Shown here: positions 1-64,000 of the stretch, one piece after another
Position numbering within the stretch: position 1 is the first letter of the stretch
Layout: the number at the start of each line of letters is the position of its first letter
Assembly: GCA_036971475.1 (NCBI GenBank)
Contig: JBAIZL010000010.1
Location: 6,478,631 to 6,542,630, forward strand
From: Prosapia bicincta
Lineage: Eukaryota > Arthropoda > Insecta > Hemiptera > Cercopidae
Reading direction: 5' to 3'
Length of the DNA stretch: 64,000 nt
The notes under the pieces: model-generated
Told to the model about the DNA's origin: nothing
Databases searched by the model: none
The model's input: only the letters and a program-made list of their open reading frames with translations
Translations under genes and position numbers: made by a program

Positions 1-1040
1 TAGCACAGATTACTCAATTTTATAAAATTTAGTTTCTTACAAAACTTTTCTTTCCATATACCAAATTTTTTAAACACATTAAAACCTTTATAAATGAATT
101 CATTATTTATTTCCTACTTTGCCCTAGCTTAGTTAATTAGATTTTTTAACCCTTTGAACCCTTTGTTTACAAATTTAACCTTTTGAAAAATATATTTCAT
201 TTTAGATTAGAAGATTTTTGACTTAACTTTATATCCTGAACACTTACGATTTACTGTTACATTTAAATAGTAGAAAAACACATAAGATATCCTTAAAAAG
301 AGAAAAATATTACAATTAATATTTTTATAAAAAAATCACCTATGGAAGTAAATCACATTTTACCACAATGTTTCCCAAATTCAAAATAAAAAAATTATAC
401 CCTGTACTTTCCCATATTAATATTCACAACTTATACAAAATCTATGCATGCTTAAGATTTTTTGTACTTCAAAACAACCCCACATGATCAGAAAACAATT
501 TAGCAAATATTTACTTCTTGATTTAACATTAACCCTTTTGAACATGTTCCCATTATTTATATAAGTTACGTGTTATATTAGGCTCGAAAGGTTTTTAAAA
601 ATGATTTTATTTTTACAAACCTTTGTTAATTAAGAAACATTTAATTTTGAAATGGTTACAATAATTTAGCTTAATAAAAACATAAATTCAAATACAACTG
701 ATGTACATTCAGCTGGAGCGGAAAACGTCTGTGCGATACAGAGGCGACTTACACACTGCCGGGGCTCTGTTCTCACCACCTATATAATACAAAAGCTGCG
801 TAAGCAGGAATTTTCCTAGCACGCATTTAATTATGAAATGTTCACATAAATTTTTCATATAACTTATATAAAAAGACAAATTATGAAAGAAACCAAATAT
901 TACTATATAACAATTTATAAAGACATTTCACGCATTAAACATTTAAAGTAATTTAATAAACCCCAAATATTTTGATCAACAATTCTCATTGAGAATACAA
1001 CCCAAATTGACAACTTATGTCATCAGAAACATTTACTTAT
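1..1040. other. AT-rich intergenic DNA, no gene seen
   Basis: Very AT-rich sequence with no open frame of note and no recognised repeat. A short GC-richer patch near 700-790, followed by a TATA-like stretch, is the only compositional feature. I could not assign it. Confidence 0.6.
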
Positions 1041-1964
1041 TATCGGGTCAAAAAGTGTTGATACTCGAGTTTAAGCTTTTACTACAACGCAACCGATATA
1101 CTTATAACAAAACAAGATGCACCAAAATTTCATAAATTTAATTTTCCGTCTATTAATGTAAACTTAAATTTTTTTTGCGGTTTTAACTTTGTCTTTCAGC
1201 GGGTTGAATGAAAAAAGTACCAGTTTTTTGACGTTCTTCAGACAACGCCAGACTTTGAAAATTTATAATATAAAAACTATTAAACCAATCATGTTAAAAA
1301 TTTAATCGGTTGTAGCACATATATTTGTATAACATATTTATGAATTTCAAAATGTTTACCTAATTACAAAAAAAGGTGTTGTCAAAGTGTTTTATTTTGT
1401 TGAGGGGATTTTCCCTGCACAAGACAGCCGAGTGGTAGCAATTTCACGCGCTAATGCATCCCGGTACCTATTCGATCAGACATCAATATAATTTTTTAAA
1501 GACTCTGTAACAAATTTATTGCTTTAAATTGTCAATTCATAGCTTAACAGCTACAAATCAAGCTTTCATTGCTATTTGTATCTTAATCTGATCCCAAAAT
1601 AAAAGATTTGACAAAAATCACAACTTTTTTTGTAATTAAGTAAAACTTCTGAAATTCATAAATATGGTATACAAATATATGTGCTACAACCTATTAAATT
1701 TTTAACACGATTTGTTATATATTATAACGTTTTTATATTATAAATTTTCAAAGTCTGGCATTGTCTGAAGAAAGCCAAAAAAATGGTACTTTCTTCATTC
1801 AACCCGCTGAAAGACAAAGTTAAAACCGCAAAAAAAATTAAGTTTACATTAATAGACGGAAAATTAAATTTATGAAATTTTGGTGCATTTTGTTTTGTTA
1901 TAAGTATATTGGTTGCCTTGTAGTAAAAGCTTAAACTCGAGTATCAACACTTTTTGACCCGATA
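1041..1964. mobile_element. Palindromic (fold-back) transposable element with ~355-bp inverted arms
   Basis: The left arm (1041 to about 1395) and the right arm (about 1610 to 1964) are near-perfect reverse complements. Both outer ends read TATCGGGTCAAAAAGTGTTG inward. The outermost TA could be a TA target-site duplication, as used by Tc1/mariner-type transposases. The arms carry scattered point differences and small indels, so the element is not recent, yet they remain very similar over about 350 bp. There is no coding capacity, so this is a non-autonomous fold-back element or large MITE. About 215 bp of unrelated sequence separates the arms and includes a tRNA-like stretch. The family assignment is inference; the inverted-repeat structure is seen directly. 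Confidence 0.85.
1423..1482 (+). other. tRNA-Ser/Leu-like internal promoter relic
   Basis: The core of the fold-back element has an A-box-like run (GCCGAGTGGTAGC) followed about 35 bp later by a B-box-like run (TATTCGATCAG), with normal tRNA spacing. No cloverleaf can be closed: the acceptor stem does not pair and the B box departs from GGTTCGA. It could be a SINE head or a decayed tRNA, or a chance match. Confidence 0.25.
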
Positions 1965-4350
1965 GTAATTTTAAATATCATATTTAGATCCTAGTATTAA
2001 TACACCATTTGTAAAACCAGCAATATTCTCTAATATTTATATATAAGTTATATATTTAGAGAAATCATACTTATTTTAATTTATAAATTCATATTGAAAA
2101 TATACTTTTTGACTGTTGTTTGTTTTCGAATAATATTTATTTACTTTCTGTAAATCTGAGAAATACTTGAACACATATTACGTCACCTGACATTTATTTA
2201 TACTAATTTTAATTTGTTAATTTCTAACCATTGTCACTTGCAACCCTTTATACTGGGCTAATTTTTATATCTTTTCCGATCCAAAACTAGCTATTGTTTC
2301 AATTTTTGTATGTTAGTAAACAAAAAAACTTAACAGTTCCTTAATCATAACTAGGGTAATGTATACCCTTAGGCAATTATTTATTAATTTTGATCACTTT
2401 AATTGTTTACAAATAACCTCATTGTTTATCTATATATTAATATTTTTTCAGTATACTTTGTGAACAACCCTTTATTTCATTTTCTTTAATTTTGTCTTAG
2501 TTTACCAATATTTAGCTTTTCATGTATCTTGTGTACATTTAATTTTAATCTCCTATATCATCAAAGACTAACCGGATTTATTTCCAATATAATTTAATTC
2601 CCAAAAAACATTTGTTTATATCTGAATCTGTTTGGTTGGCCATTTTGGCTTTGCTGATGTCAGGCCAACATGGCACCTCATCTTCCTAGTGTTTTTTCAC
2701 TTTTAATATAAATAAAACCAATACTTTTATAACATAGTTCGTTCATTATGTTTTTTAAATTTAAATGAATTACTTAAATAACCATTTTCCCCAAAAATAA
2801 GTGAATTTACAAATTTATAGATTTGAAAGAGAAGACAATATTTCATGCCGTTTTCTGGGCCTGCTAGATTCCACATAGTTTGTGGCGCACAGATTATTTT
2901 GTGGCGTGAAGCGCTTCTCCATGATCTGCTATCTTCAGCTCATTCCTTTGTCACGCGTCACCGTGAATTTAATTTTTAAACGTTTACAGTTACTATCTTT
3001 GTTTTTCTAAATGAGTTTCAATGATTTTATTCCCGATTTAAAAACGTTTTCTTGATAGCTTGATGTTTACTTTATTATTGTTTTCACATTTAAGAGTTTT
3101 AAAATTTATTTTGGCTAATTTTATTGGCAATATCATCTACTAAAAGTATACGGTTTATAAACTTTGGAAACCTCCTTTTTTTGATCCATTTAAAATGCAC
3201 CACATTTCGTTGGAATTTAGTCAATTTTAAGGATCGAAAACCCTAAGAAAAGGCTTGGGAATGGCAGCGTTACATTTTTGCAGCCACCTATACCCCGCAC
3301 CTAGCGCATGATGTTAATCAGCGGAGCAAGTTGAAACCTCGTCCAGCGCTGACGATACCTCGAGACTCACTGACTACTTTCCCCTTGGCTTCAACTACCC
3401 TCTTCACTCGCTCTGGTCTCACGTGTTGACTCCGATCCAATCAGCATACTTGTTAAGAGATGACGTAGTATGGTTCGATCCTACCCCTTAAAACGGCCTG
3501 ATTCCTATGTCTCAATTTCCTTTGTTGGTTGCTTCTAAATTTTAGTAAAAAATTCAAATCTGGTCATAACTTTTTAGATCTTGAATGTAGACAATTGCCA
3601 TAATTATGTTCTTCATAATTTTTCTTCCTGCACATTTTCAAATGTCGATGAACTTTCTACATGAGTTTTGACTTTTCTTTGTTGCTTACCTCCTTTAAAT
3701 CAATGAAGAAACTCCCTATTTAAAAATGGCTTCACCTTATAAAGTTTTTCTTAAATAGCTGCTTATAGCACTATTTATATTTATGTTTACTGTCCTAGGT
3801 TGATAATTTATATTTTTTAAATTTGTGTCTTTATTTGCACGTGTGTGTGTGAGTAGCAGAAAATTAAAATATCACAGGAAAAGGTTGCTGAACTGAAGTG
3901 AAGTCATTCTTAATCGGGGTCAAGACTCTTGTCTACCCACTTCCTCAAGTGAACACAATTCGTTCCCTTGTCTTGTGTATACTCACGCATACTCGTTCTA
4001 TTCTGCGTGGGGAATGTACTACACACTATTAAACATTCCTCTAGACATGAAGCTCACGTTGGAATAACTAAGCAATGAGCTTAGCGATACGGCTTCTGCA
4101 CTTTTAGTCACATTCTAATGCCATACTGAACGTGTTGATTCTTGAGTCATTTGGATCTAAGAGTCTTGTTAACACTTGACACTTTTTATGCACCACATTT
4201 TCAACTCCTCAACAAGATCTCTAACTTTCAGAGCAGCATAAAGTATTGCCACTACGAACAATACTGTCTTCACTGTGTGTTTGCAGCTGTTCAGCTGGAG
4301 AATACAGTCTCGGTCGAGCAATACGGAAAGAATAGCTTAAAACCTATACC
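1965..4350. other. Unassigned AT-rich DNA with a GC-richer block
   Basis: No gene was recognised. About 2830-2960 and 3240-3510 are noticeably GC-richer than their surroundings and may be old transposon fragments or a regulatory region. No frame is open and no known domain is visible. A short open frame at 4142-4369 (75 codons) has no recognisable features and runs into a dispersed repeat, so it is not called as a gene. Confidence 0.5.
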
Positions 4351-4740
4351 AATTTCCTTAGCTATTTGAAGACTTCCGTTAACTTATTTCTTCATCTATA
4401 TCATCAGTACTCTAAATTTAGAGTTTGTACATTGTTAGTGAGAATACAACAAAACTAAATAAGACAAAAGCAAGTTACAATTTATTACTGCGATATCTCC
4501 TTGTTCCTAGCAACTTAATATTATTTCAATGCAGAGAAATGAATTAATAAAATTTGAATAATCCTTCCGCAAGTCCAACTTACTATCCATGCAAGTTTTA
4601 TTGCTAAAGTTTGGTAGAGTTTGCTCATTTTAAAACTTTGCATTGACTTTCTGCAATACTTCCTCCTTTGTGGCTTTCATCACTTTATAAAGCCAGCTCT
4701 CATCGCCATGTTGGTTTCAATTTATAACTGAATAAAAAAA
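4351..4740 (+). repeat. Dispersed repeat family D, copy 1
   Basis: This segment recurs at 7233-7700 and 10692-11190 in the same orientation and at 50060-50560 and 51870-52170 inverted. The best conserved core includes CAAGTCCAACTTACTATCC, TTTTATTGCTAAAGTT and CCTCCTTTGTGGCTTT. Just after it, GGCTTT and AAAGCC can pair as a small hairpin enclosing a TATA-like stretch. There is no coding capacity. It may be a non-autonomous transposon or a solo terminal repeat; no terminal structure was found that would decide. Confidence 0.75.
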
Positions 4741-5608
4741 ATACCTATTTTTTAAATTTTAAAGCTATTATTATAAGCGTGAGACGAAAATAAATTTAAA
4801 CCACGATGTCTGATAAGTTTACACATAACGTAAGTGTGTGTTGAGCGTTTATTTCTTCATTGAGTTGTTTCTAAGTTACTTTTAAACCATAAAGCATTAT
4901 CAAATGCAATTTTTATCTCTATTCAGAAAAACCGTATTTTCGACGTCAAGCCGTATATTTAAATTAGGTAATAACGTATAGTATTCCAGTACTGTATATT
5001 TTTATCACACGTAGGTTATGTAGCTATCTGTATTGTACTCTTACAGTAACTTGAAATAACGTATGTGCAAAAATAAACGTCACTGGAACTGAATCAGTTG
5101 TAGTTGTCTTCTCTCAGATATAGTTATTTTTGATAATTTTAAAGGAGACATCAGAAAATTATGTTGCGCCGGAAACCTGCTTTTTCGTTCACAATGATTC
5201 TGGCAAGACGGCCCAACCAGCCATGCTGCCTTAGACAACATTGCTTTCCTTCAAGAAACTTTTGGCAGTCACCTCTTCTCCATTAGCACAAACTTTCTTT
5301 ACCCAGCCCTCTCCCTCAGTCTTACACTACTTGCCCGCCTTCGTCTAGGGAATGAAGAAAACAATTTTCCGTGCTGACCCACTAACCCCCATCGTGCATC
5401 TACAAGAAACCATAACCATACCTATAACGAGCATGAAACAACCCCTCTTCACCAAAATGACCCAAAACCTTCCAGAACCATACAATAGTTGGCTCAAGCT
5501 TGTATACATTACTTGTATATGTTTGTAAAACTATGTAAATGAAATACGTAAATAGGTATGTAATGTAACTAATGTTGTAGTTACATGATTTATGTCTTCC
5601 GAAAAACT
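4741..5608. other. Unassigned DNA, GC-richer around 5160-5470
   Basis: The stretch about 5160-5470 is richer in C and G and may be a decayed protein-coding transposon fragment. No frame stays open and no motif could be recognised. The rest is ordinary AT-rich DNA. Confidence 0.4.
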
Positions 5609-7222
5609 AGCAACACTATAAACACATACCACCATAGAACGTATCAACACTATAAAAACATAACACCATAAAACTTATCAACCCTATAAACACATAACAC
5701 CATAAAACTTATCAACACTATAAACACATACCACCATAGAACTTATCAACACTATAAAGACATACCACCATAGAACTTATCAACATTATAAAAACATAAC
5801 AATATAAAACGTATCAACACTATAAACACATACCACCATAGAACTTACCAACACTATAAAGACATACCACCATAGAACTGATCAACACTATAAACACATA
5901 CCTCCATAAAACTTATCAACACTATAAACAAATAACACCATAGAACTTATCAACACTATAAACGCATACCACCATAGAACTTATCAACGCTATAAATACA
6001 TACCACCATAGAACTTATCAATACTATAAACACATAACACCATAAAACTATCAACACTATAAACACACCATCATAGAACTTATCAACACTATAAACACAT
6101 AGCTACATAAAACGTATCAACACTATAAACACATACCACCATAGAACCTTTCAACACCATAAACGCATAACACCATGGAACTTATCGACACTATAAACAC
6201 ATAACACCATAAAAAGTACCAACACTATAAACACATAACACCATAAAAACTATCAACATTATAAACACACCATCATAGAACTTATCAACACTATAAACAT
6301 ATAACACCATACAAATTATCAACACTATAAACACGTAACAACATAAAACATATCAACACTAAAAACACATAACAATATAAAAAATAACACTATAAAAACA
6401 TAGGCCTACCACCATAGAACCTAACAACACTATAAACACATAACACCATAAAACTTATCAACACTATAAACACATACCACCATAGAACTTATCAACACTA
6501 TAAAGACATACCACCATAGAACTTATCAACATTATAAAAACATAACAATATAAAACGTATCAACACTATAAACACATACCACCATAGAACTTACCAACAC
6601 TATAAAGACATACCACCATAGAACTGATCAACACTATAAACACATACCTCCATAAAACTTATCAACACTATAAACAAATAACACCATAGAACTTATCAAC
6701 ACTATAAACGCATACCACCATAGAACTTATCAACGCTATAAATACATACCACCATAGAACTTATCAATACTATAAACACATAACACCATAAAACTATCAA
6801 CACTATAAACACACCATCATAGAACTTATCAACACTATAAACACATAGCACCATAAAACGTATCAACACTATAAACACATACCACCATAGAACCTTTCAA
6901 CACCATAAACGCATAACACCATGGAACTTATCGACACTATAAACACATAACACCATAAAAAGTACCAACACTATAAACACATAACACCATAAAAACTATC
7001 AACATTATAAACACACCATCATAGAACTTATCAACACTATAAACATATAACACCATACAAATTATCAACACTATAAACACGTAACAACATAAAACATATC
7101 AACACTAAAAACACATAACAATATAAAAAATAACACTATAAAACATAGGCCTACCACCATAGAACTTATCAACACTATAAACACACAACATCATAAAACT
7201 TATCAACACTATAGACACATAA
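5609..7222 (+). repeat. 34-bp minisatellite with a 745-bp higher-order duplication
   Basis: About 47 copies of a 34-bp unit of the form AACACTATAAACACATACCA plus CCATAGAACTTATC, with variants (ATAACACCATAAAACTTATC and shorter forms). Superimposed is a segmental duplication: the block ending in the rare TAGGCCTACC variant at 6401 recurs 745 bp downstream at 7146, with the same order of variant units in between. The array lies between two copies of dispersed family D. It has no coding potential. Confidence 0.95.
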
Positions 7223-7232
7223 TTTAACTGCC

Positions 7233-7700
7233 AAAACACAATTTATTTAATGTAATCATTCCAGGAAATACAATTCCTCTAGCTATTTGAAGACTTCCGT
7301 GAACTTATTTCTTCACCTATGCCATTAGTAGTCTAAATTTAGAGTTTGTACATTCTTAGTGAGATAGTAACAAAACTTAATAAGATAAAAGCAAGTTACA
7401 ATTTATTACTGCGATATCTCTTTACTCGTAGCAACTTAATATTATTTCACTGCAGAGAAATGAATTAATAAAATTTGAATAATCCTTCCGCAAGTCCAAC
7501 TTACTATCCATGCACGTTTTATTGCTAAAGTTAGGTAGAGTTTGCTCATTTTAAAACTTCGCATTGACTTTCTGGAAACACTACTTCCTCCTTTGTGGCT
7601 TTCGTCACTTTATAAAGCCAGCTCTCCTCGCCATGTTTAATTCAATTTATAATTAGTAATTAATCTTTTTTTTTTTAAAGCTATCATTATAAGCGTGTGA
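7233..7700 (+). repeat. Dispersed repeat family D, copy 2
   Basis: Closely matches copy 1, and shares a longer left end (AATTTATTTAATGTAATCAT) with copy 3 at 10692. It abuts the right end of the 34-bp minisatellite, so the minisatellite is bracketed by two direct copies of D. The array may have expanded inside, or between copies of, this element. Confidence 0.75.
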
Positions 7701-7759
7701 CAAATATAACTTTAAAGCATGATGTGTTATTAGTTTATACTTATAACGTGAGTGTGTGT

Positions 7760-8730
7760 AAATATCTTTTACTTCAAACTTTGAATCCACCCGTACAATG
7801 GGATATCCCTACCGTAATCTATCACTATTCCGCCTATATAGGAGAAAATAATTTAAATCAATACTTAGTAAAAATTGGAAATATATTTTCCTATTAAACT
7901 CATATTTCGTATTTGGTTAAAGTATTGTTAAGATGTCATTATATAAATAAACAAGTATGGTGTGTAGTAGATTACAGCAGGAGGCTTGTTCAACTGGTTT
8001 TAATAAAAAGTTATTTATTTCTTTTTAAGGAAACGAGATAATAACAGCTTATAATGTTTCAAATCAACGTTTTGTGTAATATTAAGTTTTTACAAAGGCA
8101 TTGAAAAAGTAAAGGTTAGGTTAGATTAGGTTAGGTTAGGTTATGGTTCGGTTATGGTTGGGTTAGGTTAGGTTAGGTTAGCTTAGGTTAGGTTAGGTTA
8201 GGTTTTTAGGGGCAATGTTTTGATGGCCCGAAACGAGTCTTCGTTAAGCTTTATCAATCTCTATGTTTTATGAGATTTTGGGGTCAAATGATAGAGGATA
8301 ATCACCCTACACAATGACGACTGAAGAAAATGCTACTTGAATCATTTAAAATAACTGTTTATTATTTCTTCTTTTTACACTTATGTTTTCAGTAATACCC
8401 GAACTCATAATTCATAATTTAGTGAGAGTAATTGTAGAACTAATTATTGGTTAGACATTTCTTTTGGATATTATTTTGTGTCCGATCAGATCTATTACTG
8501 AACCTAATGCAACGTTTTACGTGGCTTTTGTTCTTCAGAATATAGTTCTATTGTTTTAACTGTTCACGTACTTGAGTCCTTAGGCACAATCGTATTAAGG
8601 CGTGTTTCATTATAATTTGGGCGATCAGTTATTGCTTTGACAAACAATATTTTTAAGCCGTTGATTTTGTTCTATCAAACAACACACTATTAAGGTAATT
8701 AAAACGACTAATAATATATTAACAGCGCCT
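7760..8730 (+). mobile_element. TTAGG-carrying repeat element, copy 1
   Basis: The left module (7760-7842) matches 14591-14664 almost exactly. A short TTAGG-type array (8113-8203) follows, then a conserved right module (about 8203-8730) that matches 16500-17049. The right module opens with GGTTTTTAGGGGCA in both copies and ends at AACAGCGCCT. In this copy about 270 bp of unrelated DNA separates the left module from the array. There is no coding capacity. It is a dispersed element or segmental repeat with an internal telomere-like array; its class is unknown. Confidence 0.7.
8113..8203 (+). repeat. Short interstitial (TTAGG)n array
   Basis: About 18 pentamers of the insect telomere repeat TTAGG with a few variants (AGATT, GGTTC, GCTTA). 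Non-telomeric sequence lies on both sides, so it is interstitial and not a chromosome end. Confidence 0.9.
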
Positions 8731-8739
8731 TATTTATGA

Positions 8740-10537
8740 TATTGGTTACCAATTGAATTGATATTCTGTAGTGGATAGGAGAGCAATAGTTTATCGGAAT
8801 AGATGGGTATTGTATGGCGGATAAAAGAGCAATTGTTTACCGGATCGGAGAGTGTGTAGCGAATAGGAGAGCAGGTTTTCCTCAAATGGGTTGTTGTTCT
8901 GTAGCGGACAAGAGTTTTATCGGATCGGATGGTTATTGAGTGGTGAATAGGAGAGCAATTATCAGAGAATTGTTGTTTTTTGGATAGAGATAGATTGTTT
9001 AAATACACTAAAAGTGGTTTACATCAGAAAAAAGCTACAAAAGTACAACGAGATGCGTTTATACCCACCTAGGACCGAGTCTTAGGGTCTGGCCCTTAAA
9101 TAAGGCGAACCGGGAGTGGATAGAGGTAAGATTGCACTATTTGAACCGGACTAATCAAACGGGGTATTAAAGGTACGGAATATCTGGCCTTTCAGAAGGT
9201 TTTATTGGTTCCAAATAGTTCTGTAAACGCGGTCGAAACCGTAGTTTCTAGTTGGAGTTTGCCTGACGCTAGCCACCCGAACGGGAATCACGAGTTGAGA
9301 TTTAGATTCAATAAGCTTGATATTAGACATTTTCAAATGCGCATCTATCTAAGAGTAGAAAGGCTAGGTGCCTTAGCTACAAGCTCTTGTTATTATCACC
9401 ATCTTTCATTCTTCTAACCTTTTACATACGATTCTGTATTAGATAGGAGAGTTGTGAACGGATAGGAGAGCGATTGTGTACCTGATCTGTCATCAGATCT
9501 ATTAATTCTATTGCGGATTTGTTCCAGCTGTATAAACGAAGTCAACCCCAATAGCTCACATTTGTTAACAATAGACCAGTTTTAGTTTTAAAGTTTTTAT
9601 GAAATCGTACTCTATTGACCATTACTTTCATATAACGTTGTTCACAAATGTTTGGGTGTGTATTTGGAGGTGGTGTAATTGCTTACTAACGTACCAATAG
9701 CTTTAGACTTTATAAACATAATAAGAGCAACGTTCTGTACCTTAATCTGAGTAAAACTGTTAACAATGGCTTTATGCATTGTGTTGAAATTTCGCCTTAA
9801 GATTTATGCCCGACATATTTAACGCTCCCAGAACAAATGAAGGGAAATTAAGACTGAATGTGGGAACACCGCAGACGCCGTAACTATCAATTAGCTTAAC
9901 GTTTTCACCTCTGTAGTGACGTCACAATGTTACCTTAACAGAATAACCGACACAAATAGAAACAGGTGATACCGCTTCAACAACCCACTTCCTTAAGCTT
10001 GTGTGAATAATTTTTTATTTATCTTATTTCATAAAAACATTTATAGTTAAAGTGATCTTTAAATGCGTGTAACGTCTTTTGAAATCCGAGTGACTACATT
10101 TATGGCAATTTAGTTAATAATGACTTCGCTAGGTAGAGAGTAGTTTCATTTTGTCAGGGAGTTTTTATTTTAGGGCTTCATTTATATCAAACATTCTAGA
10201 TTAGTTTGACTTCTTAGAAATGCCTCTATGACATCGTCTGTTGCTGAAGCAATCATCTTTTAAATAACCTTACACATAATACTATTGATTTAAAACATAC
10301 ATACATTTAAAAGATCTTGGTGACAACTGGAAATTTTATGCCACACTATGTTTTACGAATTTCCAACTTCCAGAGCTCTAGAGACGAATTCCCGTTACGA
10401 ACAATACAAGACCTTATAGTTTTTATCTGGAGAACATGGTTAGGCAATATATACTCTTACAAATATTGTATTAATACGTCATAAAAGTGTTAGTAAAGAA
10501 ACGAAGTGACCTGAAAAACTGGGTAAATGATGAATCT
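8740..10537 (+). repeat. Left arm of large inverted repeat, outer part
   Basis: This segment is the reverse complement of 28976 to about 30700. It starts with a degenerate minisatellite of units like GGATAGGAGAGCAATTGTTT and ACCGGATCGG (8740-9000). About 1.5 kb of diverged but alignable sequence follows, including a TGACGTCA palindrome near 9917. The left-arm frame at 9205-9417 and the right-arm frame at 30106-30417 end in similar peptides (MRIYLRVERLGA and MRIYLRGERLGA), but the left copy lacks about 80 bp, so no gene is claimed. It abuts the end of the first TTAGG element. Confidence 0.8.
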
Positions 10538-10691
10538 CAGCAAAAGGACTAACTGTAGAGTCAGCTGTTCTGTGATTGCAGTTCACCACTCTACGTTCAC
10601 TGTAGGAAGCTTTGCAGATAGTTTTATGGTAAACTTCAAGTCCAATTTATTAACAGTATTCTTACACGTAGTAACGGATTTGTACACCGAA

Positions 10692-11190
10692 AAAATACAA
10701 TTTATTTAATGTAATCATTCCAGGAAATACAATTTTTTTAGCCATTTAAAGAGTTCAGTGGACTTATTTCTTCAGCTAAGTCATCAGTGGCCTATATTTA
10801 GAGAGCCTAAATTCTTAGTGAGAATACAACAAAACTAAATAAGATAAAAGTAAATCACAATTTATTACTACGATATTCTTTGCTCGTAGTAATATAATGT
10901 TATTTCACTTCAGAGACATGAATTAATAAAATTTGAATAATACATCCTCAAGTCCAACTTACTATCCATGCACGTTTTATTGCGAAAGTTAGGTTAGAGC
11001 TTGCTCATTTTAAAACTTTGAATTGACTTTCTGGAAAACCAAACCTCCTCCTTTGTGGCTTTCGTCACTTTATAAAGCCACCTTTCCTCGCTACGTTTAT
11101 TTCAATTCTGTGCACGAGCTCAATTAATAATTGAATGCAAAAAATTATTGTTGTTTTTTAAATTTTATTTTAAAGCTATCATTAAATGTG
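10692..11190 (+). repeat. Dispersed repeat family D, copy 3
   Basis: Matches copies 1 and 2, including the left end shared with copy 2 and the GTCCAACTTACTATCCATGC core. It lies in the part of the left arm that has no counterpart in the right arm. Confidence 0.7.
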
Positions 11191-12474
11191 ATTAAAACTT
11201 GATGTATGATTATTTTTACAGGTATAAGGGAAACAGTATCATTTTAATAAATTTTGTGATAAAGGATGATTTCCAAAAATTGTAATTTAAAAGTTACAAG
11301 CATACAAGTAATTAAACTTGACCGAATCTACTGAACTGAAATAGGATAAAACTGCAAGCTACTTCATTCACCAATATTTATTTAATTTTTTCTAAGAAAA
11401 AACTGTGCTGATTGAGTAAACAATAATCCGTGGACGGTCGTGTTTAAAATGAGAAACCAATTAACGAATAACACCATTAAATAATTATTGTTTTAAATAC
11501 TATACTTGAATCTAAGACTCCAAAAACGATAATAAACCAATTGTTTATTAATTAACACAGTGTAAAAAAATTTAGATGGGACACCAAAATAAAATAAGCT
11601 GATGAAAAATAGGTAGAACGAGTAAAATAAAATGTTATATCAGAACACCGATTATTTTTTAAACAATTTGTTGAACATTTTCAGTTAAATAATATATTAT
11701 TTCTAAAACAGCTTCGAATTCATAAATATGCTTTAACTTCTACAGAAGTTTTAATAATTTTTACTTTTATATTAATGAAATATTTCATTTAAAAGTTATT
11801 TAAATATAACCTAACGTAACCTATCTTTACCTAAACTGTCAAACATAACCTAAACTGATACGTAATTGTATGAATTCTTTCTATTAGAGTTAGATACTTC
11901 TTTAGATTTAACACCTTTCAAATATAGGCGACGGGTTTAATTTGATGTCTAGAAATAAAATTATTAAAAATAAAAACCGTATACACATTGTAATAACCTT
12001 TGCGCTTCTGGTAATATCGCTGGGTGTGTAGCGGACTTATTAATAAGAAATGTTAGCAAAGATCTCTGAATAACGGCGCATTACGATCCTCGTGAGTGTA
12101 TTGAAGTGTTTAGGGAGAGAAAGGGATTTTATTTTGGGAGAAACGTTCTTGTTTTATGGTTTCAAGAAGACGTTTTTTCCCATTCCTTGCGATAAATGTA
12201 AATAAATCCCCTGTGATGGCAACACAGACAACCATTAATAATCAGAGTATTATTAATTCCTTAATTGCGCAATAAATTGCGTGTAACACAATTTCTCAAG
12301 TCAGGAAGACAGATTGTAATATATTGTGTGGAGACAATTTTAAAGGTTAGGTCAATATTGACCCACACATTTAATTAAACAAATAATTCCTAATATTCAG
12401 TGCTCTACGCTCTACTTCCTATAGCTCCTTACCCTAAAATAATATAAAAGGAAGGAATATAAACACATACAAAA
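11191..12474. other. Unassigned AT-rich DNA within the left arm
   Basis: No gene or clear repeat was recognised. A few degenerate CCTAA-like motifs (about 11810-11860) recall the complement of TTAGG but form no array. Confidence 0.5.
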
Positions 12475-12860
12475 TAAATTTAATTCCTACTTAGGTGAAA
12501 GAAACATATATTTGATTAATTAATTACACTTATTATAAATAAATTATAACATAACCTATGAGTTAAAACTGCTGTTATATCACATAACCTATAAATTAAA
12601 ATCAGCAGTTTTATGAAAATAAATGTTATCACTAACACGTCGGACACATGTTAAGCCAAATGGGACAAAATAATTATATTTCATATCTTTTCCCTTTTGT
12701 CTAAGGTTTTTCTTCCAAAGAAAAGAAAAACTAATTAATTGAATTTAATGATTGAAGTAATATTTGACAAAACTGATTAATAGCAATTGTCAAGTTTAAA
12801 CAAATGTATCTGAACTTGAGTGAGTGAATAAAAAGTATTTCATTCAAGATTGACATTTTG
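12475..12860 (-). repeat. Dispersed repeat family E, copy 1
   Basis: About 400 bp, shared with 17180-17425 (+), 23020-23400 (-) and 41150-41525 (+). Conserved parts are AAGCCAAATGGGACAAAATA, a paired AAAATCAGCAG / CTGCTGATTTT-like segment, and AAGTTTAAACAAATGTAT near the distal end. The distal half (12660-12860) is also present, inverted, at 28800-28970 in the right arm. It has no coding capacity and is probably a non-autonomous transposon. Confidence 0.7.
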
Positions 12861-12954
12861 AACAAGATACACCTATAGGGATAGTAATGGAGGGAATTTA
12901 ATTAAATGAAGATTCAGACACATGAAAGCAAGATAAAACCTTTACCCAATCTTG

Positions 12955-13955
12955 ATAATAATTCTCCCTAACTCTCGTACTCGCCGCCTTACGGAGGTAC
13001 ATCGTGTTCCTCAGAATAACTTAAACTCATAAGGAATAAGATAGAAACTAATTCTCCCTAACTCTCGTACTCGCCGCATTATGGAGGTACATCGTGTTCC
13101 TCAGAATAACTTAAACTCATAAGGAATAAGATAGAAACTAGTTCTCCCTAACTCTCGTACTCGCCCCATTATGGAGGTACATCGTGTTCCTCAGAATAAC
13201 TTAAACTCATAAGGAATAAGATAGAAACTAATTCTCCCTAACTCTCGTACTCGCCGCATTATGGAGGTACATCGTGTTCCTCAGAATAACTTAAACTCAT
13301 GCGGAATAAGATAGAAACTAATTCTCCCTAACTCTTGTACTCGCCCCATTATGGAGGTACATCGTGTTCCTCAGAATAACTTAAACTCATAAGGAATAAG
13401 ATAGAAACTAATTCTCCCTAACTCTTGTACTCGCCGCATTATGGAGGTACATCGTGTTCCTCAGAATAACTTAAACTCATAAGGAATAAGATAGAAACTA
13501 GTTCTCCCTAACTCTCGTACTCGCCGCATTATGGAGGTACATCGTGTTCCTCAGAATAACTTAAACTCATAAGGAATAAGATAGAAACTAATTCTCCCTA
13601 ACTCTTGTACTCGCCCCATTATGGAGGTACATCGTGTTCCTCAGAATAACTTAAACTCATAAGGAATAAGATAGAAACTAATTCTCCCTAACTCTCGTAC
13701 TCGCCGCATTATGGAGGTACATCGTGTTCCTCAGAATAACTTAAACTCATGCGGAATAAGATAGAAACTAATTCTCCCTAACTCTTGTACTCGCCCCATT
13801 ATGGAGGTACATCGTGTTCCTCAGAATAACTTAAACTCATAAGGAATAAGATAGAAACTAATTCTCCCTAACTCTTGTACTCGCCCCATTATGGAGGTAC
13901 ATCGTGTTCCTCAGAATAACCTAAACTCATAAGGAATACGATAGAAACAAAATAT
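12955..13955 (+). repeat. 90-bp satellite array, left arm
   Basis: Eleven near-identical 90-bp units, each containing ATTCTCCCTAACTCTCGTAC, GGAGGTACATCGTGTTCCTC and TTAAACTCATAAGGAATAAG. Variant positions (CGCCGCATT or CGCCCCATT; CTCGTAC or CTTGTAC; AAGGAAT or GCGGAAT) recur in a patterned order, suggesting multi-unit duplication. The same satellite is present inverted at 27123-28790. Confidence 0.95.
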
Positions 13956-13961
13956 TCCTTC

Positions 13962-14590
13962 TTTGGGATATTATTTTCATAAATTCCGTCTTCTTCCTAA
14001 TTACCAACCCATACATAACAATAAGTCAAATGTGATGTAGGCTAGTATTAGTTATAAATATTACAGAATCACTACCTGAGTGGCTAGAGGCGCTATCACG
14101 AAATAATACTGAGTACGCGTTTGTCTAACAGACCACTGCAGGAACATTAAATATTATAATATGTGAACGAATGTCGCGACATCTAGAGGCAATGAAAGGT
14201 GTATATATGAATAATTAGATACTGTCGTCGCAAAGAAAGGGGAAACTAAAAGTTGAAATTAGGAACGAAACAGTCGAACTTGTAAACGTTTAGAAGTTGT
14301 AACTTGAACTGCGATATCTCTATCTCAGTAGAATAAAACCGCTACGTAATGGTTTGATAAAAGTAATTAATTTAAAAACAAAAACATTGTTTTGTAGATT
14401 TTAAAACGAACCCAAAATGAGTTAGGTTTCTAATTTCTCCGCAAGTCTAGCGCTCAATAATTCAAGTCTCAAGAAGCATGCAGCAGCAGATATGACATTG
14501 ATAAATGTTCGGGCTAAACCCTTTCATAAGGATATGACATTGATAAGAAATATCTTTTCTACTCTATCGACAGGAATTGCCTCTGAAGGG
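13962..14590. other. Unassigned DNA between satellite and TTAGG element
   Basis: No gene was seen. A stretch near 14075-14110 reads GAGTGGCTAGAGGCGC, loosely like a tRNA A box, but no matching B box follows. No open frame is convincing. Confidence 0.45.
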
Positions 14591-17049
14591 AAATATCTTT
14601 TATTTCAAACTTTGAATCCACCCGTACAATGGGATATCCCTACCGTAATCTATCCCTATTCCGGGGTTAGGTTAGGTTAGGTTAGGTTAGGTTAGGCTAG
14701 GCTAGGTTAGGTTAGGTTAGGTTAAGTTAGGTGAGGTGAGGTGAGGTGAGGTGAGGTTAGGTTAGGTTAGGTTAGATTAGGTTAGGTTAGGTTAGGTTAG
14801 GTTAGGTTAAGTTAGGTTAGGTCAGATTAGGTTAGGTTAGGTTAGGTTAGGCTAGGCTAGGGTAGGTTAGGGTAGATTAGGTTAGGTTAGGTTAGGTTAG
14901 GTTAGGTTCGGTTAGGTTAGGTTAGGGTTGGGTAGGTTAGGTTAGGTTAGGTTAGGTTAGGTTAGGTTAGATTAGGTTAGGTTAGGTTAGGTTAGGTGAG
15001 GTGAGGTGAGGTTAGGTGAGGTGAGCTTAGGTTAGGTTAGGTTAGGTTAGGTTAGGTGAGGTTATTTTAGGTTAGGTTAGGTTAGGTTAAGTTAAGTTAA
15101 GTTAAGTTAGGTGAGGTAAGGTGAGGTGAGGTGAGGTGAGGTGAGGTGAGGTGAGGTGAGGTGAGGTGAGGTGAGGTGAGGTTATGTTAGGTTAGGTTAG
15201 GTTAGGTTAGGTTAGGTTAGGTTAGGTTAGGTTGGGTTGGGTTGGGTTAGGTTAGGTTAGGTTAGGTTAGGCTAGGCTAGGCTAGGCAAGGCTAGGGTAG
15301 GTTAGGTTAGGTTAGGTTAGGTTAGGTTAGGTTAGGTTAGGTTAGGTCAGGTCAGGTCTGGTCAGGTCAGGTCAGGTCAGGTCAGGTCAGGGTAGGGTAG
15401 GGTAGGTTAGGTTATGTTAGGTTAGGTTAGGTTAGGTTAGGCTAGGCCAGGGTAGGTTAGGTTAGGTTAGGTTGGGTTAGGTTAAGTTAGGTTAGGTTAG
15501 GTTAGGTTAGGTTAGGTTAGGTTAGGTTAGGTTAGGTTAGGTTAGGTTATTGTTGGGTAGGTTAGGTTAGGTTAGGTTAGGTTAGGTTATGTTAGGTTAG
15601 GTTAGGTGAGGTGAGGTGAGGTGAGGTGAGGTGAGGTTTGGTTAGGTTAGGTTAGGTTAGGTTAGGTTAGGTTAGGTTAGGTTAGGTTAGGTTAGGTTAG
15701 GTTAGGTGAGGTGAGGTGAGGTGAGGTGAGGTGAGGTGAGGTGAGGTGAGGTGAGGTGAGGTGAGGTGAGGTGAGGTGAGGTGAGGTGAGGTGAGGTGAG
15801 GTGAGGTGAGGTGAGGTGAGGTGAGGTGAGGTGAGGTGAGGTGAGGTGAGGTGAGGTGAGTTGAGGTGAGGTGAGGTGAGGTGAGGTGAGGTGAGTTGGG
15901 ATGAGGTGAGTTGGGGTGGGGTGAGGTGAGGTGAGGTGAGGTGAGGTGAGGTTAGTTTAGGTTAGGTTAGGTTAGGTTAGGTTAGGTTAGGTGAGGTGAG
16001 GTGAGGTGAGGTGAGGTGAGGTGAGGTGAGGTGAGGTGAGGTGAGGTGAGGTGAGGTGAGGTGAGGTGAGGTGAGGTGAGGTGAGGTGAGGTGAGGTGAG
16101 GTGAGGTGAGGTGAGGTGAGGTGAGGTGAGGTGAGGTGAGGTGAGGTGAGGTGAGGTGAGGTGAGGTGAGGTGAGGTGAGGTGAGGTGAGGTGAGGTGAG
16201 GTGAGGTGAGGTGAGGTGAGGTGAGGTGAGGTCAGGTCAGGTCAGGTCAGGTCAGGTCAGGTCAGGTCAGGTCAGGTCAGGTCAGGTCAGGTCAGGTCAG
16301 GTCAGGTCAGGTCAGGTCAGGTCAGGTCAGGTCAGGTCAGGTCAGGTCAGGTCAGGTCAGGTCAGGTCAGGTCAGGTCAGGTCAGGTCAGGTCAGGTCAG
16401 GTCAGGTCAGGTCAGGTCAGGTCAGGTCAGGTCAGGTCAGGTCAGGTCAGGTCAGGTCAGGTCAGGTCAGGTCAGGTCAGGTCAGGTCATGGTTTGGTTA
16501 TGTTTGGGTTTGGTTAGGTTTTTAGGGGCAGGGTTTTGATGGCCCGAAACGATTGTCCATTAAGCTTTATCAATCTCTACGTTTTATGAGATTTCGGGGT
16601 CAAATGATTGAGGATAATCTTAGACCCTACACAATGACGACTTGAAGAAAATGCTACTTGAATCATTTAAAGTAACTGTTTATTATTTTTTTTTACACCT
16701 ATGTTTTTAGTAATACCCGAACTCATAATTCATAATTTAGTGAGACTAATTGTAGAACCAATTATTGGTTACACATTTCTTTTGGATATTATTTTGTGTC
16801 CGATCAGATCCATTACTGAACCTAATGCAACTTTTTACGTGGCTTTTGTTCTTAAGAATATAGATCTATTGTTTTAACTGTTCATGTACTTGAGTCCTCA
16901 AGGCTCAATCGTATTAAGGCGTGTTTCATTATAATTTGGGCGATCAGTTATTGCTGTGACAAACAATATTTTTAAGCCGTTGATTTTGTTCTATCAAACA
17001 ACACACTATTAAGGTAATTAAAACGACTAATAGTCTATTAACAGCGCCT
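14591..17049 (+). mobile_element. TTAGG-carrying repeat element, copy 2
   Basis: Same modular order as copy 1: left module 14591-14664, telomere-like array 14664-16490, right module about 16500-17049 beginning with GGTTTTTAGGGGCA and ending AACAGCGCCT. Here the array joins the left module directly and is about twenty times longer than in copy 1. Homology to a third, array-less copy (17500-17950) continues past 17049 to about 17165, so the true element is longer than the part shared with copy 1. No open frame encodes a recognisable protein. Confidence 0.7.
14664..16490 (+). repeat. Long interstitial telomere-like array, TTAGG with TGAGG and TCAGG blocks
   Basis: About 365 pentamers. The first kilobase is mainly TTAGG with scattered TGAGG, TCAGG, CTAGG and GTAGG variants. 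A pure TGAGG run of about 48 units follows (15991-16230), then an abrupt switch to a pure TCAGG run of about 52 units (16231-16488). TTAGG is the ancestral insect telomere repeat. Unique DNA on both sides makes this interstitial. The long open frame across the TCAGG block is an artefact of the 5-bp period. Confidence 0.95.
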
Positions 17050-17179
17050 CATTTGACGCGGTTTCTATTTGCAATTAATTTATCCAAAAACAAATTTCTA
17101 GTTTTAAATGTTTTGGACATAACTATGTTTATCCTTTTTTTTACAAGTTATCTGTATTATCTCATTAATTTTAGTTTTA

Positions 17180-17425
17180 TATAGGATAAAATGGACAACG
17201 GGAGCAAGGTATGCAATATAGTTACTTCGTCCCACTTGGTTTAAAATAAGAGGTAACATATGATTTCATAAAACAGCTGATTTTATGTTAGAGGGTATGC
17301 GGTAGAACAGCTGTTTAAACGCATAGGTTGTTACTTTATTTATAATAAATGTATTTATTTAATAAAAAAACACTAAACAAAACCTTTTTTGATGAACTAA
17401 GTAGGAATTGTCTTTAAAAGGTTTT
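17180..17425 (+). repeat. Dispersed repeat family E, copy 2
   Basis: Shares GCAATATAGTTACTTCGTCC, the ACAGCTGATTT segment and GATGAACTAAGTAGGAATTG with the other E copies (12475, 23020, 41150). It is embedded between copy 2 and the third copy of the TTAGG element's right module. Confidence 0.65.
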
Positions 17426-17499
17426 GTTTATTATTTCCCTTTGATTTTTTAAATTTGTGTTTCTAGCAAAACCATATTTCTTCGGATTTTTTAAAATTT

Positions 17500-17950
17500 A
17501 GTAGACCAATTGTTCAATTAAATATCAGTTACAAAACTTCTTTTCATTATTATTTTGAGTACCCGATCGGACCCATTACCGAACACAAAGCAGCCTTTTG
17601 CTTTGATTTCATTCCACAGAATATATACCTATTGCCTTGACTGTTCATATACTTGAAACCTTAAGGAACAATCGATATATAAGGAGTGGCTCATGTATTA
17701 CTTTAGTTTGGGCAATCAGTTATTGCTTTGGTAAGAAATATTTTTAAACCTTTGTTATTATTCTTTCAAACAACCGCCTTATTAAGGTAAATTAAACTAC
17801 CTATTTTCTCTTATGCTCATTTCATTTGACGAGATTCTTTTTAATTTTTCAATTAATTTATGCATACGCACATTTCTAGTTTCAAATGATTTTTGACGAT
17901 AACTCTGTTTACCTTAGTTTTACAAATTATGAGTATTATCTCATAATGTT
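17500..17950 (+). repeat. Diverged third copy of the TTAGG element's right module
   Basis: Aligns with about 16735-17165: a CCCGATCGGACCCATTACCG-like segment, TTGGGCAATCAGTTATTGCT, AACAACCGCCTTATTAAGGT and an AT-rich tail ending in ATTATCTCAT. It is more diverged than copies 1 and 2 are from each other and has no pentamer array, so the array is not an obligate part of the family. Confidence 0.65.
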
Positions 17951-18099
17951 AAATCTGTATAAACTTGCATTGCGAGATGTTATTGTATTAATGACTAAAG
18001 TTTAAATAAAACGTAATTGTAATTCATTATAAAAACTTTCCTAAATACTTTGAATTTAAAACTTTGGAGACAAACAGTTTTATTAAATGTCAACATTAA

Positions 18100-18257
18100 T
18101 TGTAATTAGAGAGCGATGGTTGCAGATTCTTTGGATTTATTTTGTTCGGCGCTGAAAGATAAGCCAAAAATAAAACAACAACTTCTAATTAGAAAGGATC
18201 ACTCACCCCTTCCTACCTTCCCCTCTCCTGGCTTCGGTCGCTCTCTTTAATTACAGA
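18100..18257. mobile_element. Possible small MITE with ~18-bp terminal inverted repeats
   Basis: The left end reads TGTAATTAGAGAGCGATGG. The right end, read inward, is TGTAATTAAAGAGAGCGACC. The match is good with one indel. About 120 bp separates the ends. No coding capacity and no unambiguous target-site duplication were seen. Confidence 0.35.
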
Positions 18258-19140
18258 CAATGCTACACTCAAAGTGCAACAATACTTATGACTTGTTGTT
18301 ACATGAATGTGAGGAACGTTGTCCGAATATACAATTTGTGTTGTCAGCACTAATTAGGTACTTTGAGAGTTGTGCTCGCCTTTAGAGTGTGTTGGAAAAA
18401 TAACAAGTAAGCTATAATGTAACAATAACTTTCCTACAACTTTCTATAGGACTATGACAAGGTTTGGGTAAGATGGCAACAAATCCTTCTAAGTTACACC
18501 TGCTTCATGTTTTGCTTTTCTGACACTAGAATGCGTATGTGTAGCATTCGTATTTACGTATCTCCCAGACAACCTCCGCTAACTGTGGTACAATGAAGGC
18601 ATTTCTGCACTAACTGTATGAAATGTTACACAATGTGTGGCACCAGTATGAAACTATTCATGTTCGAACATATTCATCAGCTGCAAATCTATTCAGAACT
18701 TTATCAATGGCGTTCTTGTGTATAATCCAATCTAACTAAAACCCTGCTTTGGGATAAAGGAAAGTTTACTGTAGGAAAACAATGAATGCAAAAATAAACA
18801 ATATTAAATCGGAAAGGATAAGATTATTATTCGCAATGACGTATTTAACCTTATTAAGGCCCGTATTCTGTAATCTGAAATCCCTCCAGACTTGCGTTGG
18901 ATTTCTTTGTCCCGTGGCTCAATGTGGAATCTCTTTACGAAATGCAAAATTTGAATAATTCCAGTTTATGTGCAGTTCTACCTTTAAACGTGGATAAAGC
19001 ATTATTCGGATCAGATTATCTGGCTTCATTAAGGCTGGGCATGATTTAAGGTATTGTGATCAGTCTGGGTGTCGAAAACCTTTGAGGCCTACTCTAAGTA
19101 TTTCATTGAATATTTTTATTATTATTATTATAATTAGTAT
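18258..19140. other. Unassigned DNA
   Basis: No open frames or recognised repeats. A short TTA-type microsatellite at about 19118-19135 immediately precedes the LINE relic. Confidence 0.5.
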
Positions 19141-19144
19141 TTCA

Positions 19145-20325
19145 ACGTGATGGCTACAGGATGCGGGTAGATATAACTAACTCCAGAGGCAAACGCCTGG
19201 CATCAAGACTGGGACTCGTCCTTAACACAGGTAACACAACTACCTTCCTTCGATCAGGATATAGATAAAGCATTATCGACATTACTTTGGTCTCAGAGTC
19301 ACTAGTCTCTAGAATTCAGGACTGGGTAGTGATGAAGGAATATACGGCAAACTATCGTAAGTACATCCTAATCAGTATCAACCCTGAGAAACCAAAGAGA
19401 CAGTTGAGAATGCTAAGAAGAAGCAGGTGGAATGTTCCAAGAATGGATCAGGAGAGGTTCTCGGAGGTCCTGTAAGGTTCTCATTTGCATGCCACGGAAA
19501 TGAGACGAAAAACGCAAAGTCACAGGTACGCCGAAGCTGTAGTAGTGACATCAATGAAACTCATTCAAAGATCCTGCATGATTGCTATCCCCCTAAAACG
19601 GTTCCCTAGAGGAAATAGAAATCCTGAATATTGGTGGTCTGAGGAGATTGTCATATTACGGAGGAAGGTCCTGAGAACGAGACGCCTAGCCTAACGGCCA
19701 AGGCCAAGGGGACAGGGTGTAGCATGGTCTGCGCTTGGCTCTGGAAAAACCCGATAGTTCTGATATCCAAAAGACACCTTACTCCTAGCCCTGAAATGCT
19801 TTTAAAAGAGGAAAATATAGCGGTTAAAAATGCCATTAGGTACTTAGGTATCATGATTGATAGGAGGTTGAGTTTTCAGAATGATGTTTAATGCACAGCT
19901 GAGTAAGCGGTCAGAGACAGTAGGCTTCTAGCTAACGTTAGGGACCCTACTGAGAGCAGACGCCGTCTTATGATATCCGTGACGCAACCTACAATGCTGT
20001 ACGGAATAAACATTTGGGCAGACGCACTAAAAACCGAGAGGTATAGAAAGCGGATGACCTCGTAGCGGAGAACAGGGACACGAAGAGTGGCGTGTTACCG
20101 AACGGTCTCTGAATCGGCGGCTCTAGTGGTGGCAGGACTAATTCCTATTGCCCTGCTGGCTCTAGAGAAAAAAACCATTGCAGAGCGACGAAACAATATA
20201 ACGATAGGGATAACAAAATGGAATAGAGAAGGGCGACGATTTCCGAGTGGCAAGAAAGAGGATCTGCGAACCTAAAGGAAGATGGACAGCCAGACTATTC
20301 AAAAACCTATCCAGTTATCTACCAT
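19145..20325 (+). pseudogene. R1-clade-like LINE relic (ORF2 with internal deletion)
   Basis: Three blocks typical of R1-type non-LTR retrotransposons appear in order. The first (about 19178-19470) resembles the end of the apurinic-type endonuclease: SRGKRLASRLGLVLNTG, then a TAA stop, then SIIDITLVSE and RIQDW. The second (about 19600-19690) has the linker motif PEYWWSEEI followed by an arginine-rich stretch. The third (about 19780-20320) is the region after the reverse transcriptase: IRYLGIMIDRRLSF, TMLYGINIWADALK, YRTVSESAALVVAG and IPIALLALEKKTI. The RT palm with its catalytic motifs is missing between blocks two and three. Stops and frameshifts are scattered. It is 5' truncated and dead. 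Confidence 0.8.
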
Positions 20326-20569
20326 AGGGCCAAACTTGTTTCAAGATCTGATTGTAGATATTTATTTTATTCCAATAGTGCCTGCGATATTTGATATTTA
20401 GTTCCTCCTTTTTTTCATGATGCGGTGTTCATCTTAGTTTAGCATCTAGGTCATACCTAGATATTTAGACGCCATACCTAGATATTTAGCATTATTTTCA
20501 TAAGGGATTATAATTCCGTTAACATCCAATATTCTAGGAACATGGAGTTTGTTTCTTGTCCACTCTACT

Positions 20570-20570
<1 letters not shown>
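20326..20570. other. Possible 3' tail of LINE relic and unassigned DNA
   Basis: Sequence after the last recognisable LINE codons is AT-rich, with a local duplication of CATACCTAGATATTTAG near 20450-20480. It may be the 3' untranslated region of the LINE; no poly-A tail is evident. Confidence 0.35.

Positions 20571-20642
<72 letters not shown>
20571..20642. repeat. (TA)n microsatellite
   Basis: About 36 TA dinucleotides with one interruption, directly abutting the left end of the DNA transposon. Confidence 0.95.
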
Positions 20643-20644
<2 letters not shown>

Positions 20645-22079
20645 AGGGTTCTATGCAATAACAAACCAAGTCCAAAAATGTGAAATGAGAGTTAAGTTTA
20701 AAAATCCTAAGTAGCTTGCTTATAAAAGTATATATTTCATATTTGCTATATATGTTTAAAACATTCTAACTTGAATAAGGACCTAGGCTAAGTTTGATTT
20801 ATATTGAAATTTATATCTTTAATTATTAACAAAAAAGTGTTTTATGGAGTTGGTTTATTATTGCACTGAACTGCTGGACTTGGTTTGTTGTTCCGACTTT
20901 TCTGTGCATTAGTACTTACAATTTTTATCTCATGTAGATGGTTTATTGAAAGAAAGCACAACAATTTTAATTAATGTTAAAGTACATATTTTATTATATT
21001 AACTGAATCTTAAAATGTTGAATATACAATTGTTTAAAGGGTTTTTAAAATTGTTTACAAGTAAAAAAAATCATCGTCATCTTCATCAAAGTCGTCACCA
21101 TCAGCTGATTGCAAACCTCGACTTCTAGTACCAATCTCTTGGGGTAGGTTTCTGAAGTACTGGTGGTGAATGGATGGGATGAATGGCAAAAGGTCAGCCA
21201 TATCTGATTTTTTAGCCATATCAGGACTTTGTTGAACTTCAAGAAGGGATTTTAAGTTTATTCCTTTTCTAATTTTGGCATTTTCCCTTGGTTTGGCTGG
21301 CATCCGCTGTTTTATATCCAACACTCTGAAGGGTTCTTTCTCATCAAACGAATGTTTGAAGTAAATAGTAAAAGGTTCTACTTTTACAAATCTCCTCCAC
21401 CTAAAGTTTTGCCAGCTAACCGGTTCATCGTCAATTCCAACTTTTCTGTTTTCTACATTCTATTCCAGTTCTTTGGTACTTAGAAACTCTTCCCTCTTCA
21501 TACAATGAACCTCGAAAGAAGGATTCTTACGTTTCGCAGATTTTATTACATCTACCCAAAATCTATCCAAAATCTATTACATCTATCCAAAATCAGTATC
21601 GTTAGGAAGATACGAATGGCCCGAAACCATGTACATTAAATCAATACAACTAACTTTAATGTTCAGGTAGGTTACATGCAAAATAGCACTTAATTATACT
21701 TTTAAGGAATACGTGGTTGGAAAGGAATGAATATAACAAAATAACAATTGATTGGTGACTGAAGTTAAACTGATGATTATATTATGTTCTTACACGTACC
21801 TTCATCACTGTCTGGTGTCCATTCATCATCCATGCTGAGCAAAACTAAACAAGAAACTGTGAGAGAATCTAGGACTAATGGAGTTGGTTCTTTATTGCTC
21901 TGAAGTTTCGTTGCTTATCAGTCAGTGCATGACCAAACTAGCGCATTCCGGCTGCGAGTTGTGGAACTTTGGACTTGGTTTGATATTGCACTAAATAAAC
22001 GATGATTTTTCACATACCCTACTATCCCTAACTCAAAAATTACAAAAAATGGACTTGGTTCTTTATTGCTCTGAACCCT

Positions 22080-22081
<2 letters not shown>
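20643..22081. mobile_element. 1.44-kb DNA transposon with 38-bp inverted ends and subterminal motif copies
   Basis: The left end starts GGAGGGTTCTATGCAATAAC. The right end, read inward, starts GGAGGGTTCAGAGCAATAAA. Both continue into ACCAAGTCCA. It lies inside a TA microsatellite, so a TA-type target duplication is possible but cannot be proved. A 20-bp motif, TGGACTTGGTTCTTTATTGC and close variants, occurs six times near the ends: 20654 (reverse), 20845, 20875, 21879, 21970 and 22050. Such subterminal repeats are typical transposase-binding sites. A minus-strand transposase fragment lies inside. It is a deletion derivative and cannot mobilise itself. Confidence 0.85.
21055..21590 (-). pseudogene. 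C-terminal fragment of a transposase-like protein
   Basis: One minus-strand frame reads from about 21590 to the stop just before 21055, interrupted by a single TAG near 21461. Visible blocks are FWVDVIKSAKRKNPSFEVHC, EEFLSTKELE, EPVSWQNFRWRRF, EPFTIYFKHSF, EPFRVLDIKQR and ADLLPFIPSIHHQYFRNLP, ending in an acidic tail with a DDFDEDDDDFFYL run. The general plan (a W-rich block, then a basic PF..LDI.QR block, then LL.FIP...H..Y) resembles the C-termini of large insect transposase-like proteins annotated with DUF7869. I recall that likeness and have not verified it. The catalytic part is absent. Confidence 0.5.

Positions 22082-22146
<65 letters not shown>
22082..22146. repeat. (TA)n(GA)n compound microsatellite
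   Basis: About 19 TA followed by about 13 GA dinucleotides, directly abutting the right end of the DNA transposon. The 92-codon minus-strand frame that runs through it is low-complexity and not a gene. Confidence 0.95.
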
Positions 22147-22149
<3 letters not shown>

Positions 22150-22439
22150 TGGAATATCACAGGTGTAACGTAGGCAGAGTATTGGACCCAAAGCACTACC
22201 TTAGGGTACTCCTGCTTTAATTTCCTTAAATTCAGAATATTCCACTTCCTGTGTGATCCTGAAGGTTCTACCTGTTATAAAACCAACATTTACCTATTGC
22301 AGTTGGTAAAACCTAGCATCTTCAAACTTTAATTGTAAAAGACCGAAGAATCATCATAAATACATAATAACCTCTCATTATATTTACGTAATATCTACGT
22401 TACACAAACAATTTCTTAGTATGGAGGAACAGTGTAGAG
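22147..22439. other. Unassigned DNA
   Basis: No gene or repeat was recognised between the microsatellite and the next dispersed repeat. Confidence 0.5.
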
Positions 22440-22660
22440 TAAAACTGTAACAATTCTAGAGCTCTAGGCATTGTATTGAAATGTCGCTCTGAGATTTATA
22501 CCCGACATATATAACGCTTCCAGAACAAATGAAGGGAAATTAAGACTGAACGTGGCAACACCGCAGACGCCGTAACTCTCAATTAGCTTAACGCTTACAC
22601 CTCTGTAGTGACGTCACAATGTTGCCTTAATAGAATATCTGATACAAATAGAAATGAATG
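22440..22660 (+). repeat. Dispersed repeat family F
   Basis: Matches 9750-9965 (+) in the left arm and 29575-29795 (-) in the right arm. Conserved pieces are TTATACCCGACATATATAAC, CAGAACAAATGAAGGGAAAT, CACCGCAGACGCCGTAACT and GTAGTGACGTCACAATGTT, which contains the palindrome TGACGTCA. It occurs here outside the arms, so it is a separate mobile family and not only part of the inverted duplication. Confidence 0.75.
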
Positions 22661-23019
22661 CGGTGAATAATTTAAATATATTTCAAGTCATTGAGAAAAT
22701 CAATAAATATAATTATTATAATTGACAACGAAACCCCGAAGCAAAACCCAACCACTTTGCGCAGTGATTTTAATTATATTTCCGTTCTGTTTCAATTGGC
22801 ATTCCCGTTTGGAAAATAATTTTCAACCACACAAAACATTCTACAATCGAAGATATATTTCCAGGCACAGATTAAAATGTAGTTTTTACGGAAGATAAAT
22901 ACGTATATGGGCCGTGCTTCACAGCGTAATGTCGTCTTAAACTGCCCGATGGTAAGTTATTTGTAATATTTTAAACGAAAAAAAATATTAAACAAGTAAT
23001 ATAAACAAAAACATGTGTA
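22661..23019. other. Unassigned AT-rich DNA
   Basis: No open frame or known motif seen. Confidence 0.5.
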
Positions 23020-23400
23020 AAGTCAATCCCTACTTGGGCCAAGAAAGAAAATATTCACTTTACGTACTTTTTATTAAATAATTACAATTAATATAAATAA
23101 AGTAACATAACCTATGCCTTAAAAATCTGTTCTACCATATAACTTTTATCGTAAAATCAGCAGCTTTTAAAAATCATGTTATTTAATCATATTTTAAGCC
23201 AAATGGGACAAAATAACTATATGCCTACCTTGCCCCTTTTATGAAACGTCCCCCCCCTATAAAATCTATATTAACCAATTAATATATTTAATAATGAATT
23301 AATACTTGAAAATACTCTATTTACATCAAGTGTCATTCACTAGAAGTTTAAACAAGTGTATATGATTTTGTTTGAGGGATATATAAATAGGCCGGGGCAC
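23020..23400 (-). repeat. Dispersed repeat family E, copy 3
   Basis: Same orientation as copy 1. It shares CTACTTGGGCC-type start, AACATAACCTATG, AAAATCAGCAG, AAGCCAAATGGGACAAAATA and the distal AAGTTTAAACAAGTGTAT. A short C-run near 23250 interrupts it. Confidence 0.7.
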
Positions 23401-23684
23401 AATATAAAGTCCCTGTTAATAACATGAAATAAATAAAAGATTTAATAAATCTAAGTTTTGATTTTACTGTCGTCTGAAATGATTAATTGCCAACACTTGC
23501 GATAGGTAGTACTCGTTTATCGATAGGTATTCTCGGCAAGTAAGACATAAAATCTCGATTCAATGCATTCTTCTAATTTTCCTCAGTTTATCTTGAAAGC
23601 ACTGCAAACTACGTAAAAACAATTTCCAACTCACGAAGGCTTTGGCCCTATAAGACTCTGCATACATTCTTCCTGCACCTTGAA
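23401..23684. other. Unassigned DNA
   Basis: No gene recognised. A local repetition of TCGATAGGTA-like motifs occurs near 23497-23530. Confidence 0.45.
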
Positions 23685-23945
23685 TTGATTTCCTCACCTA
23701 CTTTCAAACCTTTGTTTCTATATTTTGTAAAAGGTTGTCTTCTTCAAGGTTATTACACAGAAATAATACAGTATGCATAATATATATAACATGTTAAAAA
23801 TCTAGTAGTGATTAGTATTGATTTATTGACCTACTTTCAAACCATCATTTCTGTATTCTGTAAACGTTGTCATCTTCAAGGTTATTACATATAAATAATT
23901 TAGTAATTTTTAAATATATATAATTTTATAAGTGTAGTAGCAATT
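23685..23945 (+). repeat. Two-copy tandem duplication, ~130 bp
   Basis: Copy one (about 23685-23815) and copy two (about 23820-23945) share CCTACTTTCAAACC, TTTCTRTATTYTGTAAA and CTTCAAGGTTATTACA, followed by a similar AT-rich tail. Divergence between them is moderate. Confidence 0.7.
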
Positions 23946-24389
23946 AGTAATATAATTACTAATTTATAGCGCTAAACTATAATATTACATCAACATATAA
24001 GATACCTTAGTATAACTGGGAGCCTAGTTTTATCTATGTTATGGATCAAACATCACAAAATGATTTATTAATGTTACATATTAGTGTAAAGTTTACTTTG
24101 TTAAAATGTTACCAACCCCACAAAGACGTACGAAAGGAACGATTAAGGTTTTACAAAAAAGGGCGGTTTGAACAATTTTCTAGCTTGAAGTCTTAAACTT
24201 GGAGATGAAAAAAGCTATGAGTAAATCTTCCCTTAAATATCTTGAATTACACGATTGCAAGTAAGGTTAATAATGGTGATAAATAACATAATAAGACGGA
24301 AATGTTAATAGGCCTGTCTCTCATACGTAGGAATCCTCATGTTATAAAGAGTAATTATCTTCAGTAAAAAAATTAATAACTTAGTTAAT
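23946..24389. other. Unassigned AT-rich DNA
   Basis: No gene or repeat was recognised. Confidence 0.5.
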
Positions 24390-24580
24390 ATGAAACAGTG
24401 TTGCCACTGCAAGGGAAATGTACGATATCAAGCTGACATTCCTGACATCTCACAGGAATCCGTAAAGCTCACGGTCAAAGAAGTTACAAAATAAAAACTT
24501 TCTGCCTAAATAAAATTCCTCCCTCTACCAATATAGATCCGGGGCACATAATGCGCTTCTATTTAGAAATATTCAACAAC
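24390..24580 (+). repeat. Dispersed repeat family G, copy 1
   Basis: Matches 41870-42055: GAAACAGTGTTGCCAC, a diverged middle, then AAAATAAAAACTTTCTGC, CCTCCCTC and a GGSCCACATWATGC-like end. It is non-coding and of unknown class. Confidence 0.65.
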
Positions 24581-25449
24581 TTTCTTCATTCATATGTCCA
24601 CTACAGAGGCAGCAATATTCCTCGAGGAGAAAGGTTATAAGCTTTAAGCTACAGTGTTTGTATTGTCAAACGTATTTCGATTTCCTTGTCAAATATCAAC
24701 TGAAAATAAAAACTTGAAAAATAACAATTTAATAACAAAAATGTTACTGCAGTAAAACAAAATGAAACCTTTAGTAAAACCTTCACAGATAAGATATAGG
24801 AAAATGTTACACAAACTGTCCGTTACTTATTTGTTTACAGTCTTTGCCTTTAGATCCGTGTTTTCTAGTCTATTTTTATTGTATTTTATATATTTTTATA
24901 AAAGTATATTTTTACCTTATTTTACTAAACTATAAATCCTTGAGAAACAAATTTTTTATGTTTAATAAAAATTATTATTACTAGTAGTATTAGTATTATA
25001 TTTAATATTAATTAATTTTTTGTCAGTTTCAAATTTTAGATTTATTTGTGTTTTCTTTATGTATAATCTTTTCTGTAGTAACCACACAAATCTGACTTAA
25101 TGCTTTTATTAATGTTTGCGCACAACGTAAAGACCCATACGTTTGTCTCGCTGACAGTGCGCAGGCGCAGATCCCTCTTATCTAGGGGCTTAGCTGTCCT
25201 TAGATTAGTATGACCGACAAGATCCCACATTTCCGTAATGTTAAAATATATTCCTACTATAAATGTCCTTCAGTTTGTGATAAACATAATTTGTCATGTT
25301 ATTTAAGTAATTAATGTATTTTATATAAAGTAAATAAGTAAATTATTAACTCAATCATACACAACCGAATGTTTTGTGAACAATTTTACTAAAAATGATT
25401 TTAATAAAATACGATTACATATAAGCAATTGTGATTCGGTAAACAATTG
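24581..25449. other. Unassigned AT-rich DNA
   Basis: No gene recognised. A GC-richer patch at about 25120-25200 carries no identified motif. Confidence 0.45.
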
Positions 25450-25670
25450 CCCTCCTTAGTTATAAATAAATAAAACCCCTTAAGCTACAAAAATATTTTT
25501 ATATGCAGATGAACATTTCGACTAGAAAACAATCATCTTCAAAGGAAAATACTATAATACTTGAGTAATGAGTCTTAACACGATTACTTTGCAGTCGTTA
25601 TGTACATCAGGACATAAATAGAAAGTTATTATGGTTTAAGATGTTTTATTTATTTATAATTAAAAATTAC
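25450..25670. mobile_element. Small fold-back element, copy 1
   Basis: The left arm starts TTATAAATAAATAAAACCCC. The right arm, read inward, starts TTATAAATAAATAAAACATC. Both continue through a GATG-ACAT-TCGACT-like segment before a short loop. A related copy is at 26262-26460. It is non-coding and MITE-like. Confidence 0.65.
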
Positions 25671-26261
25671 ACGACGGTTGCTACAAGTTATAATTGCTCC
25701 TCAATTCCCTAAAGAGCAACCTTCTAAACCATTAAATAACTACTCTTCTCTCGTAGATACAAGTTTTTGATCCCAGTAGTAGGGATTTTAATCTCTTATC
25801 TGGGAAAAGAATTAGCAGATTAATGCGTGATTCATGTGTCAAGGCGCTCTTACGACGTCAGAAAGAGCGTTGATTGTGAAATATTTTTGTGGTATTTTCA
25901 ATGAATGCGATGTAACAAGCATTGGTAAATGAAAGTATTAAACTGTATTATAAGTATACCTACATTTGACAGCCAGATATACGTAACTATTCTTTCTGTT
26001 TTGGTGCCCATTCATCCTATTTTCAAGTTGAATTTCTACAAGAACATTTTCTGCAATAGTATTTAGTTCATCACACAAGTGTTACATATTTTATCTACCA
26101 TTATGAACCTATTAAATAGGTACTTTTCTCTTTTACTATCGCCAAAGTGTTTCCAAATCATATTTTTCTTCATTATTATAATCTTTGATCGCTACTTAAA
26201 CAGTTTAAAATTAATCTTCGTAATTTCAGTTTAGTTAGTAATTGCCAAGTAATTTGTTGGT
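25671..26261. other. Unassigned AT-rich DNA
   Basis: No gene or repeat was recognised between the two related fold-back elements. Confidence 0.45.
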
Positions 26262-26460
26262 GTAATTATTAATTATAAATAAATAAACCTCTTAAGCCAC
26301 AAACAAGTTTTACTAATGTCCTGATGTACATTTCGATTGCAAAGAAATCATCTTCAGAGGAAATTTCTACAAGACTAGTCTCTTTAATCCATAGAAACGT
26401 ACATTTGGATTTGCGTATAAAAAACGTTATTTGTGGTTAAGAGGTTTTGTGTGTATGACG
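26262..26460. mobile_element. Small fold-back element, copy 2
   Basis: Starts TTATAAATAAATAAACCTCT, then AAGCCACAAACAAG, then GATGTACATTTCGATTGC and ATCATCTTCAGAGG. The right side carries the inverted counterpart (GTGGTTAAGAGGTTTTG). Same family as copy 1. Confidence 0.65.
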
Positions 26461-27122
26461 ACATAAAGTGTTTAGCACTGTATGCTTGTGTACAGTTGTT
26501 TATTAATGTTCTGATTTATATTAAAATATTTATTTTATAAAAATGTGGGCAGTAAATATTTTTGCAAAACATGTAAAGGAAATGTTGTGAGAGGTTTAAA
26601 GCAAACATATTAAGTTCAGTAGGGCATAGTTACGTGTCTGCAATGGGGAATTACTTGCGATGATGACGAACTGGGTCGGAAACTAATCTAGACGCGAGGG
26701 TGGACTTTGTCTAACTCAAACCGACTTCACTGCACAATATCCTCTCGCCCTGTCGAGCTTCTTACGTTTATAACATGTTTAACAAAAAGCCCCATTCACT
26801 AGGTTAGGTTTTCCACGTAGCTAATTCATGTATCGATTATGGTTTCATTCACTTAAACAGAGGTTTTTAGAAAAAGAATGAAGCAAGTTTTTGTAGTTGG
26901 TATGATTATGTCGCGTTGATCAGCAAGTGGAGTGTTTGACATTCTGTGATAATTGCCCCGTGTTTAACTGATAATTCCGTCCTCAGACTAGCGGCCATTA
27001 AGGGGTTAGGGTGTTACAGTTTGCACAGGACGAAGCGTGATTACCAAGGAGGGTTTAATCAAAGCGCAAACCATTAGCCCTTATCCGCAGGTCGTGCTCA
27101 GGGCGAATATTAATAATTTAAT
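26461..27122. other. Unassigned DNA before the right satellite array
   Basis: A GC-richer stretch (about 26630-26770) with no open frame, then AT-rich DNA. Nothing recognised. Confidence 0.45.
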
Positions 27123-28790
27123 AACTTAATTATTCTGAGTAACACGATGTACCTCCATAATGCGGCGAGTACGAGAGTTAGGGAGAATTAGTTTCTATCT
27201 TATTCCGTATGAGTTTAAGTTATTCTGAGGAACACGATCTATCTCCATAATGCGGCGAGTACGAGAGTTAGGGAGAATTAGTTTCTATCTTATTCCGTAT
27301 GAGTTTAAGTTATTCTGAGGAACACGATCTATCTCCATAATGCGGCGAGTACGAGAGTTAGGGAGAATTAGTTTCTATCTTATTCCGTATGAGTTTAAGT
27401 TATTCTGAGGAACACGATCTATCTCCATAATGCGGCGAGTACGAGAGTTAGGGAGAAATAGTTTCTATCTTATTCCGTATGAGTTTAAGTTATTCTGAGG
27501 AACACGATGTACCTCCATAATGCGGTGAGTACGAGAGTTAGGGAGAATTAGTTTCTATCTTATTCCGTATGAGTTTAAGTTATTCTGAGGAACACGATCT
27601 ATCTCCATAATGCGGCGAGTACGAGAGTTAGGGAGAAATAGTTTCTATCTTATTCCGTATGAGTTTAAGTTATTCTGAGGAACACGATCTATCTCCATAA
27701 TGCGGCGAGTACGAGAGTTAGGGAGAAATAGTTTCTATCTTATTCCGTATGAGTTTAAGTTATTCTGAGGAACACGATCTATCTCCATAATGCGGCGAGT
27801 ACGAGAGTTAGGGAGAAATAGTTTCTATCTTATTCCGTATGAGTTTAAGTTATTCTGAGGAACACGATCTATCTCCATAATGCGGCGAGTACGAGAGTTA
27901 GGGAGAAATAGTTTCTATCTTATTCCGTATGAGTTTAAGTTATTCTGAGGAACACGATCTATCTCCATAATGCGGCGAGTACGAGAGTTAGGGAGAAATA
28001 GTTTCTATCTTATTCCGTATGAGTTTAAGTTATTCTGAGGAACACGATCTATCTCCATAATGCGGCGAGTACGAGAGTTAGGGAGAATTAGTTTCTATCT
28101 TATTCCGTATGAGTTTAAGTTATTCTGAGGAACACGATCTATCTCCATAATGCGGCGAGTACGAGAGTTAGGGAGAAATAGTTTCTATCTTATTCCGTAT
28201 GAGTTTAAGTTATTCTGAGGAACACGATGTACCTCCATAATGCGGTGAGTACGAGAGTTAGGGAGAATTAGTTTCTATCTTATTCCGTATGAGTTTAAGT
28301 TATTCTGAGGAACACGATCTATCTCCATAATGCGGCGAGTACGAGAGTTAGGGAGAAATAGTTTCTATCTTATTCCGTATGAGTTTAAGTTATTCTGAGG
28401 AACACGATCTATCTCCATAATGCGGCGAGTACGAGAGTTAGGGAGAAATAGTTTCTATCTTATTCCGTATGAGTTTAAGTTATTCTGAGGAACACGATCT
28501 ATCTCCATAATGCGGCGAGTACGAGAGTTAGGGAGAAATAGTTTCTATCTTATTCCTTATGAGTTTAAGTTATTCTGAGGAACACGATCTATCTCCATAA
28601 TGCGGTGAGTACGAGAGTTAGGGAGAATTAGTTTCTATCTTAGTCCTTATGAGTTTAAGTTATTCTGAGGAACACGATGTACCTCCATAATGCGGTGAGT
28701 ACGAGAGTTAGGGAGAATTAGGTTCTATCTTATTCCGTATGAGTTTAAGTTATTCTAAGGAACACGATGTACCTCCATAATGCGGAGGGT
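27123..28790 (-). repeat. 90-bp satellite array, right arm (inverted)
   Basis: About 18.5 copies of the same 90-bp satellite as at 12955-13955, in the opposite orientation. Most units differ from the left array in the same way: ATCTATCTCC here where the left has the complement of GGAGGTACAT. A minority of units (for example at 27505 and 28225) keep the left-type sequence. The arrays have therefore partly homogenised on their own. Confidence 0.95.
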
Positions 28791-28794
28791 TCGA

Positions 28795-28970
28795 GAGCTT
28801 TGAATGAAATACTTTTTATTCATTCACTCAAGTTCAAATACATTTGTTTAAACTTTACTATTGCTAATAATCAGTTTTGTCAAATAACTCTTCAATAATT
28901 AAATTCAATTAATTAGTTTTTGTTTTATGCGGAAGAAAAACCTTACAAAAAAAGGGAAAAGATATGAAAT
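28795..28970 (+). repeat. Truncated family E copy at the inner edge of the right arm
   Basis: The reverse complement of about 12660-12860 and therefore the distal half of a family E element. It stops abruptly at about 28970 and joins sequence matching 10537. The left arm has the whole E element plus 2.1 kb more at this place, so the simplest reading is a deletion in the right arm with one end inside E. Confidence 0.7.
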
Positions 28971-28975
28971 ATCTT

Positions 28976-30610
28976 CAGATTCATCATTTACCCAGTTGTT
29001 CAGGTCACTTCTTTTCTTTACTAGCACTTTTATGACGCATTAATACAATATTTGTAAAAGTATATATTGCCTAACCATGTTCTCCAGATGAAAAACTATA
29101 AGGTCTTGTATTGTTCATAACGGGAATTCGTCTCTAGAGCTCTGGAAGTTGGAAATTCGTAAAACATAGTGGGGCATAAAATTTCCAGTTGTCACCAAGA
29201 TCTTTTAAATGTATGTATGTTTTAAATCAATAGTATTATGTGTAAGGTTATTTAAAAGATGATTGCTTCAGCAACAGATGAAGTCATAGAGGAATTTCTC
29301 AGAAGTCAAACGAATCAAGAATGTTTGATATAAATGAAGCCCTAAATTAAAAACCTCCCCGACAAAATGAAACTACTCTCTGCCTAGCGAAGTCATTATT
29401 AACTAAATTGTCATAATTGTAGTCACTCGGATTTCAAAAGACATTACACGCATTTATAGTTCACTTTAACTACAAATTTTTTTATATAATAAGATAAATA
29501 GATAACAGTTATTTATACCTTTATTTAAATTATTCACACACGCTTAAGAATGTGGGTTGTTGAAGCGGTATCACCTGTTCCTATTTGTCTCGGTTATTCT
29601 GTTAAGGTAACATTGTGACGTCACTACAGAGGTGTAAGCGTTAAGCTAATTGAGAGTTACGGCGTCTGCGGTGTTGCCGCGTTCAGCCTTAATTTCCCTT
29701 CATTTGTTCTGGGAGCGTTAAATATGTCGGGCATAAATCTTAAGGCGAAATTTCAATACAATGCATAAAGCCATTGTTAACAGTTTTACTCAGATTAAAG
29801 TTGCTCTTATTATGTTTATAAAGTCTAAAGCTAATAGTATGTTAGTAAGCAATTACACCACCTCCAAATACACACCCAAACATTTGTGAACAACTTATAT
29901 GAAAGTTATGGTCAATAGAGTACGATTTCATAAAAACTTTAAAACTAAAACTGGTCTATTGTTAACAAATGTGAGCTATTGGGGTTGACTTCGGTTATAC
30001 AGCTGGAACAAATCCGAGATAGAATTAATGGATAGGTTGACCGATCAGGTACACAATTGTTCTCCTATCCGTTCACAACTCTCCTATCTGCGTTTTTGTA
30101 AAAAGTTAGAAGAATGAAAGATGGTGAGAATAAGAAGAGCTTGGAGCTGAGGCACCTAGCCTTTCTCCTCTTAGATAGATGCGCATTTGAAAAATTCTAT
30201 TGTCAAGCATATTGAATCCTCGTTCCCACGAATCTAATCTGAAATCGTGATTCCCGTTCGGTTGGCTAGCGTCAGACTTGACGGACAACTTGGGGCTACA
30301 AGTCGTGGTACCAGTCTGGAAGTGCCATTCGATCTCACTATAAGGGCTTCTGGGACGACACAAAATCCAACTAGACACTACGGTTTCGGCCGTGTTTACA
30401 TAACTACTTGGGAGCAATAAAACCTTTAGATATTCCGTACGTTAAATGGCCCGTTTGATTAGTCTGGTCCAGGTAGTGCAATCTCGCCTTTATCCACTCC
30501 CGGTTGGCTTTATTTAAGAGCGACACCCTCAGACTCGGTCCTAGGTGGGTATAAAGACATCTCGTTGGACGTTTGTAGCTTTCTTTTTGATGTAAACAAC
30601 TTTTAGTGTA
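28976..30610 (-). repeat. Right arm of large inverted repeat, outer part
   Basis: Aligns as the reverse complement of about 9000-10537 over its whole length, with many substitutions and small indels. Shared landmarks are CATTTACCCAGTT, CGGGAATTCGTCTCTAGAGC, GTGACGTCACTACAGAGGTG and ATTACACCACCTCCAAATAC. A family F copy is included at about 29575-29795. The 103-codon minus-strand frame at 30106-30417 is partly shared with the left arm, but indels between the arms are not all multiples of three. Confidence 0.8.
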
Positions 30611-31690
30611 TTTAAAAAATCTATCTCTATCCAAAAAACAAAAATTGTCTGATATTTGCTCTCCTATTCACCACTCAATAACCATCCGATCCGATAAAAC
30701 GTCGCTCTCTTGTCCGCTACAGTACAACAACCCATTTGAGAAAACCCCATTTGTAGCTCTCTTATTCGCTACACACTTTCTTTTATCTGTCATACAATAC
30801 CCATCCGTTCCGGTAAACACAACAACCACACGATCCGGTAGGCAATTTCTCTGTTATGCGTTAAACAACAGTAACCACGTAACTAAACGCGTTAAACTAG
30901 ACAGTACGGTTTCGAACGCGTTTACTCAACTATTTGTGACCAATAAAACCTTTCGAACGGCGAATTATTCCGTACCTTCAATACCCCGTTTGGTTAGTTC
31001 GGTTCAGGTAGTGGAATCTTACCTTTATATATTCTCGGTTGGGCTTACCTAAGGGCCGGACCGTCAGACTGAGTCCTAGGTGAGCTTTGATCGAGTCTCG
31101 TTGGACTTTGATAGCTTCGATCTGGTAGAAAACAACTCTTTGGTTCAGTAAACAGCATCTGTCTATCCAAAAACACAAAAACTCTCTGATCCGGTAAACT
31201 ATTGATCTCTTATCCGCTACAGTACAACAGTCCAATTAAGAAAAAATTGCTACCCAACAATCCTATTCGCTACACAAATCTCCGATTCGGCGAATAGTTA
31301 CTATCTTATCCGCCTTACAATAACCAACCATCCGACCTGGTAAAATATTTTCTCCTATCCTCTACAGAATAACAATCCATTGGTAAACAATATCTCTCAT
31401 ATTCACCACACAACTCTCAGATCACGGGAACAATGGCTCTCGCTCTCCTATCCGCTGCATAACAACCATCCGATCCGGTAAACAAATTCATCTTATCCGC
31501 CATACAATAACCATCCGATCCGGTAACCTATTTTCTCTTATCCGCTACAATACAGTAATCCAATTGGTAATTCATATCTCTTCTATTCGCTACACAACTC
31601 TTCGGTCAGGTAAACCATTCCAGCTCTATCCGATACACAACAACCATCCGATCCGGTAGGCAATTTCGGTTTTATTCGTTAAAAATCAAG
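30611..31690 (-). repeat. Degenerate minisatellite with an internal duplicated segment
   Basis: Units built on CTCTTATCCGCTACA and CCATCCGATCCGGTAAACA, about 40-45 bp each, strongly diverged. The same unit occurs inverted at 8740-9000 in the left arm. A non-satellite segment at about 30890-31170 is a second copy of 30420-30640: both encode, on the minus strand, related peptides with NQTG near one end (YLNRTNQTGY and YLDQTNQTGH). That could be leftover coding sequence, but stops and frame changes make a live gene unlikely. Confidence 0.75.
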
Positions 31691-33864
31691 TCTCCGAATT
31701 GGATTTCCATTATGAACGTAATAAGTGTAGTTTTTTCCGAGCCAATTTGTTGGAAATCATATTTTCATTTATAATAACTCTTTCATGGCTTTTAATGCAG
31801 TTCACAAACTTATCCGTTTAATCATAATAAATAGAAAACTACAATAGCCACAGCCTTGAGCTCAGTTTAACGAGAGCGCGTTTTTTTATTTAAAATCTTT
31901 GTCAAACTAAAAAATAGGAGTTTTCGAAATAACATTCCCATTTTATTAACACAGTCAAGAGTTTATACTTGCAACGAAAACAAATAGAACAATCCAAGCT
32001 AGGAATTTATCGTTTTTTGCCTCCCCTGACAAAGTTCTTGAATAATAAGTTTGTATTTATTTCACAACATGTTCAACGTCTTTAAAAAAAACTCATTCAT
32101 CCCCCTAATTTTACCGTTTATTTTTTCACAGCCATTCTACTCTTTTATCTACTTATCAACCCCGACTGTTTTTGTTATTTTCTTACCTATTCGATTTTCC
32201 TACCTTTTGGTTTACGTCTTCTTATAGATAGAAGAGCTTCAAAAGCTGAGTACGTTTTCGGCATCACCTGTATTTTTCTTGAAGTTGTCACTAATTTAAA
32301 CCAATTTGAAATTATTAGCCAAGGAAATATGTATACTTGGTCCCTGTATTTCCAAAGAATACCCTCACGAGAAATTGTAACTATATTTGCGTGTTTAATA
32401 AAGATATATGAATGTCCAAACAGAAAATACCCTACTGAAAGTTACTTTAAAGAGACTGTATTTATTGCTGTCCATGTAGAAAAGGTTCTTCTATTTTAAA
32501 TATGAAACTATGTTTTCTTTAATTTACCACAATGTCGAAATCTTTCACAAACGAAAACATTTATTAATTTCCATTTAATTTCCAGTACAAAACCGTTTAT
32601 ACTTTCCAGCTCTGATTTACCCTTTATATGTGCTCTACCCATTCTATCCTTAACAAATTGTAATAAAAACATAGGTTACTGCATTTTATAACTTCGAAAA
32701 AATATTTATAAAAACAATTACATATTCTTCATTTCGTTTCCATAGAAACGAATGTAATAAATTTCACGTAACTTAAAAAAAACAAAAAATAAGTTTTATT
32801 TCACTAAATTTCAATACATAAAAATAATAAATATATTAAAATTATTACAGATATTACAATGATTTCTTATATTTCAATTTGTATGCAAATATGTTTGTGT
32901 TCTGGCTGATGGCCCACTCAAAAGCTGGTTCAGTTGGAAAAAGGAAAATGTTATTGTTTTGAGATACAGGCCGCTATTAAAACTAAATAGCAGCTATTAT
33001 TATAATACAATATAATGTATAATACAATATATTTTTACAATATATTATAATGAAAATATATAATATTGTAATAATAGTGCCTGAAAGCTGGCATGAAACA
33101 GTACACGAGTGTTTCGCACCTATGTACTGTAACTTCCCCTAACTAATGTGAACAGATGTAAAAAATTAAACTGAAACAGCAGATGAGTGTGTGCTTGTGT
33201 TTTAACGAAGTGCGGTATCGCAGCTTAATTGCGGCTTACGAGTGACCTCGCGAGCTTTAATGCCCCCTCAACGTCCGAGCATTATTGTGTCTTTGGTGTC
33301 GGTGTGTGTGTGTGTGTGTAAGTTCCTAAGCGTGTAAGCCATCAGCCAGATACCCCTTCTAATAGTAACGTGATTAGAAAGAGTAGAGTATTGCCTTCTA
33401 AAGTTGGCGGGTTTGTGGCTTCAGAATGCTCAACATAAAGTAGGGCCTGAAAATACGTGAGGGAGAACGGTATTGTTGCTTACCATAGAAATTAAACCTC
33501 ATTGTTGTTAAATTTTTCATTATTTTAAAATGAATGAAATTATTTAATTTGTCAAACACTTTTATTAACTTAAAATACAGCCATTTCCAATTTGTTATTT
33601 TTTTTATAGATGTTTAATTTTTATCTTCCTTTATCAGTTTTGTTTATTGACCTTATTTTTAATAAATCCGGCATGCCAGTTCAAACAAATTTTAGAGAAT
33701 TTGATTTGTTTCTTATTTAAAATATTGTGTGTGTGGCGGTATATTCCCACTCTACTGGCGGCATTTTAGCAGTTTACAAACGGTATGACGGGGATAGATT
33801 TATGACAGTGAATTGGGGTGAGGTCTCGGCGTCTTGTGTCATTTACTGGAAAAAGCTATTGGCT
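31691..33864. other. Unassigned AT-rich DNA next to the Penelope-like element
   Basis: No gene recognised. About 32640-33070 is very AT-rich. A 12-bp inverted pair, CTGGCTGATGGC at about 32899 and its complement at about 33343, brackets a segment that includes a (GT)n run at 33302-33320. Part of this may be the 3' flank of the Penelope-like element, whose ends I cannot define. Confidence 0.45.
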
Positions 33865-35537
33865 TTAAAGTGTGTGGTCGTTCAATACATTTTCCCTGTC
33901 TGATGTGTAGTGTTTGTAGATTTCATATTTCCTAAGGTTGTTAGTTTTTTACTCTGTTTTAATGTGTGTAGAACATTTAAATTAGTGTGTATGTCGGTAT
34001 GTGTGTGTTTGGCGTTTTTTAGGTGTTTTGCGGCTCGATTTAGGGTTTGATTGTTTTGTTTGGGTAATGTGTTCATCGAAGCGTGTGTAGAATGACCTAC
34101 CGGTTTGGCCAATGTAATAGTTGGGACAATCATTGCAAGTTAATTTGTAAATACCTGAGAGTTTGTATATGTCAGTTTCTTTTTGAAAAGATTGTATATG
34201 TTTTCTTAAAGTGTTTGTTGTTTTGTAGGATATTTGGTAATGGAGTTTTTTGAATGTGGAGGCTATTTTGTGTGTGTTTTTGTTGTGGTAGGTGAGGGAT
34301 ATGTATTTGTTTTTTTTTTAGTGTGGTTGTGTGGCTGTTTGATGGTGTTTATGTTTGATTTTCCTGAGTATGTTGTCTGTGAATGTGTTGGTAGCCATTT
34401 TGTTGAGCGATGTATTATATGGTATTAAGTTCTTCGTCGTAGTCTTTCTGCAGCATTGGTATATTGATTAGGTGGTGTAACATATGATTAAATGTAGCGT
34501 GTTTGTGTTGTGTGGGGTGATTAGATGTGTTATGTATGATCATATCTGTAGTTTTTGGTTTTCTGTATATTTTGAAATTATGTTTAGTGTTGTGTTTGGT
34601 GATAGTAAGATCTAGAAAGTTTATTCTATTGTTTTCTTCTAACTCGAGAGTAAATGTGAGGTTTTCGCGTATGGTATTAATGTAATTATGTAGTTGTTTG
34701 ATTTGCCGTTTGTTGCCGTTGTATAATATTAAAATGTCGTCTACATATCTATGGTAATAAATTATTTTATATGTGTGATTATTGTTCTGTAGAATGTATT
34801 GTTGTTCGATGTGGTGTATGAATATTTCTGCTAGGACGCCTGAGATAGGGGAACCCATTGGGAGGCCATCTTTCTGTGTGTAGAATTTGTGTTGGTATGA
34901 GAAGTAGCTTTGTGATGTGATGAGTTTGGTGAGTGTTATGATTTCATGCGTCAGTTTATGTGGTGTGTTGTTTGCTGTGAGCATATTTTGTAGTATGTGG
35001 AGTGTTTGTTCTATTGGCACATTAGTGTAAAGGTTTTTTTTGTCGAATGAGTCTATGGTGGAATTGTGTGGTATGTGGATGTCTTGTATTTTGTGTATGA
35101 GGTCTGTTATTGTGTACGGATGTGTGGTTGTGAAAGTGTATGTTGTCTCTGATATGTTTGTCTATGTGTTTGGCTAAGTTATGTGATATTGCATGTATGT
35201 GATTGATTAGTGGACGGATGGGTGTGTTTTCCTTGTGGATTTTAGGTAATGCTTTTAATATGGGTGCTTGGGGTTTTATTTATTCGTAATATTTCTTTTG
35301 TTCACTTTTCAAGATTTCGGAGAATTTGTTTAGAAGATTTTTAATTTCTGTTTGGAATTTAGGCGTGACGTCTGATCGGAGTTCGGTTATTTTGTTTTCA
35401 GTAATGAAGCTGTTGACTTTCTTGTCGATGTCTTGTTGGTGCATAATTACGACGGAGTTACCTTTGTCTGCTTTTAAGAAATGTAGGTTACGTTTGTCGC
35501 ATTTGTATAATTGATTTAAGGATTGAATGTTCAATAA
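33865..35537 (-). pseudogene. Penelope-like element: reverse transcriptase and GIY-YIG endonuclease, decayed
   Basis: Penelope-like retroelements encode one protein with a reverse transcriptase and a C-terminal GIY-YIG nuclease. The N-terminal block FLKADKGNSVVIM (35280-35534) ends at a TAA; the frame then continues with PILKALPKIHKEN. After a frameshift near 35145 the RT core is open to 34415: SFDKKNLYTNV, GLPMGSPISG, catalytic YVDD, INFLDLTI and IYRKPKTTD. A TAA follows, then IAQQNGY and further frame changes. The nuclease block (about 34160-33900) shows SGIYKLTC, NYYIGQTGRSFYTRFDEH and, in shifted frames, NLNVLHTLK and YEIYKHY, ending at a stop at 33865. The first part of the protein is missing. 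At least three stops and four frameshifts make it inactive. The coding strand is strikingly rich in A and C. Confidence 0.92.
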
Positions 35538-38500
35538 TTAAGATGATTAATCAAGAAACCTCAAATAAAGTTAACCTATAAGATTTAAATCACTATATGA
35601 TTTGTGTTTAATATCTTCATACAGTTTAATATGATTTACAAAACGTATACAATTGTAACAAGATGTTTTAAAATGTATGGAATTACTGATTGCATGTATT
35701 TAAAAGCTTAGAGCCTCTTTTCTCGAACAGTTTTACTTTCGATACAATTAACAAAAACATCATTATAACCTGTTTAACCCAGATCTTCAAGTTGCACGTT
35801 TAAAAACTTGAGTGGTTATTTTAGGGTAAGTGTGGAAATAGTTGTGATAAAACTAACTTCGCTATCTTTTTTCATAAGCTGAGGATGACTCTGGACATAC
35901 CGTAGAATTAATACACTCACAGCAACTGAAAACTCTACTTAAATCCCGTGGTAAAATAAACACTGAATCTTACTGTTATGTGTTCCGCAATCATTATAAA
36001 TTTGTTGAACCTAATTTTGATATTTTGACATAATCCTAAATGTGCAAACGATGATAAGCCAAGCGGATTTCGCTAACTTAGAAACAGATCCACTAAAATG
36101 TATTTGTATTGTTTTATTATTTAAATGTCTTCACCGGTTAATATAAAATAATATGTATAATTTAATTTTAGTAAAACCTTTGAAAAAATATATTACCCTA
36201 TTTAAGTTACACTCCATGATTTCTTTGTTTTTCTACGACTCACAATATGACAAGGTTCAGTTTTATCTCAGAAGGAGGTATAGATATAAACAGTATTTTT
36301 CTCTTTTTCGTGACTTTGAAATATTTATACAGTAGCCTTGGTTCTGTAAGGAGGAGCTCAGTAAAGTGGTATTATACTACTACTTAGTTGCCACAATTCA
36401 TCGTTTCATATATGAAAAATACTCTAGGCATTTGTGGCTTTAGACTTGCGGGTCAATGGGCGATTCATTATTGCTGTCTAGTGCTGGGGATTTAATTGGA
36501 AAAGAATGATAGGGTTACTCAATACTGCTTCGGGATTTTAGGTATATGTTGTTGAAATTATTTTACTAAGCCTAAACTGTTACATGTTCATGTTATAATG
36601 GGGTATTTATAGGTTTATGTTTCTTATAGAAAAGTTTTAAAATAAACACTCCCTGAAAACGAAGTGAAACAATATGGAAAATAAACAACGAACTATAAAT
36701 ACACCTCTTAGTATGAAATTACATTCAATATATTACATAGATAGTTCAGCTCATGTAACATAATGTCACGGTTCCCGGCGGCGTGGAGTTACTGTCGGCA
36801 AATTGTTAGAGTTAGTTCGGTCTTTTCATATATAAACTTAAAATATTTATCTATATTTTGATGGCCTAAACTAAAATCTATTATATAAAGCATTACTTTA
36901 TTTTAATTTGTATTGACTGTGTCCTAACCTTACGACGTTAAAGGATAATCCATAATTGTTGTGTTTGCGATATTATATTGAAGAGAAGTACAGTATGACC
37001 ATGGGTTTTTACAAATATGTGATTGATATGATAACATAAACTGTCAACGCTTGTATATCCCGCCCAACGAATTGGTTTATCGGTGTCAACTATACCTAAT
37101 CTTTAAATGACGAGAAGCAGTGTCTATGTACATCGGTCATGTATATAAAGAATAAATAATACAGAGTACCACGTACAACGTATAATGCAGAAGTAAATCT
37201 TCAGTTGCATTTTGATAGTGCAATAATACGTCTTGTTTTTCTAGAATAGGATGGGAGTGTGGACAGTTTTCCATAATCTAAAGTTGCAATACTTTTGTAC
37301 TCTGGGGTGACTTTAGTAGCAGTCTGGATAAGGGTTTGATAAGTTATTTGACTGCCAAGGGTCATTGTAGGGTTGATCCTTTCTCAATGTTGCAATACTA
37401 TTATACTCTGGGGTTAGTATCTTGCAATATACAATAGAAACCAATAGTATATTGTTACAATATCGTATCATTGCATTCATGTTACCATTTAATGTGCCCT
37501 ACGTATGTGTACTGTGTTAATTTCTGTGCTTACACTAAAGAGAAATAGACAAAAATATAGGAAATCAGAGGCTGAAGTCGATGATAGAAACAAATAATGT
37601 TTTTATCTATATATATATACATATTTCAACATTGGGAGAAACTGGTTATATTCAAAAGTCATAGGAGAAAAAATTAACTATTTTCCTTTACTTGAGAGAA
37701 AAGCACATTATATCGGACAAAACTGTTGGTGTTGTTTTATTATAAATACAACCTTTACGAATCTTTCGGAGGGTTATTAAATATCCACTGCTGCCCTTAG
37801 TGATTCACGTTTAACCTACAAATTGAAAGAAAGAGACGAAAATGCTTAAATGCAGGAAGCTAGATCTGCGTCATGCGCAATCAATACTTCTAATATGGTG
37901 ATCATCGCCCGTACATTATATAGTATCCACATTTATACCAAGATTGATCTGTGGGGCCCAGCAAATGCCGTGATCATGTTGAAGCTTTCATCTTGGAGAG
38001 GCTTAGACTTTAGTTTATTTATAACAATTCGCTTGTAATGGTATCATAAACAATATTGTACCTTACGTTCAATGTAAAATTACTTGATACTAACTGTAAA
38101 AGATTGTGTTAATTGATGAAAAATCAGTTAATAAAACAAATACACAAATAAACAAAATGAAAAACCTACAAAACAGTCAAAACCTTTTGCATCTTCTTTT
38201 GCACTAACAATAAGATCGACATCGATAGTTTTTACCAGTAATCTGGATACATAGTATAACAAGGAGCTTTTTTATGGCTAGTTTTTTTAACTGCTTCTTC
38301 AGTCACTTCCTCATTTTTAATTATAGCTATTTCAAAAAAATTAAACATAATTATTAAAAAAATGAAAACCAAGAGAAATATTTAATACAATAATAAGAGA
38401 AAATGTTTGAACTTGACTTAAATCCTGTTTGAGAAATTAAGTTTGACCAATATATACTCCATCGCACATCTCATGCTGTAAATTCCCGATTTCTCACAGG

Positions 38501-40205
38501 CGGATTTCGTGGGCTTTCACATACAAATTATTACTATTTCTGTAAATGATTTACCGGGTAAATTATTTACATTAGCAAATTTATTTCACAATTTTACGGC
38601 AGACTCACTGTCTTTCCAAATTGTCCTACTTAAATATATGTCACATTAAAGTTATTATTTAAATTTTGAATTAAAAGATTTAATAAAGCAATATTTTTTA
38701 AAAATAAGAGGTTAAATCATTGAACAAAATTAATTTAAATTAAAATAAAAGTTTACATATTTTCGGGTAATTTTACTAGGTTAGATGCATACTGGCAGCC
38801 TATGTATATTTACCGATGTTATCAAATTATTTTAAATGAAAAAAAATAATTTAGAACCTACTTTGGGAAACACTTGAACTTGGGTTGTTGACAAAATCGA
38901 AAAATTACCCTTTTGATATATTAAATTTTGGAAACGTAAATACAAGATAAATAATATATATGACAAAACATGTTTTTACTCGTTATTAAACCTAAATAGT
39001 ACATTATTAATCGGTTAACTAAGCCATCTGACTAAAATTGTATATTAGCAACGTTATAAAATTTTACATACTTGATGTAATTAGAAATTAATATCAAGAA
39101 AAATAGAATAAATGTGTAAAAAGTGATGAAAATATAATCATTATTACACGCAAAGATTTCCTTGGAGTTTTATCTTTCTCATGAAGTTAAGGTTTTGCTT
39201 GAAAATACTCTGAAAAGGATTTGGCAATTCTTCAAATGGTAGAGTACTTCTCTGTGAATAATGGATAGAGTTTCGCCGTGTAAGGAGTAGAAGCAGGACT
39301 GTTTTGTAACGGCCTCAATAGAGAGTGGGTCTATCTAAAGTATGTCATCACGCACACGTGACGCTATAATTTCTTCACTATGCTGTGTGTTAATAGGTTG
39401 TATGAACAGCCTTAATAATATCTAATTTAGCCATTACATACACTTCTATACACTTTTAGCCTCCGTAGAGTCGTCCTGACAGTTCGCCGTAAATCTACAA
39501 ACAATATTCATCTGGTAGTATGCTCGATTTAATATATACGTATTAAAAAATATAATTTAAGGGTTAAGTGACTAATTATTTTGGTTTATAAAAAAATACA
39601 AGATATATTTTAATGATGAATTGAAATTGCGAATTCAAATAAAAATTCGCATTACAATACAACACGTAAACGACATCTGGGTTGCAAGGTCATCACTCTG
39701 TTTGTATGATATTGGAGAATTTATTTTATTAAAGAAATTACTTGCACCGCAGTCTGTTTAGTTGGAGCCGAATCAGCGTTATTTTTGCAACTGTAAATGT
39801 AATTTGTACAGTTACAATCTGTCAGTGTTTCTCTTCCGTCCGATAACTTTCCCGTCAGCTTTCTTTCTAAAAACTCCTGTTTCAGCGTAATTTCGGCTAT
39901 CTTGTATATGTTTTAAATTGTGTTGCTTTTGTCATTATACTTTAAAGTTTTGTTATTTGGAATATTATTACGTTTGTTGTCGTTACACTTGTTGAGCAGT
40001 TAATTCTGAGATTTGTACGCTGGAGGTTTCAGGCAATAGTCGTTTTAGATTTACCTCCTTAAACGCACAAAATATGGCATTACCTAATAAAATTAAAAAG
40101 TGACATATTTTCGTAAAATAAGTAGAGATGAAGAATATAGAGATTGACATATAAGCACGAAATACAGATCTGTGTTTGATAAATAAATTGTCATTTTTTT
40201 TTAAT
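35538..40205. other. Long unassigned AT-rich region
   Basis: No gene recognised in 4.7 kb. Short open frames at 36153-36335 and 37850-38038 show no domains. A small two-copy repeat with TTGCAATACT and ACTCTGGGG occurs at about 37284 and 37398. The 3' boundary of a host gene or large introns could be hidden here, but nothing supports it. Confidence 0.5.
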
Positions 40206-40268
40206 TAATCACACACACACACACACTTACACACACACACCCACACACACAAACACATACACACACAT
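40206..40268. repeat. (CA)n microsatellite
   Basis: About 30 CA dinucleotides with a few interruptions. The cysteine/valine-rich 68-codon minus-strand frame across it is an artefact. Confidence 0.95.
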
Positions 40269-40973
40269 GGTTAGACAATAATTCCTGTTGTAGAGCCGTA
40301 TAGCAATGTAGCAGGTATTTAATGTTAATTCTTGTTACGAATGTACAAAGATTACATGGAGTAAAATATTTACCGAGAAACTGAAATAAAAATGATTTAC
40401 AATTCAATTATCAAAACGAGTGTCGAGGCGATGAGTGTTGCAAACTTTAGAAAATATCGTTTGAACATTGCGCACTCGTAAATATCGAACCTAAAACTAG
40501 ATTTGAATTTCGATTAAATTTATGAAGTCGATGTAGCGTGTGATGAAGAAAGTTTTCTTATTTTCCGTGGTTGGATTTCTTTAACGGGTTTTTGAAATAC
40601 GTTTACATAGCGTCAACATATTCGTCGTAAAACGGAACTAATAAACTATCTTATGATTATAAAATGTCGTAGTTTCCCAACTTCTGTTATGAATAAAACT
40701 TTAAATGTAAAATCTAAAACTTACTTTGAATTGCTTTTCAAGTAAATACAATATCTAGTGCAGAAAGAAGAAAATTAATTATATATATTGCGCGCAGTTG
40801 TGGGTATTAAGAAGTGCACCAGTGCATCACATAGAAAAAGCTGACTGTGTCTCGGTTATTGTCGTTTATTCTAACGTGCTATGGAGAAACCAGGAATTCA
40901 TTATATACAAAACGTACATTATTCACCTTTATTTGTAACTAATTTTTTAATTCCTTCTATTACTTCACTTTAT
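40269..40973. other. Unassigned AT-rich DNA
   Basis: No gene or repeat recognised. Confidence 0.5.

Positions 40974-41021
<48 letters not shown>
40974..41021. repeat. (TA)n microsatellite
   Basis: About 22 TA dinucleotides. Confidence 0.95.
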
Positions 41022-41149
41022 GTGTAAACGATTTAACATATAAACGTGTTACTAAATTATATAATACGATGTTCTTTGTTTACTATTATTCACTGCCTTC
41101 TATTAGTGCACACCCTTCATATAATATATATCACCTTCACATTTTCAAT

Positions 41150-41525
41150 CGTTAGTAAAATACTTGTTTATCATCTACTAAAATACTTTTTTTTTAAAGT
41201 TCTAATTCTAGATGACACTTGATGTTTGATACAGTTTAAAAAAATATTAATTCAGTAATAAATAACTTAATTAATTATAGTTTTGTATAGGAAAAAAACT
41301 TTTACAAAAGGGCAAAGTTTGCAATATAGTTATTTCGTCTCATTTGATTTGAAATAAATGATAACATAGGCTTTTATAAAAGAGCTGATTTAGTGGTATA
41401 AGTTGTGTGGTGGAACAGCTGTTTTAATGCACAGGTTATGTTACGCCGTTTACATTATTTGTAGTAATTTAATGAAAAGTAACAAGAATACATTACTTTT
41501 TGTTGACCTAATTAGAAATTGAGTT
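41150..41525 (+). repeat. Dispersed repeat family E, copy 4
   Basis: Opposite orientation to copies 1 and 3, same as copy 2. It shares GCAATATAGTTATTTCGTCT, CATTTGATTTGAAATAAATG, GAGCTGATTT, GGTGGAACAGCTGTTTTAAT and GACCTAATTAGAAATTG. Similarity extends upstream through an AT-rich half to about 41150. Confidence 0.7.
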
Positions 41526-41869
41526 TAAACAAATGTTCTCCATATTGATTGTTTTGATCACTTTGCATTTACTTAAAGCTGTCTTATTGTTACGAAGTGG
41601 CGGGGTTGTCCTTTTGCCCTCTCGGGTTAGCTAAATATAATGATTTCAGCTGAAATATAATGACTAAATACATGATTTCATGTCGGATTTCTTTTCATTA
41701 TCACCGCATGTTGTAATAGACATATTATACATCTCTCTTCCCTTAGATCAGCCCCAGAACATTACCTTGGATAGTTGAACTATTTATCGAATCTCTCAGA
41801 TCTATATTTTATATTCATCTTATAAATATAAGTCGGATAATTAATGGTGTTTCGATTAGAAGTTTGGAA
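41526..41869. other. Unassigned DNA
   Basis: No gene recognised. A local ATATAATGA-TTTCAGCTGAA repetition near 41630-41670 is minor. Confidence 0.45.
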
Positions 41870-42055
41870 ACAGTGTTGCCACCGCGAGGGAAACGCTAAG
41901 ATTTATCTCAAGGAATAAGCAAAGCCAAAATTTAACGAAGCCGTTTCTTTGAAGCTATAAAATAAAAACTTTCTGCAGAAATAAATCCCCTCCCTCACTA
42001 AATACTTCAATACACACGGGCCACATTATGCTGCGCTGTAGAGAGATGATTGGTA
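41870..42055 (+). repeat. Dispersed repeat family G, copy 2
   Basis: Matches 24390-24580: GGAAACAGTGTTGCCACC, AAAATAAAAACTTTCTGCAG, CCCTCCCTCAC and a similar GGGCCACATTATGC end. Confidence 0.65.
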
Positions 42056-42289
42056 ATATTCGTCTTCAATACAACGTCAGCTGATACTTGTGACATACCC
42101 CCCTATTTCAAACCTTATTTTCTGATTTAATTCAAGCAAATAATTCTTAAATTCGTCAAAACAGGAATGTATTTTAATAGCAAGTAGCTATAAGTAACTC
42201 ATAAAAGGAATTAAATATCGTGTCCCTTAAATTACAAAAAAAAACAATATGTAAGGGAACTTTGAAAAATAGTTTGTATTAATTCTAAA

Positions 42290-42690
42290 CTACAGGACTT
42301 TCTGCCTCCCGCCTTTAATGTGTAAGCCGACCTTCCTGTGACCAATATATGTAATACATGACTATTTCCTGGAAGGGGAACACTTTGTGTAAATGCAGTC
42401 GATGAGGGTATAGGAAGGGGTTAATTCTACATAAAGGGAACATTTTACATTCTACACACATTGCTTAGCTTTCCATTTTAATATAAAACAGTCGTTACAA
42501 TTACATTATGTAAAAGTAAGTGTTTTACTTCGCCAGATCTCCGATCCAGAAGACCTAGATCCTGCTTCCCGCTTTCAATGTGTAAATGCGACCAATATAT
42601 TTAATACATGGAATTTCCCCTGTAGCGAAACACCTTTAGTAAAAGCAGTTGATGAGGTTATAGGAAGATGTTAATGTAGAGTGAAGGAGA
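42290..42690 (+). repeat. Diverged direct repeat, two ~140-bp copies
   Basis: Copy one at about 42295-42440 and copy two at about 42545-42685. Shared pieces are CCCGCYTTYAATGTGTAA, GCGACCAATATAT, AATACATG, ATGAGGTTATAGGAAG and GTTAAT. Roughly 250 bp separates the starts. Non-coding, class unknown. Confidence 0.65.
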
Positions 42691-43405
42691 TATTAGTACT
42701 AGACCGAGTAAACACTACGTGCGGAACATATGTGAGGTAGCTGCAGCTAGTACTCCCCTCTTCGGCCACAATGTTAACCTCTGTCTGGCAGTAGCAGCAT
42801 TCCTCCGTGAGGGACGCGTCGTCGAGTCTGGTTTTAGCGAACCTACAAGGGTTTACTAGATCTTGCAGCCTAATTTTTTATATTTTCATAATGAATATCA
42901 CATCTTGTTAATAATGTCAGTTTATTTCAGTTATGATTTCAATTTACCAATTTCAATTTCCACGATATTTGTATTGCAATATCATCAGACACATTACGTA
43001 GCGCCGATGTCAATCAACGAGGCGGTCGTTTTAATGAGAATTTTTAATTGGATCCAATTAACGATACAAATATAAACAATGTTTTGTTACTTCTAAAGAA
43101 TACGCGGGCAGTACCTAGTTTGGGGGGAAGGCTGGCTTTGTACTTCCGCATTGTTTCTACTTACAGGTGTCCGGCAAATAAGGAAAAAAAAAATATATAT
43201 ATTTTTTTGTTTTAGGGGAATTTTATTTTGGTATTAATTTATCCAGCACCTATTGTACGGTTCAGTGAGTGTACTTGTTCATTACCACTTTTTGGTGTAC
43301 AACCACTTCTGAAAACGACTTACTTTTACAGAATGTTTTATACATCACTATATATTGCATTCTACGAGAATAATGGCAGCCCTTATCATGTTTGTATGAC
43401 AGTAT
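42691..43405. other. Unassigned DNA before the 184-bp satellite
   Basis: A GC-richer stretch (about 42700-42860) with no recognised gene, then AT-rich DNA. Two adjacent open frames (42863-43075 and 43228-43497) lack domains; the second runs into satellite DNA. Confidence 0.45.
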
Positions 43406-46400
43406 TTATACTGACTCCACGCCCCCTCCGCCTCCAGTGTCGGATGCATCCGTACTTGTGTACTCGTTCCATTCGTGTTGATGCATCTTCTTTCTAATGT
43501 TTACGGTGTTGGTAGTATCTTTCTGTGGCTGCGTGGTGCGTGGTCAAGTAGAGAGAATAGTTGGATACAAAACTGACTCCACGCAGCCCTCCTTCTCCAG
43601 TTTCGCCCATTGCACGGTTATATGGCCTGGACTTTTACAAGTGTCGGATGTTCCATTCGTGTTGATGCATCTTCCTTCTAATGCTTACGGTGTTGGTAGT
43701 ATCTTTCTGTGGCTGCGTTGTGCGTGGTCAAGTAGAGAGAGTAGTTGGATACAAAACTGACTCCACGCAGCCCTCCGCCTCCAGTCTCGCCCATTGCACG
43801 GTTATATGGCCTGGACTTTTACAAGTGTCGGATGTTCCATTCGTGTTGATGCATCTTCCTTCTAATGCTTACGGTGTTGGTAGTATCTTTCTGTGGCTGC
43901 GTGGTGCGTGGTCAAGTAGAGAGAGTAGTTGGATACAAAACTGACTCCACGCCCCCTCCGTCTCCAGTCTCGCCCATTGCACGGTTATATGGTCTGGACT
44001 TTTACAATTGTCGGATGTTCCATTCGTGTTGATGCATCTTCCTTCTAATGCTTACGGTGTTGGTAGTATCTTTCTGTGGCTGCGTGGTGCGTGGTCAAGT
44101 AGAGAGAGTTGTTGCATACAAAACTGTCTCCACGCAGCCCTCCGCCTCCAGTCTCGCCCATTGCACGGTTATATGGCCTGGACTTTTACAATTGTCGGAT
44201 GTTCCATTCGTGTTGATGCATCTTCCTTCTAATGTTAAAGTGTTGGTAGTATCTTTCTGTGGCTGCGTGGTGCGCGGTCAAGTAGAGAGAGTAGTTGGAT
44301 ACAAAACTGACTCCACGCCTCCTCCGTCTCCAGTCTCGCCCATTGCACGGTTATATGGCCTGGACTTTTACAATTGTCGGATGTTCCATTCGTGTTGATG
44401 CATCTTCCTTCTAATGCTTACTGTGTTGGTAGTATCTTTCTGTGGCTGCGTGGTGCGTGGTCAAGTAGAGAGAGTAGTTGGATACAAAACTGACTCCACG
44501 CCCCCTCCGTCTCCAGTCTCGCCCATTGCACGGTTATATGGCCTGGACTTTTACAATTGTCGGATGTTCCATTCGTGTTGATGCATCTTCCTTCTAATGC
44601 TTACGGTGTTGGTAGTATCTTTCTGTGGCTGCGTGGTGCGTGGTCAAGTAGAGAGAGTAGTTGCATACAAAACTGACTCCACGCAGCCCTCCGCCTCCAG
44701 TCTCGCCCATTGCACGGTTATATGGCCTGGACTTTTACAAGTGTCGGATGTTCCATTCGTGTTGACGCATCTTCCTTCTAATGCTTACTGTGTTGGTAGT
44801 ATCTTTCTGTGGCTGCGTGGTGCGTGGTCAAGTAGAGAGAGTAGTTGCATACAAAACTGACTCCACGCCCCCTCCGTCTCCAGTCTCGCCCATTGCACGG
44901 TTATATGGCCTGGACTTTTACAAGTGTCGGATGTTCCATTCGTGTTGATGCATCTTCCTTCTAATGCTTACGGTGTTGGTAGTATCTTTCTGTGGCTGCC
45001 TGGTGCGTGGTCAAGTAGAGAGAGTAGTTGCATACAAAACTGACTCCACGCAGCCCTCCACCTCCAGTCTCGCCCATTGCACGGTTATATGGCCTGGACT
45101 TTTACAAGTGTCGGATGTTCCATTCGTGTTGATGCATCTTCCTTCTAATGCTTACGGTGTTGGTAGTATCTTTCTGTGGCTGCGTGGTGCGTGGTCAAGT
45201 AGAGAGAGTAGTTGCATACAAAACTGACTCCACGCAGCCCTCCGCCTCCAGTCTCGCCCATTGCACGGTTATATGGCCTGGACTTTTACAAGTGTCGGAT
45301 GTTCCATTCGTGTTGATGCATCTTCCTTCTAATGCTTACGGTGTTGGTAGTATCTTTCTGTGGCTGCGGGGTGCGTGGTCAAGTAGAGAGAGTAGTTGCA
45401 TACAAAACTGACTCCACGCAGCCCTCCACCTCCAGTCTCGCCCATTGCACGGTTATATGGCCTGGACTTTTACAAGTGTCGGATGTTCCATTCGTGTTGA
45501 TGCATCTTCCTTCTAATGCTTACGGTGTTGGTAGTATCTTTCTGTGGCTGCGTGGTGCGTGGTCAAGTAGAGAGAGTAGTTGCATACAAAACTGACTCCA
45601 CGCAGCCCTCCACCTCCAGTCTCGCCCATTGCACGGTTATATGGCCTGGACTTTTACAAGTGTCGGATGTTCCATTCGTGTTGATGCATCTTCCTTCTAA
45701 TGCTTACTGTGTTGGTAGTATCTTTCTGTGGCTGCGTGGTGCGTGGTCAAGTAGAGAGAGTAGTTGGATAAAAAACTGACTCCACGCCCCCTCCGTCTCC
45801 AGTCTCGCCCATTGCACGGTTATATGGCCTGGACTTTTACAATTGTCGGATGTTCCATTCGTGTTGATGCATCTTCCTTCTAATGCTTACGGTGTTGGTA
45901 GTATCTTTCTGTGGCTGCGTGGTGCGTGGTCAAGTAGAGAGAGTAGTTGCATACAAAACTGACTCCACGCAGCCCTCCACCTCCAGTCTCGCCCATTGCA
46001 CGGTTATATGGCCTGGACTTTTACAATTGTCGGATGTCCCATTCGTGTTGATGCATCTTCCTTCTAATGCTTACGGTGTTGGTAGTATCTTTCTGTGGCT
46101 GCGTGGTGCGTGGTCAAGTAGAGAGAGTAGTTGCATACAAAACTGACTCCACGCCCCCTCCGTCTCCAGTCTCGCCCATTGCACGGTTATATGGCCTGGA
46201 CTTTTACAAGTGTCGGATGTTCCATTCGTGTTGATGCATCTTCCTTCTAATGCTTACGGTGTTGGTAGTATCTTTCTGTGGCTGCGTGGTGCGTGGTCAA
46301 GTAGAGAGAGTAGTTGCATACAAAACTGACTCCACGTAGCCCTCCACCTCCAGTCTCGCCCATTGCACGGTTATATGGCCTGGACTTTTACAAGTGTCGG

Positions 46401-49400
46401 ATGTTCCATTCGTGTTGATGCATCTTCCTTCTAATGCTTACGGTGTTGGTAGTATCTTTCTGTGGCTGCGTGGTGCGTGGTCAAGTAGAGAGAGTAGTTG
46501 CATACAAAACTGACTCCACGCAGCCCTCCGCCTCCAGTCTCGCCCATTGCACGGTTATATGGCCTGGACTTTTACAAGTGTCGGATGTTCCATTCGTGTT
46601 GATGCATCTTCCTTCTAATGCTTACGGTGTTGGTAGTATCTTTCTGTGGCTGCGTGGTGCGTGGTCAAGTAGAGAGAGTAGTTGGATACAAAACTGACTC
46701 CACGCAGCGTTCCGCCTTCAGTCTCGCCCATTGCACGGTTATATGGTCTGGACTTTTACAAGTGTCGGATGTTCCATTCGTGTTGATGCATCTTCCTTCT
46801 AATGCTTACGGTGTTGGTAGTATCTTTCTGTGGCTGCGTGGTGCGTGGTCAAGTAGAGAGAGTAGTTGGATACAAAACTGACTTCACGCAGCCCTCCGCC
46901 TCCAGTCTCGCCCATTGCACGGTTATATGGCCTGGACTTTTACAAGTGTCGGATGTTCCATTCGTGTTGATGCATCTTCCTTCTAATGCTTACGGTGTTG
47001 GTAGTATCTTTCCGTGGCTGCGTTGTGCGTGGTCAAGTAGAGAGAGTAGTTGCATACAAAACTGACTCCACGCAGTCATCCGTCTCCAGTCTCGCCCATT
47101 GCACGGTTATATGGCCTGGACTTTTACAAGTGTCGGATGTTCCATTCGTGTTGATGCATCTTCCTTCTAAGGTTACGGTGTTGGTAGTATCTTTCTGTGG
47201 CTGCGTGGTGCGTGGTCAAGTAGAGAGAGTAGTTGCATACAAAACTGACTCAACGCAGCCCTCCTCCTCCAGTCTCGCCCATTGCACGGTTATATGGCCT
47301 GGACTTTTACAAGTGTCGGATGTTCCATTCGTGTCGATGCATCTTCCTTCTAATGCTTACGGTGTTGGTAGTATCTTTCTGTGGCTGCGTGGTGCGTGGT
47401 CAAGTAGAGAGAGTAGTTGCATACAAAACTGACTCCACGCCCCCTCCGCCTCCAGTCTCGCCCATTGCACGGTTATATGGCCTGGACTTTTACAATTGTC
47501 GGATGTTCCATTCGTGTTGATGCATCTTCTTTCTAATGCTTACGGTGTTGGTAGTATCTTTCTGTGGCTGCGTGGTGCGTGGTCAAGTAGAGAGAGTAGT
47601 TGGATACAAAACTGACTCCACGCAGCCCTCCTTCTCCAGTTTCGCCCATTGCACGGTTATATGGTCTGGACTTTTACAAATGTCGGATGTTCCATTCGTG
47701 TTGATGCATCTTCCTTCTAATGCTTACTGTGTTGGTAGTATCTTTCTGTGGCTGCGTGGTGCGTGTTCAAGTAGAGAGAGTAGTTGCATACAAAACTGAC
47801 TCCACGCAGCCCTCCGCCTCCAGTCTCGCCAATTGCACGGTTATATGGTCTGGACTTTTACAAGTGTCGGATGTTCCATTCGTGTTGATGCATCTTCCTT
47901 CTAATGCTTACGGTGTTGGTAGTATCTTTCTGTGGCTGCGTGGTGCGTGGTGCGTGGTCAAGTAGAGAGAGTAGTTGGATACAAAACTGACTCCACGCAG
48001 CCCTCCGTCTCCAGTCTCGCCCATTGCACGGTTATATGGTCTGGACTTTTACAAGTGCCGGATGTTCCATTCGTGTTGATGCATCTTCCTTCTAATGCTT
48101 ACGGTGTTGGTAGTATCTTTCTGTGGCTGCGTGGTGCGTGGTCAAGTAGAGAGAGTAGTTGGATACAAAACTGACTCCACGCCCCCCTCCACCTCCAGTC
48201 TCGCCTACTGCACGGTTATATGGCCTGGACTTTTACAAGTGTCGGATGTTCCATTCGTGTTGATGCATCTTCCTTCTATTGCTTACGGTGTTGGTAGTAT
48301 CTTTTTGTGGCTGCGTGGTGCGTGGTCAAGTATAGAGAGTAGTTGGATACAAATCTGTCTCCACGCAGCCCTCCGCCTCCAGTCTCGCCCATTGCACGGT
48401 TATTTGGCATGGACTTTTACAATTGTCGGATGTTCCATTCGTGTTGATGCATCTTCCTTCTAATGCTTACGGTGTTGGTAGTATCTTTCTGTGGCTGCGT
48501 GGTGCGTGGTCAAGTAGAGAGAGTAGTTGGATACAAAACTGACTCCACGCAGCGTTCCGCCTTCAGTCTCGCCCATTGCACGGTTATATGGTCTGGACTT
48601 TTACAAGTGTCGGATGTTCCATTCGTGTTGATGCATCTTCCTTCTAATGCTTACGGTGTTGGTAGTATCTTTCTGTGGCTGCGTGGTGCGTGGTCAAGTA
48701 GAGAGAGTAGTTGGATACAAAACTGTCTCCATGGCCCCTCCGCCTCCAGTCTCGCCCATTGCACGGTTATATGGTCTGGACTTTTACAAGTGTCGGATGT
48801 TCCATTCGTGTTGATGCATCTTCCTTCTATTGTTACGGTGTTGGTAGTATCTTTCTGTGGCTGCGTGGTGCGTGGTCAAGTAGAGAGAGTAGTTGGATAC
48901 AAAACTGTCTCCATGGCCCCTCCGCCTCCAGTCTCGCCCATTGCACGGTTATATGGTCTGGACTTTTACAAGTGTCGGATGTTCCATTCGTGTTGATGCA
49001 TCTTCCTTCTAATGTTAAAGTGTTGGTAGTATCTTTCTGTGGCTGCGTGGTGCGCGGTCAAGTAGAGAGAGTAGTTGGATACAAAACTGACTCCACGCAG
49101 CCCTCCACCTCCAGTCTCGCCCATTGCACGGTTATATGGCCTGGACTTTTACAAGTGTCGGATGTTCCATTCGTGTTGATGCATCTTCCTTCTATTGCTT
49201 ACGGTGTTGGTAGTATCTTTCTGTGGCTGCGTGGTGCGTGGTCAAGTAGAGAGAGTAGTTGCATACAAAACTGACTCCACGCAGCCCTCCGCCTCCAGTC
49301 TCACCCATTGCACGGTTATATGGCCTGGACTTTTACAATTGTCGGATGTTCCATTCGTGTTGGTGCATCTTCCTTCTAATGCTTACGGTGTTGGTAGTAT

Positions 49401-49643
49401 CTTTCTGTGGCTGCGTGGTGCGTGGTCAAGTAGAGAGAGTAGTTGCATACAAAACTGACTCCACGCAGCCCTCCGCCTCCAGTCTCGCCCATTGCATGGT
49501 TATATGGCCTGGACTTTTACAAGTGTCGGATGTTCCATTCGTGTTGATGCATCTTCCTTCTAATGGTTACGGTGTTGGTAGTATCTCTCTGTGGCTGCGT
49601 GGTGCGTGGTCAAGTAGAGAGTGTAGTTGCATACAAAACTGAC
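43406..49643 (+). repeat. 184-bp satellite array, ~33 copies
   Basis: Head-to-tail units starting at TTCTAATGCTTACGGTGTTG and containing TTTCTGTGGCTGCGTGGTGC, GGTCAAGTAGAGAGAGTAGT, GCACGGTTATATGGCCTGGA and CCATTCGTGTTGATGCATCT. Two main subtypes alternate irregularly: 184 bp with ACGCAGCCCTCC and 183 bp with ACGCCCCCTCC. Other variants lack a few bases after TTCTAATG or have a doubled GGTGCGT (about 47940). The first unit is truncated and rearranged (43406-43496). Because the period is not a multiple of three, the many 87-codon open frames are periodic artefacts on three rotating frames. Confidence 0.97.
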
Positions 49644-50059
49644 GTAGCGCTGCCCACGTTACCTTCCATGAATACTACGTGACCTAAGTAGGCTATCTCT
49701 GCATTGACTCTCGTAAACTATGTGTAATGGTTAAATAGGAGTCATTATTGCCATAATCATTTTAATTTAGTGGATTGCCAATGATCCCCTCTGGGTAGAT
49801 TGAATATTTTTCTGTCTATTCCCAGTTTGTCTTCACGCCCAATTTTGAATTGCCTCAATAATGCTCAATTTTAAATAAGTTTGAATTATTTCTAAATCTG
49901 TTTAAAGTTTTTTTCACATTGTCTACAATTCAGAATCATTTAATAGCACGTTCCATAAAATGATCATTTGAATATAAAACTAACACATTTATATTTACGT
50001 GCGTCCTGAAATGTTTTGCAGCACCATAAAAAACATGACCTCGATTTCTGAAAACAGCA
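49644..50059. other. Unassigned DNA after the satellite
   Basis: No gene or repeat recognised. Confidence 0.5.
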
Positions 50060-50560
50060 AACACCTTAGTATCAGCGGAATCGAGTTTATATTTATGTTT
50101 AAACAGTAGAAGGTAATTGCAGATTTAAATATTGGCATACAGTTCTATCCTCACCATACAGACGGGTGATTTGTACTTCAGAATAACCTTGGCCGTTCGT
50201 TGCAAATATTCCATTGTTATAGAAGCAGCAAACTACTTTTCTCACAAAACGAAATATCCTCTGCATGCATCGCAAGACCTGGCTGACGCTGCAAAGTAAA
50301 TAAAGCCACAAAGGAAGGGTTGTTTTACCGAGAGTCAATGCAAAGTTTAAAATTAGCAAACTCTAGCTAAGCTAACTTTAGCAATAAAACGTGCCATGAT
50401 AACAGGTTGGACTTGCGGAAAGATTGAATACTTTTTATTGTTTCACTAACTTTTATGAAATTACGAATCAAATAAGATTGTAATAGGCGGTATTATGGTT
50501 TTAAAATTTAGTTGTGTTGTATTCTCGTAAGGTAAAGCTATATAATATAAGATTTATAGA
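50060..50560 (-). repeat. Dispersed repeat family D, copy 4 (inverted)
   Basis: Reverse complement shares TTCCGCAAGTCCAACCTG, GCACGTTTTATTGCTAAAGT, TTTGCATTGACT and CTTCCTTTGTGGCTTTA with copies 1-3. It continues with a segment shared only with copy 5 (GAGGATATTTCGTTTTGTGA, TTTGCTGCTTCTATAACAAT, CGAACGGCCAAGGTTATTCT), so the family is longer than the forward copies show. The 86-codon minus-strand frame at 50099-50359 lies wholly within this repeat and is not conserved in copy 5. Confidence 0.7.
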
Positions 50561-51869
50561 AAACAAAGATATATGTAATAGAAATAAACGAAAAAATAGA
50601 GATATATGAAACCATTTATTTGCAAGAAGGCTGAAGGGTATTAAAGATGAAAGCAAATAATTTGAAAAAAGAAAGTATTTTAAAGAAACAAAAGTAACAC
50701 AAGATTAATTGGGAATTTTAATATGAAGAGAATAAAAAACCGTAAGAAAATAGAGAATAAGAGAGGGTATTAAACATGTAAAATAAAACGTAATAGAAAC
50801 GAGCGATGAAATAGAATATAAAACAATCGTAAAAACATAATAAAACAAACCTAAAAGAAATATAACGAAAATTTAGATATTAGTTTAAAATAAGGAAATA
50901 TTAAATGACCTACCTTAATAAATGAAACATACAAGTAAAACAAGTCGGACTTGCGAAAAGGTTATTTAAGTAGGCTCTAGAATTAACTCACGCATTTGTA
51001 TTTTATAAAATTGAAGATATTGAAGATGGAACTTATGAAGAATAAATAGCCTCATAAGGATATATAAATCTATTATTGCTAGACATGTTGAAATATCATA
51101 ATATCTTAAACATCATAAATTGAGATTTAGAGAGTTTGAGTATCAGTGAATGCGATACCCATATGTACTGTTTATATAGAGACCTTTCCTCAAGCACAGA
51201 TTATTTCTCCTCTTAGAGGAAAACATTGCTGTTTATTCACAAAAGGTTTAATTGAATACTTTATATTATTAAATATTTGAAAAAAAAATATTTCTAATAT
51301 AAGTTTTGGGTCACATATTCTTTGCCCCCCCCCCCCGTTAAATGTGAAATATATCGTGAGGGCACACCTCTAAAGAGGATTGGCCACGCAGTTAGCTAAG
51401 AGGAGTGGCTATAAGGTTGACAATTAGTAGTAGTTATTGATTTTGCTGTTGCTTCTGAGGATGGTTGTTTTGAAACGAAATGTATGTAAGAGTAATATAA
51501 AACTATCATGGTTTGTAGGTGTTTCTGATTATTTACCCAAAAAATATGTTTCTGTTTTACTTGTTTAACGTCAGTTTCGATTTACCCTAAATTTCTCCTT
51601 AAGAAGGATCATCGCCTACTCGTGTCTTATGTATTTACCTTGATGCTCTACCTCTGAACAACGTATGCCACTGTAAAAGCAATCTTTAATAAGAGCACAG
51701 CTTAACGATATCAGTTCAATATTTTCCTAAATTTCCTTTGTTTTAACTTTACAAATGAAAATATATTTATTTTGAACATAAGGGGAACAGAAAAAAATGA
51801 AAGTAAATTCTTACTTAGGTAAAAAAACTTACACATTTATATGCACTCAATTTGCATGTGTGTAATTAT
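50561..51869. other. Unassigned, very A-rich DNA
   Basis: No gene recognised. A poly-C run of about 13 bases occurs near 51327. A fragment near 50935-50960 (AAGTCGGACTTGCGAAAAGG) recalls the edge of family D. Confidence 0.45.
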
Positions 51870-52170
51870 TCCTTAACACACTAAACTCAAGAACATCTCT
51901 GGTCGTTCATTGGAAGATTTCGGTTATTATAGAAAACGTAAACTACTCTTTAACAAAGCGGAATATGCTCACAATGTATTGGAAGACCTGTCGAAGGACG
52001 GTGACGTCATTAAGTGAATAAAGCCACAAAGGAAGAGGTATTGTTTCCCAGAAAGTAAATGCAAACTTATAAAATTAGCCAGCTCTAATGAACTAACTTT
52101 AGCAATAAAACGTGCAAGGATAATAAGTTGGCTTTGGGATATGCTATTTAAAGTGAATCAGCGCCTTTCT
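51870..52170 (-). repeat. Dispersed repeat family D, copy 5 (inverted)
   Basis: Reverse complement shares AAGCCAACTTATTATCCTTG, CACGTTTTATTGCTAAAGTT, TCTTCCTTTGTGGCTTTATT and the downstream segment also found in copy 4 (GCATATTCCGCTTTGTTAAA and AATGAACGACCAGAGATGTT). Confidence 0.7.
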
Positions 52171-53612
52171 CTAAAATGAACTTTTATGAAATTGAAAACA
52201 TTATGAGTAAAGAGATAATAAATACCGTGAGAATGTTTAATATACATTTAACATTTTTTCATAAACGATTTATAAAAATAATTTTACGTACTTTATTATT
52301 AATTGAGAAATGTTTATAGCTAATTTTATTTATAAAGTATAAAGCTCAGCAAAGTGTCAGAAGAAGTAGGGGAAACATGAAGGCACTGAAGTAGAAAAGA
52401 GTTTAATGAACGGGAGAAACGGAAACAGATCAAGGTCTGTTTCTTGTATAAATGTTTTTTTTGAGTCAAAATATCGTATTATTGTCTCTAGATAGGTTTG
52501 ATTGGAATGTAACTATAGTAAGAACCATTAGGATGGTTTCTCCTTTCATTTGCAAGCAAAATCAGTATACGATCGGTTCAATACTTCTCAAATTATTACC
52601 AACATTAAATAACAAACGAATCGAATACAGAACCTCTTCCATTTTTGAAGACGGTTAAAAATAACAAAGAGTCACAACAATTAGAATGAGATAAAAAAAA
52701 CCACAGTACATAAGAAAATATAAAGAACACAATGTATTACAACATGAAACAATCCCAGTTAATAACAGTCCTTAAGAATCACATTTAATAACAATCACAG
52801 TATCCAGTGCAAACAAAGAGAATGTAAACACGTGCAATCACACACAATATAAACCAGTAGTAATATACTACGTCACAACTATCACATAATAGTTCTACAT
52901 GAAACATAAAACCTACACATTTAATGGTATAGGTTATACAGTCTTATGTAAATGTGATTGTCCCTCTTTTACCAAAATGGGTTTAAGTAACTTTGCTATA
53001 TTTGGTTGGAAGTATATAGACCTAATTATATGTTTTAGTTTCTCATGTACAAATAATTTAGTGATTGTATGTTTACAAACATATGTTAAAGATAATCAAA
53101 TGTTTAATTTTTAAAAGGGTTTTTACACCATAAAAAATTGAAAGCTATTCAATACAAATTAGGTAAATTCTATATAAAAATATATAATTACGTTTTATTA
53201 CAAAGAAAGTTTGTAATAAAAAAAAATATCGCAAATCAGTGAACTCACCTTCAGTGAGAAAATATGTGAAGGCTCAAGTGATACAGTTAAATGTAATAGA
53301 GAAACCTTATGAAATATTGGTGAAAAATGTCGATATTTTAAAGGAAGGACTTTCATAAGAAAAATTATTTTATTATAACAGCAATAAATATCATCAGCAA
53401 TCTTAATACACGAAGAAAACTGATTTAATTAAAGACATAAATATTTTATTATGTGAAAATATTAGAAATAATATAAAAAGACGAGGATTTTATACTTCAA
53501 AATTATGTATTAGAGAAAATTAATGCAACAAGAAAATTAAATGATTTAAAAATTAAATATGTATTTAAACGTTATCTGTTAGGTTAAGATAATACAAAGT
53601 AAAGAAACATCG
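52171..53612. other. Unassigned AT-rich DNA
   Basis: No gene recognised. Open frames at 52452-52658 and 52899-53114 are short, AT-driven and without domains. Confidence 0.5.
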
Positions 53613-54310
53613 GTAGTGTAAATGCAGACATATAATGCCTATAATGTAAACGCAGACATATAATGCCTATAATGTAATCGCAGACATATAATGCCTATAA
53701 TATAAACGCAGACATATAATGCCTATAGTGTAAACGCAGACATATAATGCCTATAATGTAAACGCAGACATATAATGCCTATAATGTAAACGCAGACATA
53801 TAATGCCTATGATATAAACGCAGACATATAATGCCTATAATGTAAACGCAGACATATAATGCCTATAATGTAAACGCAGACATATAATGCCTATAATGTA
53901 AACGCAGACATATAATGCCTATGATATAAACGCAGACATATAATGCCTATAATGTAAACGCAGACATATAATGCCTATAATGTAAACGCAGACATATAAT
54001 GCCTATAGTGTAAACGCAGATATATAATGCCTATAATGTAAACGCAGACATATAATGCCTATAATGTAAACGCAGACATATAATGCCTATAATGTAAACG
54101 CAGACATATAATGCCTATAATGTAAACGCAGACATATAATGCCTATAATGTAAACGCAGGCATATAATGCCTATAATGTAAACACAGACATATAATTCCT
54201 ATAATGTAAACGCAGACATATAATGCCTACAATGTAAACGTAGACATATAATGCCTATAATGTAAACGCAGACATATAATTCCTATAATGTAAACGCAGA
54301 TAATGCTTAT
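53613..54310 (+). repeat. 28-bp minisatellite, ~25 copies
   Basis: Unit GTAAACGCAGACATATAATG plus CCTATAAT, very homogeneous. A few units read GATATAAACG or end in TTCCTATAAT. The array ends with a truncated unit near 54309. Confidence 0.97.
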
Positions 54311-55679
54311 GTCACATCATATTCTATTTATAGTCTTTATTAGTTGACATTTGTTTACATTTGTAGACTACTCGTTCGGACGTCCATGCATTTTGGTCCT
54401 TGTCTCTTAGTTTTATTAGTCAGTTCATTCTCTTTGATTCACAGTTATCCGTGTGTTGGTCATATATATCAACCTATTATATATATTACCATTATGTATT
54501 TATATAATAAATGTCACATTTTATGTAAATTTATGTAGATACTTAAGGGCGAAAGTGTATATATTTAGTTCGTATTATTTGTGTGTACATGAATTTAATT
54601 TGTTTACGATTGTGAAAGTGAAACAAACGTATTACTGTCAAACTAAAGTTTTCTTTGTACAATCACTTCAAACGTCTAACCTATTTGCATGAAGAACATA
54701 TTATTATATAAGATAGTAAATAAATAATTGTTGCTGTTATATATTATTAATTACATACTTTTTTGTCAATTTCCGAATTAATTCCGGTTAATAATTAAGT
54801 CGTATTTATGAGAGATACTTCACGCCTTATTATACGAAAACACAGTCGTTTAATAATGAAGGCAGTTCTAATAGAGATGATTAAATTCAGAATAAAAAAT
54901 ACGATTTTTTGAACAAAACCTGTAAGTTAATGAATGATTTTACCAGCTAGCTACTCTTGATGGTATTAGCCACTGGCAATGGTGGGCTGACTGTCACAGC
55001 GTTCGATCTGACAACACCGTATCCCTACCCTGTCGCAGGGTTACTATTGTTATTAACATGCATGTATTTTGTTTCTTTGCATCTTTTAGATATTTACACC
55101 TTTAGTTAGTTTAGTCAAATTTATTTTGTTTTCATTGTATCTAAAAAAATATTTATTCTATTCTCATATTCATTGTTTTCATTGAATCTAATGTAGTTTT
55201 TCCACCCCTACAAAAAAAAGATCATAAATATTATAACTCTTTTATTAATCCTTGCATGAAAGGACTCATTCATTAAGTTAGTGTTGCTATATATATTTAC
55301 GTGGCTACTGTGTTATGTTACAAACATTGTAGATTCCGGTTAATTAGAACTGCCGTTTAATTAGGCGCAAATTATAGAAGAAAAAAAATACATATTGCAC
55401 ATAAAAACATTACGCCAGTTAATTGACCCATAAAGGGCGCTTATTTCATCTAGTATTTCTCTTTTGACTAATGAAAGTGTATTTTATTTGTTTTAAATTG
55501 GTAAAAAAGTGATCCCGCAGATGATAATCGCTAAGTCCTTACTCGTGTGTCAAAATGAGCTGTAGCTAATGTCAGGTAGTTTTATTTTGAAACTGGCAGA
55601 ACTACAGTGAGGTTTCTTTGTAAATTGATGCTTACGTCCACAAGAGTTGTATTTGCACACCAGATTTATAGCAGAAACA
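54311..55679. other. Unassigned AT-rich DNA with one possible SINE-like stretch
   Basis: No gene recognised. Around 54950-55045 is a GC-richer patch with ACTGGCAATGGTGG followed by GCGTTCGATCTGAC, weakly like tRNA A and B boxes but closer together than in a tRNA, then a CCCTGTCGCAGGG palindrome. It is recorded as a weak SINE candidate only. Confidence 0.4.
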
Positions 55680-56035
55680 GTATTTGAGAAACACCATACC
55701 CATTAATGGTCTGGTTGTATTTGAGAGACAACATATCCCTATACAGTATGGCTGTATCTCAGAGACACCATCCCCTATAAAGTATTGGTGTAATTGAGAG
55801 AAAAAAATACCCCTTTAGGGTATTGCTTTTTTGAGAGAAACAATACCCCTATATGGTATTGTTATATTTGAGAGAAACAATACCCCTATATGGTATTGGT
55901 TTAATTGAGAGAAACAATACCCCTATTTGGTATGACTGTATTTCAGAGAAACAATACCCCTATATGGTATTGTTTTATTTGAGAGAAACAGTATCCATAT
56001 ATGATATGGCTGTATTTCAGAGACTCCATAACTTG
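55680..56035 (+). repeat. 36-37-bp degenerate minisatellite
   Basis: About nine units with TTGAGAGAAACAATACCCCT and ATATGGTATTG, more diverged at both ends. The 88-codon frame at 55853-56119 is made of these units and is not treated as a gene. Confidence 0.9.
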
Positions 56036-56302
56036 CTATTTTGTATTTCATCCCCGTTATTAATTCCACCACTTGTAGTGGATTTAATTACAATTATCGC
56101 GAACCTTAGTAACATATAAAAAAAGCCTAACTACGAAGTCACTCAGGGTTTAGGAAAATCTATTACCCTTTATTTTCAAAGCTTTGCTTAAAAGAACCAA
56201 ATCATGACGGTTCTAAGGTATACAATTATGCAGACGTATGTAATTTGTTGGTTTACTGATCATTTCTCTTTTTTAAACATTTTCTATTTGTTTTCATTTC
56301 AG

Positions 56303-56411
56303 GTAATTGCTGAAGAAGCTTTTATTCTTACTAACCAAAGAAAGGGGCTGGTTTTTTGTGATCTCGTTCTTTGCAGAAGAATCGAACGAAATCATTTCGT
56401 CCTTCTTGCCA
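56303..56411 (+). other. Candidate internal exon (weak)
   Basis: A pyrimidine-rich tract ending TTTTCATTTCAG precedes 109 bp that are open in one frame (VIAEEAFILTNQRKGL and then VFCDLVLCRRIER). They are followed by a donor-like GTAAGT at 56412. The acceptor, length and donor together look like an internal exon, and the base composition is less AT-biased than the surroundings. No domain is recognised, no partner exon was found, and such a combination can arise by chance in AT-rich DNA. Confidence 0.25.
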
Positions 56412-57340
56412 GTAAGTGATAAACATTTTACGACCTAATATTTCCTACCTGCTCAAGGTGGTTTTGCTAAAAGTCTGTTCGATACTACCACCTGCTTTTG
56501 GGATCTCTCTCACTATATATGCATTATTCTCCTCCTTTGGCTTTGCACTACTCGCCCTAAGAAAGTATTTCAAGTCCGTAACTTGTTCCAATACTACTTG
56601 ACTCTAGTCTTGAAACTAACTAGTTCACTTGCTACAACTGTTGTCTCTTACCAGATACGTTAAGATATAAAAACAGTATTTAAGTGAACAAATAAACCTG
56701 TCAACCAGGAGTTTTATGTTCAAGGATAAAATTTCTTGAAGTACTTTATTTTAAATACAACACATGTTTAATTTTAATTAGATAAGTAAAATACAAAAAA
56801 TGCTCTATAAAATTTCGTCATATAAACTTTATGAGTGGATGAAACCGTAGAGTCTCAAAGCTTTTCCTTGAGAACGGTTATTGTCTTCTTGGATGTAGGG
56901 AGAGGTTTAAAACTAATTTGTAGCATCAAACAAAATTTTGACATGTTAATACCATTCTATCGCTTAACGTTAACGTTCCTTCTTGACGGACGTTTTAGTC
57001 TCCAAAACACTCTTTCATACACCTCTGGGTTCCTCTTCTAACAATATTAAAACGGCTTGAAATCTTTGTTAGATATCAAGCATAAAATAACTCTCATAAT
57101 TAAGTCATTTCTTCATGCTTTTGAAAAGCGTACAAAATGATAGTACCCCTTAAAATCTATCTATCACGATTACTTTCTTATCTTGAACTACTAATGCTTC
57201 GACTCCTGCAGTTATGTTTGTACTTAATTGTGAGTGAGTGATTCAAGATTCTTTAGAGAAGTTTAAAAATTGAAGCAACTAAATCTAAAGGGATTTATTA
57301 CAAGGAAAAAAATCCTTTGATTTGCTAAAAACCTGATATA
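56412..57340. other. Unassigned DNA before the 60-bp array
   Basis: No gene recognised. Open frames at 56416-56601 and 56835-57041 are short and without domains. Confidence 0.45.
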
Positions 57341-60300
57341 CCAGGGAGGATTATGCTATGTAATTCCATGCAGTGGATTCAAACAGACGCTGCTATATTC
57401 CTAGCGAGGATTACGTTATGTCCTTCCATGCAGTGGATTTGAGCCAACCCTGCTATTTTGCCAGAAAGAATTACGCTATATCGTTCTATTCAGTTGATTT
57501 GAGACAACCATGCTACTTTCTCAGGGAGGTTTACGTTATGTCCTTCCTTATAGTAGATTCGAGCAGACGCTGCTACTTTGCCAGGGAGGATTACGGTATG
57601 TCCTTCCTTGTAGTAGATTCGAGCAGACGCTGCTACTTTGCCAGGGAGGATTACGGTATGTCCTTCCTTGTAGTAGATTCGAGCAGACGCTGTTACTTTG
57701 CCAGGGAGGATTACGTTATGTCCTTCCTTGTAGTAGATTTGAGCATACGCTGCTACTTTGCCAAGGAGGATTTCGGTATGTCCTTCCTTGTAGTAGATTC
57801 GAGCAGACGCTGCTACTTTCTCAGGGAGGTTTACGTTATGTCCTTCTTTATAGTAGATTCGAGCAGACGCTGCTACTTTGCCAGGGAGGATTACGTTATG
57901 TCCTTCCTTGTAGTAGATTCGAGCAGACGCTGCTACTTTCTCAGGGAGGTTTACGTTATGTCCTTCTTTATAGTAGATTCGAGCAGACGCTGCTACTTTG
58001 CCAGGGATGATTACGGTATGTCCTTCCTTATAGTAGATTCGAGCAGACGCTGCTACTTTGCCAGGGATGATTACGGTATGTCCTTCCTTGTAGTAGATTC
58101 GAGCAGACGCTGCTACTTTGCCAGGGATGATTACGGTATGACCTTCCTTGTAGTAGATTCGAGCAGACGCTGCTACTTTGCCAGGGATGATTACGGTATG
58201 TCCTTCCTTGTCGTAGATTCGAGCAGACGCTGCTACTTTGCCAGGGATGATTACGGTATGTCCTTCCTTGTAGTAGATTCGAGCAGACGCTGCTACTTTG
58301 CCAGGGATGATTACGGTATGTCCTTCCTTGTCGTAGATTCGAGCAGACGCTGCTACTTTGCCAGGGATGATTACGGTATGTCCTTCCTTGTAGTAGATTC
58401 GAGCAGACGCTGCTACTTTGCCAGGGATGATTACGGTATGTCCTTCTTTATAGTAGATTCGAGCAGACGCTGCTACTTTGCCAGGGATGATTACGGTATG
58501 TCCTTCCTTGTCGTAGATTCGAGCAGACGCTGCTACTTTGCCAGGGATGATTACGGTATGTCCTTCCTTGTAGTAGATTCGAGCAGACGCTGCTACTTTG
58601 CCAGGGATGATTACGGTATGTCCTTCCTTGTAGTAGATTCGAGCAGACGCTGCTACTTTGCCAGGGATGATTACGGTATGTCCTTCCTTGTCGTAGATTC
58701 CAGCAGACGCTGCTACTTTGCCAGGGATGATTACGGTATGTCCTTCCTTGTAGTAGATTCGAGCAGACACTGCTACTTTGCCAGGGATGATTACGGTATG
58801 TCCTTGCTTGTAGTAGATTCGAGCAGACGCTGCTACTTTGCCAGGGATGATTACGGTATGTCCTTCCTTGTAGTAGATTCGAGCAGACGCTGCTACTTTG
58901 CCAGGGATGATTACGGTATGTCCTTCCTTGTCGTAGATTCGAGCAGACGCTGCTACTTTGCCAGGGATGATTACGGTATGTCCTTCCTTGTCGTAGATTC
59001 GAGCAGACGCTGCTACTTTGCCAGGGATGATTACGGTATGTCCTTCCTTGTAGTAGATTCGAGCAGACGCTGCTACTTTGCCAGGGATGATTACGGTATG
59101 TCCTTCCTTGTAGTAGATTCGAGCAGACGCTGCTACTTTGCCAGGGAGGATTACGTTATGTCCTTCCATGTAGTAGATTCGAGCAGACGCTGCTACTTTG
59201 CCAGGGAGGTTTACGGTATGTCCTTCCTTGTAGTAGATTCGAGCAGACGCTGCTACTTTGCCAGGGATGATTACGGTATGTCCTTCCTTGTAGTAGATTC
59301 GAGCAGACGCTGCTACTTTGCCAGGGAGGATTACGTTATGTCCTTCCTTGTAGTAGATTCGAGCAGACGCTGCTACTTTGCCAGGGATGATTACGGTATG
59401 TCCTTCCTTGTAGTAGATTCGAGCAGACGCTGCTACTTTGCCAGGGAGGTTTACGCTATGTCCTTCCTTGTAGTAGATTGGAGCAGACGCTGCTACTTTG
59501 CCAGGTAGGTTTACGCTATGTCCTTCTTCATAGTAGATTCGAGCAGACGCTGCTACTTTGCCAGGGAGGTTTACGGTATGTCCTTCCTTGTAGTAGATTC
59601 GAGCAGACGCTGCTACTTTGCCAGGGATGATTACGGTATGTCCTTCTTTATAGTAGATTCGAGCAGACGCTGCTACTTTGCCAGGGAGGTTTACGGTATG
59701 TCCTTCCTTGTAGTAGATTCGAGCAGACGCTGCTACTTTGCCAGGGAGGTTTACGGTATGTCCTTACTTGTAGTAGATTCGAGCAGACGCTGCTACTTTG
59801 CCAGGGATGATTACGGTATGTCCTTCCTTGTAGTAGATTCGAGCAGACGCTGCTACTTTGCCAGGGATGATTACGGTATATCCTTCCTTGTAGTAGATTC
59901 GAGCAGACGCTGCTACTTTGCCAGGGAGGTTTACGCTATGTCCCTCCTTGTAGTAGATTCGAGCAGACGCTGCTACTTTGCCAGGGATGATTACGGTATG
60001 TCCTTCCTTGTCGTAGATTCGAGCAGACGCTGCTACTTTGCCAGGGATGATTACGGTATGTCCTTCCTTGTAGTAGATTCGAGCAGACGCTGCTACTTTG
60101 CCAGGGATGATTACGGTATGTCCTTCCTTGTAGTAGATTCGAGCAGACGCTGCTACTTTGCCAGGGATGATTACGGTATGTCCTTCCTTGTCGTAGATTC
60201 GAGCAGACGCTGCTACTTTGCCAGGGATGATTACGGTATGTCCTTCCTTGTCGTAGATTCGAGCAGACGCTGCTACTTTGCCAGGGATGATTACGGTATG

Positions 60301-63300
60301 TCCTTCCTTGTAGTAGATTCGAGCAGACGCTGCTACTTTGCCAGGGATGTTTACGGTATGTCCTTCCTTGTAGTAGATTCGAGCAGACGCTGCTACTTTG
60401 CCAGGGATGATTACGGTATGTCCTTCCTTGTCGTAGATTCGAGCAGACGCTGCTACTTTGCCAGGGATGATTACGGTATGTCCTTCCTTGTAGTAGATTC
60501 GAGCAGACGCTGCTACTTTGCCAGGGATGATTACGGTATGTCCTTCCTTGTAGTAGATTCGAGCAGACGCTGCTACTTTGCCAGGGAGGTTTACGCTATG
60601 TCCTTCCTTGTAGTAGATTGGAGCAGACGCTGCTACTTTGCCAGGTAGGTTTACGCTATGTCCTTCTTCATAGTAGATTCGAGCAGACGCTGCTACTTTG
60701 CCAGGGAGGTTTACGGTATGTCCTTCCTTGTAGTAGATTCGAGCAGACGCTGCTACTTTGCCAGGGATGATTACGGTATGTCCTTCTTTATAGTAGATTC
60801 GAGCAGACGCTGCTACTTTGCCAGGGAGGTTTACGGTATGTCCTTCCTTGTAGTAGATTCGAGCAGACGCTGCTACTTTGCCAGGGAGGTTTACGGTATG
60901 TCCTTCCTTGTAGTAGATTCGAGCAGACGCTGCTACTTTGCCAGGGATGATTACGGTATGTCCTTCCTTGTAGTAGATTCGAGCAGACGCTGCTACTTTG
61001 CCAGGGATGATTACGGTATATCCTTCCTTGTAGTAGATTCGAGCAGACGCTGCTACTTTGCCAGGGAGGTTTACGCTATGTCCTTCCTTGTAGTAGATTC
61101 GAGCAGACGCTGCTACTTTGCCAGGGATGATTACGGTATGTCCTTCCTTGTCGTAGATTCGAGCAGACGCTGCTACTTTGCCAGGGATGATTACGGTATG
61201 TCCTTCCTTGTAGTAGATTCGAGCAGACGCTGCTACTTTGCCAGGGATGATTACGGTATGTCCTTCCTTGTAGTAGATTCGAGCAGACGCTGCTACTTTG
61301 CCAGGGATGATTACGGTATGTCCTTCCTTGTCGTAGATTCGAGCAGACGCTGCTACTTTGCCAGGGATGATTACGGTATGTCCTTCCTTGTCGTAGATTC
61401 GAGCAGACGCTGCTACTTTGCCAGGGATGATTACGGTATGTCCTTCCTTGTAGTAGATTCGAGCAGACGCTGCTACTTTGCCAGGGATGATTACGGTATG
61501 TCCTTCCTTGTAGTAGATTCGAGCAGACGCTGCTACTTTGCCAGGGATGATTACGGTATGTCCTTCCTTGTCGTAGATTCGAGCAGACGCTGCTACTTTG
61601 CCAGGGATGATTACGGTATGTCCTTCCTTGTAGTAGATTCGAGCAGACGCTGCTACTTTGCCAGGGATGATTACGGTATGTCCTTCCTTGTAGTAGATTC
61701 GAGCAGACGCTGCTACTTTGCCAGGGATGATTACGGTATGTCCTTCTTTATAGTAGATTCGAGCAGACGCTGCTACTTTGCCAGGGAGGTTTACGGTATG
61801 TCCTTCCTTGTAGTAGATTCGAGCAGACGCTGCTACTTTGCCAGGGAGGTTTACGGTATGTCCTTCCTTGTAGTAGATTCGAGCAGACGCTGCTACTTTG
61901 CCAGGGATGATTACGGTATGTCCTTCCTTGTAGTAGATTCGAGCAGACGCTGCTACTTTGCCAGGGATGATTACGGTATATCCTTCCTTGTAGTAGATTC
62001 GAGCAGACGCTGCTACTTTGCCAGGGAGGTTTACGCTATGTCCTTCCTTGTAGTAGATTCGAGCAGACGCTGCTACTTTGCCAGGGATGATTACGGTATG
62101 TCCTTCCTTGTCGTAGATTCGAGCAGACGCTGCTACTTTGCCAGGGATGATTACGGTATGTCCTTCCTTGTAGTAGATTCGAGCAGACGCTGCTACTTTG
62201 CCAGGGATGATTACGGTATGTCCTTCCTTGTAGTAGATTCGAGCAGACGCTGCTACTTTGCCAGGGATGATTACGGTATGTCCTTCCTTGTAGTAGATTC
62301 GAGCAGACGCTGCTACTTTGCCAGGGATGATTACGGTATGTCCTTCCTTGTAGTAGATTCGAGCAGACGCTGCTACTTTGCCAGGGATGATTACGGTATG
62401 TCCTTCCTTGTCGTAGATTCGAGCAGACGCTGCTACTTTGCCAGGGATGATTACGGTATGTCCTTCTTTATAGTAGATTCGAGCAGACGCTGCTACTTTG
62501 CCAGGGATGATTACGGTATGTCCTTCCTTGTAGTAGATTCGAGCAGACGCTGCTACTTTGCCAGGGATGATTACGGTATGTCCTTCCTTGTCGTAGATTC
62601 GAGCAGACGCTGCTACTTTGCCAGGGATGATTACGGTATGTCCTTCCTTGTAGTAGATTCGAGCAGACGCTGCTACTTTGCCAGGGATGATTACGGTATG
62701 TCCTTCCTTGTAGTAGATTCGAGCAGACGCTGCTACTTTGCCAGGGATGACTACGGTATGTCCTTCCTTGTCGTAGATTCGAGCAGACGCTGCTACTTTG
62801 CCAGGGATGATTACGGTATGTCCTTCCTTGTAGTAGATTCGAGCAGACGCTGCTACTTTGCCAGGGATGATTACGGTATGTCCTTCCTTGTAGTAGATTC
62901 GAGCAGACGCTGCTACTTTGCCAGGGATGATTACGGTATGTCCTTCCTTGTAGTAGATTCGAGCAGACGCTGCTACTTTGCCAGGGATGATTACGGTATG
63001 TCCTTCCTTGTAGTAGATTCGAGCAGACGCTGCTACTTTGCCAGGGATGATTACGGTATGTCCTTCCTTGTAGTAGATTCGAGCAGACGCTGCTACTTTG
63101 CCAGGGATGATTACGGTATGTCCTTCCTTGTAGTAGATTCGAGCAGACGCTGCTACTTTGCCAGGGATGATTACGGTATGTCCTTCCTTGTCGTAGATTC
63201 GAGCAGACGCTGCTACTTTGCCAGGGATGATTACGGTATGTCCTTCCTTGTAGTAGATTCGAGCAGACGCTGCTACTTTGCCAGGGATGATTACGGTATG

Positions 63301-63480
63301 TCCTTCCTTGTAGTAGATTCGAGCAGACGCTGCTACTTTGCCAGGGATGATTACGGTATGTCCTTCCTTGTAGTAGATTCGAGCAGACGCTGCTACTTTG
63401 CCAGGGAGGATTACGTTATGTCCTTCCTTGTAGTAGACTTGAGCAGACGCTGCTACTTAGCCAAGGAGGGTTTACTCTAT
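57341..63480 (+). repeat. 60-bp satellite array, ~102 copies, open in frame on both strands
   Basis: Unit TCCTTCCTTGTAGTAGATTC, GAGCAGACGCTGCTACTTTG, CCAGGGATGATTACGGTATG. Flanking units are diverged and the middle is nearly uniform. Translated in the plus frame, each unit gives a 20-residue repeat (SFLVVDSSRRCYFARDDYGM), open from 57373 to 63564 except for TAG codons near 59509 and 60649; the minus strand is open for 559 codons. Most variants change the amino acid (CTTGTA to TTTATA, GATGAT to GAGGTT, GGT to GCT or GTT), so there is no sign of selection for protein. There is a 19-unit (1140-bp) duplication, 59461-60540 with 60601-61680, and a second repeat at a 960-bp offset (60781 and 61741). 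It is best read as satellite DNA. Confidence 0.93.
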
Positions 63481-64000
63481 GTCTTTCCAAGGAGTATATT
63501 CCACTGGAACGCTATTTCCTTCAGATTCTTGCTTTTCTTACTGCACCTAACATTTCGTTATTAACGCCAACATTTGAGATCAATCATCTAAGATGTTACG
63601 GGTCTAACGTTGGGTGCTCAAAGCGTTTGTAGAAACAATGACTCGTGCATTTATTTATTTATAACGCGAAGCCCTGTATGGATTAGATTAGTAATATTAT
63701 TGATACAAGTTTATATAAAGGGTGAATACAAAATAAGGTTAATGTGTAGAGTGTGCTATGAATGGCGTCATTACATAGGAAGAGTGCATTTATAGCGAAA
63801 CAGAATTATTTTTACCCCAGTAACATCGACTTTTGTATAATATCGTTATTATTTATTCCCACTTGAGTATTATGAGGGTGTGTGAATAAAAATAATAAAG
63901 TTTTATCTATATGTTACTATAAAATCTCGTATGCCATTGAATCTTTAATCTTAAAGGAAAATCCTAGGACTCACCAACATGATTTCGTAAATGTGAGGTT
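63481..64000. other. Unassigned DNA at the right edge
   Basis: The plus-frame of the 60-bp array runs into unique sequence and stops at 63564. A 61-codon frame at 63610-63795 has no recognisable features. Confidence 0.45.

What the first reader, a model, noticed from the sequence alone, without database searches (positions are those of the whole stretch)
7760..17049. An element family that carries a telomere-type (TTAGG) array inside it
Two direct copies share the same left module, then a TTAGG array, then the same right module beginning GGTTTTTAGGGGCA. The array is about 90 bp in one and about 1.8 kb in the other, while a third, diverged copy of the right module (17500-17950) has none. This is not a random interstitial telomere scar: the array sits at the same place in a repeated unit. 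It could be a transposon that picked up and amplified telomere repeats, or a subtelomere-derived unit that has spread.
Basis: partly seen in the sequence, partly recalled or inferred. Interest (0 to 1): 0.75.

Follow-up and report, generated by a model that had tools for sequence, protein, structure and literature searches.

The report
Duplicated repeat carrying telomere-like array
In a repeat-crowded stretch of what looks like an insect genome, a small DNA unit holding a telomere-like five-letter repeat exists in two nearby copies whose repeat runs have very different lengths; this is most likely an ordinary local duplication, though a mobile element could not be ruled out because the rest of the genome could not be searched.

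Summary
Partly confirmed. A 73-bp left module (7760-7832 / 14591-14663, 2 mismatches) and a ~530-bp right module (8205-8735 / 16521-17054, K2P 0.053) occur twice, same order and strand, with a GGTTA-type array that meets the right module at the same junction. Corrections: in copy 1 the left module does not touch the array (280 bp, 7833-8112, lie between); the third right module (17414-17959) lacks its first ~140 positions, so its missing array says nothing; only 132 of 370 units of the long array are TTAGG, with 122 TGAGG and 61 TCAGG, partly in long uniform blocks, which suggests slippage or unequal exchange, not telomerase. Another repeated block in the window (A-unit, M fragment, 90-bp array; inverted) also carries an array of different length, so the pattern is not telomere-specific. 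Best reading: local duplication of a unit holding an interstitial telomere-type tract, then array length change. A dispersed element with a hitchhiking array remains possible. The decisive test, a search of the window's own genome, was requested 16 times and never answered.

The parts
7760..7832 (+). left module, copy 1
   Evidence: 73 bp, 2 mismatches to 14591-14663; begins exactly where repeat X (7274-7759) ends
7833..8112 (.). 280-bp segment present only in copy 1, between left module and array
   Evidence: no other hit below E 4.9 in the array-masked window; best direct match at its edges is 5 bp, a chance-level value, and no inverted ends of 5 bp or more
8113..8204 (+). short GGTTA (TTAGG) array, copy 1
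   Evidence: TRF 18.0 copies, 86% matches
8205..8735 (+). right module, copy 1; homology stops at 8735 and the A-unit begins at 8738
14591..14663 (+). left module, copy 2, directly abutting the array
14664..16520 (+). long pentamer array, copy 2: GGTTA / GGTGA / GGTCA
   Evidence: TRF 370.8 copies; 132 GGTTA, 122 GGTGA, 61 GGTCA of 370 units; pure runs of 48 GGTGA then 52 GGTCA towards the right module
16521..17181 (+). right module, copy 2
   Evidence: nhmmer 16522-17181; 93% identity to copy 1 over 8205-8735
17414..17959 (+). third, diverged right module, lacking its first ~140 positions
   Evidence: nhmmer model 141-657; 72% identity
17164..17431 (.). M-family dispersed repeat between right modules 2 and 3
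   Evidence: 75% to 41270-41529 and to 23236-23001; four-copy alignment
8738..10537 (+). A-unit next to right module copy 1; inverted counterpart at about 31578-28977, further fragment at 22437-22654
   Evidence: K2P 0.058 over 9263-10537; 8738-9261 matches at only 72-83%
12959..13948 (+). 90-bp tandem array, 11 copies; inverted counterpart 27126-28797 with 18.6 copies beside the same M fragment

Best explanation
A short interstitial telomere-type tract lay directly upstream of the right module in an ancestral segment L...(GGTTA)n-R (the common array-R junction is shown; that L belonged to the same segment is inferred). That segment was duplicated locally, giving two direct copies whose left modules start 6.8 kb apart (inferred). 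After that the arrays changed length independently by replication slippage or unequal exchange, and point-mutant units (TGAGG, TCAGG) were amplified in uniform blocks (inferred from block structure). Other repeats adjoin or break up copy 1: the 280-bp segment between L and array, the A-unit at 8738, and repeat X ending at 7759; the order of these events is not known. No function in telomere maintenance is implied.
For: Same order and strand of L and R, found together only here within the window. K2P of L 0.028 (73 sites) and R 0.053 agree within error, as one duplicated segment would. The three R copies lie on one strand within 9.8 kb of 64 kb: 5.6% of simulated uniform placements, 1.4% after multiplying by 1/4 for strand. 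Internal comparison: A-unit, M fragment and a 90-bp array recur in the same order in inverted orientation, with 11 versus 18.6 array copies; the main part of the A-unit has K2P 0.058, close to R. At least 19.8 kb of 64 kb is tandem array (13 arrays that I listed). Pure blocks of 48 GGTGA and 52 GGTCA.
Against: Homology stops at the edges of L and R and no longer flank is shared, which also suits a mobile element. Copies 1 and 2 are not collinear between L and the array. The clustering P is modest and post hoc. The inverted block is not cleanly one duplication: 8738-9261 matches at 72-83%, the M fragment has K2P 0.093, two stretches (about 2.1 kb and 106 bp) are missing from the inverted copy, and a further A fragment lies at 22437-22654 (88-89%), so A may itself be a dispersed repeat. 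The shared irregular 22-mer in the two arrays (8143-8164, 16489-16510) is weak evidence for array homology: simulated independent arrays matched as well in 212, 154, 61 and 8 of 2000 trials at rising mutation rates (a looser first version gave 382 of 1410, 161 of 1498 and 7 of 1500).
Confidence: 0.55

Rival explanations
1. L-(GGTTA)n-R is a dispersed non-autonomous transposable element whose internal simple repeat hitchhikes and varies in length, like MITEs or Helitron-related elements with internal arrays.
For: Homology ends sharply at L and R; a third diverged R copy exists; elements that carry arrays are documented, including (GTCY)n in lepidopteran MITE-like elements (passages of PMC9659126).
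Against: No shared word over 5 bp at three edge pairings; L and R together only at this locus in the window. Terminal inverted repeats of the whole unit were not sought.
Confidence: 0.3
2. The right module is the decayed 5' end of a telomere-targeted R1-clade LINE (SART-type) that inserted after TT of a TTAGG array; the array is its target and gives the unit its telomere origin.
For: [quoted passage not shown] Frame-broken fragments resembling an R1-clade endonuclease and RT tail (recognised from memory) lie on the same strand between 19149 and 20197.
Against: Pfam found nothing in five such pieces (first protein, four proteins). R shows no coding similarity that I found, and about 1.2 kb without recognised similarity separates 17959 from the relic. 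A LINE insertion does not explain the shared L. No TTAGG array follows R on its other side in either copy.
Confidence: 0.06
3. Subtelomere-derived unit, or telomerase-mediated break repair followed by duplication.
For: TTAGG is the common insect telomere motif, and break-repair and subtelomeric origins of interstitial arrays are proposed in the literature (PMC9693754 passages).
Against: Most units of the long array are not TTAGG (238 of 370). No chromosome position is known for the window. This explains the seed tract, not its duplication.
Confidence: 0.06
4. Part of the long array (the uniform GGTGA and GGTCA blocks) is a sequencing or assembly artefact.
For: Strand-specific miscalling of telomere repeats by nanopore basecallers is documented for TTAGGG (PMC9414165 passages).
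Against: A whole-word search of that paper found TTAGG 0 times, and the miscalls it lists are other motifs; the duplication of L and R is independent of it. The sequencing method used here is unknown to me.
Confidence: 0.03

Closest known systems
Interstitial telomeric sequences (ITS) flanked by repetitive elements (short-ITS classes A-E; het-ITS)
   Same: Telomere-type array at an internal site, bordered by repeats, length change by slippage or unequal exchange proposed; an origin through transposable elements carrying telomeric repeats has already been proposed (PMC9693754, passages)
   Different: The classes rest on mammalian TTAGGG data; here the long array is a mixture with TGAGG and TCAGG, and the unit is repeated nearby
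MITE/DINE-Helitron elements with internal tandem arrays
   Same: Array at a fixed place in a repeated unit, copy number variable (PMC9659126, passages)
   Different: No TSD found at the edges tried; TIR and Helitron ends not sought; copies known only from one locus
SART/TRAS telomere-specific non-LTR retrotransposons
   Same: DNA joined to a TTAGG array at a constant junction (PMC7265360, passages)
   Different: No ORF identified in the module, no array on its other side, and a second shared module (L) beyond the array
(TCAGG)n telomeres of some beetles
   Same: GGTCA block is TCAGG in another register (PMC8233369, passages)
   Different: Here 61 of 370 units in an interstitial array, beside twice as many TGAGG units; more likely an expanded point mutant (inference)

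Membership tests
Interstitial telomeric sequence | Run of telomere-type repeats at a non-terminal site | tested here: met
   Arrays at 8113-8204 and 14664-16520 with other DNA on both sides; the host's own telomere motif not tested
Interstitial telomeric sequence | Array mostly of the telomere motif | tested here: inconclusive
   132 of 370 units TTAGG in the long array; the short array holds 13 exact GGTTA units in 92 bp
Transposable element with hitchhiking array | Defined ends with target-site duplication | tested here: inconclusive
   No exact word over 5 bp at three edge pairings; the true right end of R is unsure (copy 1 stops at the A-unit, copy 2 at the M repeat) and imperfect duplications were not searched
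Transposable element with hitchhiking array | Terminal inverted repeats (MITE) or Helitron ends | not tested
   Inverted ends were sought only for the 280-bp segment (none of 5 bp or more)
Transposable element with hitchhiking array | Dispersed copies in the genome | not tested
   Own-genome search did not complete (16 attempts); in the window L and R occur together only at this locus
SART/TRAS LINE | R1-clade ORF2 continuous with the telomeric junction | tested here: not met
   Three plus-strand frames of 17900-21100 show only broken pieces, longest listed ORF there 82 aa on +; Pfam none in five pieces
SART/TRAS LINE | Insertion at the T/A step of TTAGG | tested here: inconclusive
   Junction TT|TTTAGGGGCA is compatible but not diagnostic
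Local segmental duplication | Collinear paralogous segment with similar divergence along its length | tested here: inconclusive
   L 0.028 and R 0.053 K2P agree within error, but collinearity is broken by 280 bp and by array length
Telomere-associated Penelope-like element (defining feature recalled) | PLE coding region next to telomeric repeats | tested here: not met
   PLE relic (RVT_1, GIY-YIG) at 33982-35161, minus strand, over 16 kb from the array unit

The most novel reading that the evidence does not exclude
A non-autonomous insect element family carries a telomere-type array as a constitutive internal part and spreads it through the genome, seeding interstitial arrays that drift towards alternative motifs such as TCAGG, a motif used as a telomere in some beetles. 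Such a family could seed ectopic telomere-like tracts and be a reservoir for telomere-motif change.
Probability: 0.1. Interest if true: 0.65.

Novelty: new member of a known kind. Interest (0 to 1): 0.27.

Why it matters
If the unit proved to be a dispersed element, it would be a concrete vehicle for spreading telomere-type tracts, a mechanism that a review mentions as proposed for interstitial telomeric sequences (PMC9693754). As a local duplication it is an ordinary example of array turnover: two related arrays beside one shared junction, one of about 18 units and one of about 370, with point-mutant units expanded in blocks.

Tried and rejected
Rejected: two independent telomere scars (shared L, R and junction). 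Rejected as evidence: the array-free third right module, because it lacks the adjoining part. Weak: the shared irregular 22-mer. Rejected: link to the Penelope-like relic (over 16 kb away, minus strand). No Rfam match at gathering score and no ARAGORN tRNA (bacterial code) in the window, so a tRNA-derived SINE has no support from those two tools. Pattern scans of the viral collection for a right-module and a left-module word, and of the prokaryote collection for a right-module word, gave 0 hits; expected for insect DNA and no evidence about dispersal. The 280-bp segment as a simple insertion: no direct match beyond chance and no inverted ends of 5 bp or more. The chance table holds 106 of 2000 placements at the ceiling of 12, probably those inside the 90-bp array (27126-28797), because the offsets tried include three array periods; I did not remove them.

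Literature: eight searches, of which I saw listings and the beginnings of abstracts; and passages of PMC9659126, PMC9693754, PMC7998251, PMC7265360, PMC9414165 and PMC8233369. No paper was read whole. [quoted passage not shown] I make no claim that the unit is unpublished.

Full report
WHAT IS THERE. The window is 64 kb of AT-rich DNA (36% G+C) with no Rfam match at gathering score and no ARAGORN tRNA. The species is not known to me. At least 19.8 kb of the 64 kb is tandem array (sum of 13 arrays that I listed).

THE UNIT. Self-comparison with arrays masked gives 41 pairs of similar segments. Two belong to the finding: left module 7760-7832 ~ 14591-14663, and right module 8205-8735 ~ 16521-17054. 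L differs at 2 of 73 sites, R at 27 of 528 with 9 gap columns. Both arrays run GGTTA on the plus strand towards R and meet it at the same words, GGTTAGGTTTTTAGGGGCA. This is beyond chance (E 2e-28 and 0.0).

In copy 2 the left module touches the array. In copy 1 it does not: 280 bp (7833-8112) lie between, and a search of the array-masked window with them gave, besides the self-match, only E 4.9 and 8.6. The third right module (17414-17959) matches profile positions 141 onward only, so it cannot show that a right module lacks an array. The long array has 370 units in my parse: 132 GGTTA, 122 GGTGA, 61 GGTCA and 55 others. Of its left 123 units 70 are GGTTA; of its right 123, 55 are GGTGA, 52 GGTCA and 8 GGTTA; the last two long runs are 48 pure GGTGA and 52 pure GGTCA. 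This pattern fits expansion of mutant units by slippage or unequal exchange; a single telomerase template would hardly give three motifs in blocks (inference).

SURROUNDINGS. Left module copy 1 starts where another repeat, X (4354-4841 ~ 7274-7759, also 10692-11107), ends. Right module copy 1 stops at 8735, and the A-unit (8738-10537) begins at 8738. The A-unit, a fragment of the dispersed M repeat and a 90-bp array recur in the same order, inverted, at 31578-27126. There the array follows the same M fragment with 18.6 copies, against 11 in the direct block. So a tandem array of different length in a repeated block occurs a second time in this window, with a sequence that has nothing to do with telomeres. 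That is the best argument against a telomere-specific reading. It has limits: the inverted block lacks about 2.1 kb between A and M and about 106 bp between M and the array, its 8738-9261 part matches at only 72-83%, and a further A fragment lies at 22437-22654 (88-89%), so A may be a dispersed repeat in its own right.

AGE AND PLACEMENT. K2P is 0.028 for L (73 sites), 0.053 for R, 0.058 for the main part of A (9263-10537), 0.093 for the M fragment, and 0.094 and 0.127 for X pairs. L and R agree within error. R and the main part of A could be of one age, but the other parts of the inverted block look older, and equal divergence would not prove one event. The three R copies share a strand and 9.8 kb; uniform independent placement gives the span in 5.6% of simulations, 1.4% after a factor of 1/4 for strand. 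M copies lie at 12, 17, 23 and 41 kb in both orientations, as expected of a dispersed family.

ELEMENT TESTS. Three edge pairings gave no shared word longer than 5 bp, and the 280-bp segment has no inverted ends of 5 bp or more and a chance-level direct match. Inverted ends were not sought for the whole L-array-R unit, and the true right end of R is unsure. The shared irregular 22-mer in both arrays would show common ancestry of the arrays, but simulated independent arrays reached the same match in 212, 154, 61 and 8 of 2000 trials at rising mutation rates, so I give it little weight. Pattern scans of viral and prokaryote collections found 0 copies, which carries no weight for an insect repeat.

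COMPARISON. A review describes interstitial telomeric sequences flanked by repeats, changed by slippage and unequal exchange, and mentions transposable elements carrying telomeric repeats as one proposed origin (PMC9693754 passages). Elements with internal tandem arrays are documented (PMC9659126 passages). SART and TRAS insert into TTAGG arrays at constant steps (PMC7265360 passages). A SART-type junction is compatible here (TT|TTTAGGGGCA), and fragments that I recognise from memory as R1-clade LINE begin 2.6 kb downstream of the junction on the same strand, but Pfam did not confirm them in five pieces and nothing connects them to R.

VERDICT. A real repeated unit with a telomere-type array, misdescribed on its left side, most likely a local duplication in a repeat mosaic (0.55), less likely a dispersed element (0.30). 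The genome-wide test that separates the two could not be run.

Noticed in passing
33982-35537 (-): Relic of a Penelope-like element: RVT_1 in 34415-35161 and GIY-YIG in 33982-34317, broken over several frames.
   Followed up: partly
19149-20197 (+): Frame-broken fragments resembling an R1-clade LINE endonuclease and RT tail (recognised from memory; Pfam found nothing in five pieces).
   Followed up: partly
8738-13959 and 27126-31578: Inverted recurrence of A-unit, M fragment and 90-bp array (11 and 18.6 copies); the inverted block lacks about 2.1 kb between the A-unit and the M fragment. A further A fragment lies at 22437-22654.
   Followed up: partly
57341-63467: 6.1-kb array of a 60-bp unit; it leaves very long open frames on both strands (up to 1230 aa), probably not genes.
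   Followed up: no
43466-49643: 6.2-kb array of a 184/367-bp unit, 96% matches.
   Followed up: no
12436-12834, 17164-17431, 22979-23387, 41190-41531: M family: dispersed repeat, four copies in both orientations, about 69-75% alike.
   Followed up: partly
5611-7221, 53617-54300 and 55680-56023: Further minisatellites of 34, 28 and 37 bp.
   Followed up: no
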